Below are positions 1 to 64,000 of a stretch of 64,000 nucleotides of DNA, piece by piece (within the stretch, counting starts at the first letter, position 1; each line of letters opens with the position of its first letter). The position numbers and the translations under genes are program-made. The notes below the pieces were generated by a model. It worked only from the letters and a program-made list of their open reading frames with translations, was not told the origin of the DNA and searched no databases. The DNA comes from Photobacterium sp. DA100 (lineage in GTDB: Bacteria > Pseudomonadota > Gammaproteobacteria > Enterobacterales > Vibrionaceae): positions 1,302,001-1,366,000 of the forward strand of contig NZ_CP119423.1 in assembly GCF_029223585.1 (NCBI RefSeq), read 5' to 3'.

Positions 1-905
1 TTGACCTCGAGGAGGGGCGCCTCTTTAGATTCAGCCGTGACCATGTCACTTTGCTGGAACCAGTTGAGTACCTGCGGCTTGAAACGGGCGATATCGAGTG
101 TCGACAGGTAGGCGGGTTTATCCGCTTGGTCGATGTCACAGCCGGCTGCTTTCAATGCAGAAAGATACAGGGGCTCGCGGATCCCGTGCTGGACCAGTAG
201 TGGGCTTGCCAGCAGCTCGTCGGGTGTCATGTTGGCAACAATTTCGCCGCGCTCCATCAGGATAATACGGTCGGCATGGCAGTGCAGCACATCTTCAAGT
301 CGGTGCTCGATAATAACTACAGTTTTGCCGGTCTCGCGGTGCAGGCGGTCGATTATTTCGATGGTTGACTTGCCCGTTTTCGGATCCAAACTCGCGAGCG
401 GTTCGTCGAACAGAAGAATGTCGACATCGTCGACCATCACCCCTGCCAGCGATACGCGCTGCTTCTGGCCGCCACTGAGGTCGAAAGGCGACAGGTGTAG
501 CATATCGTCGAGATCCATCATTGCGGCTGTCTCTTCAACCACTTGGCGCATCGGGCCCGGAGCAATCATCTGGTTTTCCAGGGCAAAGGCGATGTCTTCG
601 CCGATGCTCAAGCCGACAAACTGGCCATCGGTGTCTTGCAGGACCGTTCCCACCATACTGGTACACTGGTGAAGATCCATCTGCTGGGTTTCTTTACCGT
701 TGATTTTAAGGCTGCCGGTGATGTCGCCTTTGACCGAGAAAGGAATCAAGCCATTCAAGCATTGGCCCAACGTCGACTTGCCGCTACCGCTTGGGCCAAC
801 AATAACAACCTTTTCGCCTTTATTTATTGTTAGGTTGATGTTCTTCAGGGTTGGCTGTTGCAGCGCCCAGTATTTGAATGAGAAGTCAGTAAACTGAATA
901 GACAT
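1..905 (-). CDS. ECF transporter tandem ATP-binding protein (partial, runs off left edge)
   Basis: This is the N-terminal ~301 residues of an ABC ATPase that powers an energy-coupling-factor uptake system at the inner membrane. The reverse strand opens with MSIQFTDFSFKYWAL and shows Walker A GPSGSGKST near residue 37, the signature LSGGQKQR, Walker B ILLFDEP, and the switch histidine in IIEHRLED. After the first domain the frame stays open and begins what looks like a second ATPase module (KEAPLLEV at the edge), so the gene is probably a double-ATPase fusion of the YkoD/EcfA1A2 kind. It starts 3 bp after the S-component gene stop, so the two are co-transcribed. No EcfT (T component) is visible; it should lie beyond the left edge. 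The substrate cannot be read from the ATPase; the upstream MetJ-like site points to a methionine-related compound. Confidence 0.9.
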   Translation of the reverse strand, partial: MSIQFTDFSFKYWALQQPTLKNINLTINKGEKVVIVGPSGSGKSTLGQCLNGLIPFSVKGDITGSLKINGKETQQMDLHQCTSMVGTVLQDTDGQFVGLSIGEDIAFALENQMIAPGPMRQVVEETAAMMDLDDMLHLSPFDLSGGQKQRVSLAGVMVDDVDILLFDEPLASLDPKTGKSTIEIIDRLHRETGKTVVIIEHRLEDVLHCHADRIILMERGEIVANMTPDELLASPLLVQHGIREPLYLSALKAAGCDIDQADKPAYLSTLDIARFKPQVLNWFQQSDMVTAESKEAPLLEV

Positions 906-908
906 GAC

Positions 909-1460
909 TTATTCTGCCTCGATCAGGTTGTAGCTTTGCTGCTTGCGCTTTGCGACAGCGCTCAGGATGAAGTGGCCGACAATGGCGATCAGTACCGTGT
1001 TCCCGGCAGCAATGATCGTTAGCTGTGCCAGCACCTTAGTAAACGGTTCGGCGTACAGCACCGCGTCAAGGAAGGCCGAGCAGCCATAGCCCACGACATT
1101 GCCGATGAAAGCCAGGAGCACGAACAAGCAGAAGTCAATGTTGGAGAACAGCCCTTTTTCAATTCTCTCTTTGGTTATTTTGGGATATAGGCCAATGACC
1201 AGGCCGACGATCCCTGAGCCGAGAACCCAAGTTACCCATACGCCCCAGCCGGCGAAGAGGTCGGTGACCCAGTGGCCGATGAACCCGACAAGAAAGCCAA
1301 CGAGAGGGCCGAATAACACGCCGAACAAGGCAAGTACTGCCATGGCGGGTTTGAGAGTGGTATTTGCAAAGACAGGAATACCAAACATAGGTAAACCACC
1401 AATACCATATAAGGCTGCACCGATTGCAATGAGCACAACTGTCTTGGCAGAGAGATTCAT
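909..1460 (-). CDS. ECF transporter S component, UPF0397 family
   Basis: This 183-residue integral membrane protein has about five or six hydrophobic segments and the sequence style of the UPF0397/YpaA-like substrate-binding (S) subunits of ECF transporters (start [20 protein letters not shown], then [20 protein letters not shown]). Such S components bind a vitamin or small precursor and dock onto the EcfA/EcfT module encoded next door. I chose the ATG at 1460 because the protein then begins directly with the first membrane helix, matches the family's usual length, and an AAAAGG Shine-Dalgarno sits just upstream; an in-frame extension of 28 residues upstream has no family character. UPF0397 proteins are, to my knowledge, predicted for methionine-precursor uptake in Gram-positive bacteria (MtsT type); the MetJ-like box upstream fits that, but the ligand is inferred. 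Confidence 0.88.
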
Positions 1461-1651
1461 GACATAACCTTTTAAAGCTCTTGGGTATTTGCTTGTACAT
1501 TGCCGGCCAAAAGGCTGCTTGCGAAGTCCAAAACAAACCCGCAATCATGTCGGGTCAGGTGTTGCAAATATCCATATTTAAGCAAGAGCAGTTATGCCGG
1601 CAGGCATAAGGACGCGACATGATACATGAACATCAAACAGAAGGGAAACCT

Positions 1652-1667
1652 CTACATCTAGACGTCT
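1652..1667 (-). promoter_or_regulatory. MetJ-like operator (tandem met boxes)
   Basis: Read on the reverse strand, two adjacent 8-mers AGACGTCT and AGATGTAG occur about 190 bp upstream of the ECF S-component ATG. The first is the exact MetJ consensus met box and the second matches 6 of 8; tandem 8-bp boxes without a spacer are how MetJ binds. A weak promoter (TTGGCT, 17 bp, ATGTAG) overlaps the boxes. This predicts repression by MetJ-S-adenosylmethionine. Flanking 8-mers are poor matches, so the operator would be the minimal two-box form. Confidence 0.6.
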
Positions 1668-2353
1668 AACTCTTAGCCAAAATAGCCTGTCCTGCTGCTG
1701 GGGTGAACATTGTGAGGGGATATTACGTACCAAAGTCATGCTGTTAGCAGCAAAGCGGCAATACTCATCACAGCCAAGGCTATTGGACACGGGACGTTTG
1801 TTAATAGCTATCGATGGGCAATACTTTAATCATGGAAGGAGGCCATTTGGCTGGCAAGCAAAGCGAAGGCTTGGTTTGAGCGGAGGCTATCCTTGTGCAG
1901 AATGTGTTGCGAGATGTTTTTGCCAAATGAAAATTGTAGCTTGCCGAAAAAAAAGGAAATTTCTATAACTAGCTGCTTTTTTTAGACTTTGATGAATAAA
2001 GCGGAAGCAGACACTACTTATGGGTAATTGATTTAACATCTTGATTGCTTCAACAATATTACAGATTAGAGCTATCTTTTTGAGATAAATCTAACTAATT
2101 GGATAACTTGAATATTTCACTTTATTTTTTCCGAAATATAGTAAATACTGCTGTCCAAGCTATTTTATTTTGAAGCTTGTAAAAATTGACAAATCATTGT
2201 TTTGTCAAGCCTTAACTTACTACGAAAACATGCGCTGTTACACAGAAACTGCATGAGATCCGGTGGGAAGTTAAGGTAGAATTGGGTAATATCAGTAACA
2301 GCTATCCCGCCAATTCGGCTGGGTGCAGAGCCAAATCATATTGGAGATACAGC
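1668..2353. other. Intergenic region before uvrY, with a palindrome
   Basis: I see no convincing gene here; short open frames lack a ribosome site and protein-like composition. The 5' leader of the neighbouring ECF gene carries a 7-bp hairpin (arms TTATGCC and GGCATAA at 1592-1609). Nearer uvrY, TTGACAAA (2186-2193) and TTTGTCAA (2201-2208) form a perfect 8-bp inverted repeat with a 7-nt centre, about 146 bp upstream of the uvrY start; it could be an operator. The stretch is AT-rich from about 1940 on. Confidence 0.5.
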
Positions 2354-2998
2354 TTGATTAATGTATTCCTTGTAGATGATCACGAACTGGTTCGCACAGG
2401 GATCCGACGTCTGCTTGAAGATGTCCGTGGTATAAAAGTGGTAGGGGAAGCCGACAGTGGTGAAGAAGCCGTAAAATGGTGCCGTAATTCTCATGCGGAT
2501 ATCATTCTTATGGATATGAATATGCCTGGTATCGGTGGCCTTGAAGCGACACGTAAAATTTTGCGCTTTAGTCCTGATGTCAAAATTATCGTTTTGACCA
2601 TTCACACAGAAAACCCGTTTCCGACTAAGGTGATGCAAGCAGGCGCTGCAGGCTACCTGACCAAAGGTGCCGGCCCTGACGAAATGATTAATGCCATTCG
2701 CATGGTCAACAGTGGACAGCGTTATATTTCACCAGAAATCGCGCAGCAGATGGCATTGAGCCAGTTTGCACCAGATTCGGAAAACCCTTTTAAAGATCTT
2801 TCTGAGCGTGAACTACAGATCATGATGATGATCACCAAAGGGCAGAAAGTGACCGATATTTCAGAGCAACTGAATCTGAGCCCGAAAACTGTGAACAGCT
2901 ATCGTTACCGTTTATTCAATAAACTGGATATCAACGGTGATGTAGAGCTTACCCACCTTGCTATCCGCCATGGAATGTTAGACACAGAGACGTTGTAG
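2354..2998 (+). CDS. uvrY: Two-component response regulator UvrY/VarA (GacA family)
   Basis: This 214-residue cytoplasmic response regulator is the partner of the BarA/VarS sensor kinase and, in relatives, drives transcription of the CsrB-type small RNAs controlling carbon storage, motility and virulence. The receiver domain (about 1-120) shows the acidic pair in [11 protein letters not shown], the phospho-acceptor Asp in [10 protein letters not shown] and the Lys in GYLTKGAG; a LuxR/FixJ helix-turn-helix (about 145-205) contains [12 protein letters not shown] and [15 protein letters not shown] placed the start at the TTG at 2354 because VarA/UvrY proteins begin (M)[11 protein letters not shown] and GGAGA lies 6-7 nt upstream; a longer frame back to 2282 adds 24 residues of no family character. 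The stop codon shares one base with the GTG start of uvrC, the coupled order known from enterics and vibrios. Confidence 0.93.
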
Positions 2999-4830
2999 TG
3001 TCGGAACGGTTTGACGCAAAAAGTTTTCTAAAAACTGTGACTCATCAGCCAGGTGTATACCGAATGTATGACCTGGCTGATGAGGTTATCTATGTCGGTA
3101 AGGCCAAAGATCTTAAAAAGCGTCTTTCTAGCTACTTCCGGGTGAATGTGGCGGGGGAGAAGACCCGCGCCTTGGTTAAAAATATTGCCAAGGTTGATGT
3201 CACCGTTACGCATACCGAAACGGAAGCTCTGATCCTTGAGCACAACTACATCAAGCTTTACCTGCCGAAATACAATGTCCTGCTCCGGGACGACAAGTCT
3301 TACCCTTACATTTTCCTCAGTGCCTCCGCTCACCCTCGTCTGTCGATGCATCGCGGTGCCAAGAAGCGCAAAGGCGAGTATTTCGGGCCCTACCCGGACG
3401 GTGGTGCTGTTAGGGAAAGCTTGCATCTGTTGCAGAAAATTTTTCCCATTCGCCAGTGTGAAGACTCAGTTTACGCCAACCGCAGCCGCCCATGCCTGAT
3501 GTATCAGATTGGTCGGTGCCTTGGTCCGTGTGTTAAAGGGCTGGTGAGTGACGAAGATTACGAAGAGCAGGTCAACTATGTCCGGCTGTTCTTGAAAGGC
3601 AAAGACCGCCAAGTGATCACGTCGATGGTCGAAAAAATGGAGCAGGCAAGCCAGCAATTGGCCTTTGAGAAGGCGGCGACCTACCGAGATCAGATCCAGG
3701 CGCTAAGGCGCGTACAGGAACAGCAGTTTGTCAGCCACGATAGTGATGATGACCTGGACGTGATCGGCATCGCCTACGAAAATGGCATGGCCTGTATCCA
3801 TGCGCTCTATATACGCCAAGGTAAGATTTTGGGCAGCCGCAGCTATTTCCCGAAGATGCCGCTCGATGCCGAGATAACAGAAGTGTTGTCCAGTTTTGTT
3901 ACCCAGTTTTACCTCAACCAAGCCGAGGGCAGGGTGCTCCCGAGTGAGATCCTGCTGGGTGAGGCGCTCGGTGACGAGCAGGTTGTGATAGCGCAGACGT
4001 TGACCGAGCTGGCCGGGCGCAAAATCGTCATCAAATCCCATACTCGTGGCAATAAAGCCAAGTTCCAGCGGTTGGCGCAGACCAACGCCAGAACGGCGCT
4101 TACGAGCAAACTCAGCCATCGGATGACCGTCCATCAGCGCTTCACTGCCTTGCGTGAAGCGCTGCAGCTCAATCGCCTTGAGCGCATGGAATGTTTTGAT
4201 ATCAGTCACACCATGGGAGAGAAGACAGTTGCTTCCTGCGTGGTGTTCAATCAGGATGGACCGCTGAAGCAAGAGTATCGTCGCTATAACATCACCGGCA
4301 TTACCGGCGGTGATGACTATGCTGCGATGGCACAAGCTTTAGCGCGTCGATATGGCTCACAAGTCGATCCGGATAGAATTCCTGATATTATTTTTATCGA
4401 TGGGGGTAGAGGTCAGCTGTCAAGAGCGTATGATGTAGTTAATCCATTGATGGCAGAGTGGCCCAAGCGGTCGCTCTTGGTCGGGGTGGCGAAAGGAACG
4501 ACCCGAAAGCCAGGGCTGGAAACGTTGTTGCTTACAACAGGCGAAGAGTTTTCAATGCCGGCAGATTCCCCAGCGTTGCATTTAATTCAACATATCAGGG
4601 ATGAAAGCCACAATCATGCAATCAGTGGTCACCGTGCCCAGCGTGCAAAAGTAAGAAAACGTAGTGCTTTGGAAGACATCGAGGGTATCGGCCCCAAACG
4701 CCGCCAAGCATTGCTCAAATATATGGGTGGCCTACAGGAACTGAAAAAAGCTAGCAGAGAAGAAATTGCCAAGGTGCCGGGCATCAGTCGTGCGATGGCA
4801 GAAAAAATCTATGACGCACTGAATCATTAG
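2998..4830 (+). CDS. uvrC: Excinuclease ABC subunit C
   Basis: UvrC makes the two incisions around DNA lesions during UvrABC nucleotide excision repair. The 610 residues match the E. coli protein in length. The GIY-YIG nuclease for the 3' cut is at about 15-95 ([21 protein letters not shown]), the UVR UvrB-contact helix pair at about 200-240, the RNase H-like domain for the 5' cut at about 380-540 ([26 protein letters not shown], and the His in [12 protein letters not shown]), and tandem helix-hairpin-helices at 555-605 ([29 protein letters not shown]). Translation begins at a GTG that overlaps the last base of the uvrY stop codon, so it is translationally coupled to uvrY; pgsA follows after 38 bp. 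Confidence 0.98.
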
Positions 4831-4868
4831 GTTAGTGCGGTACATCTACACAATAAGAACGAAGAACT

Positions 4869-5426
4869 ATGCGTTTAACAATCCCGAACATTCTAAGTTT
4901 TATACGGCTCATTTTGATTCCATTTTTTGTGATCACCTTTTATCTGCCGTATAGCTGGTCCCCTTTTGCGACAGCATTGATTTTCTTGATTGCTGGCGTA
5001 ACCGACTGGTTTGATGGCTACTTGGCTCGTAAACTAAACCAGACAACACGTTTTGGTGCCTTTATCGACCCGGTAGCGGATAAGGTTATGGTCGCTGCGG
5101 CGATGGTTTTGGTGGTTGAGCATTATAATTCGGTGTGGGTAACCATACCGGCAATCACTATGATTGGTCGCGAGATCATTATCTCTGCCTTGCGGGAGTG
5201 GATGGCTGAATTAGGCAAGCGCTCGAGTGTTGCCGTGTCCTGGGTCGGTAAGGTAAAGACTGCTTCTCAGATGATCGCGTTAATTGTCCTGCTATGGCAT
5301 CCAAACGAGTGGTTAGTTTGGATTGGTTACATTGCCTTGTATGTTGCGATGATCCTGACCTACTGGTCGATGTATATTTACCTCAAGGCCGCCAAGCATG
5401 ATTTGCTGAACTCGGAAGACCTGTGA
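4869..5426 (+). CDS. pgsA: CDP-diacylglycerol--glycerol-3-phosphate 3-phosphatidyltransferase
   Basis: PgsA makes phosphatidylglycerol phosphate from CDP-diacylglycerol and glycerol-3-phosphate at the inner membrane, the committed step to phosphatidylglycerol and cardiolipin. The 185-residue protein carries the CDP-alcohol phosphotransferase signature DG-x2-AR-x8-G-x3-D-x3-D, seen as DGYLARK through [10 protein letters not shown] at about residues 56-80, and about four or five membrane segments. It is the third gene of the uvrY-uvrC-pgsA unit and is closed by a strong terminator at 5443-5469. In many relatives this operon runs on into glycine/cysteine/leucine tRNA genes; here a glucanase gene on the other strand lies between. 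Confidence 0.97.
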
Positions 5427-5442
5427 AGTAACTGAACTGTTG

Positions 5443-5469
5443 AAAAGCGGCGTAATAGCCGCTTTTTTT
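5443..5469 (+). terminator. Rho-independent terminator after pgsA
   Basis: The arms AAAAGCGGC and GCCGCTTTT enclose a 6-nt loop and are followed by a T run. Because the left arm starts with AAAA, the hairpin can also serve the convergent GH16 gene on the minus strand, whose stop codon abuts it. Confidence 0.9.
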
Positions 5470-6624
5470 CTATGGAATGTCAACCTCTGAGCATGTTAGA
5501 TCTACATTGCTCGCAGACCATGAATAGCCCGCTTTGGATAAGCTTGTGACACAAAACTGGTAGGTACCAGAGGCTGAACGGCTACGCCGAGAGTAGAATA
5601 ATGCCGAACCCGTCTGTTCTGTGATTTTTTCTTCATCACCATCGCTAACGACGCCAGACCATTTACCGGTAACACTAACGCCTTCAATTGTTTGCCCGCT
5701 GCTATCAGTGACTGTTACGGTTGCTGAAGCTTGGGTTGCCTTAATATTCAGTGAGATGTTGTGGCTAGAGATCGCTAGGCTGTTAGACGGCGATGGCAGT
5801 GAAGGTTCTGGATAGTCAAAGGTACAATAACTCCCTTCAGTAAAACGTACATTTTTGAATTGCCCTAGAATAGGCATCACGGGGTAGGTAAATTCACCGG
5901 CCCAACCCGAAGCGGTGGCATCCACGGGCCACATATTCATCATTATCTTTTGAGTGCCGTCTGAAACTTTCGGGGTAGGGTCATTGGATGTACTGATAAC
6001 GCTATACACCAGTTTTTTATTGATATACCAGTTAATCCCCGATTCCGACCAGTCAAAGGCATATTGGTTAAATGACTTTGAGGCATCAAAACCCAGCTCT
6101 ATGATTTGCTCGTGACCATTGGCATACTGATCATCGTTGGTCCAAAAGTTAAGCTGAACCACACTGGTATCATTACCCAAAAACTCAATATCGATTTCAT
6201 TGTGATGGCCATTGCCCCCCTGGACATTATCGTAAGGGCCCATAAAGGTAAAAAAGGCACTGACAACGCCACTGACAGCTGCTGGCCGCATTTCTACTTC
6301 ATAGCACCCGTAGCCGTAAAAATCAGTGGTTCGCAGTTCGCCTGATGTGTAGTAATACCCCAGCAACGGGTCATCACTTAGCACTATGGCCATACCGTCA
6401 GTGCTAAAATCCAAGGCTGTTGAAGACCACGCGTTTAAGAATGGCGAACCGTTAGCCCATCCATCAGCGGCCTGCCAATGCCCGGCATCAAATGACGTCA
6501 GTGTGTCACTGAAACTTGGAGCTGAAATGATTTCAGTATGGTTTCCTTTTCCTTCTGGAGGAGCGGCTAGGCTGATACTGGAAACTAGCAATAGCGAAGG
6601 TGTTAATATGGAGTTATTGCGCAT
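5470..6624 (-). CDS. Secreted glycoside hydrolase family 16 (beta-glucanase-like)
   Basis: This 384-residue exported enzyme should cleave a beta-glucan or related algal polysaccharide outside the cell. Residues 1-20 are a signal peptide. The GH16 jelly-roll spans about 35-270; the catalytic signature is HNEIDIEFLG, with Glu143 as nucleophile, Asp145 and Glu147 as acid/base. The extra-residue-free E-I-D-I-E spacing is that of lichenase-type enzymes. The C-terminal ~105 residues (SLAISSHNISLNIKATQ onward, with TVTVTDSSGQTIEGV) look like an immunoglobulin-like beta-sandwich of the bacterial big-domain type, possibly for binding. The start is supported by GAGGG about 5 nt upstream. Substrate (lichenan, laminarin or other) cannot be settled by eye. 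It stands alone between pgsA and the tRNA genes, so it was probably inserted into an ancestral operon. Confidence 0.88.
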   Translation of the reverse strand: MRNNSILTPSLLLVSSISLAAPPEGKGNHTEIISAPSFSDTLTSFDAGHWQAADGWANGSPFLNAWSSTALDFSTDGMAIVLSDDPLLGYYYTSGELRTTDFYGYGCYEVEMRPAAVSGVVSAFFTFMGPYDNVQGGNGHHNEIDIEFLGNDTSVVQLNFWTNDDQYANGHEQIIELGFDASKSFNQYAFDWSESGINWYINKKLVYSVISTSNDPTPKVSDGTQKIMMNMWPVDATASGWAGEFTYPVMPILGQFKNVRFTEGSYCTFDYPEPSLPSPSNSLAISSHNISLNIKATQASATVTVTDSSGQTIEGVSVTGKWSGVVSDGDEEKITEQTGSALFYSRRSRSASGTYQFCVTSLSKAGYSWSASNVDLTCSEVDIP

Positions 6625-6808
6625 GGAACCCTCATTGAACGACTATAAAGCGAGAAAAATATAGCGGAGGATGGGGGTTTCATTTTTGGTAATGTTCTGA
6701 GAAATGAGAATGTCTCATGAGATATGGTGAATGATTGCCCGTTTAGTGCTGTTTTTAAAGCAATTGGTTGAAAATAAACCGAACAAGTTGGTTTTAATGA
6801 TTTTTTTC

Positions 6809-6836
6809 GTGACACTCTTTTTGATATGTGTAAAAT
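6809..6836 (+). promoter_or_regulatory. Promoter of the first tRNA cluster
   Basis: A -35 GTGACA (6809-6814) and a -10 TAAAAT (6831-6836) are separated by 16 bp, about 36 bp upstream of the mature tRNA-Cys. GC-rich bases follow the -10, as in stringently controlled stable-RNA promoters. Confidence 0.6.
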
Positions 6837-6872
6837 GGCTGCCATACCAACGGGGATAACCCTGAAGGTAAC

Positions 6873-6946
6873 GGCGCGTTGGCAGAGTGGCTATGCAGCG
6901 GATTGCAAATCCGTGGACCTCGGTTCGACTCCGGGACGCGCCTCCA
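6873..6946 (+). tRNA. tRNA-Cys(GCA), copy 1
   Basis: The acceptor stem GGCGCGT/ACGCGCC, the anticodon loop with GCA in GATTGCAAATC, the T-arm GGTTCGACTCC and the encoded CCA end are all visible. It is the first gene of a Cys-Gly-Leu cluster and is identical to a second copy at 33930. Confidence 0.97.
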
Positions 6947-6949
6947 TTT

Positions 6950-7025
6950 GCGACACTAGCTCAGTTGGTAGAGCGCAACCTTGCCAAGGTTGAGGTCACG
7001 AGTTCGAACCTCGTGTGTCGCTCCA
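6950..7025 (+). tRNA. tRNA-Gly(GCC), copy 1
   Basis: The acceptor stem GCGACAC/GTGTCGC, anticodon GCC in CCTTGCCAAGG, T-arm GAGTTCGAACCTC and encoded CCA are visible. It lies 3 nt after tRNA-Cys and is identical to the copy at 34007. Confidence 0.97.
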
Positions 7026-7102
7026 AATAAAAATCTTACGGCAATTCGCGGTAAGACAAAGATGGTGTTTACTGTACTAAACGGCATCGCAAAGTATTGC
7101 GT

Positions 7103-7189
7103 GCCCTGGTGGTGGAATTGGTAGACACAAGGGATTTAAAATCCCTCGGCGTTCGCGCTGTGCCGGTTCAAGTCCGGCCCGGGGCACCA
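7103..7189 (+). tRNA. tRNA-Leu(UAA)
   Basis: An 87-nt class II tRNA with acceptor stem GCCCTGG/CCGGGGC, anticodon TAA in GGATTTAAAATCC, a variable arm (TCGGCGTTCGCGCTG region), T-arm CGGTTCAAGTCCG and encoded CCA. Unlike Cys and Gly it has no second copy in the window. Confidence 0.97.
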
Positions 7190-7200
7190 TCTCATATTAA

Positions 7201-7229
7201 GCCCGCAAGCTTTGCTTGTGGGCTTTTTT
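7201..7229 (+). terminator. Terminator of the first tRNA cluster
   Basis: The arms GCCCGCAAG and CTTGTGGGC with a 5-nt loop are followed by six T residues, 11 bp after tRNA-Leu. Confidence 0.9.
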
Positions 7230-7411
7230 GATCTCATCGATTTCCCTTTCTTTGACTCAGCAAGCTCTTCACCTTCTTTTTGCATTTCATACCGTATCTT
7301 CTTTTCTGGGCGTGATCAGCAGTACACTTGCACAGAGCGCTGCCGTGTACAGGTGGTAGTAAAGGTAATAATACAAGCGCTCTATGGAGAGAAATGGTAT
7401 AGGGAGTCTTG

Positions 7412-7490
7412 AAAAGAAAAAGCCGTCGCACTAAGAGGGTACGACGGTAAAAGAATGTAGAACTCTTGATAAGGCTTAAATCATCAAGAT
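7412..7490 (-). ncRNA. Candidate small regulatory RNA, about 80 nt
   Basis: On the reverse strand a good promoter (-35 TTGATA at 7524-7519, 16-bp spacer, -10 CATAAT at 7502-7497) is followed by a 7-bp hairpin (TCTTGAT/ATCAAGA, 7464-7489), a U-rich single-stranded stretch (GTTCTACATTCTTTT), and a terminator hairpin CCGTCG/CGACGG (7423-7447) ending in CTTTTTCTTTTC. No protein frame fits between promoter and terminator. This hairpin, U-rich linker, terminator order is typical of Hfq-dependent small RNAs. I do not recognise it as Spot 42, RyhB, Qrr or another named RNA. Confidence 0.5.
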
Positions 7491-7524
7491 AGGGCTATTA
7501 TGTCACAAAACTCATGATTATCAA

Positions 7525-7788
7525 TAAAATTGATAGGTAATTATGTATGAATAAGTAAATCTTTATTATTCTGGCAGCAGGCGGTTTAGCGAGGGCTTAA
7601 TTGGATATCAATACATAAGCGTTATCAATGGTGTGATATCGGTTGAATAATTTACATGTATATCTAATGAACGTATAATCGCCCCGCGTAAAGTTAGTTT
7701 ATGCTTTTAATTCGATTGGTATATCGTGGTCGATAGTTATTATTTTCAACAGTGAGGTTGGAAGTATTTTGGAAAACGGTAAGGATAA
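7525..7788. promoter_or_regulatory. AT-rich intergenic region upstream of the first XRE gene
   Basis: No gene is apparent. The segment is markedly AT-rich and must hold the promoter of the XRE gene at 7789 and the upstream elements of the small-RNA promoter at 7497-7524, so the two transcription units diverge here. No single operator stands out by eye. Confidence 0.4.
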
Positions 7789-8091
7789 ATGCAACCTAAT
7801 AGTTATGAGCCTGAGTTCCTAGCCCATAGAATAAAAACCCTCAGAGAGTTTCGTGGTAAAACACAAGTTCAAGTTGCAAAATGTATTAATGTATCAAGAA
7901 GAACTTATATAGACATCGAGTCTAATAAAGCAGACATAAAATTATCAACTCTTTACCGTATTTGTGATTGTCTAAAATGTGAGGTCGCCGATCTGTTAGG
8001 CATCCAAAGCAAAGATAAAGGTATGGGTGAGAGAATTATTGAAATTTTTGAGAGCAATGGACTCATGGTCGTGAATATCCCCGAGGTGTAA
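7789..8091 (+). CDS. Small XRE-family DNA-binding regulator (paralogue A)
   Basis: A 100-residue cytoplasmic protein with a Cro/C1-type helix-turn-helix over about residues 12-68 (RIKTLREFRGKTQVQVAKCI, NVSRRTYIDIESNKADIKL, YRICDCLKCEVADLLG). A short C-terminal segment (GERIIEIFESNGLMVVNI) follows. AAGGATAA just upstream of the ATG supports this start. It faces a related gene at 8162-8473 tail to tail; both share the SRRTY/SRKTI recognition region and a similar C-terminal end, so they arose by duplication. No neighbouring toxin, phage or conjugation gene shows what it controls. AT-rich and unlike the flanking sugar genes in composition. Confidence 0.8.
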   Translation: MQPNSYEPEFLAHRIKTLREFRGKTQVQVAKCINVSRRTYIDIESNKADIKLSTLYRICDCLKCEVADLLGIQSKDKGMGERIIEIFESNGLMVVNIPEV

Positions 8092-8161
8092 CCAGGCTGC
8101 TGCTCTCAAAAAAGAATATGTGTTCATAGGCAGTTTGATACTTTGTACAGTAACGAACTGC

Positions 8162-8473
8162 TTATTTATGCCCTCCCTCCTGCGCACTGACTATTTTCAA
8201 CCCACCGTCTGCTAGCATTTTCAGTATGTTATCGCCCAAAGGGCGTGGCTGACATTGCTCATGCATCAATTCACAAACGCGACAACCAAGGCTGTCAGCA
8301 ATCTGGAGCAGAGTCTTGACTTTAAGTGAGGTTTTGTTGGATTCGATATCGAGTATCGTTTTTCTGGATACATTAATGGATTCCGCAAGCTTTGACTGGG
8401 TTAAGCCTATTGTTTCCCTACGTTGCTTTATATTAAATGCGATTACTTCACAGCCGTAATCATAAGATAACAT
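8162..8473 (-). CDS. Small XRE-family DNA-binding regulator (paralogue B)
   Basis: A 103-residue relative of the gene it converges on. The helix-turn-helix spans about residues 13-72 (NIKQRRETIGLTQSKLAES, NVSRKTILDIESNKTSLKV, LLQIADSLGCRVCELM). The C-terminal segment LGDNILKMLADGGLKIVS parallels MGERIIEIFESNGLMVVN of paralogue A, so both have the same architecture. AAGGATAA lies about 6-9 nt before the ATG. The two stop codons are 70 bp apart. The role is unknown; a pair of cross-acting repressors is conceivable but nothing here shows it. Confidence 0.8.
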   Translation of the reverse strand: MLSYDYGCEVIAFNIKQRRETIGLTQSKLAESINVSRKTILDIESNKTSLKVKTLLQIADSLGCRVCELMHEQCQPRPLGDNILKMLADGGLKIVSAQEGGHK

Positions 8474-8716
8474 TCAAATTATCCTTGCTATATGCGAATG
8501 CTGACAAATTATAAAATTCCGCTGGATTCATTAATTATATTATTTATGATGTATAGTATAAATCTTAGTATATTTATGTATACAAGATGTTGGTTGTTAA
8601 GACTTTTGTTTTGTGGGAAATGTTGGTGATATATCTCAATGTTCATTTTTAATCACATCGAGTTGCATTATTTGCACTGTTGTTTAATACACCGTATTTT
8701 TATTTGTTATCGAGAG
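8474..8716. promoter_or_regulatory. AT-rich promoter region of XRE paralogue B
   Basis: No coding potential is seen. Overlapping TATA-rich blocks (TATAGTATAAATCTTAG, TATATTTATGTATACAAG around 8555-8590) would give several possible -10 elements for the leftward XRE gene. Confidence 0.35.
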
Positions 8717-8745
8717 ATATAAAATCCCCACTGAATAGTGGGGAT
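8717..8745 (-). terminator. Terminator of the PTS/GH32/RpiR operon
   Basis: On the reverse strand ATCCCCACT and AGTGGGGAT enclose a 4-nt loop and are followed by TTTTATAT, just past the stop of the RpiR-family gene. It closes the leftward sugar operon. Confidence 0.8.
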
Positions 8746-8771
8746 AATCAATATCCTACTGACGTAAAATA

Positions 8772-9662
8772 TTATCGATGGAGAAGGGCAACAGCCTTGG
8801 TTGTTTTCTCGAGGTTCTCGTCGACCTGCTCCGGGATCTTGCCTGCGATGGTGGCGTATAGGCTATCAATCATTGCCAACTTGACTAAACGCGCGGTCCC
8901 GTTTTTGCCCAGCAGTGGTTCGGGAGACGCTGGGGCATACAACGGATAGTCAGACAGCAGGGAAAGCTCGGCATGGTAGTTATTGGTGATTGAAATGATT
9001 TTGGCACCTGACTGCTTGGCTAAGCGAACAGCATCCATCAAGTCAACGGTTTGGCCTGAATGAGAGACAACCAGCACCACATCCTCGCTGCTCAGCACGC
9101 TGGCCGACATGAGCATCAAGTGCCTATCGCGCGGCACAGACGCACGCATACCAAACCGTAGTAGCTTATGTTGGAAGTCTTCACAGATAATGGTTGAGCC
9201 GCCAGCGGCATAGAGTTCAATGTTCTTGGCATTGACGATGGCATCTGCTGCTGCGCTGACCATTTTGGCGTCGACGAAATTGAGTATTTCAGTCAGGGCA
9301 TTGATAGAATTTTGCAGTACTTTGGTAATGATTTGCTCGCAGGAGTCGTCCGGCTCTAGCTGTTCGCTTGGTAGGTAGGTCTCAGACTGGTGCTGGGCAT
9401 TGAGGGCATCTTTCAATTGCTTGAAGCCACTGAACCCAAGCTTTTTCGATACCTTCACAATTAAGGCGGTAGAAACGCCCAACCGCTCGGCAACTTCTTT
9501 GATAGATGTAGACTTTTGTAAGAAGTGCGGCTTTAAAAAGTTTTCCGCGATCGACTGCTCGGTACGGGTGAGCGAGGGAAGGCGCATGCGAATATTTGGA
9601 ATTACTTGGTTTAGATCCACGGACAGTATCATTCCTTTTGAAGCAATCGCATCATTATACAT
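8772..9662 (-). CDS. MurR/RpiR-family sugar-responsive regulator
   Basis: A 296-residue cytoplasmic regulator: an N-terminal RpiR helix-turn-helix (about 20-90; LTRTEQSIAENFLK, SIKEVAERLGVSTALIVKVS, KLGFSGFKQLKDAL) and a SIS sugar-phosphate-binding domain (about 135-265; IELYAAGGSTIICEDFQHKL, VVLVVSHSGQTVDLMDAVRL, AKIISITNN). In this family the SIS domain senses a phosphosugar such as the PTS product. It is the last gene of the operon IIBC-GH32-rpiR, 47 bp after the GH32 stop, and probably controls that operon and perhaps the divergent rpiB/epimerase pair. GAGGGT 6 nt before the ATG at 9662 supports the start. Sucrose loci of this layout usually use a LacI-type ScrR, so an RpiR-type protein here is a point of interest. 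Confidence 0.88.
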   Translation of the reverse strand: MYNDAIASKGMILSVDLNQVIPNIRMRLPSLTRTEQSIAENFLKPHFLQKSTSIKEVAERLGVSTALIVKVSKKLGFSGFKQLKDALNAQHQSETYLPSEQLEPDDSCEQIITKVLQNSINALTEILNFVDAKMVSAAADAIVNAKNIELYAAGGSTIICEDFQHKLLRFGMRASVPRDRHLMLMSASVLSSEDVVLVVSHSGQTVDLMDAVRLAKQSGAKIISITNNYHAELSLLSDYPLYAPASPEPLLGKNGTARLVKLAMIDSLYATIAGKIPEQVDENLEKTTKAVALLHR

Positions 9663-9680
9663 AGTGACCCTCGATTAGTC

Positions 9681-9705
9681 ATGGAGGCTGCAGGGGCAGC
9701 CTCCT
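9681..9705 (-). other. Hairpin between the GH32 and RpiR genes
   Basis: Arms GGAGGCTGC and GCAGCCTCC form a strong stem without a T run. It may stabilise the upstream mRNA or dampen expression of the regulator. Confidence 0.5.
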
Positions 9706-9709
9706 TTGG

Positions 9710-11137
9710 TTAGGCTGATAATTGCCAGTGAGTGGCTACAATCTCTTTATTGCTGGAGAGCGCAAAGCCAACATTTTTCTCTTTACCCAGCCCTAGACCG
9801 AAGAAGCGGGATGTCGACACGGCAACACCGCTGTTGATAAAAACTTCAATTGAAGAGTGATCACGCAGCAGGCGAAGTGAACTTACTGTTCCCTGCCAAG
9901 CGATAGATTCCCACTCGGCGGTCTTGAGGTTTTTACGCCAGGTGACGAGCCCGCTTTGACTGGACTCGATATAGAAATCGCTGGCGATTTCTAGCTTGAT
10001 GTCCGCTTCCTTTAAGCTTTCGAGCATCAGCTCGGCTGATAGACCGATGAATTGCTGGTTGAGACCGGTAAAACCTTGCTTATTTTGGCGAAGGCCCTCC
10101 AGCTCTCTAACCGGGGTCTGGACAAGGGTATTGTCACGAAGAGTCAGCTCGCGGGCGCAGGTCATCTGGTGGATCCAACCCAGTTCGATAGTCGGCTGGT
10201 AAGGCTCGAATTCGTCCGGTTTGCCCATCCAGCCAAACAGTATGCGACGGCCTGATTCATCTTCGAAGGTCTGCGGGGCATAAAAATCGAAGCCGTGATC
10301 CATCAAAACACCGTTGTCATGCTCGAAGGTTGCTTTGTGGTGATTGAAGTCACCGATATGGTAAGTCACATCGAAGGTTTCGACTTTATTGCCACCTGTA
10401 TCCTGCCAGTTTTTCGGGCAGGTGATCAGTACATGTCTGTCAGCCAGAGGGAACAGGTCGGGGCATTCGAGCATGAAGTCATCGGATTGCTGATTGCCTA
10501 CGCCATCGCCAAAGATCTCACCGATCATCTCCCAAGCCTGGAGATCGTCAGAGCGGTAGGCCAATACCTTGCCACGGTAGTTGAGATCTTCGGCACCGAG
10601 CACCATGTAAAAGGCATCTTGGTATTGCCAGACTTTAGGATCACGAACATGGCCGCTATAGCCTTCAGGCAGGGTTAACACGATGCCTTGTTTCTCTACC
10701 TGTTTGCCTGCTTCGAGGGTCGCCCGGCATTGGTAAGCGGTTCTTCCGCCTTGTTCAAATTTGACATTGCCGGTGTAGAAAAGCTCTAGTTTTCCGTCAA
10801 CTACCAGGCCTGATCCTGAATAGCAGCCATGGGTCTCGTACGGCTCGGTTGGCGCGAGGGCTAACGGTTGGTGTGACCAATTGATCAGATCTTTACTGGT
10901 GGCATGGCCCCAAGCTTTGGCACCGTGCTGGCAGGCTTTGGGGTTCCACTGGTAGAAAAGGTGGAACTCGTCGTTGAAATGGGCCAGTCCGTTGGGATCG
11001 TTGAGTAGACCAAACGGCGGAGAGAAATGCCAAGCCGGGCGGAATGGATCATTGTTGGACTGTGATGACATGTTCATGGCTATGGCGAGTACGTCATTGA
11101 TGTATCGCTGATCTGCAGTAGCAGTAGCAGTCTTCAT
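9710..11137 (-). CDS. GH32 beta-fructofuranosidase / sucrose-6-phosphate hydrolase
   Basis: This 475-residue cytoplasmic enzyme hydrolyses a beta-fructofuranosyl bond, most likely in the phosphorylated disaccharide delivered by the adjacent PTS permease. The GH32 five-blade propeller shows all three hallmark motifs: LLNDPNG (Asp47, nucleophile), VRDPKVW (Asp166, transition-state stabiliser) and LECPDLF (Glu224, acid/base), followed by the C-terminal beta-sandwich (SSIEVFINSGVAVSTSR). No signal peptide is present, which fits an intracellular ScrB-type role. GGAG 5 nt upstream supports the ATG at 11137. The gene follows the PTS gene after 41 bp containing a hairpin. No fructokinase gene is nearby, so released fructose must be handled elsewhere. 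Confidence 0.92.
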   Translation of the reverse strand: MKTATATADQRYINDVLAIAMNMSSQSNNDPFRPAWHFSPPFGLLNDPNGLAHFNDEFHLFYQWNPKACQHGAKAWGHATSKDLINWSHQPLALAPTEPYETHGCYSGSGLVVDGKLELFYTGNVKFEQGGRTAYQCRATLEAGKQVEKQGIVLTLPEGYSGHVRDPKVWQYQDAFYMVLGAEDLNYRGKVLAYRSDDLQAWEMIGEIFGDGVGNQQSDDFMLECPDLFPLADRHVLITCPKNWQDTGGNKVETFDVTYHIGDFNHHKATFEHDNGVLMDHGFDFYAPQTFEDESGRRILFGWMGKPDEFEPYQPTIELGWIHQMTCARELTLRDNTLVQTPVRELEGLRQNKQGFTGLNQQFIGLSAELMLESLKEADIKLEIASDFYIESSQSGLVTWRKNLKTAEWESIAWQGTVSSLRLLRDHSSIEVFINSGVAVSTSRFFGLGLGKEKNVGFALSSNKEIVATHWQLSA

Positions 11138-11148
11138 TGGATCTCCAA

Positions 11149-11168
11149 AGCCCCCCTGACAGGGGGCT
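11149..11168 (-). other. Hairpin between PTS IIBC and GH32 genes
   Basis: AGCCCCCT and AGGGGGCT arms lie in the 41-bp gap of the operon. Without a T run this is more likely a processing or stability element than a terminator. Confidence 0.5.
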
Positions 11169-11178
11169 TCATTAAATG

Positions 11179-12570
11179 TTATTTATCAAGCATCTTGTCT
11201 GAGTAACCGAACAGCCAAGTCAGGGTGAATGCGGTTGCGATAGCGATAGCATTGACGGCTAGGTAACCGAGCATTTGACCATTGAGGTAAAGTAAGGCGC
11301 CTGGGATAACCGTGATGGCCATACCGGTAGCCTTGAGGCCAAACATCACGGCGAAGAAGCCACCCACAGCACCGCCGACCAAGCCCATGATGAATGGTTT
11401 GAAGAAGCGAAGGTTGACACCGTATAGCGCAGGTTCGGTAATGCCCAGGAACGCTGATAGCGAAGAGGGCATAGCCAGAGCCTTGAGCTTCTTGTCTTTG
11501 CTTTTCAGGCCGACAGCCAAACATGCTGCACCTTGCGCGGCAATGGCTGCTGTAATGATGGCATTGAACTCATTGGCACCGGTATTGGTTAGCAATTGGA
11601 TTTCAAGCAGGTTGAAGATGTGGTGAACACCTGTCATTACAACAATCTGCTGGAAGCCACCAATCAAGATCCCGCTCAGACCGAATGGCAGATCGAGCAT
11701 AAACTGGGTAGCAGATAGGATTACCAGCTCCAGCCAGTGGAAGATGGGACCGATAACAAACAGCGATGCGGTGATCATGATCAGCAGGGTGAGGAAAGGA
11801 GTGACCACCAAGTCTAGTGCTTCCGGTACTATATTGCGGATCCGTCGCTCGAGTTTCGCCCCAATCATACCTGCAATGAAAGCCGGAATAACGGAGCCTT
11901 GGTAGCCGAGCACAGGGATGAAACCGAAGAACATCAGCGGATCAAGTTCACCGGAGGCAACTAACCAGGCATTAGGCAGCGCAGGAGAGACCAGCATCAT
12001 ACCCAGTACCAAACCAATCAGTGGTGTTCCTCCGAACACACGAGCAGCTGACCAGGCAATTAGGGCTGGCAGGAAGATAAAGGCAGTATCCGTCAGGATC
12101 TGCGTATACAGCACGAAATTCTGTGGAATGGTTTCTGGTGTTAACCCGAACAGACCCAGTATTTCCTCTTGCATCAGCAACCCGCGCAGACCCATAAACA
12201 GGCCGGTCGCTACAAGAGCAGGAATAATAGGAACGAACACATCGCCAAAGGTACGGATAGCACGTTGGAATGCAGTACCTTGTTTTTCAGCAGCTTTTCG
12301 TTGTTGGTCTTTATTCGCTACTGTTAATTTCAAACCCTCAATTGCTTCAAATACGCGATTGACGGTACCTGTACCAAAGATAATTTGATACTGGCCGCTA
12401 TTGAAAAATGCGCCTTTTACTTTCTCAGTGTCTTCGATGCGCTTTTTATCAATCTTGTTTTCATCTGCCACCATAACGCGTAAGCGTGTGGCGCAGTGCG
12501 CTACAGAAACAATATTATCTGCCCCGCCGAGGGAGCCGACAATCTCTTCGGCAATCATTGAATATGACAT
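11179..12570 (-). CDS. PTS sugar transporter, EIIBC (sucrose/trehalose/glucoside class)
   Basis: A 463-residue inner-membrane permease that imports and phosphorylates a sugar with phosphate from HPr and a separate EIIA. The EIIB domain (1-90) has the phosphorylated Cys26 in AHCATRLR; the EIIC domain (about 105-460) has some ten membrane segments and the GITEPALYG motif of glucose-superfamily EIIC proteins. There is no EIIA domain in the gene or beside it, so a shared EIIA (the glucose Crr type) is needed, as for ScrA. Linkage to GH32 points to sucrose or another fructoside. AGGG 8 nt before the ATG supports the start. It heads the leftward operon and diverges from rpiB. Confidence 0.92.
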   Translation of the reverse strand: MSYSMIAEEIVGSLGGADNIVSVAHCATRLRVMVADENKIDKKRIEDTEKVKGAFFNSGQYQIIFGTGTVNRVFEAIEGLKLTVANKDQQRKAAEKQGTAFQRAIRTFGDVFVPIIPALVATGLFMGLRGLLMQEEILGLFGLTPETIPQNFVLYTQILTDTAFIFLPALIAWSAARVFGGTPLIGLVLGMMLVSPALPNAWLVASGELDPLMFFGFIPVLGYQGSVIPAFIAGMIGAKLERRIRNIVPEALDLVVTPFLTLLIMITASLFVIGPIFHWLELVILSATQFMLDLPFGLSGILIGGFQQIVVMTGVHHIFNLLEIQLLTNTGANEFNAIITAAIAAQGAACLAVGLKSKDKKLKALAMPSSLSAFLGITEPALYGVNLRFFKPFIMGLVGGAVGGFFAVMFGLKATGMAITVIPGALLYLNGQMLGYLAVNAIAIATAFTLTWLFGYSDKMLDK

Positions 12571-12822
12571 CTTGTCTACCCTTCACAGTCATTGGTTAAC
12601 TCCCTATTAAATTATCAGTCAAAAGCCGCTTTAACATCGATCTAAGTCACAGAAAAAATATTATCGTGAATTTTTTATGCTTGTGATTTTTTTTGTGTAA
12701 TTTTAAGTTATTTAAATTCAATTGCTTAAGTTTGATTGTGGTGTTTGGTTGGGTTGTTGGTGTTTACGTTGGTGAATTATTTTGTAAACTACAGTCAGGT
12801 TTAGTTATCAGTGAGAGCAAAA
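12571..12822. promoter_or_regulatory. Divergent promoter region, PTS operon / rpiB
   Basis: The 252-bp AT-rich gap must carry promoters for both directions. A possible CRP site is at 12636-12651 (ATCGATCTAAGTCACA), with a perfect right half TCACA and a poor left half. No RpiR operator can be assigned by eye. Confidence 0.4.
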
Positions 12823-13272
12823 ATGAAAATCGCTATCGGTTGTGACCACGTAGGCATTGAACATAAAGATCTAGTAATCAGCCATTTAGAAAGCAAAGGC
12901 ATTGAAGTTGAAGACTTTGGCGCATTTACAACTGAACGAACGGATTACCCGCAATATGGCTTGGCAGTGGCTGAAGCTGTAGTCGGTAAGCAGGCTGATT
13001 TGGGTATTTTGATTTGTGGGACGGGTGTTGGCATTTCACTGTCTGCGAACAAAGTACCGGGTATTCGGGCGGTGGTATGTAGCGACCCTTATACGGCGCA
13101 GCTCTCTAAAGAGCACAACAACACCAACATCTTGGCGTTTGGTTCACGTGTGATTGGCATTGAGCTGGCGAAGATGATCATTGATAACTGGCTGAATGCT
13201 GAATTTGAAGGTGGGCGTCACCAGAACCGCATTAACCAAATCGCCGAGATTGAGGAGAAGTACCATGGCTAA
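12823..13272 (+). CDS. rpiB: Ribose-5-phosphate isomerase B / allose-6-phosphate isomerase family
   Basis: This 149-residue cytoplasmic sugar-phosphate isomerase interconverts an aldose phosphate and its ketose, ribose-5-P/ribulose-5-P or allose-6-P/allulose-6-P. The RpiB fold signature is plain: IGCDHVGIEHK at the N-terminus, catalytic Cys65 in CGTGVGISLSANK, and HNNTNILAFGSR with His98. ATG at 12823 was preferred to a GTG 12 bp upstream because RpiB proteins begin MKIAIGCDH. The stop overlaps the following epimerase gene by 8 bp, so the two are translationally coupled; coupling to an AlsE-like protein favours an allose/allulose-type hexose role, though pentose phosphate use is equally possible. 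Confidence 0.88.
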   Translation: MKIAIGCDHVGIEHKDLVISHLESKGIEVEDFGAFTTERTDYPQYGLAVAEAVVGKQADLGILICGTGVGISLSANKVPGIRAVVCSDPYTAQLSKEHNNTNILAFGSRVIGIELAKMIIDNWLNAEFEGGRHQNRINQIAEIEEKYHG

Positions 13273-13936
13273 GTTTTGTCCTTCGATGATGTGTGTGGAT
13301 TTTTCCAAGTTGGCTCAAGAGCTGAAAGAGTTGGAAAAAGCCAATGTTGATATGCTGCATATCGACGTGATGGATGGCCACTTTGTACCGAACTTTGCGC
13401 TGGGCCCTGAAGACATCAAAGCGATCCGCGAGCTGAGCGATATTGACTATGATGTTCACCTGATGCTTTCAAACCCGGATCAGTTTATCGATCTGTTTGC
13501 ATCGCTTGGCCCTAAGCTGATGTATGTTCATGCTGAAGCGCCACCGCATCTGCATCGTACTCTGGGAAATATCCAGGCCAAAGGGATCCAGTCGGGTTTG
13601 GCAATAAACCCGGGCACGCCGTTGAGTGCGATTGAAGATGTGCTGGATGTGACTGACGTGGTGCTGGTGATGTCTGTAAACCCAGGGTTTGCTGGCCAGG
13701 CATTCATCCCAAACGCCTATAGCCGTATCGAACGTATTATTTCGATGATTGATGAGCAGGGTGTAAATACCAAAATCGCCATTGATGGTGCAATTAGCCC
13801 TGAAGTGATTGAAAAGCTCCAAGACAAGGTTGAATACTTTGTCCTGGGTACCGCAGGCCTTTTCGGCAAAGAAAAAAGCTACGCCGAGACCATGGACGAT
13901 CTGCGTACATTAGGCCAGCAAAGCGTAGCGGCTTAA
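13265..13936 (+). CDS. Ketose-phosphate 3-epimerase (AlsE-like, ribulose-P epimerase family)
   Basis: A 223-residue TIM-barrel epimerase acting on D-allulose-6-phosphate or ribulose-5-phosphate. Family residues are clear: SMMCVDFSKL, the metal His/Asp in HIDVMDGHFVPNFAL, HLMLSNPDQF, VMSVNPGFAGQAFIP, the second catalytic Asp in KIAIDGAIS, and the phosphate loop VLGTAGLF. The SxMCxD and PGFAGQxFIP wording is nearer AlsE than housekeeping Rpe. GAGGAG 8 nt before the ATG, inside rpiB, and the 8-bp overlap show coupled translation. A strong terminator follows. With rpiB it would convert allose-6-P through allulose-6-P to fructose-6-P, if the hexose assignment is right. Confidence 0.85.
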   Translation: MAKFCPSMMCVDFSKLAQELKELEKANVDMLHIDVMDGHFVPNFALGPEDIKAIRELSDIDYDVHLMLSNPDQFIDLFASLGPKLMYVHAEAPPHLHRTLGNIQAKGIQSGLAINPGTPLSAIEDVLDVTDVVLVMSVNPGFAGQAFIPNAYSRIERIISMIDEQGVNTKIAIDGAISPEVIEKLQDKVEYFVLGTAGLFGKEKSYAETMDDLRTLGQQSVAA

Positions 13937-13963
13937 TCTTACGTTCTCCTCGTTTCGATAGAC

Positions 13964-14008
13964 CCGCTAGCCAATGACCTTCCAAAGTTATGGGCTAGCG
14001 GTTTTTTT
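13964..14008 (+). terminator. Terminator after the epimerase gene
   Basis: Arms CCGCTAGCC and GGCTAGCGG, with a 20-nt loop, are followed by seven T residues. Confidence 0.85.
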
Positions 14009-14011
14009 GTA

Positions 14012-15034
14012 TTAGCCGTTAGCAAAGTGCTGCAGAGGTATACGCTCAGCCAGTAGCTTGCTGTAGAGGCGGTGACCAATGATACCGCCTACCAAACCGG
14101 CAATTGCTGCGGCAGCGGTTGCCATTAGTAGGGTATGCGGTTCATTGAAGGCGATAGAGGCCAATAAGCCCGGTATTGGCGCGGCACTACCGGGGGCATC
14201 ATTGATGATACCGAAGTAGGCGGCGATGACCCCGGCCAAGGCTCCACCAATAAAGTTGGACATAAAAATAGGAACCGGGTTTCTGGTTACAATATGAGCC
14301 TGGGTAAGGGGCTCCAGCATCACGCTGATGGTGTTGCTCGACTTGCCCAGTTTGAGCGAGTGGAAAATATAACCATTGGTGAATGAGCCGCCGACGCAGG
14401 CAATGGCCGCAATCCCCATCGGTAACCCCGTTAACCCCAGCATCGCAGTCAATGCCATCGAGCTCAGCGGTGACGTGCACACCATTTTGATAAGGCCACC
14501 GAGCAAGAAGCCCATGGCAATTGGCGAGAGCAAGGTTGCTTCGGTGATCATACTGGCCAGAGTGCCCATCAAGACCTCCAGTCCCGGACTGATAAAAATA
14601 CCGACCAAGCGGGCTAACGGCGCGAGCGTGAGTACCCCCAAGATCACATCGACTCCCTCTGGCAAGTATCTTTTGAAAAGAGGGGCGGCAAAAGAGAATA
14701 GATAGCCGACGATGAACCCTTCGAGAATGCCGAGGTTAGCCATTGCCAGGCCGGTCACGATGGCATAAACCGGTTGTACACCCATGCGAAGCATGACCAG
14801 TGTTGCCGCGGCTATACCGCCCATTGCGCCAACCATATTGCCAAACTCAGCAAGATAGCCGATTCCAAGCAGGTTACCCATGACGTATTTATGAATAGCT
14901 TCAACCAGAAAAGTGGCGATAGCGGCATCGGCAAGCCCACTCATTGCGGCACTGCCGTTTGGAGCTTTGAAACTAAATAACGAAAAAAGGCACAGTGCGC
15001 CGAGCAGGGCGGCGACACCCATTAAGATTTCCAT
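14012..15034 (-). CDS. PfoR-like PTS EIIC-type membrane protein
   Basis: A 340-residue very hydrophobic protein with about nine or ten membrane segments, resembling the EIIC_2/PfoR family: membrane proteins with a PTS EIIC fold, named after a Clostridium perfringens regulator of perfringolysin O, often with no linked IIA or IIB. Visible stretches are LLGIGYLAEFGNMVGAMGGI, LEGFIVGYLFSFAAPLFKR, VCTSPLSSMALTAMLGLTG and NPVPIFMSNFIGGALAG. I prefer the second ATG (15034), which has AAGGA 6 nt upstream; the first ATG would overlap that ribosome site. It converges with the rpiB/epimerase operon and has no partner gene of its own. Whether it transports a sugar or has a sensory role is unknown. Confidence 0.75.
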   Translation of the reverse strand: MEILMGVAALLGALCLFSLFSFKAPNGSAAMSGLADAAIATFLVEAIHKYVMGNLLGIGYLAEFGNMVGAMGGIAAATLVMLRMGVQPVYAIVTGLAMANLGILEGFIVGYLFSFAAPLFKRYLPEGVDVILGVLTLAPLARLVGIFISPGLEVLMGTLASMITEATLLSPIAMGFLLGGLIKMVCTSPLSSMALTAMLGLTGLPMGIAAIACVGGSFTNGYIFHSLKLGKSSNTISVMLEPLTQAHIVTRNPVPIFMSNFIGGALAGVIAAYFGIINDAPGSAAPIPGLLASIAFNEPHTLLMATAAAAIAGLVGGIIGHRLYSKLLAERIPLQHFANG

Positions 15035-15973
15035 AATCATTCCTTGTCATTCCGTACTGTAATGGAGCGAGAAAAGCAGAAATCAAACGGGGCTCCCGGG
15101 TCGGGAATAGAAAGTAGCAGGTGGTGCTTGGGAGGAGGAAAAAAGATGCTGAACAGACTGTTAGCAGCAGTCCAGAATCAGGGATGGGTGCCTGATGGGG
15201 GGCGGAATCGAATAATATGCTTCATGAGCCGTCCTCTGTGGTCGCATTAACTTGTTAAAACAGTAGCATATAGAGCTGGATTATTTGGTGAGCTGTATCA
15301 TGTTCCTCTGGTTAGCGCTGCTGTTCTGGAGGTTTTATCCGGCATCTGGCTATTTGGTGGTGGACAATCGTGAAGTTGCCTTTAGGCGCATAATTCAATG
15401 AAATATTTCTGGCATACACGTTACTGGTGTGGTACTTTTCAGCGCAATCTCAGGGTGACATTTCTGAGGCACACTGTACCAAGTGGTATTCGGGCTGATT
15501 GCCTCTTGGTACGCCGTAGGTACTAACCTGATTAGGGTTAGTAGAAGGGCATTAATAGCGCTGTCCTGTACCAGCAATACAGGCGCATATTGAAGGAACC
15601 CAACTGTGAATAATTTTACTCTTACTACTCTAATCAGCTTTGTCTTACCCAACTGCAGTATTATTACTGAGCCTTGATCTTTCTGATCACATTCACTGGT
15701 TTTTAACTTTCTGATCACATGCTGTCATTTTTTGACTGGCTTTGAGGCGAATTTGTCTTGGTAATCAGTTAGTTTTCGGTCACGCCGAGAGCGCAAGCTA
15801 TCGGTAGTTTATAGTCAATGCATCTTTGCAAGATGCAGCTACACCGAACCTTGAAATTTTCTCCAGTTCACACCAATCTCACCGCCATCATTTGGGGGTG
15901 TTTGTAGTGCTGAACAAAAATTGTTTCTGAGTCTTGTATCAATGGAGAAGACGACAAGAGGTGTGGTGTTTAA
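15035..15973. other. Gene-poor region with a series of hairpins
   Basis: About 0.94 kb without a convincing gene. Between 15450 and 15590 lie consecutive perfect inverted repeats: GTACCAAG (15476-15483)/CTTGGTAC (15504-15511); TACTAACC (15521-15528)/GGTTAGTA (15536-15543); and GCG-CCTGTA (15558-15570, with a 4-nt bulge)/TACAGG-CGC (15578-15586). A 14-nt direct repeat CTTTCTGATCACAT occurs at 15679 and 15707. GCATCTT/AAGATGC is at 15820-15836. It precedes the norspermidine genes and probably includes their promoter and leader; it could also be a structured RNA or the remains of an old element. Confidence 0.45.
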
Positions 15974-18883
15974 ATGGAAAAGAACATGAGTAATGTGTTT
16001 GACCTTGATGAGCTAAAACTCGCTTCAAATGTACCTGTTGTACATGATGTTTATGATTTAACACCTGATGAGTTGCTGCTTAGTCAAGAGCATTATGAAT
16101 CCGAAGTGCGATCGTATCCACGTCGTTTACCTCTGGCTATTGCCAAGGCTTCTGGTGCGCTGGTCGAAGACAGCCGTGGCCAATTATTCCTGGACTGCCT
16201 AGCCGGTGCCGGTACGTTGGCAATGGGGTACAACCACCCTGAAATTAACCAGGCAATTGTTGATCAGTTGCAAGCGGGTCTGCCATACCAGACATTGGAT
16301 ATCACTACGCCAGTTAAAGACAAATTCATCAAGGAGCTAATGAACTTCTTGCCTGATGAGTTTGCCAAGAATGCGCGTATTCAGTTCTGTGGCCCATCTG
16401 GCGCTGATGCCGTCGAAGCGGCGATCAAGCTTGCCAAGCAAACCACAGGCCGCAACACCATGGCAGCTTTCCACGGTGCTTACCATGGTATGACAAACGG
16501 CACCATGGCTATGATGGGTAACCTCAATACCAAAGCCCGTCGTCAAGGCCTGATGGCTGATGTTCATTTCCTACCTTTCCCATATAGCCTACGCTGCCCG
16601 TTTGGTATGCACGGCGAGGAAGGTGCTAAGCAGAGCCTGCGTTACATCGAGCGTATGCTTAATGATGACGAGAGTGGCGTGCAGAAGCCGGCGGCAATCA
16701 TTGTTGAGCCGGTTCAAGGTGAAGGTGGTGTGATCCCTGCGCCAGCATTCTGGCTGCGTGAGCTTCGCCGTATTACCCAAGAGCACGGCATCCTGCTGAT
16801 CTTTGATGAGATCCAGTGCGGTATTGGTAAGACTGGTTCGAACTTTGCTTTTGAAGAATCAGGTATTACCCCTGACATTCTGTGCCTGTCCAAAGCGGTA
16901 GGCGGCGGTTTGCCAATGTCGGTACTTATCTTTGATAAGTCTATCGATACCTGGAGACCAGGCGAGCACACGGGGACGTTCCGTGGTAACCAGTTGGCGA
17001 TGGCAACGGGTGCTAAGGCACTTGAAATTATCCGTCGTGATAACCTGGTTGAACATGCTAAGAAAGCGGGCCAATACCTGCGTGAAGGCCTGGAGCGAAT
17101 TGCGCAGTACACTGACTGTATTGCCGAAGTTCGCGGCAAGGGTCTGATGCTGGGTATCGAGATCTGTAAACCAGATGGTTCTAAGAACAAATTCGGCGAG
17201 CCAGAAGCGGCGCCAGAACTGACTATCGCGATTCAGCGCGCGGCACTTGAGCGCGGCCTGATCATCGAGAAAGGCGGTCGCCAGGGCTCAGTGCTACGTT
17301 TCCTACCGCCGTTGATCATCTCGTATGAGCAGTTGGATTTTGCCCTTGATGCTTTGAGCAAAGCCATCATTGCAACAGCAGGTCCAGCCAAGGCGAAAGA
17401 GCCTGTGGCGAGTGAAGCGGCCGATTGGCGTAACCACTTCATCCATACCGGCAAAGGCGGTGCGGACAAGTTCGAAGCGGCGCTGAACCAAACGACGCAA
17501 GTACTGAAGGGGGTTTTTGAGAATACTGACACCCCATATTCAGGCATGGATCCTCAGCAGCTGAAGACCATGATCAACAACATTGATCTGGACAACCAGC
17601 AAATGCCATTGGATTTGGTGATCGAGCAAACCGGTGAGCTGATTGCCAAGAACTCTATCATGGTTCAGCATCCGCACTGCATCGCGCACCTGCATACACC
17701 GCCGTTGCTACCGGCTGTTGCGGCTGAAGCCTTTATTGCCGCCCTTAACCAGTCTATGGACTCCTGGGATCAGGCAAGTGCAGCAACTTTTGTTGAGCAG
17801 AAGGTCGTTGACTGGCTATGCGAGCTGTACCAGTTGGGCACCCAAGCTGACGGTGTGTTCACCAGTGGCGGTACTCAATCCAACCTAATGGGCTTGCTGC
17901 TGGCACGCGATTGGGCGGCTGACACGATTTCTGGTCATAACATCCAGAAACAGGGCCTACCTGACTATGCAGCTAAGCTTCGTATCCTGTGTTCGAAGAA
18001 ATCGCATTTCACCGTACAGAAGTCCGCGTCGCTAATGGGGCTGGGTGAGAATGCCGTGGTGACGGTTGATACCAACCCTGACGGTACCATCAAGCTGGCT
18101 TCTCTGGTCAATACCATTGAAATGCTGAAAAACGACGGGCTACTGCCATTTGCCATGGTGGGTACTGCGGGTACGACTGACCACGGTGCGATTGACGACC
18201 TAAACGGCATGGCGGATGTTGCCCAGCAGCACAACCTATGGTTGCACGTTGATGGGGCTTACGGCGGTGCGCTGATTTTGAGCCGTCACAAGACGCGTCT
18301 GCACGGCATTGAGAAGGCCGACTCGGTAAGTGTCGACTTCCACAAGCTTTTCTATCAGCCAATCAGCTGCGGTGCAGTGCTGATTAAAGACAAAGAAAAC
18401 TTCAAGTATCTACTTCACCATGCAGATTACCTGAACCGTGAAGATGATCTGCTACCAAACCTGGTTGACAAGTCGATTGCGACGACCAAGCGTTTCGACG
18501 CCTTGAAGGTGTTGATGACGATGCAGTGTGTCGGTCCTCAGGCATTGGGTGCTATGTATGATCACCTTTTGAACCAGGCCCAGCAGGTTGCAGATATGAT
18601 TAACCAGTCGGCAGAATTTGAACTGTTGGCTGATCCGGCTCTATCAACTGTGTTGTTCCGCTACATCGGCAACAATGAAGAGTCGGCGCTAGATGGAATT
18701 AACAAACAACTACGCATTGATGCACTTGTTGAAGGCAAGGCGGTGCTGGGTGAAACCGTGGTGGATGGCAAAGTTGCCCTGAAATTCACGATTTTGAACC
18801 CATGTCTGACTATGTCTGACTTTGAATCATTACTAACAGAAATCAACCAGGTTGCAGCACAAGCTGAACGTAAACTTGGTTAA
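15974..18883 (+). CDS. Fused diaminobutyrate--2-oxoglutarate aminotransferase / diaminobutyrate decarboxylase
   Basis: A 969-residue bifunctional PLP enzyme that supplies 1,3-diaminopropane for norspermidine: the N-terminal half makes L-2,4-diaminobutyrate from aspartate semialdehyde, the C-terminal half decarboxylates it. Residues ~35-465 are a class III aminotransferase (FCGPSGADAVEAAIK, LIFDEIQCGIGKTG, PLP lysine Lys307 in LCLSKAVGGG). A linker near 470-490 leads into a group II decarboxylase (TSGGTQSNLMGLLLAR, HVDGAYGGAL, PLP lysine Lys791 in VDFHKLFYQP). In most bacteria these are separate genes; the fusion is known from vibrios (VC1625 type). ATG at 15974 and a second at 15986 are both possible starts. 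The carboxynorspermidine dehydrogenase gene follows after 74 bp. Confidence 0.95.
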   Translation: MEKNMSNVFDLDELKLASNVPVVHDVYDLTPDELLLSQEHYESEVRSYPRRLPLAIAKASGALVEDSRGQLFLDCLAGAGTLAMGYNHPEINQAIVDQLQAGLPYQTLDITTPVKDKFIKELMNFLPDEFAKNARIQFCGPSGADAVEAAIKLAKQTTGRNTMAAFHGAYHGMTNGTMAMMGNLNTKARRQGLMADVHFLPFPYSLRCPFGMHGEEGAKQSLRYIERMLNDDESGVQKPAAIIVEPVQGEGGVIPAPAFWLRELRRITQEHGILLIFDEIQCGIGKTGSNFAFEESGITPDILCLSKAVGGGLPMSVLIFDKSIDTWRPGEHTGTFRGNQLAMATGAKALEIIRRDNLVEHAKKAGQYLREGLERIAQYTDCIAEVRGKGLMLGIEICKPDGSKNKFGEPEAAPELTIAIQRAALERGLIIEKGGRQGSVLRFLPPLIISYEQLDFALDALSKAIIATAGPAKAKEPVASEAADWRNHFIHTGKGGADKFEAALNQTTQVLKGVFENTDTPYSGMDPQQLKTMINNIDLDNQQMPLDLVIEQTGELIAKNSIMVQHPHCIAHLHTPPLLPAVAAEAFIAALNQSMDSWDQASAATFVEQKVVDWLCELYQLGTQADGVFTSGGTQSNLMGLLLARDWAADTISGHNIQKQGLPDYAAKLRILCSKKSHFTVQKSASLMGLGENAVVTVDTNPDGTIKLASLVNTIEMLKNDGLLPFAMVGTAGTTDHGAIDDLNGMADVAQQHNLWLHVDGAYGGALILSRHKTRLHGIEKADSVSVDFHKLFYQPISCGAVLIKDKENFKYLLHHADYLNREDDLLPNLVDKSIATTKRFDALKVLMTMQCVGPQALGAMYDHLLNQAQQVADMINQSAEFELLADPALSTVLFRYIGNNEESALDGINKQLRIDALVEGKAVLGETVVDGKVALKFTILNPCLTMSDFESLLTEINQVAAQAERKLG

Positions 18884-18957
18884 GTAACTGGTACGGCACA
18901 GTTGTTGAGTCAGCTGTGCCGGAACACTCACTCATTTAATTATGGAATAAAGAAGAA

Positions 18958-20202
18958 ATGGCAATTCTACAGATTGGTGCTGGTGGTGTTGGCTGGGTAG
19001 TTGCACATAAAGCGGCTCAGAATAACGATGTTCTAGGTGATATTACTATCGCCTCTCGCACAGTTGGCAAGTGTGAGAAAATCATTGAGTCGATCAAGAA
19101 AAAGAACAACTTGAAAGACCCATCTAAGAAGCTAGAAGCACGTGCTGTGAATGCAGATGACGTTGACGCGCTAGTGGCACTAATCAAAGAAGTTCAGCCT
19201 GATCTTGTGATCAATGCTGGTCCTCCATGGGTAAACATGGCCATCATGGAAGCATGTTACCAGGCAAAAGTTTCTTACCTAGACACATCTGTAGCGGTAG
19301 ATCTATGTTCTGAAGGCCAGCAAGTACCAGAAGCGTACGATTGGCAGTGGGGTTACCGCGAGAAGTTCGAACAAGCGGGCATCACCGGTATCCTAGGTGC
19401 TGGCTTCGATCCAGGCGTAGTATCTGTATTTGCAGCGTACGCGGTTAAGCACCTGTTCGACGAAATCGACACCATTGACGTAATGGACGTTAATGCGGGC
19501 GACCACGGCAAGAAGTTTGCCACCAACTTCGACCCAGAAACTAACATGCTGGAAATCCAGGGTGACTCTTTCTACTGGGAAAACGAAGAGTGGAAACAAG
19601 TACCGTGTCACTCACGTATGCTTGAGTTTGACTTCCCACTAGTGGGCACTCACAAAGTTTACTCAATGGCGCACGATGAAGTTCGCTCGATGAAAGAATT
19701 CATCCCAGCTAAGCGCATCGAATTCTGGATGGGCTTCGGTGACAAGTACCTGAACTACTTCAACTGTATGCGTGATATCGGTCTACTGAGCCCGGATCCG
19801 CTAACACTGCACGACGGCACTGTGGTTCAGCCACTACACGTACTGAAAGCACTACTGCCAGATCCAACCTCTCTAGCGCCGGGCTACACAGGTAAAACCT
19901 GTATCGGTACTTGGGTTCAGGGTAAGAAAGACGGCAAAGAGCGTTCTGTCTTCATCTACAACAATGCTGATCACGAAGTGGCCTACGAAGATGTTGAGCA
20001 CCAAGCGATCTCTTACACCACTGGTGTACCGGCGATCACTGCAGCACTTCAGTACTTCCGTGGCAAGTGGGCAGACAAAGGCGTGTTCAACATGGAGCAG
20101 CTAGACCCAGATCCGTTCCTAGAAACCATGCCAGAAATCGGTCTAGATTGGCATGTTCAGGAGCTGGAAGTTGGTCAGCCTGACATCAAGATTCTGAAAT
20201 AA
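18958..20202 (+). CDS. Carboxynorspermidine/carboxyspermidine dehydrogenase (synthase)
   Basis: A 414-residue cytoplasmic NADPH-dependent enzyme related to saccharopine dehydrogenase. It condenses diaminopropane (or putrescine) with aspartate semialdehyde and reduces the Schiff base to carboxynorspermidine (or carboxyspermidine). The Rossmann motif QIGAGGVGWVVAHKAA opens the protein; NAGPPWVNMAIMEAC and LDTSVAVDL follow, then ILGAGFDPGVVSVFA and the long C-terminal domain. It corresponds to VC1624 of V. cholerae by family and order. Codon use is strongly biased to preferred codons, so it should be highly expressed. It lies between the fused aminotransferase/decarboxylase and nspC. Confidence 0.95.
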   Translation: MAILQIGAGGVGWVVAHKAAQNNDVLGDITIASRTVGKCEKIIESIKKKNNLKDPSKKLEARAVNADDVDALVALIKEVQPDLVINAGPPWVNMAIMEACYQAKVSYLDTSVAVDLCSEGQQVPEAYDWQWGYREKFEQAGITGILGAGFDPGVVSVFAAYAVKHLFDEIDTIDVMDVNAGDHGKKFATNFDPETNMLEIQGDSFYWENEEWKQVPCHSRMLEFDFPLVGTHKVYSMAHDEVRSMKEFIPAKRIEFWMGFGDKYLNYFNCMRDIGLLSPDPLTLHDGTVVQPLHVLKALLPDPTSLAPGYTGKTCIGTWVQGKKDGKERSVFIYNNADHEVAYEDVEHQAISYTTGVPAITAALQYFRGKWADKGVFNMEQLDPDPFLETMPEIGLDWHVQELEVGQPDIKILK

Positions 20203-20505
20203 GGCCCTGAGCTGGTTGTTTCTCTCCATGGCGGTGTCGGAAGTACTCATTTATGACTATAAACTCCGTGCTTCCTCCTAGCCCTGAAGAGAATCACCGG
20301 CGCTCAGAACCGTATTTGGAAAAGTAAGATTAGAAGGGAGCAGCTACTGCTCCCTTCTTAGTACGATTGATTAGGTTTGGATACATAGATTGGTTGTTGC
20401 TTGGGATATTTATTTGCTTTGTCCTGTCTGAACGCAGTGAGTTACTAAGCAGAGAAATATCTCAAGCAACTATCAGGCAGACAAACCTGAACGCGGAACA
20501 GAACA
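20203..20505. other. Intergenic gap with a hairpin before nspC
   Basis: A perfect 12-bp stem with a 3-nt loop (AGAAGGGAGCAG at 20332-20343, CTGCTCCCTTCT at 20347-20358) lies mid-gap. It is not followed by a T run, so it may attenuate or separate nspC from the two genes before it rather than terminate fully. The remaining ~150 bp may hold an nspC promoter; no gene is seen. Confidence 0.5.
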
Positions 20506-21645
20506 ATGACATTTAAGAAAGAAGAATTGAAAACACCTTACTTCATGATCAATGAAGATAAGCTGATTGCCAACTTAGAAAAAGCCAAGCAGCTCAAAGA
20601 GCTTTCAGGTGTAAAACTGGTATTGGCCCTGAAGTGTTTCTCAACCTGGGGCGTGTTTGACATCATCAAGCCATACCTAGACGGCACAACCAGCAGCGGC
20701 CCGTTTGAAGTGAAGCTGGGCTACGAAACATTCGGCGGCGAAACGCACGCTTACAGCGTGGGTTACAGCGAAGATGACGTTCGTGAAGTGGCAGATATCT
20801 GCGACAAGATGATCTTCAACTCGCAAAGCCAGCTAGCGGCTTACCGCCATATCGTAGAAGGCAAAGCATCGCTGGGCCTGCGCCTGAACCCTGGGGTGAG
20901 CTACGCAGGCCAAGATCTGGCAAACCCAGCCCGTCAGTTCTCCCGCTTGGGTGTACAGGCTGACCATATCAAACCAGAAGTCTTTGACGATATTGATGGT
21001 GTGATGTTCCACATGAACTGTGAGAACAAAGACGTAGATGCGTTTATTGGCCTGTTGGACTCAATCTCAGAGCAGTTTGGCGAATACCTTAATAAGCTCG
21101 ATTGGGTAAGCATGGGGGGCGGCGTATTCTTTACCTGGCCGGGCTATGATATCGAGAAGCTAGGACTTGCGCTAAAAGCATTCTCTGAGAAACACGGTGT
21201 GCAAATGTACCTTGAGCCGGGTGAAGCGATCATCACTAAAACCACTGACCTTGTGGTGACAGTGGTAGACATCGTTGAAAACGTGAAAAAGACCGCTATC
21301 GTTGATTCGGCCACCGAAGCTCACCGTTTGGATACCCTTATCTACGACGAGCCAGCCTCGGTGTTTGAAGCGTCTGACAACGGCGAGCACGAATACGTGA
21401 TCGGTTCTTGTTCATGCCTGGCCGGCGATCAGTTCTGTGTCGCTAACTTTGACCAGCCGCTAGAGATTGGCCAGAAGCTTCACATCATGGATAGCGCGGG
21501 CTACACCATGGTGAAATTGAACTGGTTCAATGGTCTGAAGATGCCGTCTATCTACTGCGAGCGCAGCAACGGCGATATCCAAATGCTTAACGAGTTTGGC
21601 TACGACGACTTCAAGCGTTCGTTGTCGCAGTGGTCGGTATCGTGA
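20506..21645 (+). CDS. nspC: Carboxynorspermidine decarboxylase
   Basis: NspC is a 379-residue PLP enzyme of the alanine racemase-fold decarboxylases that converts carboxynorspermidine to norspermidine (or carboxyspermidine to spermidine), the last step of the pathway. The PLP lysine is Lys43 in [10 protein letters not shown]. Other family landmarks are [39 protein letters not shown] and the catalytic Cys region [11 protein letters not shown]. In V. cholerae norspermidine acts through NspS/MbaA to promote biofilm; the sensor genes are not in this window. Preferred-codon use resembles that of the dehydrogenase gene. A strong terminator follows at 21686. Confidence 0.96.
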
Positions 21646-21685
21646 TATAGAAACGCCGTCCGGTTAGGCTGCGGAGAGGTTATAG

Positions 21686-21716
21686 GGGATCTAAGTCAGG
21701 CTTAGATCCCTTTTTT
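21686..21716 (+). terminator. Terminator after nspC
   Basis: GGGATCTAAG and CTTAGATCCC form a perfect 10-bp stem with a 5-nt loop, followed by six T residues. Confidence 0.93.
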
Positions 21717-21871
21717 ATTGATAACGGGTGGGAAATCCCCCCTTATGAAAAAGCGGTCAGCGCTAAGACGCTGATGTCCATATCACAATCAGTAGAATTA
21801 TTGCTGACACACTTTTGCCCAATTTCTTGCTAGGGATGACAATTCGCTGATTTTAACTTGCTGAATAATTT

Positions 21872-22210
21872 TCAGCCTATTCGGGTAATAAAGGTTTTCT
21901 CGTCATCCACAAAAGCCACAAAGCCGCCGTGATAGATAAACACCCGACCACGACCCTCAACGAGGCAGGCAAGCTGTGGGTTCAAATCTTCTTCGTTATC
22001 CTTGCTTTGAAAAGTGCCAGTATCGGTGATTACGCCGCTGAGTGTAGGCAAATATCCATAAGTGCGCTTGGCTTGATCAATCAGGTTCAATTCGCTGGCG
22101 GTAGAGAAGCAAGAGGGGATCGCACCGGCTTCTTCGATAAATATAGTTTTCAGTTCTTCAAAAGCTGTAATCACCAGCCAGTCGATGCCGTTAACATGAT
22201 GGATAAACAT
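21872..22210 (-). CDS. Conserved-type hypothetical protein, 112 aa
   Basis: I do not recognise a family. The predicted soluble protein begins MFIHHVNGIDWLVITAFEEL and ends with a segment of short beta strands (GRVFIYHGGFVAFVDDEKTF). ATG at 22210 has a GAGA about 8 nt upstream; a GTG 39 bp further out is a weaker alternative. Amino-acid composition and codon use look genuine. It is convergent with nspC; a hypothetical gene often follows nspC in vibrios, so this may be its relative, but that is from memory of gene order. Confidence 0.6.
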   Translation of the reverse strand: MFIHHVNGIDWLVITAFEELKTIFIEEAGAIPSCFSTASELNLIDQAKRTYGYLPTLSGVITDTGTFQSKDNEEDLNPQLACLVEGRGRVFIYHGGFVAFVDDEKTFITRIG

Positions 22211-22548
22211 TAGAGTTTCTCGGTAATTCTGATGCGGAGATCTTATCACTATCAGGGTAGGGCGTAGTAGAGATTTAGTTGCTAAAGGCGGTAATTCTGT
22301 GCCATTTCCAGATATTTACTAGGCTAACTTGAAACACGTTTTTGCCCCTTTCTGCGATAACAAACTGGTTTCTTCCTGTCACCTGATAACTGAGTAGCAA
22401 TATGTTCTCTAATGGCTCTCTGTGATGTTTTAACTCAGTGTAAATGAAAAGCTCTAATTGCTAGCACAAGCCGATAGTGTTCAAATACTTATTAAAAGAG
22501 AATGCGCCAAGCTCAGTGGGGGCTAAGCTAGGCGCACAAAGAGTGACG
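22211..22548. other. Intergenic region with a hairpin for the leftward OM-protein gene
   Basis: No gene is seen. At 22502-22536 an imperfect stem with TGCGCC/GGCGCA outer arms follows the outer-membrane protein gene on the reverse strand and ends in a modestly T-rich stretch; it may be that gene's terminator. Confidence 0.45.
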
Positions 22549-24222
22549 TTAGAAACGATAACCAAAATTTAACGTCATCGAATCTCGCGTTTCGCCTTTG
22601 TTATACATAAAGGTCAGATTGTAGTTTCTGTCAAATTGCTTATTAAACCCGACAACATAAGCCCATTTGTTCAAATCTACGCCTATGTCGTAATCGAACT
22701 CGATATCGCCGGCTTTAACGTGCCCATCCATGCGTGGTTCTAGGCCTTGGTATTCTGCCCCGACAAAGAGTTGTGCACGATAGTCAACCAACTGATAGCC
22801 AAGCATAGGTTGAATGGTGGCAATGGGTTCGCCCCAATCAGTGATTCCTTTCAGGCGTGTTTGTGAGACAGTGCCTGTCACCGATGCAAAAAACTCGCGA
22901 TACCCAACGGAGAGTGTGGTGCCGATACCACGTAAATCGTATTCGAGGTGCAAGGGGATCTCAACATTGCCTGTGTGACACAAGCGACCATAAGTTTCAC
23001 TATCACAGAACTTATCACCAAGTCCAGGGCGTCCGGGCAGGGCTGGTAATTGGTTAAGCTTATCACGGATGAACTCTCCCGCAGCGCCGGTGTACTCAGC
23101 ATCTACTTTAGCATCGACGTTAATTTTGCCGATGTAGCCAAACACATTCCAAAAAGGAAGAATGTTGATATCACCACGAATGTTTAGACTCTCGGCTTTG
23201 ACCGTCCCAATCGAACCCCCAGGATCAAACAGGTCATTCAGCCTGACACCATTGATGGTAAAGTCGTTAAAGGGAATGTTCATGTTTTGATTTCTATAGG
23301 CCACAGATACCCCATACGGTAGTGGCAGATCAATCCCTTTTCTTCGTACTATGTCTCCCATTAATGGAAAGGTGCGATCCAGTTTGACACTCACTTCACG
23401 AATGCGTGGGTCTGATACTTCGGTGAGTAGTGCTTGATGAATGATGTCCACGCCGCGCTCTTCACTATAAAGTGCTACAGGTTGAGCGACGGAACTGACA
23501 TGAACAGGTTGGCTCTTCTTAGTGCCGTTAATGTCGATCGCTTTTTTGCTTAGGGGCAGTTTGCCACTACCGAGCGTCGCGAAAGTTATGGTTTGGCGAT
23601 AGCTGGCGACACGGACACCATCATAATCAAAGGGTTTGGCATTGGTAATGGTCATCAGCTGAGGCACGCCATCTTTTACAGTGATATTGACACGCATGAA
23701 GCGAAAGTACGCGATGTCTTGCGGCAAACCATATTTAGAATAATTGAAGCTCACTACACTTGTGCCATCGGGCAAGTCTGTAGCTGTAACGCTGGTTGGG
23801 TCGTAGCTTTGTGCGTAGTCACGCAATCGATATTCTGTGCGAGTGTTGCGCTCAATTTCGCTGATCGCATCATCTTGCTCATCCAGTTCATTGGGGTTGT
23901 ACTTGATACGTAAATCAATATTGCCTTTTTCATCGGTATTTTTGACCAGAAAAACACGAGATTTGCGCACTTGGTCGCCGATAGTGATTTGGCGCTCAAC
24001 ATGTTCAACTAAGTGCTCTCCAGCAGTTAGGGAGCTTAAACCCAATCGCGGCAAATCGTCGCTGATGCCATAGCGATTAAATACCTCTTGACCATGAGCC
24101 ATGATTTCTGTAAGGGATTGAGTGTCAGTGATCTGTTGTTGTTCCGTACCTAGGCTGCCAAAGCTGATGAGTGAGCTGATAAGTGCAGTCAGTAAAATCG
24201 GTTTGTTTGCTAGTTTACGCAT
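22549..24222 (-). CDS. Outer-membrane beta-barrel protein of unknown function, 557 aa
   Basis: An exported protein: MRKLANKPILLTALISSLIS is a signal peptide. The first ~300 residues form a soluble region with LVEHVERQITIGDQ, then a C-terminal part of alternating amphipathic strands (YDLRGIGTTLSVGYREFFAS, MLGYQLVDYRAQLFVGAEYQ) ending in NFGYRF; a terminal aromatic Phe is the signal for BAM-dependent outer-membrane insertion. Two Cys (CDSETYGRLC) may form a disulphide. Start at 24222 was chosen because 21 upstream residues lack export features. A copy of the 23-bp palindrome found throughout this region (24385-24407) lies 163-185 bp upstream. I do not recognise the family. The next gene to its right is another outer-membrane protein. 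Confidence 0.75.
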   Translation of the reverse strand: MRKLANKPILLTALISSLISFGSLGTEQQQITDTQSLTEIMAHGQEVFNRYGISDDLPRLGLSSLTAGEHLVEHVERQITIGDQVRKSRVFLVKNTDEKGNIDLRIKYNPNELDEQDDAISEIERNTRTEYRLRDYAQSYDPTSVTATDLPDGTSVVSFNYSKYGLPQDIAYFRFMRVNITVKDGVPQLMTITNAKPFDYDGVRVASYRQTITFATLGSGKLPLSKKAIDINGTKKSQPVHVSSVAQPVALYSEERGVDIIHQALLTEVSDPRIREVSVKLDRTFPLMGDIVRRKGIDLPLPYGVSVAYRNQNMNIPFNDFTINGVRLNDLFDPGGSIGTVKAESLNIRGDINILPFWNVFGYIGKINVDAKVDAEYTGAAGEFIRDKLNQLPALPGRPGLGDKFCDSETYGRLCHTGNVEIPLHLEYDLRGIGTTLSVGYREFFASVTGTVSQTRLKGITDWGEPIATIQPMLGYQLVDYRAQLFVGAEYQGLEPRMDGHVKAGDIEFDYDIGVDLNKWAYVVGFNKQFDRNYNLTFMYNKGETRDSMTLNFGYRF

Positions 24223-24384
24223 AGTCGTTTTGCTCCAAATCCATCGTTTTTCACCCCTAAGAAAATGCGATGGTTTGCTAATCACAGAACCGCCTTGTTC
24301 TATGTGGTTGTGTTTGCAGCCCTTTTTTTACTCAGTGGGCTTGGCAATGATTTTATCGTCGAACACTGCGCGCCAATAATCGGG

Positions 24385-24407
24385 TTTGGAGGATGAGATC
24401 CTCCCGT
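24385..24407. promoter_or_regulatory. Palindrome copy 1 (weakest), upstream of OM-protein gene
   Basis: TTTGGAGG, ATGAGAT, CCTCCCGT: shares the GGRT...TCCT core of the palindrome family at 25343, 28070, 28187 and 31844, with degenerate outer arms. It lies 163-185 bp upstream of the 557-residue OM-protein start. Confidence 0.4.
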
Positions 24408-24445
24408 ATAGGCGCCAGCGAAATGGACCTCACCTATTGGCCTAA

Positions 24446-24474
24446 CAAAAAAAGCCTGCGTTTTCACGCAGGCT
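24446..24474 (-). terminator. Terminator of the 252-aa OM-protein gene
   Basis: On the reverse strand AGCCTGCG and CGCAGGCT with a 6-nt loop are followed by seven T residues. Confidence 0.9.
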
Positions 24475-24509
24475 GATTTAAGGACAGTAGGACAGATTAA
24501 ATGAGAGAC

Positions 24510-25268
24510 TTATAGGTACACTTTGTAGTTAAACCATACGCGATTCTCATTGATGTCGACGGATTTACTGCTCGACTCCATGCTGCCAGAGGTGTTTTCA
24601 AACTTAACTTGGCCCCAACGTGTTTTATCCGCGCTCAGTGGTGTCGCTGCCATCAAGGTGGTTTTTACTGTGGTTGAGTCGATGTCACCGCTCAAGTAAG
24701 TCAACTCAGGGTATAACGCTAAGAAAGTTCCATCTTGGCCGGTTTTCCAGACCGCGTATGCCGCGCCCATTCCGCCAACCAGGCTATCGTCAGTCACGTT
24801 AAACGCATTCATTGATTGGTCCGAATAAGTACCGGTCAGTGCGCCGACACGCGCAAAAAAGGTTAATGAGTCAATTGGGGTACGGAAAATTGAAATGGCA
24901 CCCAGTGCGGCCGTGGTTGCTGTATCATTGTCGATGACATCAAGCGAAACCGCGACACGGGGAGATATTGAGTTTCCAGTATTGAACACGTGGAAGTACT
25001 GGAAGCGGCTATCGCTATAATCGCCTTCGTTGTTCATCGTCCCTTCTACCGAGAACATCGACTCCATACCATTTTCGTATTGGTAGGAGATAGAGGCAGA
25101 GGCTTTAACATCCCCATCGTTGCTGGCACCGACATAAAAGGTTGAGTAGGCACGAGTCATATCTGACGCGTCAAGGGCTTCGCTGTTTGCATTGTCTGCA
25201 GCGTGAGCGCCTGCAACAAGAGTGCTACCGATAAGAGTGGTTAAAAGTGCTTTTTGGAAATGGTTCAT
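24510..25268 (-). CDS. Outer-membrane barrel protein, 252 aa
   Basis: Residues 1-23 (MNHFQKALLTTLIGSTLVAG, cleaved after AHA) form a signal peptide. The mature protein is rich in alternating polar/hydrophobic strands with Gly and aromatic residues (YSTFYVGASNDGDVKASASI, VGGMGAAYAVWKTGQDGTFL, LYPELTYLSGDIDSTTVKTT) and ends NRVWFNYKVYL, consistent with a small beta-barrel of 8 to 12 strands. I cannot name the family; it resembles small outer-membrane channels in style only. A strong copy of the regional palindrome (25343-25365) lies 75-97 bp before the ATG, a position usual for activation by a LysR-type regulator. Its own terminator separates it from the next gene. Confidence 0.78.
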   Translation of the reverse strand: MNHFQKALLTTLIGSTLVAGAHAADNANSEALDASDMTRAYSTFYVGASNDGDVKASASISYQYENGMESMFSVEGTMNNEGDYSDSRFQYFHVFNTGNSISPRVAVSLDVIDNDTATTAALGAISIFRTPIDSLTFFARVGALTGTYSDQSMNAFNVTDDSLVGGMGAAYAVWKTGQDGTFLALYPELTYLSGDIDSTTVKTTLMAATPLSADKTRWGQVKFENTSGSMESSSKSVDINENRVWFNYKVYL

Positions 25269-25342
25269 AGTAAGTTTTCCACAAGTTGTATTGATAGGAA
25301 TGTGGAGATTTTATGAGGGAATTTGAAAGCGAGTTAATCGCA

Positions 25343-25365
25343 TATGATGGATCTAATCCTACAAT
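25343..25365. promoter_or_regulatory. Palindrome copy 2, upstream of 252-aa OM-protein gene
   Basis: TATGATGG, ATCTAAT, CCTACAAT: matches the regional consensus (TAYGTAGG, 7-nt centre, CCTACRTA) closely on the right arm. It is 75-97 bp upstream of the start codon at 25268. Confidence 0.6.
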
Positions 25366-25446
25366 GTGGGCTAAAAAAGCGTTTTTATGATGAGAGTTTC
25401 GTTGCTTTTTGCTTTGAGTAACGAACAAAAGCAGAGTGTTTAATGA

Positions 25447-25480
25447 AACAAAAACAGCCTCGGCGAAAACTAAGGCTGTT
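25447..25480 (-). terminator. Terminator of the efflux operon
   Basis: On the reverse strand AACAGCCT and AGGCTGTT arms, followed by TTTTTG, lie about 50 bp after the FUSC stop codon. Confidence 0.75.
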
Positions 25481-25528
25481 GAATTGACGACTTTTGACGT
25501 TCTGTGAGGTAGCGGAAACGGTAAATGA

Positions 25529-26911
25529 TTATTTATTGAACGCGATTTTCGCCTCACAGGGCGTAAGAAGATCCGAAAAAAGTTTGGCAATCGCTAAGAT
25601 GATCAACACATAGACCAACATCATCAGCGGCATTTCAATATTGTAATAAGGAGTGAGGTTTAACGCGCTTGAAGAGAGCACCAACAACAAGTTAACCCCA
25701 AGGACTCGAAAGATCCCCAATCGTGCGTTATCGAACACCTTCCAAATGGCGACAATATTAATGAAGTAAAAAGTGAGCAACTGCCACAGCTCAGTGAATG
25801 ATGGCATGATCAGCGAATACTGTAATAAGTAGAACCCACCCAAGCCAACGGCGCCAAAGAACGCATCTCTTATTGCGCTGGTGGGTAAGGGAGGAAGATT
25901 GGTGGCAAAAATGCCGGCAATCATCGGGAACACGAAGCCGCCAGGTATCGGTAAATAGATCCAAGCGAATATACAGGCGAGAAACGTGCTGGTACCTTGT
26001 ACCACCTTTTTCCAATCGTCACCAATATGCTGTTTCAGGCTGCGTTGCCTTAACGAAGGCTTGTGTTTAGAGTAACGTCGGGCCATTTCAAGTAGATCAG
26101 AGGGTAGAAGAGGCTCAATGGGAGGCATTTCCCACGTCGATTCTAAGTTACGCTCGATGTCTGCGAGATAGTTCGACAAATCACTGGGCTTATGGCTGAG
26201 GCTCTCAAGTATATGCACAATTACATCTATTTCTCGAAGTCTTTCCAACCATTTCGGCTGATAATACTGCAAGTCATAGCTGCCATGATTGGGGAGTTCG
26301 AGTAAGTGATGAAGTTGACTCGCACTGCGCTGAATACCTTCTATTGCCTCGTTATTCAGCCGGCCATGATGATAGTGGTTGAGCGCTTGCTGTAACTCGG
26401 TATGCAACTCCCAATAGCGATGACAAAACACAGTCTCAGTGCTAACAGGCCAAATCAGTCGGTATATTAAGGTAAATACGCCAATACCAAGTAAGGTTTC
26501 TTGTAACCGCAGGATGATGTACTCAAAGGTGTTTAGGCTGTCGAAGCCTCCCATACAACAGATGATGGTGCATACGGTATACCCTTGAACAAAGATATAG
26601 CCGCGCCTTTCATCGCTCGCCATAAACAAGCTGGCGGCGAGCAGCAAGGTATAGAAAACGACAAATAAAAAATGGTCTTGGGAGAAACAGGTGATTAAAA
26701 ATAGCGCGTAACCGGCGCCCATCAAAGCGCCAAGCACTCTATTTTGCCCTTTTTGCAACGAGTGCGCGAACGTTTCGTTCAATGCGAGAACAGCGGCGGT
26801 AATACCGGCCCAGTAGGGTTTATCCCACTCAAACCAGATAGCAAGGCAGAGGGCGCTAACGATCGCCAACGCCGCTTTAATCGCTTCTTTTGTAGAGTGA
26901 TTGAGCATCAT
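25529..26911 (-). CDS. FUSC-family efflux permease (AaeB/fusaric-acid resistance type)
   Basis: A 460-residue inner-membrane protein with two membrane blocks of about five or six helices each (residues ~10-150 and ~315-450) on either side of a soluble central region, the FUSC/AaeB layout. Visible parts: WFEWDKPYWAGITAAVLALN, IVGVF-type helices, FAWIYLPIPGGFVFPMIAGI. Members export aromatic carboxylic acids such as p-hydroxybenzoate or fusaric acid with an HlyD-like adaptor. It is about 200 residues shorter than E. coli AaeB. It is the last gene of an operon after a DUF1656 protein and the adaptor, the standard order for this pump class. AAGG a few nt upstream supports an ATG at 26911 or 26908. 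Confidence 0.87.
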   Translation of the reverse strand: MMLNHSTKEAIKAALAIVSALCLAIWFEWDKPYWAGITAAVLALNETFAHSLQKGQNRVLGALMGAGYALFLITCFSQDHFLFVVFYTLLLAASLFMASDERRGYIFVQGYTVCTIICCMGGFDSLNTFEYIILRLQETLLGIGVFTLIYRLIWPVSTETVFCHRYWELHTELQQALNHYHHGRLNNEAIEGIQRSASQLHHLLELPNHGSYDLQYYQPKWLERLREIDVIVHILESLSHKPSDLSNYLADIERNLESTWEMPPIEPLLPSDLLEMARRYSKHKPSLRQRSLKQHIGDDWKKVVQGTSTFLACIFAWIYLPIPGGFVFPMIAGIFATNLPPLPTSAIRDAFFGAVGLGGFYLLQYSLIMPSFTELWQLLTFYFINIVAIWKVFDNARLGIFRVLGVNLLLVLSSSALNLTPYYNIEMPLMMLVYVLIILAIAKLFSDLLTPCEAKIAFNK

Positions 26912-26917
26912 GATACC

Positions 26918-27781
26918 TTATTGCTTGATGATTTTTATCGATGCTGTCATTCCAACGCGCAATTGCACATTGTTTGGTCTCTGTTTTAACGTTACTTTGA
27001 CCGGAATGCGTTGAGCGAGTCGAATCCACTGAAAATTGGGATTCACCGTTGGCAGTAGCTCATTTCCCGTTATGCCATCTTGCTTGGCAATGCCGTAGCC
27101 GATGCTCGTCACTTCAGCTTCTAAAGGTTGGGCTGGGTCGATCAACAAGGTCACAAAAGCTTTGTCGTTGGGATCCACGCCCTCTAGGTCGGTTTCTTTG
27201 AAATAGCCCTCTACCCAGAAACTGTTGGCATCAATCAGTGCAACAACAGGGCTGTTGGCCACAACCTGAGATCCCACCCGCAGATGAAAGTTGGTAATAA
27301 AACCATCGGTTGATGCGTAGACTTTGGTGTAATCGAGGTTGAGCTTAGCCTCTTCAACCATGGCTTTGGTTAGGCTTAGGTTGGCCCTGGCCGAGTCAAC
27401 CGCGTTGCTCAAGTTATTGAGTGTCAGCGTCGCAACAGATCCCGGCGTGCGGCTTTGCAGCGCGAGTGCGCGATTTTCTTCATTGAGCGCTTTGTCGAGG
27501 GCGGCTTGGGCTTGCTCTTGAGAAGCGATGGCTTTGTGATACGCCGCTTGATACAAGCTGTCGTCGATTTCAAACAGCAGATCGCCTTTAGTGACTTGGC
27601 TGTTGTCTGATATATGAACGGCGGTCACTTGGCCGGTAACACGAGGCGTAATCGAGACGATATACGCACTGACGCGGCCATCACGTGTCCACGGATTTTG
27701 CGTGAACACCGAATAAAAGTTGGCGATCACTGCTCCAGCACTGAGTACCAGAATCAGGGTAATCAAATAACGCTTAATCAT
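26918..27781 (-). CDS. Periplasmic adaptor (HlyD/AaeA family) of the efflux pump
   Basis: This 287-residue membrane-fusion protein links the FUSC permease to an outer-membrane channel. An N-terminal membrane anchor (MIKRYLITLILVLSAGAVIA) is followed by the lipoyl half NPWTRDGRVSAYIVSITPRV plus VTGQVTAVHISDNSQVTKGD, a short helical hairpin (~80-150), the second lipoyl half (LDYTKVYASTDGFITNFHLR) and a beta-barrel domain. NPWTRDGRV is typical of EmrA/AaeA-type adaptors. The ATG at 27781 has GGGGGAG about 4 nt upstream; a TTG six codons earlier is less likely. It starts 10 bp after the DUF1656 gene and ends 6 bp before the permease. Confidence 0.9.
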   Translation of the reverse strand: MIKRYLITLILVLSAGAVIANFYSVFTQNPWTRDGRVSAYIVSITPRVTGQVTAVHISDNSQVTKGDLLFEIDDSLYQAAYHKAIASQEQAQAALDKALNEENRALALQSRTPGSVATLTLNNLSNAVDSARANLSLTKAMVEEAKLNLDYTKVYASTDGFITNFHLRVGSQVVANSPVVALIDANSFWVEGYFKETDLEGVDPNDKAFVTLLIDPAQPLEAEVTSIGYGIAKQDGITGNELLPTVNPNFQWIRLAQRIPVKVTLKQRPNNVQLRVGMTASIKIIKQ

Positions 27782-27791
27782 CTTCTCCCCC

Positions 27792-28004
27792 TTAAACAAT
27801 CGAAATGACTTGGCTGAAAATGCCGGTAAAGATCACAAAGAGACTGATCTCAGCCAGTGTCGGGTGAACAATGTATCGATATAGACCGGTTTTGACTGAA
27901 ATTGTCGTGGCGAGCAGGGTAAACCCATAAGCAAGGGCCGCAACCAATAGAAGTGGAGTGAAATAGACATCACCCCATACGATCTCATGAGGTATAGCGT
28001 GCAT
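27792..28004 (-). CDS. DUF1656 small membrane protein (AaeX-like)
   Basis: A 70-residue protein with two membrane helices (VYFTPLLLVAALAYGFTLLA and LAEISLFVIFTGIFSQVISI), beginning MHAIPHEIVWGDV. Such proteins head aaeXAB-type aromatic acid efflux operons; their role is unknown. I set the start at the ATG at 28004 because family members open with a short E-I-x-x-G-D-V motif before the first helix; a frame reaching 28091 adds 29 polar residues. It is the first gene of the leftward pump operon, below two copies of the regional palindrome. Confidence 0.85.
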   Translation of the reverse strand: MHAIPHEIVWGDVYFTPLLLVAALAYGFTLLATTISVKTGLYRYIVHPTLAEISLFVIFTGIFSQVISIV

Positions 28005-28069
28005 AAGTGTTCTCTGTTTAGCGTCTTTGCCTAGAGAGTAACTGTGGTTGTTCTTATTAAACACTCGCG

Positions 28070-28092
28070 TATGTAGGGTCGTATCCTTCAAC
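28070..28092. promoter_or_regulatory. Palindrome copy 3, promoter-proximal at the efflux operon
   Basis: TATGTAGG, GTCGTAT, CCTTCAAC: left arm perfect, right arm degenerate. It sits 66-88 bp before the DUF1656 start, the place of the degenerate promoter-proximal site in LysR-type regulation, with the perfect copy ~100 bp further upstream. Confidence 0.6.
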
Positions 28093-28186
28093 CCAGAAGA
28101 GATTTCTTTACTTCGGTGTAATGCGTGAATAGACAGATCAGAAGTGCGCCTTAATAAGTAATACAGCCTATTTGATTGATGATTTG

Positions 28187-28209
28187 GATATGTAGGGTCT
28201 GGTCCTACA
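28187..28209. promoter_or_regulatory. Palindrome copy 4, between efflux operon and serine hydrolase
   Basis: ATATGTAGG (28188-28196) and CCTACATAT (28204-28212) are perfect 9-bp arms around the 7-nt centre GTCTGGT. It is 183-205 bp upstream of the DUF1656 gene and about 120 bp upstream of the divergent serine-hydrolase gene, so it could serve either. Confidence 0.65.
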
Positions 28210-28332
28210 TATGCGATTGGTTTGCGGCAAAAAAAACGTCAATACTGAGCCCATCAACACGATACAGACGAACTCGTATTTAAGGTTCACCTTAGGCAAC
28301 ACTATTAGATTTAATTATAGAGAGATACCCAG

Positions 28333-29619
28333 ATGAAAAAATTAATCGCTTTATCAATTGCAGCAGTTATCACTTCGGGCGCGGCAATGGCCAACGTGAT
28401 AGTTAATGAGACAACAACGAACAAAGTCGTTGCAGAGACACACGAATTTTTCCTTGAAAAAGGAAATCGCGTGAAGCTTCAATTCCCAATCGCAGAATCA
28501 CATTTTGCTTGGCAAAACATTAGCCGTTTTTATAACACGGCGCAGATCGAACGCGACGGCGCAGTTTATCAGTTCCCGTACTCTATCGATGCGAACATTG
28601 GGAATATTAAAGCAACCGTTCAAGGCGAAGAACGTACCCTTAACGAACATTTAGATGATTTCCCGGTTGACGCTTTCCTTGTTGTAAAAAACGGCGAGAT
28701 TGTTTTCGAGCGCTACAACACAATGCGCAAGACAGATAAACACAATTGGTTTTCAAACTCGAAAATTACTACAGGTATAGAACTAGCGAAGCTAGTCGAA
28801 GAAGGCAAAGTTAAGGAACAAGATCCAGTTTCAAAATACATTCCGGAGCTTAAAGGTTCAGCTTGGGATACAGTGAAAGTGATCGACGTTGCAAATATGG
28901 CTACAGGTTTGAACGCAACAGAGCACGACGAACCAAATCCAGATTCACGTACGAACCCAGAACAGCCGTTTTTTAAATGGTTAGTTTCTATCGGGGTATT
29001 TGACGGCGATTCAACACAAAAGCCGCTTGATGTACTGAGCGAAATGACACGCCGCCAAGAGGCGGGCAAAACATTCGAGTACAACTCGATTAACACGTTT
29101 GTTCTTGCTCGAATTATTGAGAATGTACGCGGCTTGCCAATGAACGAAATTATCAGCCGTGATCTATGGCAGAAAATGGGTGCAAACAACGATGCTTATA
29201 CGGTTGTTTCTCCGGTCGGCGGTTATCCATTAATGTTCTTCTCTATGAACTCAACAATCGAAGATATGGCTAAATTCGGTATGTTGTTAACCCCATCAGG
29301 GGCGAAACTTGGTGACGGTGCGGTTTCTGAAAAAGTCGTTCAACGCATTCAAGCGTCCGGCCATCCAGAAGCGTTCGAGGGCGGTTACGTCGGTAAAGTT
29401 ATGGCGAATTCATTCTATAACGACACGAACTTCAAGAACGGTTACATGTTCGATACGATCTTTGAAGACGGCGATTTATACAAGGGTGGTGTAGGTGGTC
29501 AGGGTATTTACATTTCGCCGGACAAAGATCTCGTTGTTACGTTCTTCTCTACAAGTACGGGCAAGAACCAAGAAGAAACCTATGCCCGAGAAATCGCAAA
29601 ATACTTCGCGAACAAGTAA
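28333..29619 (+). CDS. Exported beta-lactamase-fold serine hydrolase (6-aminohexanoate-dimer hydrolase type)
   Basis: A 428-residue periplasmic or secreted protein: MKKLIALSIAAVITSGAAMA is a signal peptide. The penicillin-binding/class C beta-lactamase fold spans about 110-425. The catalytic S-x-x-K is Ser141-Asn-Ser-Lys144 in WFSNSKITTG; the second motif is Y250-N-S (family norm YxN or YxS); the third is the GGVGGQGIYISP region. Such proteins hydrolyse esters, amides or D-peptides; the substrate is not readable. GKVKEQDPVSKYIPELKGSA and NMATGLN match the esterase/oligomer-hydrolase branch better than true beta-lactamases. It diverges from the efflux operon, with a perfect palindrome 121-146 bp before its start. 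A terminator follows at 29667. Confidence 0.85.
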   Translation: MKKLIALSIAAVITSGAAMANVIVNETTTNKVVAETHEFFLEKGNRVKLQFPIAESHFAWQNISRFYNTAQIERDGAVYQFPYSIDANIGNIKATVQGEERTLNEHLDDFPVDAFLVVKNGEIVFERYNTMRKTDKHNWFSNSKITTGIELAKLVEEGKVKEQDPVSKYIPELKGSAWDTVKVIDVANMATGLNATEHDEPNPDSRTNPEQPFFKWLVSIGVFDGDSTQKPLDVLSEMTRRQEAGKTFEYNSINTFVLARIIENVRGLPMNEIISRDLWQKMGANNDAYTVVSPVGGYPLMFFSMNSTIEDMAKFGMLLTPSGAKLGDGAVSEKVVQRIQASGHPEAFEGGYVGKVMANSFYNDTNFKNGYMFDTIFEDGDLYKGGVGGQGIYISPDKDLVVTFFSTSTGKNQEETYAREIAKYFANK

Positions 29620-29666
29620 AACAGTTTTTACTTGGTTTGTAGGTATTTAACTAAAGGAATTGTATT

Positions 29667-29692
29667 AGCCCCGACTCAAGTCGGGGCTTTTG
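29667..29692 (+). terminator. Terminator after the serine hydrolase gene
   Basis: AGCCCCGAC and GTCGGGGCT with a 4-nt loop are followed by TTTTG. Confidence 0.85.
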
Positions 29693-29704
29693 TCGAGGAG
29701 AATA

Positions 29705-29818
29705 TGCTCAAGAAAGGAAGCGCTAGAGGTATACACGATTAAGGCATTGCCTGATGGTAATCAAGCCATTGAAATCGGCGATACGATTAAAGCGTCTAAC
29801 ATCGTGACCTATCAGTAG
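29705..29818 (+). pseudogene. Possible 3' remnant of an unidentified gene
   Basis: An open stretch ending in TAG reads ...KEALEVYTIKALPDGNQ, AIEIGDTIKASNIVTYQ, which is protein-like in composition, but it has no start codon with a ribosome site and begins just after a terminator. It may be the tail of a deleted gene. No family is recognised. Confidence 0.3.
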
Positions 29819-29970
29819 CATTTAGTATCGTGTTGAATGGAGCATGGCTCCCTTGTTGCTGTTCGGTATTCAGCCAATAAGCTTTTTGACTTCCGTCCTC
29901 ACACAAATATTCCGTACCATGTTCGCAGTCGACTATGGCAAGACTGGTCATCACTAAGGTAACTCACATT

Positions 29971-30822
29971 ATGAAAAGCGTTATTTCCATCCAACCTCAT
30001 TTGGTTTGTGGTCAGGCAGGCAATAGCTCAACGGTTTTCCCTGTTCAGCGCATGGGCGTTGAAGCTTGGGCAATTAACAGCTTGCAGTGTTCAGACAGTT
30101 CCGCGAACCCAGTGAGTTTCAGCTATCCGGCGGAAAACGTTTGTCATCTAGTACAAGCTCTAGATCGAAACGAGCGGCTTAATCAATGCAACGCGATCAT
30201 CTCTGGGTATCAGAGCTCACTGGCGCACAATCAAGCGGTGTATGAGGCGGTTAAGCTGGTGAAGTCACGCAGTGTCGGCGCGTTATATGTTTGTCACCCA
30301 TTGTTTGGTCGTACTAGTGAAGCGCGCCAAACTCACCCAAAGGCATGCCGCTATATTGTTGACCAATTAATGCCGATCGCGGATGTTCTGGTATGTCAGA
30401 CAGAGGAGTTGCAGTTGTTCACTGAACTCCCCATTGATAATGAAGAAAACGCCGTACGTGCTTGTCAGCGGGCTTTGGAGAAAGGCCCGAAAATTGTGTT
30501 AGTTAGCCACGTGCCGTGCCTTGCTGATGGGAGCGTCTCGATGATGTTGGCGACGCCGAAAAACGTCTATTCAGTGCAAAGACCTTGGATTGAATTTGCC
30601 AAGGCTCCGGTCGGCGTCGACGACCTTCTCACTGCTGTTTATACGGCCTGTTTAGTCAATCACATGTCACCAGTCGCGGCGCTGCGTCATACCAATAACG
30701 CGCTTTATGGTGTGCTAGAGACAACGCTCAATAGTGATAGCGATGAGCTACAAACCATTAGCGCGCAATATGAGTTTGTTGAACCTACCCACGACTTTGC
30801 GGTACAGAAATACTCTATTTGA
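29971..30822 (+). CDS. Pyridoxal kinase-like protein (PdxY/ribokinase family)
   Basis: A 283-residue protein related to PdxY, which phosphorylates pyridoxal with ATP. The N-terminus SVISIQPHLVCGQAGNSSTV with FPVQRMGVEAWAINSLQCS corresponds to [20 protein letters not shown]-like PdxY starts; later VCHPLFGRTSEA, QTEELQLFTELP and VLVSHVP match family landmarks. The anion-hole/catalytic motif, normally GTGD, reads Gly-Val-Asp-Asp (APVGVDDLLTA): the catalytic Asp remains but the second Gly is replaced. Activity may be reduced or altered. ATG at 29971 is preferred, since PdxY-like sequence starts there; an in-frame ATG at 29935 adds 12 residues. It precedes the LysR gene by 106 bp, so a PLP-related signal is conceivable. 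Confidence 0.8.
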   Translation: MKSVISIQPHLVCGQAGNSSTVFPVQRMGVEAWAINSLQCSDSSANPVSFSYPAENVCHLVQALDRNERLNQCNAIISGYQSSLAHNQAVYEAVKLVKSRSVGALYVCHPLFGRTSEARQTHPKACRYIVDQLMPIADVLVCQTEELQLFTELPIDNEENAVRACQRALEKGPKIVLVSHVPCLADGSVSMMLATPKNVYSVQRPWIEFAKAPVGVDDLLTAVYTACLVNHMSPVAALRHTNNALYGVLETTLNSDSDELQTISAQYEFVEPTHDFAVQKYSI

Positions 30823-30928
30823 TATCCTGCTCAAGAGATACGAGTTATAGGTGGTTGATTGCGCTGGTTATCATGGCAAAAAAAGTGCTATCTTGTGATT
30901 ATTCATCCCCAACCAACCCCTTACTGCT

Positions 30929-31831
30929 ATGAACTTTAGTCTTGAACAGCTATTGGCATTTGTCACCGTCTATGAGCACCTTTCATTTAGTAAGGCTGCG
31001 GTAAAACTTAATAAGCATCGAACCACCATAGGTCAAGTTATCACTAACCTTGAAGACCAACTCGCGGTCACGTTATTTGAACGAGTTGGTCGCTCAGTTG
31101 AACCTACCGAAGACGGCCATCTTCTTTATCACTATGCTAAGCAAGCGATCGAGCAAGCCCGCGTATTTGACAAAATTGCCCTCAGCCTTTCTTATGGCGG
31201 TCTTGAACGCGTGGTGATTGCCTATCCAAGTTTTGTTCCTCATCAAGCTCTATTTCTGATTCGCCAACAATTAGTCCAAGATTTTCCGACCATGCGCGTA
31301 GAGTTTCTTGTGCGTGATCGCGACGAAATAAAGCAAGGCATCGTTGATGGCAGCATTCATTTTGGCTTGGTGAACATTCATGAAAGTACCGCAATTCATA
31401 GTTTTGACTCGACCTTTTTAGGCCACGTAGAGTTTTTGCCTTACGTACAAGCTGGAGGCCGATTGGCGCAAATGGATAAAGCTACAGTAGTGGGTGAGCT
31501 GCAAACGGAACGGCAGTTTATGCTCAAGTCTCTGGTTGATGAGGGCTTGGCCGATAAGTTCGTATTTTCAGCCAACAATGAGCAAGTCGACCAACTGGCC
31601 TTGGTGATTAAAATGATCAAAGAAGGGCTTGGTTGGGCGTGGTTGCCTAAAGCGTTGTCTGAGTCTCAATTTGCGGTCGAAGGGGTGTCGCCACTTGAAC
31701 TCGATTTGATGTTAGAAGGAATGAAACTGCCAATCTCCTTGTGGTGCCCACACGCCAAAAACATCAAAGAGGTGAGGGGGTCAATCATTAAAGCGATTAG
31801 TGATCATGTGCAGAAATACAAAGAGCGCTAG
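30929..31831 (+). CDS. LysR-type transcriptional regulator (likely regulator of the local palindrome set)
   Basis: A 300-residue DNA-binding regulator with the LysR winged helix-turn-helix at 1-60 (MNFSLEQLLAFVTVYEHLSF, FSKAAVKLNKHRTTIGQVI, LEDQLAVTLFERVGRSVEPT) and a periplasmic-binding-like effector domain from about 90 (VVIAYPSFVPHQALFLIRQQ). It lies among four units preceded by copies of one 23-bp inverted repeat with a T-N11-A core, so it is the obvious candidate to bind them. A perfect copy begins 13 bp after its own stop codon. Its own upstream region has no copy, so autoregulation is not indicated. The inducer is unknown; the pump suggests an aromatic acid. Confidence 0.92.
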   Translation: MNFSLEQLLAFVTVYEHLSFSKAAVKLNKHRTTIGQVITNLEDQLAVTLFERVGRSVEPTEDGHLLYHYAKQAIEQARVFDKIALSLSYGGLERVVIAYPSFVPHQALFLIRQQLVQDFPTMRVEFLVRDRDEIKQGIVDGSIHFGLVNIHESTAIHSFDSTFLGHVEFLPYVQAGGRLAQMDKATVVGELQTERQFMLKSLVDEGLADKFVFSANNEQVDQLALVIKMIKEGLGWAWLPKALSESQFAVEGVSPLELDLMLEGMKLPISLWCPHAKNIKEVRGSIIKAISDHVQKYKER

Positions 31832-31840
31832 TCTCAGTGA

Positions 31841-31869
31841 GCTTACGTAGGATCAAGTCCTACGTAAGC
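31841..31869. promoter_or_regulatory. Palindrome copy 5 (strongest), upstream of the surface-antigen remnant
   Basis: GCTTACGTAGG (31841-31851) and CCTACGTAAGC (31859-31869) are perfect 11-bp arms around the centre ATCAAGT. It lies 13 bp past the LysR stop codon and 85-113 bp before the ATG of the next gene, the same spacing as at the OM-protein and efflux genes. It has no T run, so a terminator role alone is unlikely. Confidence 0.7.
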
Positions 31870-31953
31870 GATTCTTAATCTCTCATTAGCTTGGTTATAG
31901 TCATCTCATTCAAGGCCTAGAGCCACCGGCATTGAGCTCCTGCTCACTGTGAG

Positions 31954-32755
31954 ATGACTATGATGAACAAAACTTGTCCCCTGATGTTGGTTTGTGCCAG
32001 TACCTTCTTCGCTTCATACACCAGCGCCTCGTTTTTTGACAGCCATGATGGGCAGTTTGATCTTGGGTATCATCTTGCTGAGAACGCTTACCGCTTTTTG
32101 CCTGTGCCCATTTTAATCACCGAGCCGGGCGTTGGAGAAGCGAAGCTGGATATTTACCAACCCATAAAGTTTGATGGTATAGGTGCACTGCCTGCTATCG
32201 ATACCATCAGGTTTGGTACCACGACTCAAGTCGCGGGTTTGATGCAAAAACTTCAATTTCGAGTCAAGACACGTCACTGATGTTAGGAGCCAAACAAGTG
32301 CTCGCAGTGTCCAGCGTCGATTTGAACTTTTACGGAAAACTAGGACAAGCGATAGATAAAATTAGTCAACATTTGAACCTTGGAGAGTTAGACCGCACAT
32401 CGGTCACGTCAGGGTTAGGGCTGGTGGTTGACTACGATACTCGCGACAACTTGTTTTATCCGACTCAAGGGTATCAACTCAGCGCTGAGTACATGGTGTA
32501 CGATGAGGCGCTCGGCAGTGATTACAACTATTACAGCCTGTCGCTCAGCGGGCAGGTCTATATTCCACTCAGTCCCTCTTGGAACCTGGCGTTTGGTGGT
32601 AACTATCAGAACTTTTCCAGCGACGATGCTTTGATAACGCCCACCGCTAAACCCTATGTCAGTTTGCGTGCCGTTGTGGTTTAAGGTTAGGTATCGATCT
32701 TGCGTTTAGTGACCAAGAAAATGCACTTTACTTTAATATTGGGTGCGGACTTTAA
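31954..32755 (+). pseudogene. Broken outer-membrane surface-antigen (D15/BamA-like barrel) gene
   Basis: The pieces together resemble a ~380-residue surface-antigen protein of the D15 family but no single frame is intact. Piece 1 (31954-~32210) has a signal peptide (MTMMNKTCPLMLVCASTFFA) and mature N-terminus. Near 32200-32230 the reading shifts by one frame: the protein continues RGFDAKTSISSQDTSLMLGA, then SSVDLNFYGKLGQAIDK and VVDYDTRDNLFYPTQGYQLS, ending at a TAA (32684) after PYVSLRA. The last barrel strand (GIDLAFSDQENALYFNIGCG, stop at 32753-32755) is in another frame and the strands between are missing. So at least one frameshift and one internal deletion are present. The perfect palindrome upstream implies it was once part of the same regulon. 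Confidence 0.7.
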
Positions 32756-32823
32756 CTGTGCTAAATACAGGGAGCATAACGCACCTTACGCGGATTTACT
32801 TGTGTTTATCACTGTGGGCAGCG

Positions 32824-33639
32824 CTAAAACGAGCACTGCAGAATATTCCCATCGGCGTCGAAGGCGATGTACAAGGTTTGCCAGTTCACCCCGGTATGCG
32901 CGAATGTCACGAGGCAAGTATTATGCTCAATAGCGACATGGCTAATCTCTCCAGCACTGATAAGCACATCCAACCCCTTTATTTGATCGGTAATCAGCGT
33001 GTTGTACTGGGCGTCATATTGGCTGAGCAATACGATTTTGTTCCTGCCTTGGGTCGCCAGCCTGTCAACTGAGTGGGCGAGTACTGCCAAATCGCCGGCT
33101 GGGGGGGCGTCTTGCTCGGAATGCGTCTGTTTGATGAGTGACAAGTATGCGATGGATTCATTTGCTTCCTGCTGTTCAAACACGTCGGCACGGGCTTTGT
33201 TTGGGTTATAGGCAAACACGTCAGCGCTTGATTGCGTCATGCCAAAGTCGATATTGCTGGCGAGAATAGCGTGCTCGGCAACCACCCCGGTTTCGCTATT
33301 TGGGCCAAGTCTGTCACCGGAGACCATCGCCGTCACGTACGAAAAAGCCGGGGTAAGGACAGGTCTGTCGCGCAGTTGATCAGAGTAGAACGCGATGTAA
33401 GCCGCGTTGTTGTCTGCGGCTTTTCTTTTTGCCATATGGTACTGGTGGCTAAGCCAGTTAACTGTATTTTTGCGGGCGTATCTTTTCGAGTTAGTGCTAC
33501 TTGAATCTTCGAGAAGATAATCAGGTGCCTGGGTGATAAAGCTGATCCCTGTGGTTATCGGCTGATGTTGCTTGGGGCTGCAGGCGGTTAATAGGCTGGC
33601 AGCGATGGCGAGTAAGCCGAATCGGGAAAGGGTAGGCAT
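32824..33639 (-). CDS. Lipoprotein with 5'-nucleotidase/metallophosphatase-like segment
   Basis: A 271-residue lipoprotein: the signal MPTLSRFGLLAIAASLLTAC ends in a lipobox with Cys20, so it is lipid-anchored to a membrane. The middle and C-terminal part (LAVLAHSVDRLATQGRNKIV, LLSQYDAQYNTLITDQI, KGLDVLISAG) reads like the stretch of 5'-nucleotidases and related metallophosphatases where an enclosed subdomain ends and the metal-site histidines should follow. The N-terminal metal ligands (DxHG..., GNHE) are absent, so it is probably a truncated, inactive or re-purposed relative rather than a complete enzyme. It converges on the broken surface-antigen gene. Identification is tentative. Confidence 0.55.
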   Translation of the reverse strand: MPTLSRFGLLAIAASLLTACSPKQHQPITTGISFITQAPDYLLEDSSSTNSKRYARKNTVNWLSHQYHMAKRKAADNNAAYIAFYSDQLRDRPVLTPAFSYVTAMVSGDRLGPNSETGVVAEHAILASNIDFGMTQSSADVFAYNPNKARADVFEQQEANESIAYLSLIKQTHSEQDAPPAGDLAVLAHSVDRLATQGRNKIVLLSQYDAQYNTLITDQIKGLDVLISAGEISHVAIEHNTCLVTFAHTGVNWQTLYIAFDADGNILQCSF

Positions 33640-33929
33640 GGTTTATCGAGATACTAAGTGTGACAAAGTTCACTATTTTCCAAGATCCCCCTGAGATAAA
33701 CAAGTAGTCTAGGATGAGCGTGTTGTTTTAAATGCGAGGGCTGATCGGCTTTTAGTACTAATCTACGCAAGATTAGCTTGGTGATTCGATGAAAATATAC
33801 ACGACCTAACATGTCTTGATGGCAAAACGACCAGTTGGTGATGTTTCACTAAATTTCTTGTTGACTCAATTAGCTCAATCCGTAGAATGCACCCCATACC
33901 GCAGCGGGGAACACCTCGTAGGTATTGAA
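33640..33929. promoter_or_regulatory. Intergenic region and promoter of the second tRNA pair
   Basis: A promoter with -35 TTGACT and -10 TAGAAT, 16 bp apart (about 33863-33890), followed by the G/C-containing discriminator GCACCCC, drives the tRNA pair. CTAATCT/AGATTAG forms a small hairpin near 33757-33775. The leader CCATACC...CGGGGAA resembles the leader of the first tRNA cluster (CCATACC...CGGGGAT). Confidence 0.5.
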
Positions 33930-34003
33930 GGCGCGTTGGCAGAGTGGCTATGCAGCGGATTGCAAATCCGTGGACCTCGGTTCGACTCCGGGACGCGCCT
34001 CCA
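33930..34003 (+). tRNA. tRNA-Cys(GCA), copy 2
   Basis: Identical over all 74 nt, CCA included, to the gene at 6873. Confidence 0.97.
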
Positions 34004-34006
34004 TTT

Positions 34007-34082
34007 GCGACACTAGCTCAGTTGGTAGAGCGCAACCTTGCCAAGGTTGAGGTCACGAGTTCGAACCTCGTGTGTCGCTCCA
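34007..34082 (+). tRNA. tRNA-Gly(GCC), copy 2
   Basis: Identical over all 76 nt to the gene at 6950, with the same 3-nt TTT spacer after tRNA-Cys. No tRNA-Leu follows this copy. Confidence 0.97.
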
Positions 34083-34090
34083 GACATAGA

Positions 34091-34121
34091 AAAAGCCCTA
34101 GCAGAAATGCTGGGGCTTTTT
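34091..34121 (+). terminator. Terminator of the second tRNA pair
   Basis: An AAAAGCCCTAGCA/TGCTGGGGCTTTT stem with a GAAA-type loop and trailing T residues lies 8 bp after tRNA-Gly. Confidence 0.88.
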
Positions 34122-34256
34122 CGTATCTGGCCTTCCCAACCTATCCTCATACTGTCCGCTCCCAGAACCGCTTGTTATACTTATTCGAGTAGATTTAATA
34201 TCAACCACTTAGTTTGATAACTCACAAACTAACTCTGGTGTAAGCAGGGAGCAGAT

Positions 34257-35006
34257 ATGAAACTCAATTGTGATATGGGCGAGAGCTTTGGCCGTTGGAC
34301 GATGGGGAAGGATGCCGACGTCATGCCGTATATCGACATGGCCAACATTGCCTGTGGATTTCACGCCTCAGACCCGGATCATATGGCCAAGACCATACAG
34401 CTGGCGGTGGAAGATAATGTCGAGATTGGAGCCCACCCGGGTTACGACGACAAAAGTGGTTTCGGGCGTCGTTCTATTCCCCATAGTGCCGAAGCCATTA
34501 CCCGACTGGTGGCCTATCAAATTGGTGCGCTCGATGCACTGTGTAAGTTGTACGGTGGTGAAGTTAGCTATGTTAAACCTCACGGTGCCCTCTACAACGA
34601 CATGATGTCACAATCTTGGATTTTCGAAGCGATTCTCAGCGCCGTTGCTGATTTAAACCAATACCGTTCTGCGCCGTTGAAGCTGATGATCTTAGCTCGG
34701 CGTGATAACCAACAATATATAGGATTAGCGGCACAACAAAATGTCGAGTTACTGTTCGAAGGCTTTGCTGACAGGGCTTACGATAGTGATGGTCTGTTGG
34801 TGCCGCGAGCGCAAGCGGGGGCGGTTTACCATGATAGCCAACGCATCCGCCAGCAAGTCGCCGAGCTTGCCGTGGGCAAAATCACCACCATTGATGGCAA
34901 TACGCTAGAGCTGGATGTCGATACTGTTTGCGTTCATGGCGACAATGATGAGTCGGTGGCAATTGTCCGTCAATTGGCCGAGGACCTGGCCCATGTTCAA
35001 GATTGA
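34257..35006 (+). CDS. pxpA: 5-oxoprolinase subunit A (LamB/YcsF family)
   Basis: PxpA, with PxpB and PxpC, hydrolyses 5-oxoproline (pyroglutamate) to glutamate with ATP in the cytoplasm. The 249 residues match the family length. Hallmarks are the N-terminal LNCDMGESFGRW, ANIACGFHASDP, IGAHPGYDDKSGFGRR, VKPHGALYNDM and the C-terminal VCVHGDNDESV. AGGGAG 5 nt before the ATG supports the start. The last 14 bases overlap the pxpB gene, so translation is coupled. It opens a five-gene operon with pxpB, pxpC, a gamma-glutamylcyclotransferase and a small Cys-rich protein. Confidence 0.96.
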   Translation: MKLNCDMGESFGRWTMGKDADVMPYIDMANIACGFHASDPDHMAKTIQLAVEDNVEIGAHPGYDDKSGFGRRSIPHSAEAITRLVAYQIGALDALCKLYGGEVSYVKPHGALYNDMMSQSWIFEAILSAVADLNQYRSAPLKLMILARRDNQQYIGLAAQQNVELLFEGFADRAYDSDGLLVPRAQAGAVYHDSQRIRQQVAELAVGKITTIDGNTLELDVDTVCVHGDNDESVAIVRQLAEDLAHVQD

Positions 35007-35718
35007 GCCCGTATCTGAATGCAATGCGATAGTGTATTTCGGTGATCACATTGATCTGTCGCTCACGCCTAAGATCAGCCAGTTTGTTGCCTACTTGCAG
35101 TCTCTGTCACATCCTGCCCTGGTCGAGGTGATCCCGTCGTACACTTCGGTTCTGATCCAGTTTCGCCCTAGTGTATTGAGCTATGAGCAACTCGTCGGTG
35201 TTCTTCAATTTTATATGGGGCAATTGGAGAAGGACCTTCAGCAAGGTGATGCTCAGAGTGCGGCTGGTGGCTATCAGGCCAAGATCATTACTCTTCCGGT
35301 GTACTACGGTGAAGAAGCGGGGCCCGATTTAGCCGCGCTTGCGAAAACCAAAGGATTGAGTGTCGATGAGGTTATCCAGCGTCACAGCCAGCCGCTTTAT
35401 ACTGTGTGTGCTATCGGCTTCGCGCCGGGCTTTGCTTTTCTCGCTTCGGTTGACGAGGCCATCGCCACGCCTCGCCATAGCGAGCCGAGGAAGAAGATCC
35501 CTGCCGGCAGTGTCGGTATTGCTGATCAGCAAACCGCGGTTTATCCCAATGAGTCCCCCGGAGGCTGGCAAATTATCGGAAACTGCCCGCTGACCTTGTT
35601 CCAGCCTGACCAAACTCCCATGACTCCTTTCCAGGTTGGTGATCAGGTGCAGTTTACCTCTATGACCAAGGATGCATTTTTAGCCCAAGGAGGACAGCTA
35701 TGGCCGCAATGGAAGTGA
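34993..35718 (+). CDS. pxpB: 5-oxoprolinase subunit B (KipI family)
   Basis: A 241-residue cytoplasmic subunit of the 5-oxoprolinase complex, homologous to B. subtilis KipI. It has the family pattern VIPSYTSVLIQF, the conserved GFAPGFAFLASVDE, TPRHSEPRKKIPAGSVGIAD and NESPGGWQIIG. The ATG at 34993 overlaps pxpA by 14 bp and gives a protein that starts directly with the domain (MFKIEPVSECNAIVYFGDHI); an in-frame extension to 34915 lies wholly within pxpA and is not family-like. Its end overlaps pxpC by 19 bp. Confidence 0.95.
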   Translation: MFKIEPVSECNAIVYFGDHIDLSLTPKISQFVAYLQSLSHPALVEVIPSYTSVLIQFRPSVLSYEQLVGVLQFYMGQLEKDLQQGDAQSAAGGYQAKIITLPVYYGEEAGPDLAALAKTKGLSVDEVIQRHSQPLYTVCAIGFAPGFAFLASVDEAIATPRHSEPRKKIPAGSVGIADQQTAVYPNESPGGWQIIGNCPLTLFQPDQTPMTPFQVGDQVQFTSMTKDAFLAQGGQLWPQWK

Positions 35719-36653
35719 TCCGCCCGGGGATGTTGACCCTGATCCAAGATGTCGGGCGATATGGTGCGGGGGCACAGGGGCTAAGCCAGGGCGGTGCGGT
35801 TGACTTGCATGCCTGTTGCTGGGCCAATTATCTTCTGGCCAATGACCCCAACAGCGCGATGCTGGAAATAACCTTAGGTCAGGCTGAGTTCCTCATTTTA
35901 CAGGATTGCCGTATTGCCATGACCGGTGCTGATATGCAGCCTTCCTTGGATGGAAAGCTTGTTCCAATGTGGCAAAGCGTGTTGGTGAAAAAAGGGCAGC
36001 GCCTGGTATTTGGCTTTGCCCGCACAGGGCTGAGAGCCTACTTGGCGATTCAAGGCGGGCTGGAGTCACCCTTGATACTGGATAGTGCCTCTGCGGTACC
36101 GCGTAACCATTTGGGTGGCTTTCACCAAGGAATGGGGCTGGAAAAAGGTGATCGGTTATCAGCCAAACCGATATCCACTGATTTGCTTAACTATCAGGAT
36201 AAGCAGGCGGCGGGCAGACAAACTTCCGGCCGCTTTGTACCCGATTACAGTAAACCTATCGAGTTGCGGGTTATCGAGTCCTATCAGCAGGCGAGTTTTT
36301 CGGCGGAGGAAAAACAGCGCTTTTATGCCAGTCGCTATACTGTTAGTCAGGAAACCGATCGTATGGGGTGTCGATTGTCGGGAGAGCCGATCTACGCTTC
36401 CATCGATGGCATCGTCTCTGAAGGTATTGCGCTGGGGGCGATTCAAATTCCTCCCAACGGTCAGCCCATCGTGCTACTCAATGATCGGCAGACCCTCGGT
36501 GGGTATCCCAAGCTGGGCTGTGTCGCTCGGGTCGATTTGCCCCGCTTAGCGCAGGCAAGGCCGGGTACCGCAGTGACCTTTAAACGTGCTAAATTGCCAG
36601 AGGCAGTAGAGCAATGGCAGCAATTTTCACGCTTTTTCGGCTTATCGCTATAA
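35700..36653 (+). CDS. pxpC: 5-oxoprolinase subunit C (biotin-dependent carboxyltransferase-like, KipA family)
   Basis: A 317-residue subunit completing PxpABC, homologous to KipA. Family landmarks are VIRPGMLTLIQDVGRYGAGA, AVDLHACCWANYLLAND, LEITLGQAEF, GLRAYLAIQGGLESPLILDS, a SxTDRMGCRLxG-type segment (QETDRMGCRLSGEPI) and IPPNGQPIVLLNDRQTLGGY. A strong AGGAGG 6 nt before the ATG, inside pxpB, supports the start. The protein ends 29 bp before the cyclotransferase gene. Confidence 0.95.
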   Translation: MAAMEVIRPGMLTLIQDVGRYGAGAQGLSQGGAVDLHACCWANYLLANDPNSAMLEITLGQAEFLILQDCRIAMTGADMQPSLDGKLVPMWQSVLVKKGQRLVFGFARTGLRAYLAIQGGLESPLILDSASAVPRNHLGGFHQGMGLEKGDRLSAKPISTDLLNYQDKQAAGRQTSGRFVPDYSKPIELRVIESYQQASFSAEEKQRFYASRYTVSQETDRMGCRLSGEPIYASIDGIVSEGIALGAIQIPPNGQPIVLLNDRQTLGGYPKLGCVARVDLPRLAQARPGTAVTFKRAKLPEAVEQWQQFSRFFGLSL

Positions 36654-36682
36654 GCGAGTATCAGAGAGGTAAGTGTCGTTCT

Positions 36683-37240
36683 ATGTATATTTTTGGTTAT
36701 GGCAGTTTGATTAACCACGCATCTCGTTTATTAACCGGACAGGCAAAAGAAGCCCAGCCTGCTACCGTCTATGGCTTGCAGCGCCACTGGGGGAAAGTTG
36801 ACAGTGCTTACCATATTTCGCCGCTTGTCGCGGCGCTCGGTGACGGGGTTTGCAACGGGGTCTTGGTGAGAGTTGACGAAAACGCGCTGCGGCAGTTCGA
36901 CCACCGGGAAAGGGGCTACCGCCGTATCGAGCTCGATCCCACCCAGCTGGAGACCCATCAGCCGATAGCGCTAGATATACCGGTGTGGGTTTATACCAAG
37001 GATAATCACGAGCCGCCGTGCCATATCCAGCCGATTATGCAAACCTATGTCGATACGGTTTTGGCGGGTTGCCTGTCCATTTCCAGCTCTTTTGCCAAAA
37101 CATTTGTCGAGACAACCTTGGGCTGGCATCATCCCCTGGAAAATGATCGCCATCAGCCGAAATACGGTAATCACGCCGGTGTTGATGATGATCATCTCGC
37201 GCATATCGATCAACTACTGGCACAGGTAAGAACCAAATAG
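36683..37240 (+). CDS. Gamma-glutamylcyclotransferase family protein
   Basis: A 185-residue cytoplasmic protein of the GGCT/AIG2-ChaC fold, which releases 5-oxoproline from gamma-glutamyl amino acids or glutathione. The substrate loop FGYGSLI lies at the N-terminus, and the region DHRERGYRRIEL carries acidic residues typical of the active site. ATG at 36683 was chosen because the family starts with this loop; an in-frame upstream extension lies in pxpC. It follows pxpC by 29 bp, and its product is the substrate of PxpABC, so the operon forms a closed gamma-glutamyl to glutamate route. A small Cys-rich gene follows after 2 bp. Confidence 0.88.
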   Translation: MYIFGYGSLINHASRLLTGQAKEAQPATVYGLQRHWGKVDSAYHISPLVAALGDGVCNGVLVRVDENALRQFDHRERGYRRIELDPTQLETHQPIALDIPVWVYTKDNHEPPCHIQPIMQTYVDTVLAGCLSISSSFAKTFVETTLGWHHPLENDRHQPKYGNHAGVDDDHLAHIDQLLAQVRTK

Positions 37241-37242
37241 TC

Positions 37243-37494
37243 ATGGCAAAACCCAATAAAAAAGGCCCAACCAAAACCGTTGATATCTATTGTGCAGGAT
37301 GTAAAACCCAGCTGTATAAATACCGCAAAGGAGGCAAGGGGGCACTGGTGAAGTGCTTCAAGGAGCGGATTGTGAAAGACTTCACCCTGCAGGAAGGGAT
37401 ATGCCCCCACTGCGAACAAGCCTTTGCCCGGGATACCTTGATTCGAGGTGCACCGGCTCTGAAAATGATTGGTGGCAAGGTGATAATGAAATAG
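37243..37494 (+). CDS. Small Cys-rich, zinc-ribbon-like protein, 83 aa
   Basis: An 83-residue basic protein with two C-x2-C pairs (IYCAGCKT and GICPHCEQ), which together could form one zinc ribbon. The N-terminus MAKPNKKGPTKTVD and the centre GGKGALVKCFKERIVKD are rich in lysine. It begins 2 bp after the cyclotransferase stop, so it belongs to the pxp operon. I recognise no named family; nucleic-acid binding or metal storage are both possible. Codon use matches its neighbours, so it is very likely a real gene. Confidence 0.75.
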   Translation: MAKPNKKGPTKTVDIYCAGCKTQLYKYRKGGKGALVKCFKERIVKDFTLQEGICPHCEQAFARDTLIRGAPALKMIGGKVIMK

Positions 37495-37514
37495 TTTGAA
37501 TGTGCGTGCAACCG

Positions 37515-38282
37515 CTAAGGGCGGTTTGGGGGAGTGGAGTGGGAAAACTGGCTTGTTGGCGGACAGACTTTCTTATTGCTGAGTAAAACCGCTTTCAGAT
37601 CAAGGATCTTGCGCTTGTAGGTGGCTCGGACCAGTTGGTAGTCGACGTCCGGTGAAAACCACATTACCAACTTTCTGTCACTTTTCTTAATCTGTTCGAC
37701 TCTAATCGTATTGATACTGCCGAAGTTGGAGTTGAGCCTCTCTTTGCCTTTGACTTGAAAATAGTAACGGTTAACGTCATCGGTGTCCTGCAGCTTGTAT
37801 TCAAACTGGGCTTTTCCCTCAATCAGTCCCAGTCTCATTTGGCTGCCAATCGCGTCAACATCGAGCAATGGAAGAGAGTCGCTAGAAAAGGAAGAAACTT
37901 TTCCATCAACATTTACCTTGGACGATGTGCCGTCGCTGCTGAAGGAAACATCGGATTTACCGCCTAGCAAGCCGTTGACTTCGCGGCGAAACCCTTTGGA
38001 CAGAAAACTTTGCTGCTGTTCTGACCAGTAGACTTGGCTCTGCTGGTTGAACCGGGTTTTGGTCGCCAATACCTCGATATTGCTATAGGAGTTTATTTGC
38101 GCCTGTTTGTCCTGCCATCGTAACACCCGCGTCATTTGGCCGATTTTCAGGTTGTTGAAAAAAAGCTGGTATGTCAGTGTCTTAGTGCACTGGTGAAAGA
38201 CCGGGGAAGGCTCGGCGTACGTCTGGGCAGAGGCGACACTGCTAAGGTAAGCCAGTAAAGGCAATAAAACGTTGACCTGCAC
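37515..38282 (-). CDS. Exported DUF3108-type protein
   Basis: A 255-residue protein with a signal peptide (MQVNVLLPLLAYLSSVASAQ) and a single periplasmic beta-rich domain resembling DUF3108: LTYQLFFNNLKIGQMTRVLR at the N-terminus, GLIEGKAQFEYKLQDTDDVN in the middle, and VMWFSPDVDYQLVRATYKRK near the end. DUF3108 proteins are predicted envelope beta proteins of unknown function. The start is a GTG at 38282, the first in-frame start after an upstream stop that keeps the signal peptide complete. It is convergent with the pxp operon, with a short CCGC/GCGG hairpin between. Confidence 0.75.
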   Translation of the reverse strand: MQVNVLLPLLAYLSSVASAQTYAEPSPVFHQCTKTLTYQLFFNNLKIGQMTRVLRWQDKQAQINSYSNIEVLATKTRFNQQSQVYWSEQQQSFLSKGFRREVNGLLGGKSDVSFSSDGTSSKVNVDGKVSSFSSDSLPLLDVDAIGSQMRLGLIEGKAQFEYKLQDTDDVNRYYFQVKGKERLNSNFGSINTIRVEQIKKSDRKLVMWFSPDVDYQLVRATYKRKILDLKAVLLSNKKVCPPTSQFSHSTPPNRP

Positions 38283-38399
38283 ACATACACCTTCGCTACG
38301 TTCAATACATTGGTTGATGTAATTAAATTAGCAGGGCGCGGGTTAATATGCCAAATCGGCCTGCTCTGACAACAGGCCGATGTAGACATGCACAATCGC

Positions 38400-39947
38400 T
38401 TATTTCAGCAATCGCTTGAGGATTTTGCCGGTGGCAGTCATTGGCAGCTCCTCGACAATCTCGATGAGGCGAGGGTATTTATAATCGGCAAGGCGCTCCT
38501 TGCCCCATGCCACCAGCTCTCTTGCTGTTGCTGAAGCATTTTCCTTCAGGATAACCACGGCCTTGGCTTCTTCGCCGTAGGTCTTGTGGGGAACGCCAAT
38601 GACCGCAATCATATGAACATCAGGGTGGGTCATGAAGGTTTCCTCGATATCACGAGGATAAATATTGAATCCGCCCCGAATGATCACTTCTTTGAGTCGG
38701 TCGACGACGTACACATAGCCATCATCATCCATGCGAACGATATCGCCGGTATGCAGCCATCCATTGACCACCGTCTTGGCCGTTTCTTCCGGCTTCTTGT
38801 AGTAACCTTTCATCACATTGTGGCCACGTATAAGCAGTTCGCCGGCTTCTCCGCGAGGCAGCTCCTGACCATTGTCACCAACAACTTTCATTGCCACGCC
38901 AGGCAGAGGCTGTCCAATACTACCCGGTTTACGCTCGTATTCCAGGTGGTTGAAGGCGGCGACAGGAGAAGACTCCGATAAGCCATAGCCTTCAATAACG
39001 GGTACTTTGAGTTTTTCTTCGAATTGCTTGAGGATTTCTACCGGCATCGAGGCCCCACCGGAGATAGCCACCTTCAAGTTGGCCGCAATCTCATCGATAT
39101 CTTCTGTGCGGCCATGCTTCTCGGCAAACGCGAGCAAGCCCATAAACATGGTCGGTACCCCTGCCATATGGGTGACTTTGTAGGTATGCATCTGCTGGAG
39201 GACGTGCTTGGGAACAAAGCGTGGGATCAAGACCAGAGCACTGCCTGCCAGGATGGAGGTGTTCATGATCAGCGATTGGCCGAAGGTATGAAACAGCGGC
39301 AGGATTGCGATGCTGACATCCGTTCCCTTCTGGTTGGTCAGCGCTTGGCAGGCCTGAGCGTTGCACAGCATGTTGCTTTGGCTAAGCTCCGCCCCCTTGG
39401 CTCGTCCCGTGGTTCCCGAAGTATACAGGATCACGCAGGTATCTTCGGCGCGGCGGTATACGGCCTCGAAGTGGGTGTCGCCTGATGCTAGCCACTGGTT
39501 GAAACTGTGGGCACCTTCGGGCAAAGGTTCACCGCTGCCGGACTCGATAGAGATAAAGTGCTGGCAACTTGGGGTTTGGCTAAAGCCATCGAAGCAGTAT
39601 TCACCACTAGGCAGGGCGCTGTTGCCCTGAAAGCTGATGATGGCCACTGCGTCGGAGTCATTGAGGTGGTAGGCCACCTCCGGGCCTTTGAGCAGGATAT
39701 TCAGCGGTACAGTCACCGCCCCGACTTTTTGTATCGCGTAGTAGCCAATGACAAAGGCAGGCATGTTAGGGCAAGAAATGGCGACTTTGTCGTCGGGCTT
39801 GATACCAAGCTCACAAAGGCGGTTGGCAATGGCGTTGACCATTTTGTTCAGGGCTGAAAAGTTGATCTTCTCGTCATTGAAAATCAGCGCCGTGTCGTGT
39901 GGGCGGAAATCGGCGTTGCGTTCAAGGTTGGTGGCTAGGTTATACAT
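38400..39947 (-). CDS. AMP-forming acyl-CoA synthetase
   Basis: A 515-residue cytoplasmic ANL-superfamily ligase that activates a fatty or related carboxylic acid as acyl-AMP and then acyl-CoA. Visible motifs are the P-loop ILYTSGTTGRAKGAELS, the adenine motif VIEGYGLSESSP, GWLHTGDIVRMDDDGYVYVV with the D ligand of the ribose, IIRGGFNIYPRDIEE and the C-terminal catalytic Lys in TATGKILKR. It resembles medium/long-chain fatty acid-CoA ligases; chain length is not readable. It stands alone and has no FadR-like site in the 120 bp upstream. A 9-bp stem at 38355-38381 may end its transcript. Confidence 0.92.
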   Translation of the reverse strand: MYNLATNLERNADFRPHDTALIFNDEKINFSALNKMVNAIANRLCELGIKPDDKVAISCPNMPAFVIGYYAIQKVGAVTVPLNILLKGPEVAYHLNDSDAVAIISFQGNSALPSGEYCFDGFSQTPSCQHFISIESGSGEPLPEGAHSFNQWLASGDTHFEAVYRRAEDTCVILYTSGTTGRAKGAELSQSNMLCNAQACQALTNQKGTDVSIAILPLFHTFGQSLIMNTSILAGSALVLIPRFVPKHVLQQMHTYKVTHMAGVPTMFMGLLAFAEKHGRTEDIDEIAANLKVAISGGASMPVEILKQFEEKLKVPVIEGYGLSESSPVAAFNHLEYERKPGSIGQPLPGVAMKVVGDNGQELPRGEAGELLIRGHNVMKGYYKKPEETAKTVVNGWLHTGDIVRMDDDGYVYVVDRLKEVIIRGGFNIYPRDIEETFMTHPDVHMIAVIGVPHKTYGEEAKAVVILKENASATARELVAWGKERLADYKYPRLIEIVEELPMTATGKILKRLLK

Positions 39948-40072
39948 AGACTAAGCTGCTTTTGGTATTTGCTTTTGATTTTAATTCCTCTGTAGAGCCA
40001 CGGCTAGCCAAGGGGCCAAAAACTTCAGCAATATACTTGGCTTAGGGTTCGTTAGATCTGGAGGTAATGCGA

Positions 40073-42184
40073 ATGGAACATGGCTTATCGACCAGTCCGC
40101 TCATTGCCGCTTTGGTGGGAATGATGTTGCTTGCCGCGGCCTTGTTGCTGGTTGCCAACCGAGTTAAGTGGCCATTTACTGTTCTGCTGGTCATTGCAGG
40201 GGGGCTGCTTCACGCTAGCGGTGTGGACATCTGGGCCGGGCTGGATCATTTTTCCCAGCCGGAAGTTGCGACCGAGATCATCTTGGTGATTTTGTTGCCG
40301 ACGTTGATTTTTGAAGCGGCCTTCAACCTGGATGCTAACCGTCTCAGGTATAACTGGTTAGCTATTTTTACCCTAGCTGTTCCCGGTACGGTCATCACCA
40401 CGTTGCTCATCGGTACTATCGTGGCGCTGCTTACCCCCCTGTCATGGGAAGTCGCTTTTTTGCTCGGTGCCCTGCTTAGCGCCACCGATCCGATTTCGGT
40501 CATCGCCCTTTTTAAAAAGCTCGGCGCCCCAAAAGATCTCACCTTGTTGATGGAAGGGGAAAGCCTGTTCAATGATGCAACCGCCATTATTCTCACCAAA
40601 TTACTGTTGGCTGCGTTACTGACCGGGATCGGTATGCCCGACGCGGTGCTGTCGGGTCTGTTGAGCTTTGTTGTTATAGTGGTGGGCGGTATTGTGATCG
40701 GCGGCGTGCTGGGAGTGGCATTTTCATGGATAGCCGGACAGGTTGATGATCAGCCGTTTGTCGAAATTACCCTGACACTGGTGCTGGCTTACGGCTCTTA
40801 CCTATTGGCCAATGTGATGGGCTCGAGTGGGATCCTGGCAACAGTAACGGCAGGGCTGGTAATGGGCAGCATCGGTCGGCCCAGGCTCTCGACGTCGGCC
40901 TACCGCTATTTGGAGCACTATTGGTCATACACCGCTTTTGCAGCTAACTCCCTGATCTTTTTGCTGGTCGGGCTCAGGGCCGATCTGGGGGTTATCATGG
41001 AAACTGGGCCGATCCTTGTGGTGGTGCTGCTAGCCATGCTGTTGGCCCGAGCAGCCTTGATCTACGGCCTGACCCCCTTGGTCGGGCGGGTGTCCCGCAA
41101 CAGCCACCCGATTAGCTATCCCTTCCGCCACTTACTGTTTTGGGGAGGGTTGCGGGGAGCGGTGACGCTCGCACTGGCGTTGAGCCTGGAGCATACTTTT
41201 GTACTCGGGGAAACCGTCGTGGCACTGGCCACCGGCGCCGTGTTATTCACCATACTGGTGCAAGGTCTATCTATGGGGCGTCTTGTGCAGCGTCTCAAGC
41301 TTGATAAGCCGGAGCTAAGCCACCAGTTGATGCGTATGGAAGGGTGGCTCAGTGCCTACCACGAGGCAAAGCTGGAGCTGGAAAAAATCAAACAAACACA
41401 GGCCGCCCACTCAGCCACCCTTGACGATATGCTGCGCAGCATCGACGCGGCAATCGTTCGGCTTTCATCCGAGCTAAAAGAACAACGCGTCGGAAAGCTC
41501 GATCTTGAGACGGACTGGCGTTTGTTTTTGACTCGTTGTTTCACCATAGAGATCACCTTCCTGCACCAGTTATCAGAGAACGGCTACCTGACAGAAAGTG
41601 CTTTTTTGCGGCTTAGAGCGTCTATTCTGCAGCAGCTTGACGCCTTGCGGCATGATTACCCGTTGCCGGAACATAAGTACCTGATGAGCCGCTCTAAGCC
41701 CAACAACTTGCTGATGCGCTTTTTTTTGGGAAGAGAGGATTTTCGAAGTTGGTACGGGAAAGAGGAGTACTTGGAAGCCTGGGGACGAGCCCAGAGCTGT
41801 AAGCATTTGCTGAACTTTCTCAAGGAGATGGAGCAAAACGGTGAGATTGTCGATGTGCAAATTCCAAGGGCAAAGGAGCTCTACCAAAGCTGGATGGTTA
41901 TCTCGGAGTCGCGAATGAATAACCTCAAGCGTAGTTACCCTGAGGCGATTCGGTCTCTGGGTACCCAGCAACTGAAGTCCTTGACTATCAATATACAGCG
42001 TCAGGCCATAAAACGGCAGGTGCGTGCCGGTGCCCTGACAGAGGGGATTGCCGATATTATGTTGCAGGAATTGAGTAGCGAATTGATGCATGCCCGAAGA
42101 GGGGATTTTTCCTTACTGCCGAGTCGGATTACAGGCTTGCTCAGCCGAACCAAGCACCAGCGCCGCACTTCGCGCTATTTCTAA
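40073..42184 (+). CDS. CPA1-family Na+/H+ (or K+/H+) antiporter with long cytoplasmic tail
   Basis: A 703-residue inner-membrane exchanger. Residues ~10-410 make about 12-13 helices with the CPA1 ion-site motifs SATDPISVIALF and ESLFNDATAI and the conserved FWGGLRGAVTLALAL. The C-terminal ~290 residues are soluble and helical, probably regulatory. I chose the second ATG at 40073: GGAGG sits 8 nt before it but only 2 nt before the ATG at 40067, which could not be used efficiently. It is close to NhaP-type proteins. It stands alone, divergent from the acyl-CoA synthetase. Confidence 0.9.
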   Translation: MEHGLSTSPLIAALVGMMLLAAALLLVANRVKWPFTVLLVIAGGLLHASGVDIWAGLDHFSQPEVATEIILVILLPTLIFEAAFNLDANRLRYNWLAIFTLAVPGTVITTLLIGTIVALLTPLSWEVAFLLGALLSATDPISVIALFKKLGAPKDLTLLMEGESLFNDATAIILTKLLLAALLTGIGMPDAVLSGLLSFVVIVVGGIVIGGVLGVAFSWIAGQVDDQPFVEITLTLVLAYGSYLLANVMGSSGILATVTAGLVMGSIGRPRLSTSAYRYLEHYWSYTAFAANSLIFLLVGLRADLGVIMETGPILVVVLLAMLLARAALIYGLTPLVGRVSRNSHPISYPFRHLLFWGGLRGAVTLALALSLEHTFVLGETVVALATGAVLFTILVQGLSMGRLVQRLKLDKPELSHQLMRMEGWLSAYHEAKLELEKIKQTQAAHSATLDDMLRSIDAAIVRLSSELKEQRVGKLDLETDWRLFLTRCFTIEITFLHQLSENGYLTESAFLRLRASILQQLDALRHDYPLPEHKYLMSRSKPNNLLMRFFLGREDFRSWYGKEEYLEAWGRAQSCKHLLNFLKEMEQNGEIVDVQIPRAKELYQSWMVISESRMNNLKRSYPEAIRSLGTQQLKSLTINIQRQAIKRQVRAGALTEGIADIMLQELSSELMHARRGDFSLLPSRITGLLSRTKHQRRTSRYF

Positions 42185-42498
42185 CGGTGCCGTGAACTTT
42201 AATCGGTGGGCGAGTCTCGATTCAATCGAACAGACAGTGATTGCAGGTGATGGGGAAACTTATCTGTAAGCGCGAAATAATTTTTGCGGCAGAGATATGT
42301 TTTATATTTCAATAAATTATATTTTGCAATTGGAACGAGCAAATGTCGTGGCTTGAATACCGAGAGTAACTCTTTGAATTATAAAGTGGGTGAAATCGAC
42401 TCATAGCGGACATATGTGACAATATTAGGTCTGCTATTTGACGATTTTCTTAACGCCTCCTATTTTTATTTGGGCTCAATCAATAGAGGTGTGGAACG
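42185..42498. promoter_or_regulatory. Intergenic region upstream of the 72-aa gene
   Basis: AT-rich, with no coding potential seen. It presumably carries the antiporter's 3' end and the promoter of the small gene at 42499; no clear terminator or operator could be picked out. Confidence 0.35.
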
Positions 42499-42717
42499 AT
42501 GAAGAAAATGAACTCGGCTTACCGCTTGCAAATCATCAAAGAAGTAGCGACCCGCCGCCGTTTGACGACCGGTGGCGATCCTATGGCCTGCCACATTTCG
42601 AGGTTGATTGAGTCTAACAAACAGGAATCAACACCAGTAGATAAGCACTACACGGGTTGTCATTATGATGATGCAATCGGCGGCTGGGTGAGTAATTTGT
42701 GGGACCAGAAAAAATAG
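42499..42717 (+). CDS. Small hypothetical protein, 72 aa
   Basis: A 72-residue soluble, basic protein beginning MKKMNSAYRLQIIKEVATRR, with two His-Cys pairs (CHISRL and GCHYDD) and a conserved-looking C-terminus YDDAIGGWVSNLWDQKK. AGAGGTG lies upstream of the ATG. Composition and isolated position with its own upstream region and a stem-loop after it (42748-42778) argue for a real gene. No family is recognised. Confidence 0.6.
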   Translation: MKKMNSAYRLQIIKEVATRRRLTTGGDPMACHISRLIESNKQESTPVDKHYTGCHYDDAIGGWVSNLWDQKK

Positions 42718-42747
42718 TCTGAAAATGCTGTTGCATTAGTGGATCGG

Positions 42748-42778
42748 CGAGCGGCTTAGTGCCGCTCGATTGTTGTTA
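42748..42778 (+). terminator. Terminator-like hairpin after the 72-aa gene
   Basis: CGAGCGGC and GCCGCTCG form a perfect 8-bp stem with a 5-nt loop, followed by a modest T-rich stretch ATTGTTGTT. Confidence 0.6.
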
Positions 42779-42863
42779 GTGGTGTAATTAAATTCGGATA
42801 TTTGCTGGCACAACGGAGGCGACTCAGGTACATTTCTCCGGTCTTGAATTGTTAGGTCGTCCC

Positions 42864-43334
42864 ATGAACTACGTAGAGTTAGATAACTATTCCCGCAAGT
42901 GGATTTTTACCCACGCATCAATGCCTGTTACCGAATCAGACTTGGCGCTAATCAAGCCGTTTACCCAAGCGCGCTCAGCCCAAATCTGGGGAGAGCATGT
43001 CAGCCGCCAAAGCCCGGATGCGGATCATTTCGAGAAAGGGGATTGGGCCCACAACGACAAGATTTGGTCACAAGCCATTGATTGGCAAGTCGCTTGGGAT
43101 AGCGATGAGCCCGAATTGCCTGAAGAGATGCTGGCATTTCTGGACTGGGAAGATAACACCACCGTTTACTTCTGCTACGAAAAATACAATGTGATTGAAA
43201 CAAAGTGGGATGTCTTTAAGCGCAACTGGAAGAACTTTCTATTTTTCGATGATGGCCCAATGCTGCTTGGACGTAAAAAATCACAGGCTGTTTGGTTCAG
43301 CTCTAAAGGCACGTTCCGTTTGGCCAACCGCTAA
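42864..43334 (+). CDS. DUF2947-type hypothetical protein
   Basis: A 156-residue soluble acidic protein rich in tryptophan, beginning MNYVELDNYSRKWIFTHASM with WGEHVSRQSPDADHF and YFCYEKYNVIETKWDVFKRN further on. It resembles the DUF2947 family of vibrios and relatives, whose role is unknown. ATG at 42864 has TTAGGT 8 nt upstream and is preferred to an in-frame codon 15 bp earlier. A strong terminator follows. Confidence 0.72.
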   Translation: MNYVELDNYSRKWIFTHASMPVTESDLALIKPFTQARSAQIWGEHVSRQSPDADHFEKGDWAHNDKIWSQAIDWQVAWDSDEPELPEEMLAFLDWEDNTTVYFCYEKYNVIETKWDVFKRNWKNFLFFDDGPMLLGRKKSQAVWFSSKGTFRLANR

Positions 43335-43357
43335 CCAAGCATTGAAATGTTCATGAA

Positions 43358-43393
43358 AACACCGCCATTGCCTTGCACTGGCGGTGTTTTTTT
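43358..43393 (+). terminator. Terminator after the DUF2947 gene
   Basis: ACACCGCCA and TGGCGGTGT arms with an 11-nt loop, followed by seven T residues. Confidence 0.9.
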
Positions 43394-43426
43394 GTGTCAG
43401 CCACAAGGCTGGCGCAGACCGCAAGA

Positions 43427-44254
43427 TCACTTTCTGGCTGTGAGCAAATGATCGATGTGCCGTATTGCTTTTGACATATTTTGTGGCGACGAGTGGACGG
43501 AATGGTGGCTCGACAGCAGAGGTTGCAGCTGAGGCTTGCCGGTGGCGATAAATATTCTGGCTCCGAGACGACTGGTGCGGATTTCTATCGGTAGCGGGGA
43601 CGGATTCAGCGTTGCCATTTGGTGGCGATGAAGTTGGTTACCGCTAATATAGACACTGCCAGAGCGCAAATAGACGAAACCGGCAAGTTGTTCCGGATCT
43701 GTCTCGAAGTACCAGCAGCCGTAAGGGGTGATCATGATATCGAGAAAGGTCATGGGGATACTGTAGGCCGCAGGGCTGGAGACGTCTTTATAGCTGCCAA
43801 TAATGACTTTGGTTGTTGAGTCGTGCTCTTCGATGAGAGGGAGTTGTTGGGCGTGTAAGTAAAGACAGCTCGCAGGTGCCATCTCGATTTTTCCTGCCGG
43901 CAATACCGTACCAAGGCTGAATGATTCTATTTGGCCATTTTGCGGTGTCATGATCTCTTTATGAATGACGCCCTCGCCCGAGGTCATGATATGCACGTCT
44001 CCACTGGCGAGGGTGACATGGCTGCCGGTAGAGTCATGGTGGCTCAGTTGACCAATAACGGGGTAACTGACCGCATCGACCCCAGAGTGGCCCTGATAAT
44101 CGAGTCGCTTAGCATGGATCAAGGCTTTGGCCGTGTAGTGATCCCACTGCACAAAGGGATTGAGTTGCTCAAGCTCTGACGGGTTGATAAAGGTTGTTTG
44201 TAGGCCACGCTTTTTGCCAAAACGGATTTTTTGTACGGTTCTTGTCTTTTTCAT
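43427..44254 (-). CDS. Pirin-family cupin protein (divergent metal site)
   Basis: A 275-residue bicupin of the pirin family, members of which act as quercetin 2,3-dioxygenases or metal-dependent regulators. The alignment DAVSYPVIGQLSHHDSTG, SGDVHIMTSGEGVIHKE matches the pirin N-cupin. In typical pirins the metal is held by two His of an HPHRG motif plus later His and Glu. Here the second pair is kept (GVIHKE) but HPHRG reads Tyr-Gln-Gly-His-Ser-Gly, so one ligand is lost. ATG at 44254 starts with KTRTVQKIRFGKK, the natural beginning of the fold; the 27 residues upstream are not family-like. Monocistronic. Confidence 0.78.
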   Translation of the reverse strand: MKKTRTVQKIRFGKKRGLQTTFINPSELEQLNPFVQWDHYTAKALIHAKRLDYQGHSGVDAVSYPVIGQLSHHDSTGSHVTLASGDVHIMTSGEGVIHKEIMTPQNGQIESFSLGTVLPAGKIEMAPASCLYLHAQQLPLIEEHDSTTKVIIGSYKDVSSPAAYSIPMTFLDIMITPYGCWYFETDPEQLAGFVYLRSGSVYISGNQLHRHQMATLNPSPLPIEIRTSRLGARIFIATGKPQLQPLLSSHHSVHSSPQNMSKAIRHIDHLLTARK

Positions 44255-44406
44255 GGCATTGACCAATATCGTGATGCGACGATGAGCATGGCAGCAAAAC
44301 CTGGAAAATATGCTGCAATCAAGAAATTGATACAATAAATCTTAGACCCAAGACCCGGGGTTCACCATGCTAATTTATGAAAAGAAACAGAATATTGACA
44401 ATACAA

Positions 44407-44441
44407 AGAAATAAAGCGGAAACCCGATAGGATTTCCGCTT
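44407..44441 (-). terminator. Terminator of the first fadL gene
   Basis: On the reverse strand AAGCGGAAATCC and GGGTTTCCGCTT arms, followed by TATTTCTT, lie just past the stop codon. Confidence 0.8.
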
Positions 44442-44456
44442 GGGGCTAACTCGTTA

Positions 44457-45755
44457 TTAAAATGAACGGCTATATTGCAAGCCGACCAAGATGGCATCTG
44501 CACGTGTTGTGGCGCCGGTGATAGATGGTGCTTCCAGTTCTGGGGATAGTTTTTCGTCAAAGGTAACGTCTTGACCAACAAGGTATGTGAAACCAAAGTC
44601 GATGCTTTCTTTTTGGCTCAGATGGTAACTAAAACCAGCAGAGAACCATTGGCGGTCAGAGTCGGGTATAGAAATGGATTTCAAATCATCTGTGGCGGCG
44701 ACGTCGTACATATAACCGGCTCGCAGAGTCCAGTCATTATTCAGATAGTAAGTACCACCGACTGAAATATGGCCCGCGTCTTTCCATTTGTATTCTTTTT
44801 CAATACCGCCAATATAGAGGGTATCAAAGGCACTCCATTCAACCCATTGCAAACTATAGTGGGCGGCAAATTTTTCGGTTAGGCGGTGATAACCTGAAAA
44901 TTCTGCAATATCAGGCAAAGGCAGATCCATCGAGCTTGCGGTTTGCAGTCCGCCCATGACATCGCCTTTTGCCTCGACTGTCGGGCTGTAGCGGTAGCTG
45001 AGCCCGAAGCGATGGTTTTCGTTAACTTCATACACCAAGCCGGCATTCCAGCCCAGCGCGGTACCTGAGGCATCAACATCAAGTACATTCTGCTTCAGCT
45101 CGGTACAAAATAGCGGGCTGCCCATGACCGCAGGACAGACTGCGGCATCAAAGTCGCGAGATAGTTCACCTACGCCGTAGATGATATCCAGGCCAGCCCC
45201 AACACTGAAATGCTCATTCAGGCGATAAGACAGGCTGGCTCCTAAGTTCATGCTTTTCACACTGGTTTTACCGCCAAAAATAGAAGCGGCAAAGTCATCT
45301 TCGAATTCGGTTGTGGTGCCGAAGTTTGAGTAGGCCGACAACCCCCAAGCCCATTGGTCATTGATTGGCATGACCAAGTGCAGGTTCGGCACTAGCGAGT
45401 TACCGCCGATGTCATCGGTACCCGAAATATCGTAGCTGTTCGATTCTATAGCAAGGATTTCTCCGCTTGGACTAGCAATCACTTTAGGCTGGTGGTAAGT
45501 CCCTGACTTTACCTTAACGTCAGTCGCAATGACATTGAAGCCCAGGGAGAAGTTTGCCTCTTTGAACAAGGCCATGGCCGCCGGGTTACGGGCTGCGACG
45601 GATGCATTGTCGGCAATAACGGCATCACCCGCAAAGGCGCGGCCAAGTCCCGTTGCAGATTGGCTATTTAATTGGAACCCTGCAGCAAGCGAGGGGGTGG
45701 AGGATAGCGCAATAGCCGAAACTACTGCACAAGTTAACGGACGCTTCTTGAACAT
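44457..45755 (-). CDS. FadL-family outer-membrane fatty acid/hydrocarbon channel (paralogue 1)
   Basis: A 432-residue barrel that lets long-chain fatty acids or other hydrophobic molecules cross the outer membrane. Signal peptide 1-24 (SSTPSLA|AGF). The mature N-terminal hatch starts AGFQLNSQSATGLGRAFAGD, with ADNASVAARNPAAMALF, the family signature. The rest is a 14-strand barrel (WAWGLSAYSNFGTTTEF, RFGLSYRYSPTVEAKGDV, TLRAGYMYDVAATDDLKSIS) ending in LQYSRSF with terminal Phe. It is about two-thirds identical by eye to paralogue 2 at 48449. A FadR-like site lies 83-99 bp upstream of the ATG. It is divergent from the esterase gene. Confidence 0.93.
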   Translation of the reverse strand: MFKKRPLTCAVVSAIALSSTPSLAAGFQLNSQSATGLGRAFAGDAVIADNASVAARNPAAMALFKEANFSLGFNVIATDVKVKSGTYHQPKVIASPSGEILAIESNSYDISGTDDIGGNSLVPNLHLVMPINDQWAWGLSAYSNFGTTTEFEDDFAASIFGGKTSVKSMNLGASLSYRLNEHFSVGAGLDIIYGVGELSRDFDAAVCPAVMGSPLFCTELKQNVLDVDASGTALGWNAGLVYEVNENHRFGLSYRYSPTVEAKGDVMGGLQTASSMDLPLPDIAEFSGYHRLTEKFAAHYSLQWVEWSAFDTLYIGGIEKEYKWKDAGHISVGGTYYLNNDWTLRAGYMYDVAATDDLKSISIPDSDRQWFSAGFSYHLSQKESIDFGFTYLVGQDVTFDEKLSPELEAPSITGATTRADAILVGLQYSRSF

Positions 45756-46308
45756 AGCTATATCTTATTAATTATTTAATTTGGCAAATTTATATTGCCT
45801 AGAATTTGTGATGGATTCTAGATTGCGTATTTATTTAAACAACTCCGACCAGATCTTCTTTGTGGTTTTGTGTGCTGATTTTTCTTTTGGTGTTAAATAT
45901 CCAATGGATAATATTTGCTATATTTATCAACCCGTTTTTTTTATGTTTTAATCTAATGGTTATGATGTGATACCTGATGGTTAAATAACTTCAATTAAGA
46001 TTGATGTATCTAATTATTTGACGGGTTTGCTGGTAATGTGTCTATATTGGGTGCGAGAGTTGAAAAGTGATATTTTTCTCATCAATAGTGCTGGGTCATA
46101 TATTTGCTTGGTCTTTGTATCTAACTGTTTTTTATCATTCTTCTCCCCATTTTAAAACGTCAGACCAGTAAGGGTTGAGATTCTATTTAATTGGTTATCG
46201 AATATAATGAACATCCGCAAACGCCATATTTATGTGCTTTAAGATATTTTCTTTTGGCACGGTTATGGCTTTTAATTAAAAAACAAGAAGCATATAAAGA
46301 CTATAATT
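45756..46308. promoter_or_regulatory. Divergent promoter region, fadL-1 / esterase, with two FadR-like sites
   Basis: Long, AT-rich, no gene seen. AACAACTCCGACCAGAT at 45838-45854 and AAAACGTCAGACCAGTA at 46154-46170 match about 13 of 17 positions of a symmetrical FadR site (AACTGGTCNGACCAGTT), each with a good right half TCnGACCAG. The first is 83-99 bp from fadL-1, the second 139-155 bp from the esterase. Confidence 0.55.
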
Positions 46309-48363
46309 ATGAAAAATTATTCCCGCTCAATAATTGCAACAGGCATCGCGTTGGCCTTGGTTGCTTGTAATAATGATTCATCAACATCTGGTAAAGATAA
46401 TCTTGCGCCATCTAATGTGGCCGTTAAGGTCGGGGATGCACAGGTAAAAGGTTTATTGGAAAAAATAAAGATTACGAATCTTGATAACCAAGCCGAAACG
46501 GTTGATGTTGAGGTGTATAAAGGCATTCGCTATGCAACAGCAAATCGATTCCAGCACAGTAAATTGGTTGAGCCTACAGAGCAGGTAGATGCTACAGCGT
46601 TTGGCGATATCTGTCCTCAGTTGGGCAATGAAGCGATTGCCCAGTCGGAAGATTGCTTAAGCTTGAATATCTGGCGTCCGACTGGGATCCCGGCCGGAAA
46701 AGAGCTTCCAGTCTATGTCTTCATCCATGGTGGCTCATTTGAAAGTGGTGCCGGGTCGTCGGCATTGAATCAGGCGGATACCATTGTAGCCCAAAGCATT
46801 TCAGATACCGCCTTGGGTGAGCGTGAAGCGCCATTCATTGCGGTGTCGTTGAACTACCGTGTTGGCTTGTTAGGCAGCAAGTGGGTTGACGCAGAGGTGA
46901 ACCCTTACGGCGGCAACTACGGCATCGGCGATCAGAAGCGGGCGCTTGAGTGGGTCAACAAATATATCGCTCATTTTGGTGGCGACAGCAGCAATGTCAC
47001 GGTGTTTGGCGAGAGTGCCGGTGCGATGTCGATTGGTATTTTGCAGCAGGATCAGGATGTTGCCGGTCCGTATTACCAGCGCGCCATTATGCAAAGCAAC
47101 CCGTACGGTATTGCCTATAAAGATTATGGTTCGGCACAGCGCCTGCAAAATCAACTGGAACAACACGCACAGGACCAATTTGGCAAATCGCTGGCCGAAC
47201 TGAGCTTGGCCGAGTTAAAGGAGGTTCAAGCCTATGCCAAACAGCCGACGCAGTTGGTGACCGGCCTTGTGACATCTTTCCCGGCGACATCTGGCTTCTT
47301 GCCATTTGCGCCATACATCGAAAGCAGGGAGAAGAGCCTTATCGGTGGTGGTAAGATCGACGGCTATCACATTGTCGGTCAGCCAATCCATACTGAATTT
47401 CACGTTCCTACCGTGGTTGGCTTTAACAGCGATGAAGCCAATATCTTTACCGCAATGCTTGATTGGATGTTCTTGTATAACATCACCACAGAGGATCCAG
47501 AGACCGGTGAACAAGTACCGGTTGTGATGCCAGATGTCTCGCAGACTGACACAACAAACATTAGTGCACCCAAAGAAGCGGTTATTTCGCTAATCAAAAA
47601 GTACTATTGGGCCGTCTGGGCAATTGATAAAGAGTTAGCTGCGCAGATGAAGGCAATTCAAAAAGAGCTGGAAGCTATACCGGATGAGGTGGTCACACGC
47701 CAAAACCTGTATCCGATCATTACCCGCCTGTTCCTTGGGCTTCAAAACCAAACAGCCAATAAAGCACTTGAATTCATTGACTATGCCGCGTTTGATGACA
47801 AGACGTTAACGGGCAAGGGTGAGGAAGGCGAGAAAGGTGCACTGGGCAATATTGGCCAGATCCGTAAACTGGCCAATGATCTGTTGTTTACCTGTGCCGC
47901 CCGCGAGGTGGTCGACAGGCAATCAACGAACCATGCGACGACCTTGTACCATTACGACTATACCTCCAGTATCAATATCTGGCCATTTGGTCATGGCATG
48001 ATGGGGAATTTGGCCGCATTGAGTTGCAGCAATAGCAACGGTACCGGCAAGGCCTGCCATGCTTCGGAGTTGCCTTTTGTCTTTAACAAGGCGGTGAATA
48101 TTGCCGGCGAGACGATCTACCCGAACCAGCAAGATCGCCAACTGATGAGCACCATGTCCCGCATTTGGTTTACGGATAAGTTGTTTGAGGGCTATCCGCG
48201 TAACAGTGCGGACAATGTACTGATGATTAATGCCGACGGTCAGTTTGTCGAGCAATTGGATTGGGGCAACACTTTGAATGCACCACAGGATGCCCGGTTG
48301 GGAAGCAGTATCTGTGAGGGTATTTCAGAGCAAGGTATTCTGTTTGATTACATGCCAAAATAA
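46309..48363 (+). CDS. Lipoprotein carboxylesterase (type B, alpha/beta hydrolase)
   Basis: A 684-residue lipid-anchored esterase, likely at the cell surface or periplasm. The N-terminus MKNYSRSIIATGIALALVAC has a lipobox with Cys20 followed by Asn-Asn-Asp. The type B carboxylesterase fold has EDCLSLNIWRP, the oxyanion loop FIHGGSFESGAG, and the nucleophile Ser in FGESAGAMS (about residue 233); the catalytic Glu and His lie further on (FNSDEANIF; FGHGMMGNL is a His candidate). It hydrolyses esters of unknown chain length. It sits between two fadL genes with FadR-like sites, so release of fatty acids for FadL uptake is probable, as for the Vibrio VolA/FadL pair, though VolA is a different lipase class. 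Confidence 0.88.
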   Translation: MKNYSRSIIATGIALALVACNNDSSTSGKDNLAPSNVAVKVGDAQVKGLLEKIKITNLDNQAETVDVEVYKGIRYATANRFQHSKLVEPTEQVDATAFGDICPQLGNEAIAQSEDCLSLNIWRPTGIPAGKELPVYVFIHGGSFESGAGSSALNQADTIVAQSISDTALGEREAPFIAVSLNYRVGLLGSKWVDAEVNPYGGNYGIGDQKRALEWVNKYIAHFGGDSSNVTVFGESAGAMSIGILQQDQDVAGPYYQRAIMQSNPYGIAYKDYGSAQRLQNQLEQHAQDQFGKSLAELSLAELKEVQAYAKQPTQLVTGLVTSFPATSGFLPFAPYIESREKSLIGGGKIDGYHIVGQPIHTEFHVPTVVGFNSDEANIFTAMLDWMFLYNITTEDPETGEQVPVVMPDVSQTDTTNISAPKEAVISLIKKYYWAVWAIDKELAAQMKAIQKELEAIPDEVVTRQNLYPIITRLFLGLQNQTANKALEFIDYAAFDDKTLTGKGEEGEKGALGNIGQIRKLANDLLFTCAAREVVDRQSTNHATTLYHYDYTSSINIWPFGHGMMGNLAALSCSNSNGTGKACHASELPFVFNKAVNIAGETIYPNQQDRQLMSTMSRIWFTDKLFEGYPRNSADNVLMINADGQFVEQLDWGNTLNAPQDARLGSSICEGISEQGILFDYMPK

Positions 48364-48390
48364 CAACCGAATAGCCTGTTAATAAAAAGG

Positions 48391-48424
48391 AAAAAGCGGA
48401 AACCCTAAGGGTTTCCGCTTTTTA
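48391..48424. terminator. Bidirectional terminator, esterase / fadL-2
   Basis: A near-perfect stem (AAAAAGCGGAAACCC, TAA, GGGTTTCCGCTTTTT) with A run on one side and T run on the other serves both convergent genes. Confidence 0.92.
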
Positions 48425-48448
48425 TTTATCGGTTTTCTAATTTTGTTA

Positions 48449-49753
48449 TCAGAAAGTGCGGCTGTATTGCAGTCCGACCAGGATCGCATCGGCGCGGGTG
48501 GTGGCCGAAACGCTGGTGCCAATTGGCCTATCTCCAATTTCGACACCCATAAACTCGTCAACCTGGGTGTCCTTGCCTATCAGGTAGGTGGCACCGAAAT
48601 CGACATTCGAACGAGTGTCAATGCGGTAGGTGAAACCGGCTGACAGCCACTGGCGATCCGAATCCGGAATAGAAATTGACTTGATGTCATCCGTCGCCGC
48701 GACGTCGTACATGTAGCCGGCGCGCAGGATCCAGTCATTGTTCAGGTAATAGGTACCACCGACGGAAATGTGGCCAGCATCTTTCCAGGCGTATTCTTTT
48801 TCAATGCCACCCATGTAAAGGGTGTCAAAGGCGCTCCATTGCACCCACTGCACACTGTAGTGCGCGGCAAACTTGTCGTGCAAGCGGTGGTAACCCGAGA
48901 ATTCAGCCATGTCCGGCAGTGGCATGTCCATTTTATCGGCGTTGCCAGCCACCGTGTTGACATCACCCTTGGCGGTGACGGTCGGGCTGTAGCGGTAGGA
49001 AAGGCCAAAACGGTGGTTGTCGTTAACTTCGTAAACCACACCAACATTACCACCGACGGCAAAGCCGGAGGCATCGACATCGAGGGCATTGAATTTGTGC
49101 GTATTGCACACTTCTTTAGGGGGGAGGCCTTCCAAACTACAAGACGCAAAATCGATATCACGCTTGAGTTTACCGATGCCATAAATCAGATCCAGGCCGG
49201 CACCGAAGCTCCACTGCTCGTTGAGGCGGTAGGAGAGGCTGGCACCGAAATTCATGCTTTTGATCTCGGTGGTACCGCCGAATACGGAAGCGGCAAAGTC
49301 ATCTTTGAACTCAGTACCAGTACCGAAGTTGGAATAGGCAGACAGGCCCCAGGCCCACTGGTCATTGACCGGTACCACCAAATAGAAGTTAGGTACCACC
49401 GCGGTGCTGCCGATGCCGTCGGTACCGGAAATATCAATTTCGTTACTCCCCGGAATTGGTACTGGACCTACATTACTTACCTTAAATTGATTATAAGTAC
49501 CGTCTTTGATACGCACATCAGTGTCGATCACGGTGAAGCCCAGTGACATACTGGTTTCTTTGAACATCGCCATGGTGGCCGGGTTGCGGGCCATGGCCGA
49601 GGCATTATCTGCAATAACAGCATCACCGGCAAAGGCGCGGCCAAGGCCGGTTGCAGATTGGCTATTGAGCTGGAAACCTGCTGCCATACTTTGTGCAGAC
49701 GCAACAGAGAGTGCCGTTAATACAGCACAGGATAACAAACGCTTCTTGAACAT
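48449..49753 (-). CDS. FadL-family outer-membrane fatty acid/hydrocarbon channel (paralogue 2)
   Basis: A 434-residue paralogue of the channel at 44457, also with signal peptide (MFKKRLLSCAVLTALSVASA), hatch AGFQLNSQSATGLGRAFAGD, ADNASAMARNPATMAMF and terminal LQYSRTF. The middle and loops differ most (a Cys-bearing loop SCSLEGLPPKEVC replaces VCPAVMGSPLFC), so cargo may differ. The ATG at 49753 was chosen because the signal peptide starts there; a longer frame adds 17 residues upstream. A FadR-like site lies 88-104 bp upstream. It converges on the esterase, giving the unusual order fadL - esterase - fadL. Confidence 0.93.
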   Translation of the reverse strand: MFKKRLLSCAVLTALSVASAQSMAAGFQLNSQSATGLGRAFAGDAVIADNASAMARNPATMAMFKETSMSLGFTVIDTDVRIKDGTYNQFKVSNVGPVPIPGSNEIDISGTDGIGSTAVVPNFYLVVPVNDQWAWGLSAYSNFGTGTEFKDDFAASVFGGTTEIKSMNFGASLSYRLNEQWSFGAGLDLIYGIGKLKRDIDFASCSLEGLPPKEVCNTHKFNALDVDASGFAVGGNVGVVYEVNDNHRFGLSYRYSPTVTAKGDVNTVAGNADKMDMPLPDMAEFSGYHRLHDKFAAHYSVQWVQWSAFDTLYMGGIEKEYAWKDAGHISVGGTYYLNNDWILRAGYMYDVAATDDIKSISIPDSDRQWLSAGFTYRIDTRSNVDFGATYLIGKDTQVDEFMGVEIGDRPIGTSVSATTRADAILVGLQYSRTF

Positions 49754-49840
49754 ATAGAGAATTCTTTTGTATTTATTTAATTTATAGTGATTAATGCATG
49801 GCATTAATTCGGGGGTGATTCTAGGTGGGAGTCCAATAAC

Positions 49841-49857
49841 AACAAATCAGACCAGTT
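49841..49857. promoter_or_regulatory. FadR-like operator upstream of fadL-2
   Basis: AACAAATCAGACCAGTT matches 14 of 17 positions of the symmetrical FadR consensus AACTGGTCNGACCAGTT, with a perfect right half. Confidence 0.6.
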
Positions 49858-50373
49858 AACTCTATTTTGTTGAAATATTGTTGGGGTTATTAAATATGTT
49901 CGGAGAGGGCGTTTTCGCTAAATGCGTGAATTTGTAATTTATACTGGTATGGTAATTTAAATAAAGTAAAAGCTCTATATTGGTTATTTTAAAACAACTG
50001 TTGGTATTGCTGGTTTTTATCTTGTTGTATTTGTAGGCTTTATATGTTTTGCTGGGCGTTGGTAGCTATAAGTTGTTACTATGCTTGCTGTTTTTATTGT
50101 ATGTGGTTCATTGTGTTTTATTCTTGATGATGTGTGTTCATATAAGGACGTAAGTCCTTGAAACTTATTTTTGCTTAATATGTGGTTGTTGTTTTTTTAT
50201 TGTTACCAATAAGCGGAATGGTGCTTTTTCTTGGTTGAAAAAAATACAGCGCCATAAATGGTTGTTTAATATTTTATTACAAAATTATAGTCGGATAATA
50301 ATTATTTTTTGTGTCGTCATTCCTTGACGTATGTTAGGTGGCTATAATTATCCGACTTATCTATTCAGGATAA
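49858..50373. other. Long AT-rich gene-free stretch
   Basis: About 0.5 kb of low-GC DNA without a coding frame that looks real. It ends with an inverted repeat ATAATTATCC (50344-50353) / GGATAATTAT (50368-50377) that overlaps the stop of the nuclease gene and may act as its terminator. Nothing else stands out. Confidence 0.4.
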
Positions 50374-52050
50374 TTATATCCATTCTACATATACGACTTT
50401 GGCGGCAATCTGCTGCTGCTGGAACATCTTCAGCCAGCGGATTTGGTTACTCTGCAGCGTATCTCCGGGGCCCTTCACTTCAGCAAAGCAATACCGTCCC
50501 TCTTTGAACAAGATTAAATCGGGAAATCCGCTGCGGTTGCTTCTGGGGTCGAACAAAATCCGTCTGAAAATGGCGGTCAGTGCCTCTGGCGGGATGGCTG
50601 AAACGGCCTGGGTGATGATGTCTTCTGTGATGATTCCCCAGTGGATCCAGTCGTTGCTGATCCCTTGTTTGGCTTGAAATATCCCTAGCCAGTCAGTCCA
50701 ATGTTTCGCTTCCAGCTCAGTCAGACGGCGGTCTATTTGCTGCTGGCGGCTGAGGTAGAAGTCGCGCGAAAACATATCTTTTGGCGATCGTTGAAACGGG
50801 TTGAGAAAGGCCCCTTGCTTAGCCGAGAAGATAATGTCCCACATGGCTAAACCGAATAAGCCACAGAGCAGGGTATTTTCGAGGAAATAAGGCTGCCATC
50901 CTTGTTGATGGTAGTAGGCGGCGACATCGAGTTCAACACAGGTGTGCTGCTGGTTTAGTTGAAGCAGCTCGCTGTCAAAGTTTGGTCTCTTTCTCGATGG
51001 CTGTTTGTCTCCCAGCTTGTTGAGCAAGCGATGGGTTAACACCTCGGCCACATCGGCTTCTTCCTCATTGTGTGGTGAATGCAGCATCTGTTTGGCGATA
51101 GCCAATGCCTGTGCCGTAGCGCCTTGCTTATCGAGGATTCTGACCTGCCGCTCTCGGGACGGCGCGCGCTCACTTTGCTGGTATAGCACACGGGCTTGTT
51201 CTAGCCGCTCGGGGGTGTGGTTGCCCAATCTTTCGATATCACGGGCGATATGATTGATAAGCCGTTGTCTTTTTTTCTCGGTGGGCGGCCACGAATAAGT
51301 GCCGGGCAAAGCGAATTGCATGTCAGCGATGGCCTGGATTTCCTTGGATTCCTTATGCTGCCAATACTGCTCAGTCATTGCCGACAGCACTAGCCAGTCT
51401 TCAATATCCTGGCGGCGGTTGAACAGGCGATAGGCAGAATCAATAGGGTAGTTTTCAAATCGCTGAATACCGATGTCGGCCAACACGAACTGGCTGAGAT
51501 CCTGGTGGGTATTGCCAAAAAACAGTAAGAAGAATACCTCCAGGTGCTGGGTATGGTGTACTTCCAGTATCTGCCGGCTATGCTGGCTGAGAGCTGGCTG
51601 GTGGTTGATTACCTGCTCGACGAGATCGGGTTTTTTGGCTTGTTTGTTACTCGAGAGAAAATCAAAGCGGCTGATGAGCTCTGGTTTGGTATACAGGGCG
51701 CAAAACTCGCGATATGGAATAGTGTCTGGCTGCAAGGTGGCCATCCCGGTGCTGTTGAGCTCGGCCAAAGCATCAGGCAGCGGCGCTATCTCTGAGTATT
51801 GGAGTTTGTCACTGCGGAAATATGGTCCTTTGCGGCTTAGCAGCCTGATATAGAGACACTGCGCCGGTTTACTCAGTGCAATATAGGTGCGGTACCAGAG
51901 GTGCTCTTGGGGAGTGAGCAAGTCAGCATACTGCTCCACCACGGTGTTGACCAGGCAGTGGAAATTGTCACGGTAATAGGTAGCGGGTAGTTCGGGCGCA
52001 TCATTACTTAACTTCAATGGCTTAGTAATTGCCTTGTTGTTAGAATTCAA
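50374..52050 (-). CDS. VRR-NUC domain nuclease (FAN1-like)
   Basis: A 558-residue bacterial relative of FAN1, the structure-specific nuclease for interstrand cross-link repair. The C-terminal VRR-NUC domain (~450-558) has the PD-(D/E)xK residues SGFPDLILFKEG and CFAEVKGPGDTLQSNQ, with the WL-x-MF-type end. The N-terminal part has the FAN1-like YYRDNFHCLVNTV and CLYIRLLSRKGPYFRSDKL (SAP/winged-helix region), and a helical-repeat middle (~260-340). The start is a TTG at 52050, with GAGG 7 nt upstream; the nearest ATG is out of frame. The start codon is only 14 bp from that of the divergent Nudix/PAP2 gene. Confidence 0.88.
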   Translation of the reverse strand: MNSNNKAITKPLKLSNDAPELPATYYRDNFHCLVNTVVEQYADLLTPQEHLWYRTYIALSKPAQCLYIRLLSRKGPYFRSDKLQYSEIAPLPDALAELNSTGMATLQPDTIPYREFCALYTKPELISRFDFLSSNKQAKKPDLVEQVINHQPALSQHSRQILEVHHTQHLEVFFLLFFGNTHQDLSQFVLADIGIQRFENYPIDSAYRLFNRRQDIEDWLVLSAMTEQYWQHKESKEIQAIADMQFALPGTYSWPPTEKKRQRLINHIARDIERLGNHTPERLEQARVLYQQSERAPSRERQVRILDKQGATAQALAIAKQMLHSPHNEEEADVAEVLTHRLLNKLGDKQPSRKRPNFDSELLQLNQQHTCVELDVAAYYHQQGWQPYFLENTLLCGLFGLAMWDIIFSAKQGAFLNPFQRSPKDMFSRDFYLSRQQQIDRRLTELEAKHWTDWLGIFQAKQGISNDWIHWGIITEDIITQAVSAIPPEALTAIFRRILFDPRSNRSGFPDLILFKEGRYCFAEVKGPGDTLQSNQIRWLKMFQQQQIAAKVVYVEWI

Positions 52051-52064
52051 ATCATTGCCTCACA

Positions 52065-53585
52065 ATGAAACGATTGGCTCAACCGGTGAAATCAAATCTT
52101 ATTATCCAGTATTTTGCGCTTGTTTTGCTGTCTGTCTTGAGTTTTAGCACTGTTGCAGACCAAAGTTCAACATTTGTCAGCCGACAGCCTGATGGCATTG
52201 TCGGTGCTGTCTGTGTGATCCGCAATGGCGATAATTTAATCCTGTTATCGGAAGTGATCACCAACAAGTTGTCCCTGCCGGGCGGATACATCGATAAGGG
52301 GGATACTCCCGAGCAAGCAGCGGCGAGGGAAGCACTAGAAGAAACTGGTATCGAGGTCGATGTGGAACATCTGATCCAGTACCGGGGGCGGGCTGCCATT
52401 TTTGCCTGTAAAGCGACATCTCCCATCTTGGTTTCCTCGTTCAAGGATCACCGAGGCTATCTCATTGTGGCCTCGTGGTTTGCCAAGCACTATGCCACGG
52501 AAGTTGAGCGTGTGTACCTGATCGACCCGTCTGCGATTGAGGCTGGCGACTATCGGTACGTTGAAGATGCTGCCTTGTTACCCCAGTGGTTGGCTCAAAC
52601 GCCTGAAAGTGAGATCAATATCTATGAGCGCTTTGCTTACCCCGGCAGTACCTTGCTTACAGTTCAGCTCGGCTGGATTGAGCAGTTCCAGCACCATGTC
52701 TCTACCTGGCCAGCCTCTTTGCAGTGGCTGTTTGAGGGGATGATGCATGGCGTCAGTGTGGTGGGTGAGCCATGGTTTGCCTTCATTATGGTGGTTATTG
52801 TGGCGGGGTATCTGAGAACGCCACTTCTGCTTGAAGTTGTCTTTTTATTCGTGGCCGCCTTGTTTGGTGCGTCTTTGTTCAAGCATGGACTGATGATGCC
52901 ACGGCCATATTTTATTGTTCCCGAGTTGCAGCAGGTGAATGCTTACGGTTTTGGTTTTCCGAGTGTTCATATTTTGATGTCGACACTGCTGCTGGGCGTA
53001 TGGGGTTACCTGTGGCAGGGCAAGCTTCCTCTTGCTTGGCAAAAGGCCGGGCTTGCCACAGTGATTATGCTACTGGTTTTGACTCAGGGTATTGCCAGGG
53101 TTTGGTTTGGCGTCCAGTTTATCAGTGACGTGATCCTTAGCCTGATGCTCAGTTTTGCCCTTGTGGCCATGTTCATTGTTTGGCGTACTGGGGGCTTTCC
53201 TTATTTCCAGCTGCAATTGACGAACCACTGGTTTTGGCTTGGATCTAGTGTATTGATCGGTATGGTTGCCAGTATTTCACTGGTGCCGCAGCAAGCTTAT
53301 CTCTTTGCATTTGTATTGGGATGCTCGCTGGCGGTTGCCCCTGCGCTGCAGGTTAGTCAGCTTACCCCGGCGTTGTCGCGATACCGCAAAGTCGTGGCGA
53401 GCGTTATGGTATTGCTGGGAGCGTCAATTCTTTACAGCACGGCCAGCATGCTGGCGACAATGCAAACGGGAAGCCTGGTGGTGCTGGCGATAAAAGCGAT
53501 GGGCTACCTAATGCTGGGTGCCTGGCTGGTGTATGGCTCCGCATGGGTGAGGGGGCAGCTCAGCCGTTTAAGGGTTCGGTTTTAG
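52065..53585 (+). CDS. Periplasmic Nudix domain fused to PAP2-type membrane phosphatase domain
   Basis: A 506-residue envelope protein. Residues 13-32 form a signal peptide/anchor; a Nudix domain follows at about 40-180, with the box GGYIDKGDTPEQAAAREALE, then ETGIEV (Gx5-[D]-x7-REAxEExGI, with Asp in place of the usual first Glu). The C-terminal half (~230-505) is a multi-helix PAP2 domain with KHGLMMPRP (K-x6-RP), FPSVHI (PSxH) and ARVWFGVQFISD, where the third motif normally reads SRx5Hx3D: the nucleophile His is Gln here. So the phosphatase site may be dead or altered. Such fusions exist in vibrios, but substrate is unknown; a lipid pyrophosphate such as undecaprenyl-PP is a guess. No clear ribosome site precedes the ATG. 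Confidence 0.82.
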   Translation: MKRLAQPVKSNLIIQYFALVLLSVLSFSTVADQSSTFVSRQPDGIVGAVCVIRNGDNLILLSEVITNKLSLPGGYIDKGDTPEQAAAREALEETGIEVDVEHLIQYRGRAAIFACKATSPILVSSFKDHRGYLIVASWFAKHYATEVERVYLIDPSAIEAGDYRYVEDAALLPQWLAQTPESEINIYERFAYPGSTLLTVQLGWIEQFQHHVSTWPASLQWLFEGMMHGVSVVGEPWFAFIMVVIVAGYLRTPLLLEVVFLFVAALFGASLFKHGLMMPRPYFIVPELQQVNAYGFGFPSVHILMSTLLLGVWGYLWQGKLPLAWQKAGLATVIMLLVLTQGIARVWFGVQFISDVILSLMLSFALVAMFIVWRTGGFPYFQLQLTNHWFWLGSSVLIGMVASISLVPQQAYLFAFVLGCSLAVAPALQVSQLTPALSRYRKVVASVMVLLGASILYSTASMLATMQTGSLVVLAIKAMGYLMLGAWLVYGSAWVRGQLSRLRVRF

Positions 53586-53706
53586 CGGATTGAAGCAGAT
53601 ACTTTTTTTCCCGATCGCGGTAGGGTAAAGTGTGATGATGACCCAATTATAAAGCCAGAGAGGCCAGTCGCCGTAGGATACGGCGTAACACTGGACAAGG
53701 AGAGCA

Positions 53707-56700
53707 ATGTTACCTGCACTGACACATCAAAACGGTACTGACGAAGTAGTACTGTCGTTCCTGCAAGAACTCGAGAAATCGGGATTTTGTGGTGATATCG
53801 AAAGTTCGTATGCCAGCCGACTTGCGGTGGCGACGGATAATAGCGTTTACCAGCAACTGCCGCAGGCTGTTATCTTCCCGGCGCAAAACCAAGACTTGGT
53901 TGTTCTTGGTCAGTTGGCGCAAACCCAGCCATTTAGGTCTATTACGTTTTCGGCTCGAGGGGGCGGTACAGGCACCAATGGCCAGTCGCTGACACCCGGC
54001 ATCGTGGTCGATTTGTCGCGGCATATGAATCAAGTGCTGGAAATTAACGTTGAGGAAGGCTGGGCAAGGGTCCAGACCGGCTTGGTGAAAGATCAGCTCA
54101 ATGATGCCCTGCGTCCACATGGTTTCTTTTTCTCGCCCGATCTCTCGACCAGCAACCGGGCAACCATTGGGGGCATGATCAATACCGATGCTTCAGGCCA
54201 GGGGTCGTTGAAGTACGGCAAGACGTCAGATCATGTGCTGGGACTTAAGGCGGTTCTGGTTGATGGTTCAGTATTGGACACCGAGCCTTTGCCTAGTGAT
54301 GTCATTCAAGAGTTGTCTGCAACAGAGGTGCTGGCCAATCAGGCCCTGAAAGTCTCCGAGCAGGTGTGCCGTGAAAAACGCGAGCAAATCGTCGACAAGT
54401 TTCCTTCGCTTAACCGTTTCCTCACGGGCTATGATCTCAAGAACGTGTTTGATGAAGCGCTCGGCCAGTTCGATATTGCTCGTTTGCTGTGCGGCTCGGA
54501 AGGCTCGCTGGCCTTTATCACCGAGGCCAGGCTCAACCTTACTCCCATTCCCAAATCCCGTACTCTGGTCAATATCAAATACGACAGCTTCGACTCCGCG
54601 CTGCGCAATGCCCCAATGATGGTCGAAGCCAAGGCACTGTCGGTGGAGACGGTGGACTCCCGGGTGCTTAATCTGGCCAAGCAGGACATCATCTGGCATA
54701 CGGTGAGTGAGTTGATCACCGATGTGCCTAATCATGACATGCAGGGGATCAACATTGTCGAGTATGCCAGTAACGATGCTGAGGAAAACCAGCAACAAGT
54801 GACCGCATTGTGCCAGCGTTTGGACGAGATGCTCGCAAAGAAACAGCATGGGATCATTGGTTATCAGGTGTGCAATGAACTTGCTGATATCAACAAAATC
54901 TACAACATGCGCAAGAAAGCGGTGGGGCTGCTGGGGGCGGCAAAAGGCAGCAAGAAGCCGGTGCCTTTCGCCGAGGATACCTGTGTTCCGCCGGAGAATT
55001 TGGCTGATTTCATTGCCGAGTTCCGCCTGCTGCTGGATGAACACCAGTTGGATTACGGCATGTTTGGGCATGTCGATGCGGGGGTATTGCACGTCCGTCC
55101 GGCGCTAGACATGTGCGACCCTCAGCAGGAGAGGCTGATGAAGCAGATTTCCGATCAGGTGGTGGCACTGGTTGCGAAATATGGCGGCTTGATGTGGGGC
55201 GAGCACGGTAAAGGTTATCGCTCTGAGTACGGCCCTGCCTTCTTTGGCGACGAGCTCTTCACCGAGCTGCGGCGGATCAAAGCTGCGTTTGATCCCGATA
55301 ACCGGATGAACCCCGGCAAGATATGTACGCCGCTCGACAGTAACGATGAGCTGGTGAAAGTCGATGGGGTAAAGCGCGGTTACTTTGACCGTCAGATCCC
55401 AGTTAAGGTACGTGATAGTTTCAAACAGGCGATGGAGTGCAACGGTAACGGCCTGTGCTTCAACTACGACACCAGCTCGCCGATGTGCCCGTCGATGAAA
55501 ATTACGGCAGATCGCCGTCATTCACCCAAGGGGCGGGCCGGGCTGGTCAGAGAGTGGCTGCGCCAGCTTTCCGAGCAGGGGATTGATCCCCTAGAGCTAG
55601 AGAGAAGCCTGATGGATAGCTCCCCGTCGGTGAAGCAAATTATCGACCGGTTCAGGAACACCTTTGGTGGTAAGCGCAACGACTATGATTTTTCCCATGA
55701 GGTCATGGAGGCAATGAATGGCTGCTTGGCATGTAAGGCGTGTGCCAGCCAGTGCCCGATTAAAGTCGATGTTCCAAGCTTCCGCTCACGCTTCATGAAC
55801 ATCTACTACAGCCGTTATCAGCGCCCGGCCAAAGACTACCTGGTTGCTTACGTCGAGAGCTACTTGCCGCTAATGGCCAAGGCGCCGGCGACCTTCAATG
55901 CGATTATGCGCCCTAAGTGGTCGAAGAGCCTGACCGCCAAGACGATAGGCTATGTGGATATGCCAGCCCTGTCTGTCCCTACTTTGTTTGAAAGCCTGGA
56001 TGGTCACCACGCGACGCGCTTTGACCTACAGTGGCTGCAGGCGCTGTCGGCGCGCGAGCGTCAGAATTACGTCCTTATTGTCCAGGACCCATTCACCAGC
56101 TATTACGACGCCGAAGTGGTTCGTGATTTGGTCTTCCTCGCCGAGAGGCTGGGTAAAAAGCCGATGCTGGTGCCGTTCAAGCCGAACGGAAAGGCCCAGC
56201 ATGTGAAGGGCTTTTTGCGACAGTTTGCCAAAACAGCTAAAAGTACCGCCGGTTTTCTTAACCAGCTTGCCGAATTGGGGATTCCCATGGTGGGGGTGGA
56301 TCCGGCGCTGGTGCTTTGCTACCGGGATGAATACACCGAAATCTTGGCCGGCCAGCGGGGCGGGTTCGAAGTGCTGACAGCACATGAATGGCTCCTTCCT
56401 TTGCTGGAGGAGAAGCCGGCTGCACCACAAGTCGCAGGTGATGACTGGTATCTGTTTGCCCACTGTACCGAGAAGACCAAGCTACCGAATGCAGAAAAAG
56501 AGTGGGGGACTATCTTCCGCCACTTTGGTGCCAACCTGATGCCGATTTCTGTCGGCTGTTGCGGGATGGCAGGGACATACGGCCACGAGAAGGATAAGCT
56601 CGAGACCTCGAAGGCGGTTTATGCACTGAGCTGGCAGCCGAATATTGCCCAGCTGGATCCCGATCGCTGCCTGGCAACCGGCTATTCTTGCCGCAGCCAA

Positions 56701-56772
56701 GCCAAACGGTTGGAGCATATAAAAATGAAGCATCCGGTGCAGGTTCTGTTGCGGATTTTGACTAGCCGCTGA
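53707..56772 (+). CDS. ydiJ: FAD/Fe-S D-2-hydroxyacid (D-2-hydroxyglutarate) dehydrogenase, YdiJ type
   Basis: A 1021-residue membrane-associated flavoprotein. The FAD PCMH domain (~45-275) reads ARGGGTGTNGQSLTPGIVVD, SNRATIGGMINTDASGQGSL, LLCGSEGSLAFIT; a FAD-oxidase C-terminal domain follows to ~560 (FGHVDAGVLHVRP, GEHGKGYRSEYGPAFFG). Two iron-sulphur modules come next: CNGNGLCFNY with SSPMCPS, and CLACKACASQCPIKVDVPSF. The end has a CCG-like motif (SVGCCGMAGTYGHEKDKLE). YdiJ proteins oxidise D-2-hydroxyglutarate and related hydroxyacids, passing electrons to the respiratory chain. The ATG at 53707 has AGGAGAGC upstream. It stands alone. Confidence 0.94.
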   Translation: MLPALTHQNGTDEVVLSFLQELEKSGFCGDIESSYASRLAVATDNSVYQQLPQAVIFPAQNQDLVVLGQLAQTQPFRSITFSARGGGTGTNGQSLTPGIVVDLSRHMNQVLEINVEEGWARVQTGLVKDQLNDALRPHGFFFSPDLSTSNRATIGGMINTDASGQGSLKYGKTSDHVLGLKAVLVDGSVLDTEPLPSDVIQELSATEVLANQALKVSEQVCREKREQIVDKFPSLNRFLTGYDLKNVFDEALGQFDIARLLCGSEGSLAFITEARLNLTPIPKSRTLVNIKYDSFDSALRNAPMMVEAKALSVETVDSRVLNLAKQDIIWHTVSELITDVPNHDMQGINIVEYASNDAEENQQQVTALCQRLDEMLAKKQHGIIGYQVCNELADINKIYNMRKKAVGLLGAAKGSKKPVPFAEDTCVPPENLADFIAEFRLLLDEHQLDYGMFGHVDAGVLHVRPALDMCDPQQERLMKQISDQVVALVAKYGGLMWGEHGKGYRSEYGPAFFGDELFTELRRIKAAFDPDNRMNPGKICTPLDSNDELVKVDGVKRGYFDRQIPVKVRDSFKQAMECNGNGLCFNYDTSSPMCPSMKITADRRHSPKGRAGLVREWLRQLSEQGIDPLELERSLMDSSPSVKQIIDRFRNTFGGKRNDYDFSHEVMEAMNGCLACKACASQCPIKVDVPSFRSRFMNIYYSRYQRPAKDYLVAYVESYLPLMAKAPATFNAIMRPKWSKSLTAKTIGYVDMPALSVPTLFESLDGHHATRFDLQWLQALSARERQNYVLIVQDPFTSYYDAEVVRDLVFLAERLGKKPMLVPFKPNGKAQHVKGFLRQFAKTAKSTAGFLNQLAELGIPMVGVDPALVLCYRDEYTEILAGQRGGFEVLTAHEWLLPLLEEKPAAPQVAGDDWYLFAHCTEKTKLPNAEKEWGTIFRHFGANLMPISVGCCGMAGTYGHEKDKLETSKAVYALSWQPNIAQLDPDRCLATGYSCRSQAKRLEHIKMKHPVQVLLRILTSR

Positions 56773-56802
56773 GGCCCGTGTCTGGGTTTCTGCGAGAGAA
56801 AC

Positions 56803-56829
56803 AAAATGCGGCGCTACGCCGCATTTTTT
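56803..56829. terminator. Bidirectional terminator, ydiJ / aqpZ
   Basis: AAAATGCGGC/GCCGCATTTT stem with A and T runs on the two sides, between convergent genes. Confidence 0.9.
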
Positions 56830-56841
56830 GTTTCCGATGGT

Positions 56842-57531
56842 TTACTCGTCAGGGGAGAGCCAACGGTAGACCAGCCCGGCTAGCAATGCCCCGAGCAGCG
56901 GTGCCAGCCAGAACAGCCAAAGCTGAGCCATTGCCCAATCACCCACCATGATGGCAGGGCCAGTGCTGCGAGCCGGATTCACCGAAGTATTGGTGACCGG
57001 AATACTGATCAGGTGGATCAGGGTCAGTGCCAGCCCGATTGCCAACCCAGCCATGGCCGGGGAGGCAAGTTTGTGGGTTGCACCAAGGATGACGATCAGG
57101 AACATGAAGGTCATGACAAACTCGGTAATGAACCCTGACATCATGGTGTAGCTGCCGGGGGAATGATCGCCATACCCGTTGGAGGCAAGTCCTCCCGCCA
57201 GGCTGAACCCGGCCTGCCCGCTGGCAATCAAATAGAGCACAAAGGCGCCAGCAACGGCCCCCAGCACCTGGAAGACGATATACGGGATCACCTCAGTGGC
57301 AGGAAAGCGCCCGCCGGACCATAGCCCCACGGTGACGGCCGGATTGAGGTGACAGCCAGAGATATGGCCAATAGCATAGGCCATTGTGACCACGGTAAGA
57401 CCGAATGCCAGCGATACGCCGAGCAAACCAATGCCAACTTCTGGAAAAGCGGCTGCCAAGACGGCACTACCACAGCCACCTAGGACCAACCAGAATGTAC
57501 CGATGAACTCGGCCACGAGTTTTTTTATCAT
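56842..57531 (-). CDS. aqpZ: Aquaporin Z
   Basis: A 229-residue inner-membrane water channel with six helices and both NPA half-helices, [10 protein letters not shown] and SVNPARSTG. The first NPA is preceded by GHISG; the selectivity-filter Arg follows the second NPA (NPAR), and His/Phe positions fit a strict water channel of the AqpZ type. Length matches E. coli AqpZ (231). The ATG at 57531 has AGGAG about 10 nt upstream. Convergent with ydiJ. Confidence 0.96.
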
Positions 57532-57719
57532 TGAGGTCTACTCCTAATGAGCCAGAAACTCCACTGAGTATAGGAATTTCACATTAAGACAATGGCTCAT
57601 CAGTGAAACTGAAGGCGGCAGAGGCAAACCGCCAAAGAGTTGGCTATTCGAATCCGCTGGTTTGCTCTAGCAGCATCTTGTGTCTGAGCTATCGTGACAT
57701 CCTTAATGTCAGCTGCGAG

Positions 57720-58604
57720 TCAGTTGGACTCCTTGTCAAGGTAGGCCTCCAGTTGCGATGACAGCCATCTCGATACTGAGCCTAGCTGAATGTGCTTGCC
57801 GTAGATCACTCCGTAGGGTTGCCAGCGCATAGACTGGTAATGGTTGAGTACTTTGAGGGTACCGTCCCGCAAATAGCTATTGATCAGCACCGAGGGAACG
57901 GTTGACCAGCCATTGCCGTCAAGAACGGCATTGCGCAGGTGTTCGTAAAAGGTCAGGGCAATATAGTTGCTTGAGGTCGGCGATACGGCCGTCAGGCTCT
58001 GATCTTTGATCGCGGCCAGCACGAATTCGGTGGCATGGGCCAAGTCGTCGCTGAGGACTTCGCTGAGCTGGTTGAGCGGGTGGTCGGCACGTGCCACTGA
58101 CATCATCCGTATCTGGCCGAGTTGGGTATATTGGTTGTTGGGCAGGTTATCGTCGGTCGGCAGCAGGCAGAAGGCCATATCCACCATGTTTTGTTCGACC
58201 ATTTCATCTAGCTCGGGCGGCGGCGCGACATAGATAGAGAGGCTGCTGTTGGGGAATTTGATACTCAGATCATGGACCAGCTGGCGCCAGAATGCTTCAG
58301 GCAGGGCATCGTCCCTGGCAATCCGCAGTGCGGACTCAACCCCTTCGAGATGCTGCTGGCACTTGGCGTGGATGTCATTGGCTATCATGAGTATCCGCTC
58401 GGCATCGTTTCTGATCGCATCACCAATCTCGGTCAATTGGACCTGGTTGCCAGTACGCTGCAGCAGAGAGACGCCAAGTTCATCTTCCAACGCGCTAAGC
58501 GCCGAACTGACCGTCGTGCGGTTTTTCCCGCACCGTTTGGCCGCTTCGGTGATCGAGCCGGTGTCGCAGGTGTCAAGGAACAGAGCTAATTGACTGAGTT
58601 TCAT
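57720..58604 (-). CDS. LysR-type transcriptional regulator
   Basis: A 294-residue LysR regulator with the N-terminal helix-turn-helix (MKLSQLALFLDTCDTGSITE, AAKRCGKNRTTVSSALSALE, DELGVSLLQRTGNQVQL) and an effector-binding domain from about 90 (SALRIARDDALPEAFWRQLV). It diverges from the CDF-like gene, with a perfect 8-bp inverted repeat in between, the usual place for a LysR target. The effector is unknown. AGGAT 7 nt upstream supports the ATG. Confidence 0.92.
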   Translation of the reverse strand: MKLSQLALFLDTCDTGSITEAAKRCGKNRTTVSSALSALEDELGVSLLQRTGNQVQLTEIGDAIRNDAERILMIANDIHAKCQQHLEGVESALRIARDDALPEAFWRQLVHDLSIKFPNSSLSIYVAPPPELDEMVEQNMVDMAFCLLPTDDNLPNNQYTQLGQIRMMSVARADHPLNQLSEVLSDDLAHATEFVLAAIKDQSLTAVSPTSSNYIALTFYEHLRNAVLDGNGWSTVPSVLINSYLRDGTLKVLNHYQSMRWQPYGVIYGKHIQLGSVSRWLSSQLEAYLDKESN

Positions 58605-58677
58605 AATAATCCTGTGTCCTGAGAGGGTTTGGGGTGATGTTTGAATTATGCTCTATCCTGAATGGAAAGTCAGTGAT

Positions 58678-58698
58678 AGCGCCAAAAAAATTGGCGCT
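58678..58698. promoter_or_regulatory. Inverted repeat in the LysR / CDF-like divergent region
   Basis: AGCGCCAA (58678-58685) and TTGGCGCT (58691-58698) are perfect arms around AAAAA. It lies 73-94 bp upstream of the LysR start and about 95 bp upstream of the CDF-like start, fitting an operator for the divergent pair. Confidence 0.5.
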
Positions 58699-58793
58699 CA
58701 GTGATTATCGCCTTTTTTGTTACCTCGGTATGATCGTGACTGAGAATAAATCAGAAAGACAAGCAGGCAAGAAAGCCCTGCACTGAGGTAGTT

Positions 58794-59468
58794 ATGCAAT
58801 GTAATGTGGCACTGGAGCGCAAGCTTTTACAATTTTCGACATTTTCTGCGCTGTTGTTTGCCCTGTTAGGGATTGGCTTCGGTCTGTGGATGGGTTCACT
58901 CGTCATTATTTTCGACGGCGCTTATTCATTGGTGAGCTTGGCATTGACCGTGTTATCCCTGGTGGCGGCAGCGTATATCCGGTCGCCATCGCGAAAAGGC
59001 AACGAGAGCTGCCAGAAGGTCGAGCCGATGGTCATTGCCTTTAAGGGATTGGTGATCACCTTGATGTGCTGTATTTCGTTCAGCTCAGCGATTATGGCCA
59101 TACTGAATGGCGGGCGTGATGTCGATACCGGTTTGGCACTGCTTTTTGGGGTTATAAACGTGGTGGGCTGTTTGGCAACCTATCTGGTCATGAGGAAGTA
59201 TGGCCAGTGTTCGGGTTCAAATCTGGTGGTGGCCGAATCCAAGCAGTGGATGATGGATACGGTGATCAGCGGCGCGGTGATGGTAGGTTTTATTGTGGCA
59301 ACCTTGATGCAGCATATCGGCTTGGCAGCATATTCGGTATACGCTGATCCTGTTATGGTAATCGTAGCGTCGGTGTACTTTGTGATAGTGCCGCTGAAGA
59401 TGATGCTCGGCGCGCTAAAGGAGTTGCGTGCGACAGATGATTACAATGCCGTGACGGAGCTTCGCTAA
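58794..59468 (+). CDS. Cation diffusion facilitator-like membrane protein, lacking the cytoplasmic domain
   Basis: A 224-residue protein with six predicted helices that matches the membrane half of CDF metal-ion exporters: first metal-site helix in IIFDGAYSLVSLAL (Asp kept), second in ESKQWMMDTVISGA (Asp kept, the usual His replaced by Gln-Trp area), and YADPVMVIVASVYFVIVPLK for helix 6. The ~90-residue C-terminal cytoplasmic domain is missing, and the usual two His/Asp tetrad is incomplete. It may move a metal ion or a different cation; the substrate is open. Divergent from the LysR gene, which probably controls it. Confidence 0.75.
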   Translation: MQCNVALERKLLQFSTFSALLFALLGIGFGLWMGSLVIIFDGAYSLVSLALTVLSLVAAAYIRSPSRKGNESCQKVEPMVIAFKGLVITLMCCISFSSAIMAILNGGRDVDTGLALLFGVINVVGCLATYLVMRKYGQCSGSNLVVAESKQWMMDTVISGAVMVGFIVATLMQHIGLAAYSVYADPVMVIVASVYFVIVPLKMMLGALKELRATDDYNAVTELR

Positions 59469-59501
59469 ATTCACCGTGACGAAATGTAGGACGTCAATAT
59501 T

Positions 59502-59530
59502 AGGTAGGAGCTAGGCTCCTACCTTTTTTA
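59502..59530 (+). terminator. Terminator after the CDF-like gene
   Basis: AGGTAGGAGC and GCTCCTACCT form a perfect 10-bp stem with a TAG loop, followed by TTTTT; it also lies just past the convergent NYN gene. Confidence 0.92.
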
Positions 59531-59533
59531 TCT

Positions 59534-60013
59534 CTACCGTTTGAGCAGCAGCGTGTCTTCAATTTCACGGAAAAAGTGTGCCGTGTTTATCAGCGAGGCT
59601 GCCGTCAGGCCAGGGACACCGTAGATCTCAACGTCAATGCCATATTTGCTCTGGACCTTATCAACCAAGAGGTCAAAGTCTCCATCACCCGACAGCAGAA
59701 TGATCCGGTCGACATCCGGTGCATGCTCCATAACGTCCAGGGTGATCCCGACATCCCAATCACCCTTGGCGGAGCCATCACTGCGTTGGATAAAGGGTTT
59801 GAGTTTGACGTCAAAGCCGATACCTCGAAGGATATTCTGGAACTGGCGTTGTTTTTCGTCACCACGATGAATGGCATAGGCATAAGCCGCGACAACCTCT
59901 CTGCCTTGGGTGGCTTCGGCCCAAAAGGCATTGTAATCAAAGTTACAACCATAGGTGTCTTTGACGGTGTAGTAGATGTTTTGCACATCGACAAAAATAG
60001 CGACTTTTTCCAC
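59534..60013 (-). CDS. LabA/DUF88 family NYN-domain protein
   Basis: A 159-residue single-domain protein of the NYN (PIN-like) nuclease fold: FVDVQNIYYTVKD at the N-terminus with the first Asp, KGDWDVGITLDVME and LLSGDGDFDLLVDKVQ with the acidic cluster, EIYGVPG near the end. NYN proteins are predicted metal-dependent RNases; LabA members have a role in circadian output in cyanobacteria, and their role in vibrios is unclear. The start is a GTG at 60013, with AAGAG upstream. Monocistronic, convergent with the CDF-like gene. Confidence 0.85.
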   Translation of the reverse strand: MEKVAIFVDVQNIYYTVKDTYGCNFDYNAFWAEATQGREVVAAYAYAIHRGDEKQRQFQNILRGIGFDVKLKPFIQRSDGSAKGDWDVGITLDVMEHAPDVDRIILLSGDGDFDLLVDKVQSKYGIDVEIYGVPGLTAASLINTAHFFREIEDTLLLKR

Positions 60014-60200
60014 GTTTACTCTTTATTGGTTGGGCCAAGGGGTAGTATATACCTAAGCGGCTGTAATATGCATGCCTGATGCGGGTTTAATTGCTTAGTC
60101 ATCAATATATTGAAGGTGGGTGTCGTGCATTGGTACCCTGGCTATTTGACATTAATTGGGTATAAAGTACGGCGTGAAACAGATAACGATGAAGTGGACC

Positions 60201-60944
60201 ATGAAAAAATCAGTGATTGCGCTGTCTCTAGCTGCTTGCTCGGCAGGCAGTTTTGCTCAAAGTTGCCCGGTTGAGGTGCCAAATGATATCCATATTGCCG
60301 GTGATCAGGTGGCGGTGTATCAAGATGGCGAACCGAGGTTGTTGATTAGCCAGGATAACCAGCTGTTTATCGAGGGTAGGCAAGTTGCGCTGTCTGACTC
60401 GCAGATGCAAGCCTTGCAAGCATACAGTGAGCATGTGAAGTCTTACCTGCCGCAAATGGCAGAGCTAGCCGATAGCGGGGCCAGTATTGCCCAAGAGGTT
60501 ATTGATGATCTCTCCGCGCACTTTGGCAGCAGTGATGCCTTTGTTGGTGCAGAGCAATTGGTGAATGAATACAGCGCGAAGGCCAAGCAGAAATTCTATC
60601 CTGATGGTGAGTTTGTTATGCCTGCTGATGTTTTCCGTTCGATGGATTCAGGTTGGAAGCAGGATCTTGAGGAGGCCTTGAAGCATATCAGCGTGGAGTC
60701 GGTATCTGGGATGATTGCGTCTTTGTCTGCGGAAATGAAAAGTGGTGAGCTGAGCTTTTCCCAATTCCAAACCCAGCTAATGGCATTGAAGCAAAGCCTC
60801 CAAGACAAGGTTCGTCAACGTTCTGGGGAAGTGGCAGTACAGGCCGGCGAAATCTGTGAGTCTATTGAAGGACTGGCGGAAGAAGAGCAGCAGCTACAGC
60901 AAGTCATTCCTGAACTGAAAGACTATCAAATGTTTGAAATTTAA
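60201..60944 (+). CDS. YggN/DUF2884-type periplasmic protein
   Basis: A 247-residue exported protein with a signal peptide (MKKSVIALSLAACSAGSFAQ) and two Cys (SCPVEVP, GEICESIEG) likely to form a disulphide. It matches the DUF2884/YggN style: VPNDIHIAGDQVAVY and RLLISQDNQLFIEGR, QVALSDSQMQALQ at the N-terminus, then a long helical part ending EEQQLQQVIPEL. The function is unknown. The ATG at 60201, preceded by GAAGTGG about 5 nt upstream, was preferred over earlier in-frame codons at 60156 and 60189 because it begins the signal peptide. Confidence 0.8.
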   Translation: MKKSVIALSLAACSAGSFAQSCPVEVPNDIHIAGDQVAVYQDGEPRLLISQDNQLFIEGRQVALSDSQMQALQAYSEHVKSYLPQMAELADSGASIAQEVIDDLSAHFGSSDAFVGAEQLVNEYSAKAKQKFYPDGEFVMPADVFRSMDSGWKQDLEEALKHISVESVSGMIASLSAEMKSGELSFSQFQTQLMALKQSLQDKVRQRSGEVAVQAGEICESIEGLAEEEQQLQQVIPELKDYQMFEI

Positions 60945-61062
60945 AAAGCCGCCACGTGCGGCCTACTTTTCACGTCATTGATGTATTGTTTTTTGTGCAG
61001 CGTGTCACTAAATAGCGCTTAGATCCTTATAACTAAAGGCGCTTTTTTTCTACATATGGATA
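60945..61062 (+). terminator. Two hairpins between yggN-like and GGDEF genes
   Basis: GCCGC/GCGGC at about 60948-60962 followed by CTACTTTT, and AGCGC/GGCGCT (61014-61044) followed by seven T residues. The second is a good terminator; the diguanylate cyclase start is only 13 bp further on, so its promoter must overlap. Confidence 0.6.
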
Positions 61063-62946
61063 ATGTGGCAGCAGAACCCAAGTCAAAAAATTGACTTGGG
61101 TGACAAAAACAAACTTCAAAGGTTATTGAAGTACATGAAAGTACAGCCCAGATTATTGATCTCTTTTATATTCCCGCTGCTGATGCTCGTACTGAGTTTA
61201 TTGGTCTATGTCGGCTTCAATGAATATAAAGACAACCAGAATGCTGCGATAAATCAGGCAACCTCCAATGTCCGTATTGCGCGAGAGTATTTGGACCATC
61301 ATTTCCTTTCGGCACAAAGCCAACTCTACCTTCTTGAACAGCTGTGGGAAGAAAAGAACAGTATTGCTGGGGTGATGAAAGCGGCTCAGACCATGGTGAG
61401 CGCGAAAAGTCGCTATTTGGAAGTTGGTTTGCTGGCTTATGGCAACTACTACGGTACCAATGGTTTTTACAAAGAAGGTATTGCCTCTTTGATCGCCGAG
61501 CGGCCATGGTACAAACAAGCAGCTATCGGCGAGAGCTATATCACACCTATCTATCTAAGCGGCAGCACCGGGAAATGGACGGTGGCGTTTGTCGCTGTAC
61601 TCGACCCAGTCGCGCAGCAGGAAGTGCGCATCGTACTCGAGATTGATGTCAACAGGCTGTATGAGAATGTTTCCCTGCTGAGAACGCTAGAGAATGGATA
61701 TGTCTATGCCATTGAAAGCGCGACAGGCAAGATAGTGATACATCCCGATGACAGTCGAGTGGGTACACCGTCGGTCAGTGTGACTAGCGATATTCTCGCG
61801 CGGATCCAGGCGGGAGAGCAGGCAGGGATCATTCCGTCGTATGAATACAAGAACAAGGAGAAGTTCAGTGTCTATGAAGCGAATCCGCTGCTCGGCTGGG
61901 TCGTGCTATCGGGGGCAGAGAAGTCAGAAATAATCATGCACACACTGAGTATCAGTGCCGTGACCTTATCCCTGCTGGTGTTAATCCTTATTATTGGCTT
62001 GTTATTTTATATTGTTTACCACGTCCATAATTATGGCCGGCAGCTTAGTGAAGTAGAAAGCATCGCCGAGCTGAAAATTGCCTTGCAGCAGATGGTGGAA
62101 GGGGTGATTGGCTGCCAGTCTATCCACCTTTACATGCGCAACGTGTATTCTGGCGATTTTGAATCGGCGCAGTGCAAGCACCATATTTCTGAGAAAGGGC
62201 TCCGAGATGATCCTGCGGAAAGGCTTGGCCGGTTGGCCAGACTGCCCGAGAATCAACCGGATATCCTGTCGGCATTTATCGCGCCGGGCAAAACCTGCAT
62301 TCGTGTTCCACTAACGAAGAAAAAGCAACTGATCGGCCTGCTGTACATTATTTCCCCACGTTTGGATCTAACGCTTTTTATCAATATGCTAAGGACCTAT
62401 GCCCAAAGTGCTTTGGGTCAAGTCATGCTAGCGCAGAGAATCCAGCAAACAGATGCAATGACGGGCCTGATGAATAAGAACTTCCTGCAGGCCGAAATAG
62501 AGAAGCAAATTAAAGCGAACGGCAAATATTATCTGGCCATGATTGATGTTGATGACTTCAAGGGAATTAATGACACCTATGGCCATTTGTTCGGGGACAA
62601 AGTTATTATTTCCGTGGCCAATTGCCTTCGCCAGGAAAGTGATCGCCATGCCATTGTGGCGCGTTACGGTGGTGAAGAGTTTGCTATTTTGCTGCCAGCC
62701 AAGGGACTAATGGCGGCCAAGGAGATACTGGAGGCGATCCGAGCCAGCGTTTCCTCCACGGTGATCAAGAGCGGTACCAAGTCTTGCCGGGTTCATGTCA
62801 GTATTGGTGTTGCGGCGATCAGCGGAAATATGGAGAAGTCGATTGCCAGAGCGGATCAGGCGCTCTACCAGGCGAAGGCCAACGGCAAGAATCAGGTCGT
62901 CATTTACTGTTTAAACAGTATGTTACAAACAATCGGCGCCGAATAG
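61063..62946 (+). CDS. Diguanylate cyclase with periplasmic Cache sensor (GGDEF)
   Basis: A 627-residue inner-membrane enzyme that makes cyclic-di-GMP from two GTP in response to an external ligand. Helix 1 (~33-53, LLISFIFPLLMLVLSLLVYV) and helix 2 (~292-318, TLSISAVTLSLLVLILIIGL) bound a ~235-residue periplasmic dCache domain (ESYITPIYLSGSTGKWTVAF, VALEIDVNRLYENVSLL). A linker region with little similarity (~330-460) leads to the GGDEF domain (~465-620): DAMTGLMNKNFLQAEI, IDVDDFKGINDTYGHLFGD and the active site RYGGEEFAIL (GGEEF, catalytically competent). No EAL domain. ATG at 61063 is taken; ATG at 61135 is a possible shorter start. Confidence 0.93.
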   Translation: MWQQNPSQKIDLGDKNKLQRLLKYMKVQPRLLISFIFPLLMLVLSLLVYVGFNEYKDNQNAAINQATSNVRIAREYLDHHFLSAQSQLYLLEQLWEEKNSIAGVMKAAQTMVSAKSRYLEVGLLAYGNYYGTNGFYKEGIASLIAERPWYKQAAIGESYITPIYLSGSTGKWTVAFVAVLDPVAQQEVRIVLEIDVNRLYENVSLLRTLENGYVYAIESATGKIVIHPDDSRVGTPSVSVTSDILARIQAGEQAGIIPSYEYKNKEKFSVYEANPLLGWVVLSGAEKSEIIMHTLSISAVTLSLLVLILIIGLLFYIVYHVHNYGRQLSEVESIAELKIALQQMVEGVIGCQSIHLYMRNVYSGDFESAQCKHHISEKGLRDDPAERLGRLARLPENQPDILSAFIAPGKTCIRVPLTKKKQLIGLLYIISPRLDLTLFINMLRTYAQSALGQVMLAQRIQQTDAMTGLMNKNFLQAEIEKQIKANGKYYLAMIDVDDFKGINDTYGHLFGDKVIISVANCLRQESDRHAIVARYGGEEFAILLPAKGLMAAKEILEAIRASVSSTVIKSGTKSCRVHVSIGVAAISGNMEKSIARADQALYQAKANGKNQVVIYCLNSMLQTIGAE

Positions 62947-63029
62947 CAAAAACATGATTGGTTAGACAGATCATGCACTATGGGTCTGTTATGGTTTATT
63001 TATGAACCAATATTTATTGTGGTGTTGAG

Positions 63030-63185
63030 ATGCTGAAGCTTGCTGTAATCATCATACTCTTGTTGCTGGGAGCGTTATTGACCAAGTATCTTGATGAAAA
63101 ATCGCAACAGAAAATATTGATTGGTTTCGGTGTGCTGGTGGCACTGGCCGTGGTTGGGCTGATGGCATCAGAGCTGATGCGATAG
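63030..63185 (+). CDS. Small membrane protein, 51 aa
   Basis: A 51-residue protein with two membrane segments separated by a charged turn: MLKLAVIIILLLLGALLTKY, then LDEKSQQKI, then LIGFGVLVALAVVGLMASEL. It has GGTG about 6 nt before the ATG, a strong terminator 18 bp after the stop, and a normal codon pattern. It is short enough to be missed by automatic annotation. No family is recognised. Confidence 0.65.
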   Translation: MLKLAVIIILLLLGALLTKYLDEKSQQKILIGFGVLVALAVVGLMASELMR

Positions 63186-63202
63186 GCAGGATATCGAAAA
63201 AG

Positions 63203-63229
63203 AAAGCCCGCTAATGCGGGCTTTGTTGT
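63203..63229. terminator. Bidirectional terminator, small membrane protein / ygiQ
   Basis: AAAGCCCGC and GCGGGCTTT with a TAATG loop; T-rich runs on both strands. Confidence 0.9.
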
Positions 63230-64000
63230 TTATCGTGCGCGAGAGCGGTTAGGGTTTCCGCCGGAGCGTGACTGGCTTGGTTTGCCATTACGCGAGCTGT
63301 TAGGTTTACCGTTGCCACCTTGTCTTGATTGCGGCTTCGAACCGTTAGTCGGGCCTTTGGCGTTTTGGCCATTTCGCGAGTTCGATGATGAACCATTGCG
63401 GTTACCATGTGGCTTATTGCCAGGTTTGCCTGCATGGTTGCTACCAGCTTGGCTACCATTCTTGCGCGGGCCGCCGCGCTTGCCGTCCTTACGGATATCC
63501 GGCTGGTTAGGGTGCTTGGTTGCAAAGCGTTTTGAACCATGGCGGCCAGACCCACGACGCTGCGCTGGGGTCATCTCGGCTTCGCTGCCTTCTTCTGGCA
63601 CCAAACAGTTTGCTCGGTCGCCGATCAAGTGTTTCTTGCCCATGCTGATCAGCGCTTCACGGATCAATGGCCAGTTCAGCGGGTCATGATAGCGCAGGAA
63701 GGCCTTGTGCAAGCGGCGCTGTCGTTCACCTTTGGCAACAAACAGATCTTCACGCTTCTTGTACTTCACACGTTTGAGCGGGTTGGTCTCCGAGTGGTAC
63801 ATGGCCGTTGCATTACACATCGGCGATGGGTAGAAGTTCTGTACCTGATCACACTGGAAATCGTTTTTCTTCAGCCACAAGGCCAAATTCAGCATGTCCT
63901 CATCGGTAGAGCCCGGGTGGGCAGAGATGAAGTACGGGATCAGGTACTGCTTTTTACCCGCTTCTTTGCTGAATTTCTCGAACATCTCCTTGAAGCGGTC
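63230..64000 (-). CDS. ygiQ: YgiQ family radical SAM protein, C-terminal part (runs off right edge)
   Basis: Reading in from the right edge as [20 protein letters not shown], this is the last ~256 residues of the UPF0313/YgiQ radical SAM family: [60 protein letters not shown] and the conserved [13 protein letters not shown]. The radical SAM core, with its CxxxCxxC motif, lies beyond the window. The final ~95 residues are a low-complexity tail of Gly, Asn, Ser, Lys and Arg ([20 protein letters not shown] style), longer than in many relatives and likely disordered and nucleic-acid-binding. The protein's reaction is unknown. Confidence 0.92.

What the first reader, a model, noticed from the sequence alone, without database searches (positions are those of the whole stretch)
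24385..31869. Five copies of one 23-bp palindrome before an efflux operon, OM proteins and a broken surface antigen: a LysR-centred envelope regulon
The pattern TAYGTAGG, 7 nt, CCTACRTA (core GGRT-x-N3-TCCT, T-N11-A form) occurs at 24385, 25343, 28070, 28187 and 31844, and I see no other good copies in the window. Each sits 66-205 bp upstream of a start codon, on the correct side: the 557-aa OM barrel, the 252-aa OM barrel, the DUF1656/HlyD/FUSC operon (one good and one degraded copy, as for many LysR promoters), and the surface-antigen remnant. The perfect 28187 copy also faces the serine hydrolase. A LysR gene (30929) lies in the middle. LysR proteins bind such repeats by established knowledge; that this protein binds them, and that the set forms one efflux/outer-membrane response, is inference.
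Basis: partly seen in the sequence, partly recalled or inferred. Interest (0 to 1): 0.82.

Follow-up and report, generated by a model that had tools for sequence, protein, structure and literature searches.

The report
LysR activator's operator-promoter regulon on island
Five similar DNA signals beside a LysR-family regulator gene look like five ready-made, directional promoters of one small regulon that probably entered this genome as a single 10.5-kb block, and the same signal accompanies the same regulator in many marine bacteria.

Summary
Only two copies are perfect 23-mers; they are the only exact ones in the 6.0-Mb genome. But a 32-column model built from LysR-orthologue loci of other genomes ranks the same five sites first in the window (28.8-37.5; best unrelated place 3.9). 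Each site is asymmetric: palindrome, then GCGATT, then a -10 hexamer 22 nt later, pointing at one gene. So 28070 is the efflux operon's promoter and 28189 the serine hydrolase's. In 74 loci fetched by LysR alone the model gives 207 hits (183 places) against 0-6 for 20 permuted models; 6 lie inside long ORFs. Among 394 genomes of the order, motif and orthologue co-occur (23 of 27 with LysR, 19 of 367 without). A recognition-helix change goes with a changed flank base, in two lineages. Elsewhere targets include an aspartate-alanine antiporter, phospholipase, carboxylesterase and Omp85/TamA-like proteins. The set is one ~10.5-kb insertion missing from three relatives and 90% identical to a Vibrio. 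Best reading: activator-dependent promoters of a LysR regulon answering organic-acid or envelope stress. Regulon firm; signal inferred. New member of a known kind.

The parts
22351..32806 (.). Insertion (~10.5 kb) that holds the whole regulon
   Evidence: Relative G041 matches at 96.4% up to 22350 and 98.6% from 32807, with 12.7 kb without DNA match between; in G068 and G007 the matches up to about 21640 and from about 32825 lie 70-122 bp apart. 90.3% DNA identity to Vibrio sp. 10N.261.55.A7 over 22341-28268.
24378..24409 (-). Operator (palindrome + CCGATT flank) of the 557-aa protein; -10 TAAAAT at 24350-24355
   Evidence: Rank 3 in the window with the model from other loci (31.6); TAAAAT exactly 22 nt after the flank.
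22549..24222 (-). 557-aa protein, secreted or outer-membrane by eye (ORF open from GTG 24285)
   Evidence: no Pfam match; homologues in 20 of 74 LysR loci, 18 of 20 with an upstream site.
25336..25367 (-). Operator (palindrome + GCGATT) of the 252-aa protein; -10 TAAAAT at 25308-25313
   Evidence: Rank 1 in the window (37.5); fixed -10.
24510..25268 (-). 252-aa putative outer-membrane protein (by eye)
   Evidence: Homologues in 17 of 74 loci, 13 of 17 with an upstream site; no Pfam match.
28063..28094 (-). Operator (palindrome + GCGAGT) of the efflux operon; -10 TACTCT at 28035-28040
   Evidence: Rank 5 in the window (28.8); -10 at 22 nt.
27792..28004 (-). DUF1656 protein (AaeX-like), first gene of the efflux operon (ORF open to 28091)
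   Evidence: PF07869, E 2.6e-15; 22 of 22 homologues found in the loci have a site.
26918..27799 (-). HlyD/AaeA-like periplasmic adaptor
   Evidence: PF16576, PF13437; AaeA model 189 bits, below its cut-off of 400.
25529..26911 (-). FUSC-family (AaeB-like) transporter
   Evidence: PF04632, E 6.1e-27.
28187..28218 (+). Operator (perfect palindrome + GCGATT) of the serine hydrolase; -10-like AATACT at 28241-28246
   Evidence: Rank 2 in the window (37.2); the one of five whose hexamer is not TANNNT.
28333..29619 (+). Serine hydrolase, beta-lactamase-fold esterase family; N-terminus looks like a signal peptide by eye
   Evidence: PF00144, E 8.7e-34; block 28269-30928 has no DNA match in the two closest Vibrio loci.
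29935..30822 (+). Pyridoxal kinase (PdxY-like); no operator of its own here
   Evidence: TIGR00687 203.6 bits, cut-off 144.5; 9 of 22 homologues in relatives have a site.
30929..31831 (+). LysR-type regulator, presumed activator
   Evidence: PF00126 and PF03466; 74 loci with a relative.
31842..31873 (+). Operator (perfect palindrome + GCGATT) of the Omp85 remnant; -10 TATAGT at 31896-31901
   Evidence: Rank 4 in the window (29.5); fixed -10.
31960..32684 (+). Broken Omp85-family surface-antigen gene
   Evidence: PF01103 in 32280-32684; homologues in 27 of 74 loci, 14 of 27 with an upstream site.

Best explanation
Each site is a complete activator-dependent promoter module read in one direction: a LysR regulatory site (palindrome, consensus tttTG-AGGaT-N3-ATCCTtCATA, centre near -53), a second element GCGATT at about -40 to -35 overlapping the place of a -35 box, and a -10 hexamer 22 nt further. 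The LysR protein (gene 30929-31831) most likely binds the palindrome and contacts GCGATT. With its ligand it recruits sigma-70 RNA polymerase to promoters lacking a good -35 box, switching on together the DUF1656-HlyD-FUSC pump, two putative outer-membrane proteins, a serine hydrolase and (formerly) an Omp85 protein. Shown by sequence: the sites, their direction, the fixed -10, the restriction to this locus, co-occurrence and covariation with this LysR, and the insertion. Inferred: binding, activation rather than repression, and the signal. My best guess for the signal is organic (lipophilic or aromatic) acid or acid stress at the envelope, because across genomes the regulon joins acid-type efflux, aspartate-alanine exchange, pyridoxal kinase, lipid and ester hydrolases and outer-membrane proteins (confidence in that part about 0.4).
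For: Five sites rank top five in 64 kb with a model from other loci. 207 hits (183 distinct places) in 74 LysR-selected loci against 0-6 for 20 permuted models; 6 of 207 inside ORFs of 200 aa or more although these cover 72% of bases. TANNNT exactly 22 nt after the flank in 139 of 173 flank-oriented sites, other offsets 10 or fewer. No hit of 16 or more in 27 non-orthologous LysR loci or 17 unrelated loci. Co-occurrence in 394 genomes: 23/27 with LysR, 19/367 without, p 6e-22. Recognition-helix HRTT/HRST against flank base: 47/48 G against 0/4, p 1.8e-5, in two separate branches of the LysR tree. Operon-internal control: FUSC 0 of 42 upstream sites against HlyD 39 of 45 and AspT 20 of 20.
Against: Nine of 74 loci have no hit of 16 or more, 28 of 74 have none within 500 bp of LysR, and 4 of 27 LysR genomes lack the exact motif. 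The HRST test was framed after seeing the list, the matrix that picks sites favours the G, and three of the four HRST proteins form one clade, so the p value overstates the evidence. The 28189 promoter has a poor -10 (AATACT). The window's own LysR promoter has no site, so autoregulation is not shown here. No binding or expression data. The stress assignment rests on gene content alone, and AspT, its strongest pillar, was not found among the window proteins scanned.
Confidence: 0.88

Rival explanations
1. The sites belong to a different regulator (for example another helix-turn-helix protein) that tends to be a neighbour of this LysR.
For: No binding data. The window copies do not have the textbook T-N11-A form. 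An AraC-type gene is a neighbour in one relative (L058:17244-18221).
Against: Loci were selected by LysR alone, and 65 of 74 hold hits, 46 of 74 within 500 bp of LysR. 27 non-orthologous LysR loci have none. A change in the recognition helix goes with a change in the site.
Confidence: 0.07
2. Same regulon, but LysR acts mainly as a repressor, with the operator blocking RNA polymerase until a ligand releases it.
For: LysR proteins can repress; the GCGATT flank overlaps the -35 region.
Against: No consensus -35 box beside a strong fixed -10 is what activator-dependent promoters look like; the palindrome lies upstream of the core promoter, centred near -53.
Confidence: 0.1
3. Same regulon, different signal: the set answers lipid or acyl compounds (free fatty acids, acyl-amides) as substrates or toxins rather than acid.
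For: Patatin, carboxylesterase, serine hydrolase, amidohydrolase and C45 acyltransferase targets and one fatty acid cis/trans isomerase locus.
Against: AspT (20 of 20 homologues with a site) and pyridoxal kinase (9 of 22) fit acid or energy stress better.
Confidence: 0.35
4. The copies are a dispersed repeat family or conserved DNA without regulatory role.
For: Similar copies within 7.5 kb.
Against: Directional, upstream of unrelated gene families with a fixed -10, 6 of 207 hits in long ORFs, and no comparable site found in the rest of the genome.
Confidence: 0.01

Closest known systems
LysR-type activator promoters with a regulatory binding site and an activation binding site
   Same: LysR protein with HTH_1 and LysR_substrate domains; palindrome upstream and second element at the -35 position, in line with the two-site scheme (one passage each in PMC3723537, and PMC9068703; the exact positions are recalled, not from a call).
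   Different: Palindrome is A-N11-T in the window; the second element is a near-invariant hexamer adjoining the palindrome rather than a separate half-palindrome; more than 15 target gene families carry the same 60-bp module, several of them only once or twice.
AaeR - AaeXAB aromatic carboxylic acid efflux system
   Same: DUF1656-HlyD-FUSC operon next to a LysR gene.
   Different: LysR scores only 40.3 bits against the AaeR model (cut-off 425) and AaeA/AaeB homologues fall below their cut-offs; the regulon is much wider.
AceR (Acinetobacter LysR regulator of the chlorhexidine pump AceI)
   Same: Best NCBIfam match of the LysR protein; AceR is tied to regulation of an efflux pump gene (abstract start of PMC7382281 in the listing).
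   Different: 91.9 bits against a cut-off of 500; other transporter type.
Predicted LysR regulons in the Shewanella regulon collection (PMC3223726)
   Same: Local regulators with hypothetical efflux targets predicted by the same kind of comparative analysis (passages; section 8).
   Different: Nothing in the passages and section read names AspT, patatin or this operator; its Table 2 and supplements were not seen, so an entry for this regulon cannot be excluded.

Membership tests
LysR-type transcriptional regulator | N-terminal HTH_1 and C-terminal LysR_substrate domain | tested here: met
   PF00126 E 7e-17 and PF03466 E 5.8e-11
LysR-type activator regulon | Regulatory site with T-N11-A palindrome upstream of target promoters | tested here: inconclusive
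   Palindrome upstream of all five targets, but A-N11-T in the window; T-N11-A appears in copies with ATGGATNNNATCCAT (L055-L057)
LysR-type activator regulon | Second contact site near -35 | tested here: inconclusive
   GCGATT at a fixed place overlapping the -35 region; that the protein touches it is supported only by covariation
LysR-type activator regulon | Ligand-dependent activation by this protein | not testable with these tools
   needs protein and expression data
AaeR/AaeXAB system | Regulator and pump subunits meet the curated AaeR, AaeA and AaeB models | tested here: not met
   AaeR 40.3 of 425 bits, AaeA 189.3 of 400, AaeB 30.6 of 870
AceR | Meets the curated AceR model | tested here: not met
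   91.9 of 500 bits
Genomic island | Present here, absent at the same place in close relatives, related to another genus | tested here: met
   G041, G068 and G007 show no DNA match to 22351-32806 at this place (G068 has related genes elsewhere on the contig); the closest named LysR relatives are Vibrio at 95% and 92%, while other genomes of its genus that have one show 46-56%
Genomic island | Own integrase or conjugation genes | tested here: not met
   None among the nine proteins scanned between 22549 and 32684, two of which had no Pfam match; smaller ORFs were not scanned

The most novel reading that the evidence does not exclude
A travelling regulon: regulator, pump, outer-membrane and hydrolase genes move between marine genera as one block, and the 60-bp operator-promoter works as a socket into which different genes are plugged. 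The promoter at 28187-28246 lies at the end of a stretch 90% (L092) or 82% (L091) identical to Vibrio loci, while the gene behind it differs (serine hydrolase here, M20 peptidase there), and more than 15 gene families carry the same module elsewhere.
Probability: 0.35. Interest if true: 0.68.

Novelty: new member of a known kind. Interest (0 to 1): 0.52.

Why it matters
It turns an apparently uncharacterised LysR subfamily, spread over Vibrio, Aliivibrio, Photobacterium, Shewanella and relatives, into a regulon with a base-level promoter map, so that its targets, starts of transcription and operator code can be tested directly. It also gives a regulatory context to two putative outer-membrane protein families without a Pfam match and to an aromatic-acid-type pump, and a clear case of a regulon arriving whole in a genome.

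Tried and rejected
A short core (GTAGGRTYNNRTCCTAC, up to 2 mismatches) is not specific: all 52 genus genomes match, and in the window's genome less often than the reversed control (30 against 61; in some other genomes a little more often). The 23-mer with 1 mismatch finds nothing convincing in relatives (6 of 60 genomes), because other genomes use variants such as TGATGGATCNGATCCATCA; the oriented 32-column model does transfer. Three- and two-mismatch hits elsewhere in the genome are near background (19 against a control of 34 per strand; 20/19 against 15/9); two other places have one mismatch and score 15.5 and -0.1 with the model, and one two-mismatch place scores 19.2, all without a fitting -10. 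Rejected: dispersed repeat, chance, plasmid origin (no near match in plasmid records; one LysR relative at 58.6% on a Vibrio alfacsensis plasmid). The 19 genomes with an exact motif match but no LysR orthologue often share one sequence, GGATTAAATCCGACGAAAGCGATT or a near variant, perhaps inside a conserved gene; I kept them in the count and did not follow them. Literature searches for the regulon returned listings in which I saw no paper describing it; only titles and abstract starts were seen, and the library holds open-licence PMC papers only. In one search the best score of a column-permuted model in any locus was 26.4 (34 of 74 loci exceed that, 65 of 74 exceed the 95th percentile of 16.1), so a single high score is not proof on its own.
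Full report
CHECK OF THE OBSERVATION. The stated pattern is met exactly at 28189 and 31844, with three mismatches at 28070, and not within three mismatches at 24385 and 25343. In the 6.01-Mb genome (G000, window = C1:1302001-1366000) those two exact 23-mers are the only ones; 3-mismatch matches elsewhere do not exceed the reversed control. So the written pattern overstates three of the copies. With the pattern GGRTNNNRTCCNNCNNNNGCGATT the genome has three exact matches, all in this locus. At one mismatch there are 24385 and two other places; at two mismatches 28070 and 32 other places. Scored with the model described below, those two other one-mismatch places reach 15.5 and -0.1 and the best of the two-mismatch places tested 19.2, none with a fitting -10; the five window sites score 28.8 to 37.5. 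Thirty of the 39 matches were held as loci and scored, 9 were not.

THE LYSR NEIGHBOURHOOD ELSEWHERE. The LysR orthologue is uncommon: 5 of 52 genus genomes at E 1e-60 and 27 of 394 order genomes at E 1e-70, the window's own genome included in both. A search of named genomes with a seven-member LysR alignment gave 74 loci from Vibrio, Aliivibrio, Photobacterium, Shewanella, Psychromonas, Alginatibacterium, Neiella, Paraferrimonas and two metagenome-derived Vibrionaceae records. These were chosen by the regulator alone. Scanning them with the matrix of the five window sites gave 207 hits scoring 16 or more, in 183 distinct places (some palindromes are counted on both strands); twenty column-permuted matrices gave 0 to 6 hits. 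Six of 207 lie inside ORFs of 200 aa or more, which cover 72% of the bases; 189 of 207 have the start of an ORF of 60 aa or more within 400 bp downstream. Sixty-five of 74 loci have at least one hit; L109, L113, L133, L134, L140, L141, L144, L148 and L150 have none at that threshold. A model rebuilt from 166 of those sites, leaving out the two loci closest to the window, ranks the five window sites as the top five of the window; it finds nothing of 16 or more in 27 non-orthologous LysR loci (99,993 bases) or 17 unrelated loci (51,391 bases), against 217 in the 74 loci (1.46 Mb). The 166 sites had been found with the window's own matrix, so this is a check of transfer, not a fully independent discovery; simple word counts upstream of AspT homologues, made without the matrix, also bring up its half-site (ATCCATCA in 14 of 20).

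CO-OCCURRENCE. Among 394 genomes drawn from the order, 27 have the LysR orthologue and 42 have an exact GGRTNNNRTCCNNCNNNNGCGATT; 23 have both (23 of 27 against 19 of 367, Fisher p 6e-22; 5e-21 without the window's genome, typed from the listings). G165, G085, G144 and G308 have the regulator without an exact match. Relatedness among the genomes is not corrected for.

ANATOMY OF THE PROMOTER. Of 204 non-redundant hits, 173 carry at least four of six GCGATT bases on the strand read; of the 31 hits that do not, 20 are opposite-strand readings of another hit. The consensus of the 173 is tttTG.AGGaTt.gATCCTtCATA.GCGATTAa followed by TAtaAT. A TANNNT hexamer lies exactly 22 nt after the flank in 139 of 173; at other offsets the count is 10 or less. 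Taking that hexamer as -12 to -7, GCGATT lies at -40 to -35 and the palindrome centre near -53. No separate -35 box is seen. In the window the hexamers are TAAAAT (24385), TAAAAT (25343), TACTCT (28070), AATACT (28189) and TATAGT (31844): four of five fit TANNNT. This fixes the direction of each site: 28070 drives the DUF1656-HlyD-FUSC operon and 28189 the serine hydrolase, back to back.

LINK TO THE PROTEIN. Forty-six of 74 loci have a hit within 500 bp of the LysR gene. Four LysR proteins (L139, L144, L148, L157) carry HRST instead of HRTT in the HTH region (its role as recognition helix is family knowledge, recalled); the sites beside them lack the otherwise almost constant G of the GCGATT flank (0 of 4 against 47 of 48, p 1.8e-5; 52 of 74 loci entered this test, the others lacking a near site of 5 or more with a -10-like hexamer). 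Cautions: I framed the test after seeing the list, and the matrix that picks the sites prefers that G. In a quick tree L144, L148 and L157 form one clade (support 1.0) and L139 lies apart, so there are at least two branches with the pair of changes, not four. That the changed base lies in the flank suggests that the protein touches the flank too.

TARGETS. Grouping the ORFs behind the hits and scanning one representative per group (groups of short or single ORFs mostly not scanned) gives: HlyD of DUF1656-HlyD-FUSC operons (41 hits, 38 loci), the 557-aa protein (18 hits, 17 loci), AspT aspartate-alanine antiporter (18), patatin phospholipase (16), carboxylesterase (14), Omp85 (12), the 252-aa protein (7), a 144-aa unknown (7), a 315-aa group that lies at the LysR position (6; its low mean score of 16.7 suggests reverse readings), a pyridoxal-kinase-like group (4; its representative is below Pfam's cut-off), amidohydrolase (4), C45 acyltransferase (4), glycine-zipper (3), TamA-like (3), M20 peptidase (2), serine hydrolase (2), an aminotransferase-fold protein (2), a small beta-barrel (2), and in one locus each a fatty acid cis/trans isomerase, a second amidohydrolase and a pyridoxal-dependent decarboxylase. 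Counting homologues rather than hits (tblastn E 1e-15, at least 40% of the query; site of 12 or more within 450 bp upstream): AspT 20 of 20, carboxylesterase 18 of 18, DUF1656 22 of 22, HlyD 39 of 45, 557-aa 18 of 20, 252-aa 13 of 17, patatin 17 of 24, Omp85 14 of 27, pyridoxal kinase 9 of 22, amidohydrolase 9 of 16, 144-aa 7 of 13, aminotransferase-fold 2 of 15; the operon-internal FUSC gene 0 of 42. The name 'aspartate decarboxylase' for the aminotransferase-fold protein beside AspT would be my inference from its neighbour; Pfam says only Aminotran_1_2.

MECHANISM. The simplest reading is an activator: LysR on the palindrome plus GCGATT replacing the missing -35 contact. PMC3723537 (one passage) gives the family scheme of a regulatory site with T-N11-A and an activation site. 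Gene content suggests acid or organic-acid stress with envelope repair; lipid or acyl compounds are a serious alternative. Neither was tested.

ORIGIN. Flank comparison shows that 22351-32806 has no DNA match at this place in G041 (right flank 98.6% identical, left 96.4%; 12.7 kb without a match to the window there) nor in G068 and G007, where the flanking matches are 70 and about 120 bp apart. G068 has LysR and outer-membrane homologues elsewhere on the same contig. The contig lengths of G018 and G068 equal those of Photobacterium sanguinicancri and P. rosenbergii records, so the host is probably a Photobacterium; its regulon DNA is 90% identical to Vibrio sp. 10N.261.55.A7 (22341-28268) and 82% to V. 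sinaloensis AD048 (22546-28269). The block 28269-30928 (serine hydrolase, pyridoxal kinase) has no DNA match in them: the shared stretch runs through the 28187-28246 promoter and ends, and in both Vibrio loci another gene follows, an M20 peptidase by Pfam in L092 and its homologue in L091. No integrase was seen among the proteins scanned. The direction of transfer was not tested.

VERDICT. The finding is right in substance and now rests on strong comparative evidence. As a kind of thing it is a LysR regulon, so a new member of a known kind; its breadth, fixed promoter module, covariation and presence as one block make it more interesting than an ordinary annotation. Literature searches (listings only) showed no description, within an open-licence library.

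Noticed in passing
window 31960-32684: The Omp85-family gene behind the 31844 promoter is broken into pieces here, while its promoter looks intact; unbroken homologues of about 400 aa exist in relatives (e.g. L159).
   Followed up: partly
window 22351-32806; L231 5240-17953: The place between the genes ending near 21640 and beginning near 32825 is a variable spot: practically empty in G068 and G007, filled with 12.7 kb of other DNA in the close relative G041.
   Followed up: partly
window 33930-34082 and about 6842-7025: tRNA-Cys and tRNA-Gly genes just right of the insertion; the stretch around 6842-7025 matches the same region of relatives at about 94%.
   Followed up: no
window 46309-48363: A carboxylesterase of the Pfam family that is a regular target in relatives lies about 14 kb away, between two FadL-type genes, without an operator.
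   Followed up: partly
L159 LysR gene (Vibrio aestuarianus): The LysR gene has an in-frame stop in its HTH region although operators remain around it.
   Followed up: no
G096, G421, G250, G319, G348 and others: One 24-mer matching the operator pattern recurs, identical, in many genomes of the family with or without the LysR; perhaps part of a conserved gene.
   Followed up: no
NZ_AP024168.1 (Vibrio alfacsensis plasmid), 195120-196010: A 58.6% LysR relative sits on a 221-kb plasmid, so the regulator can be plasmid-borne.
   Followed up: no
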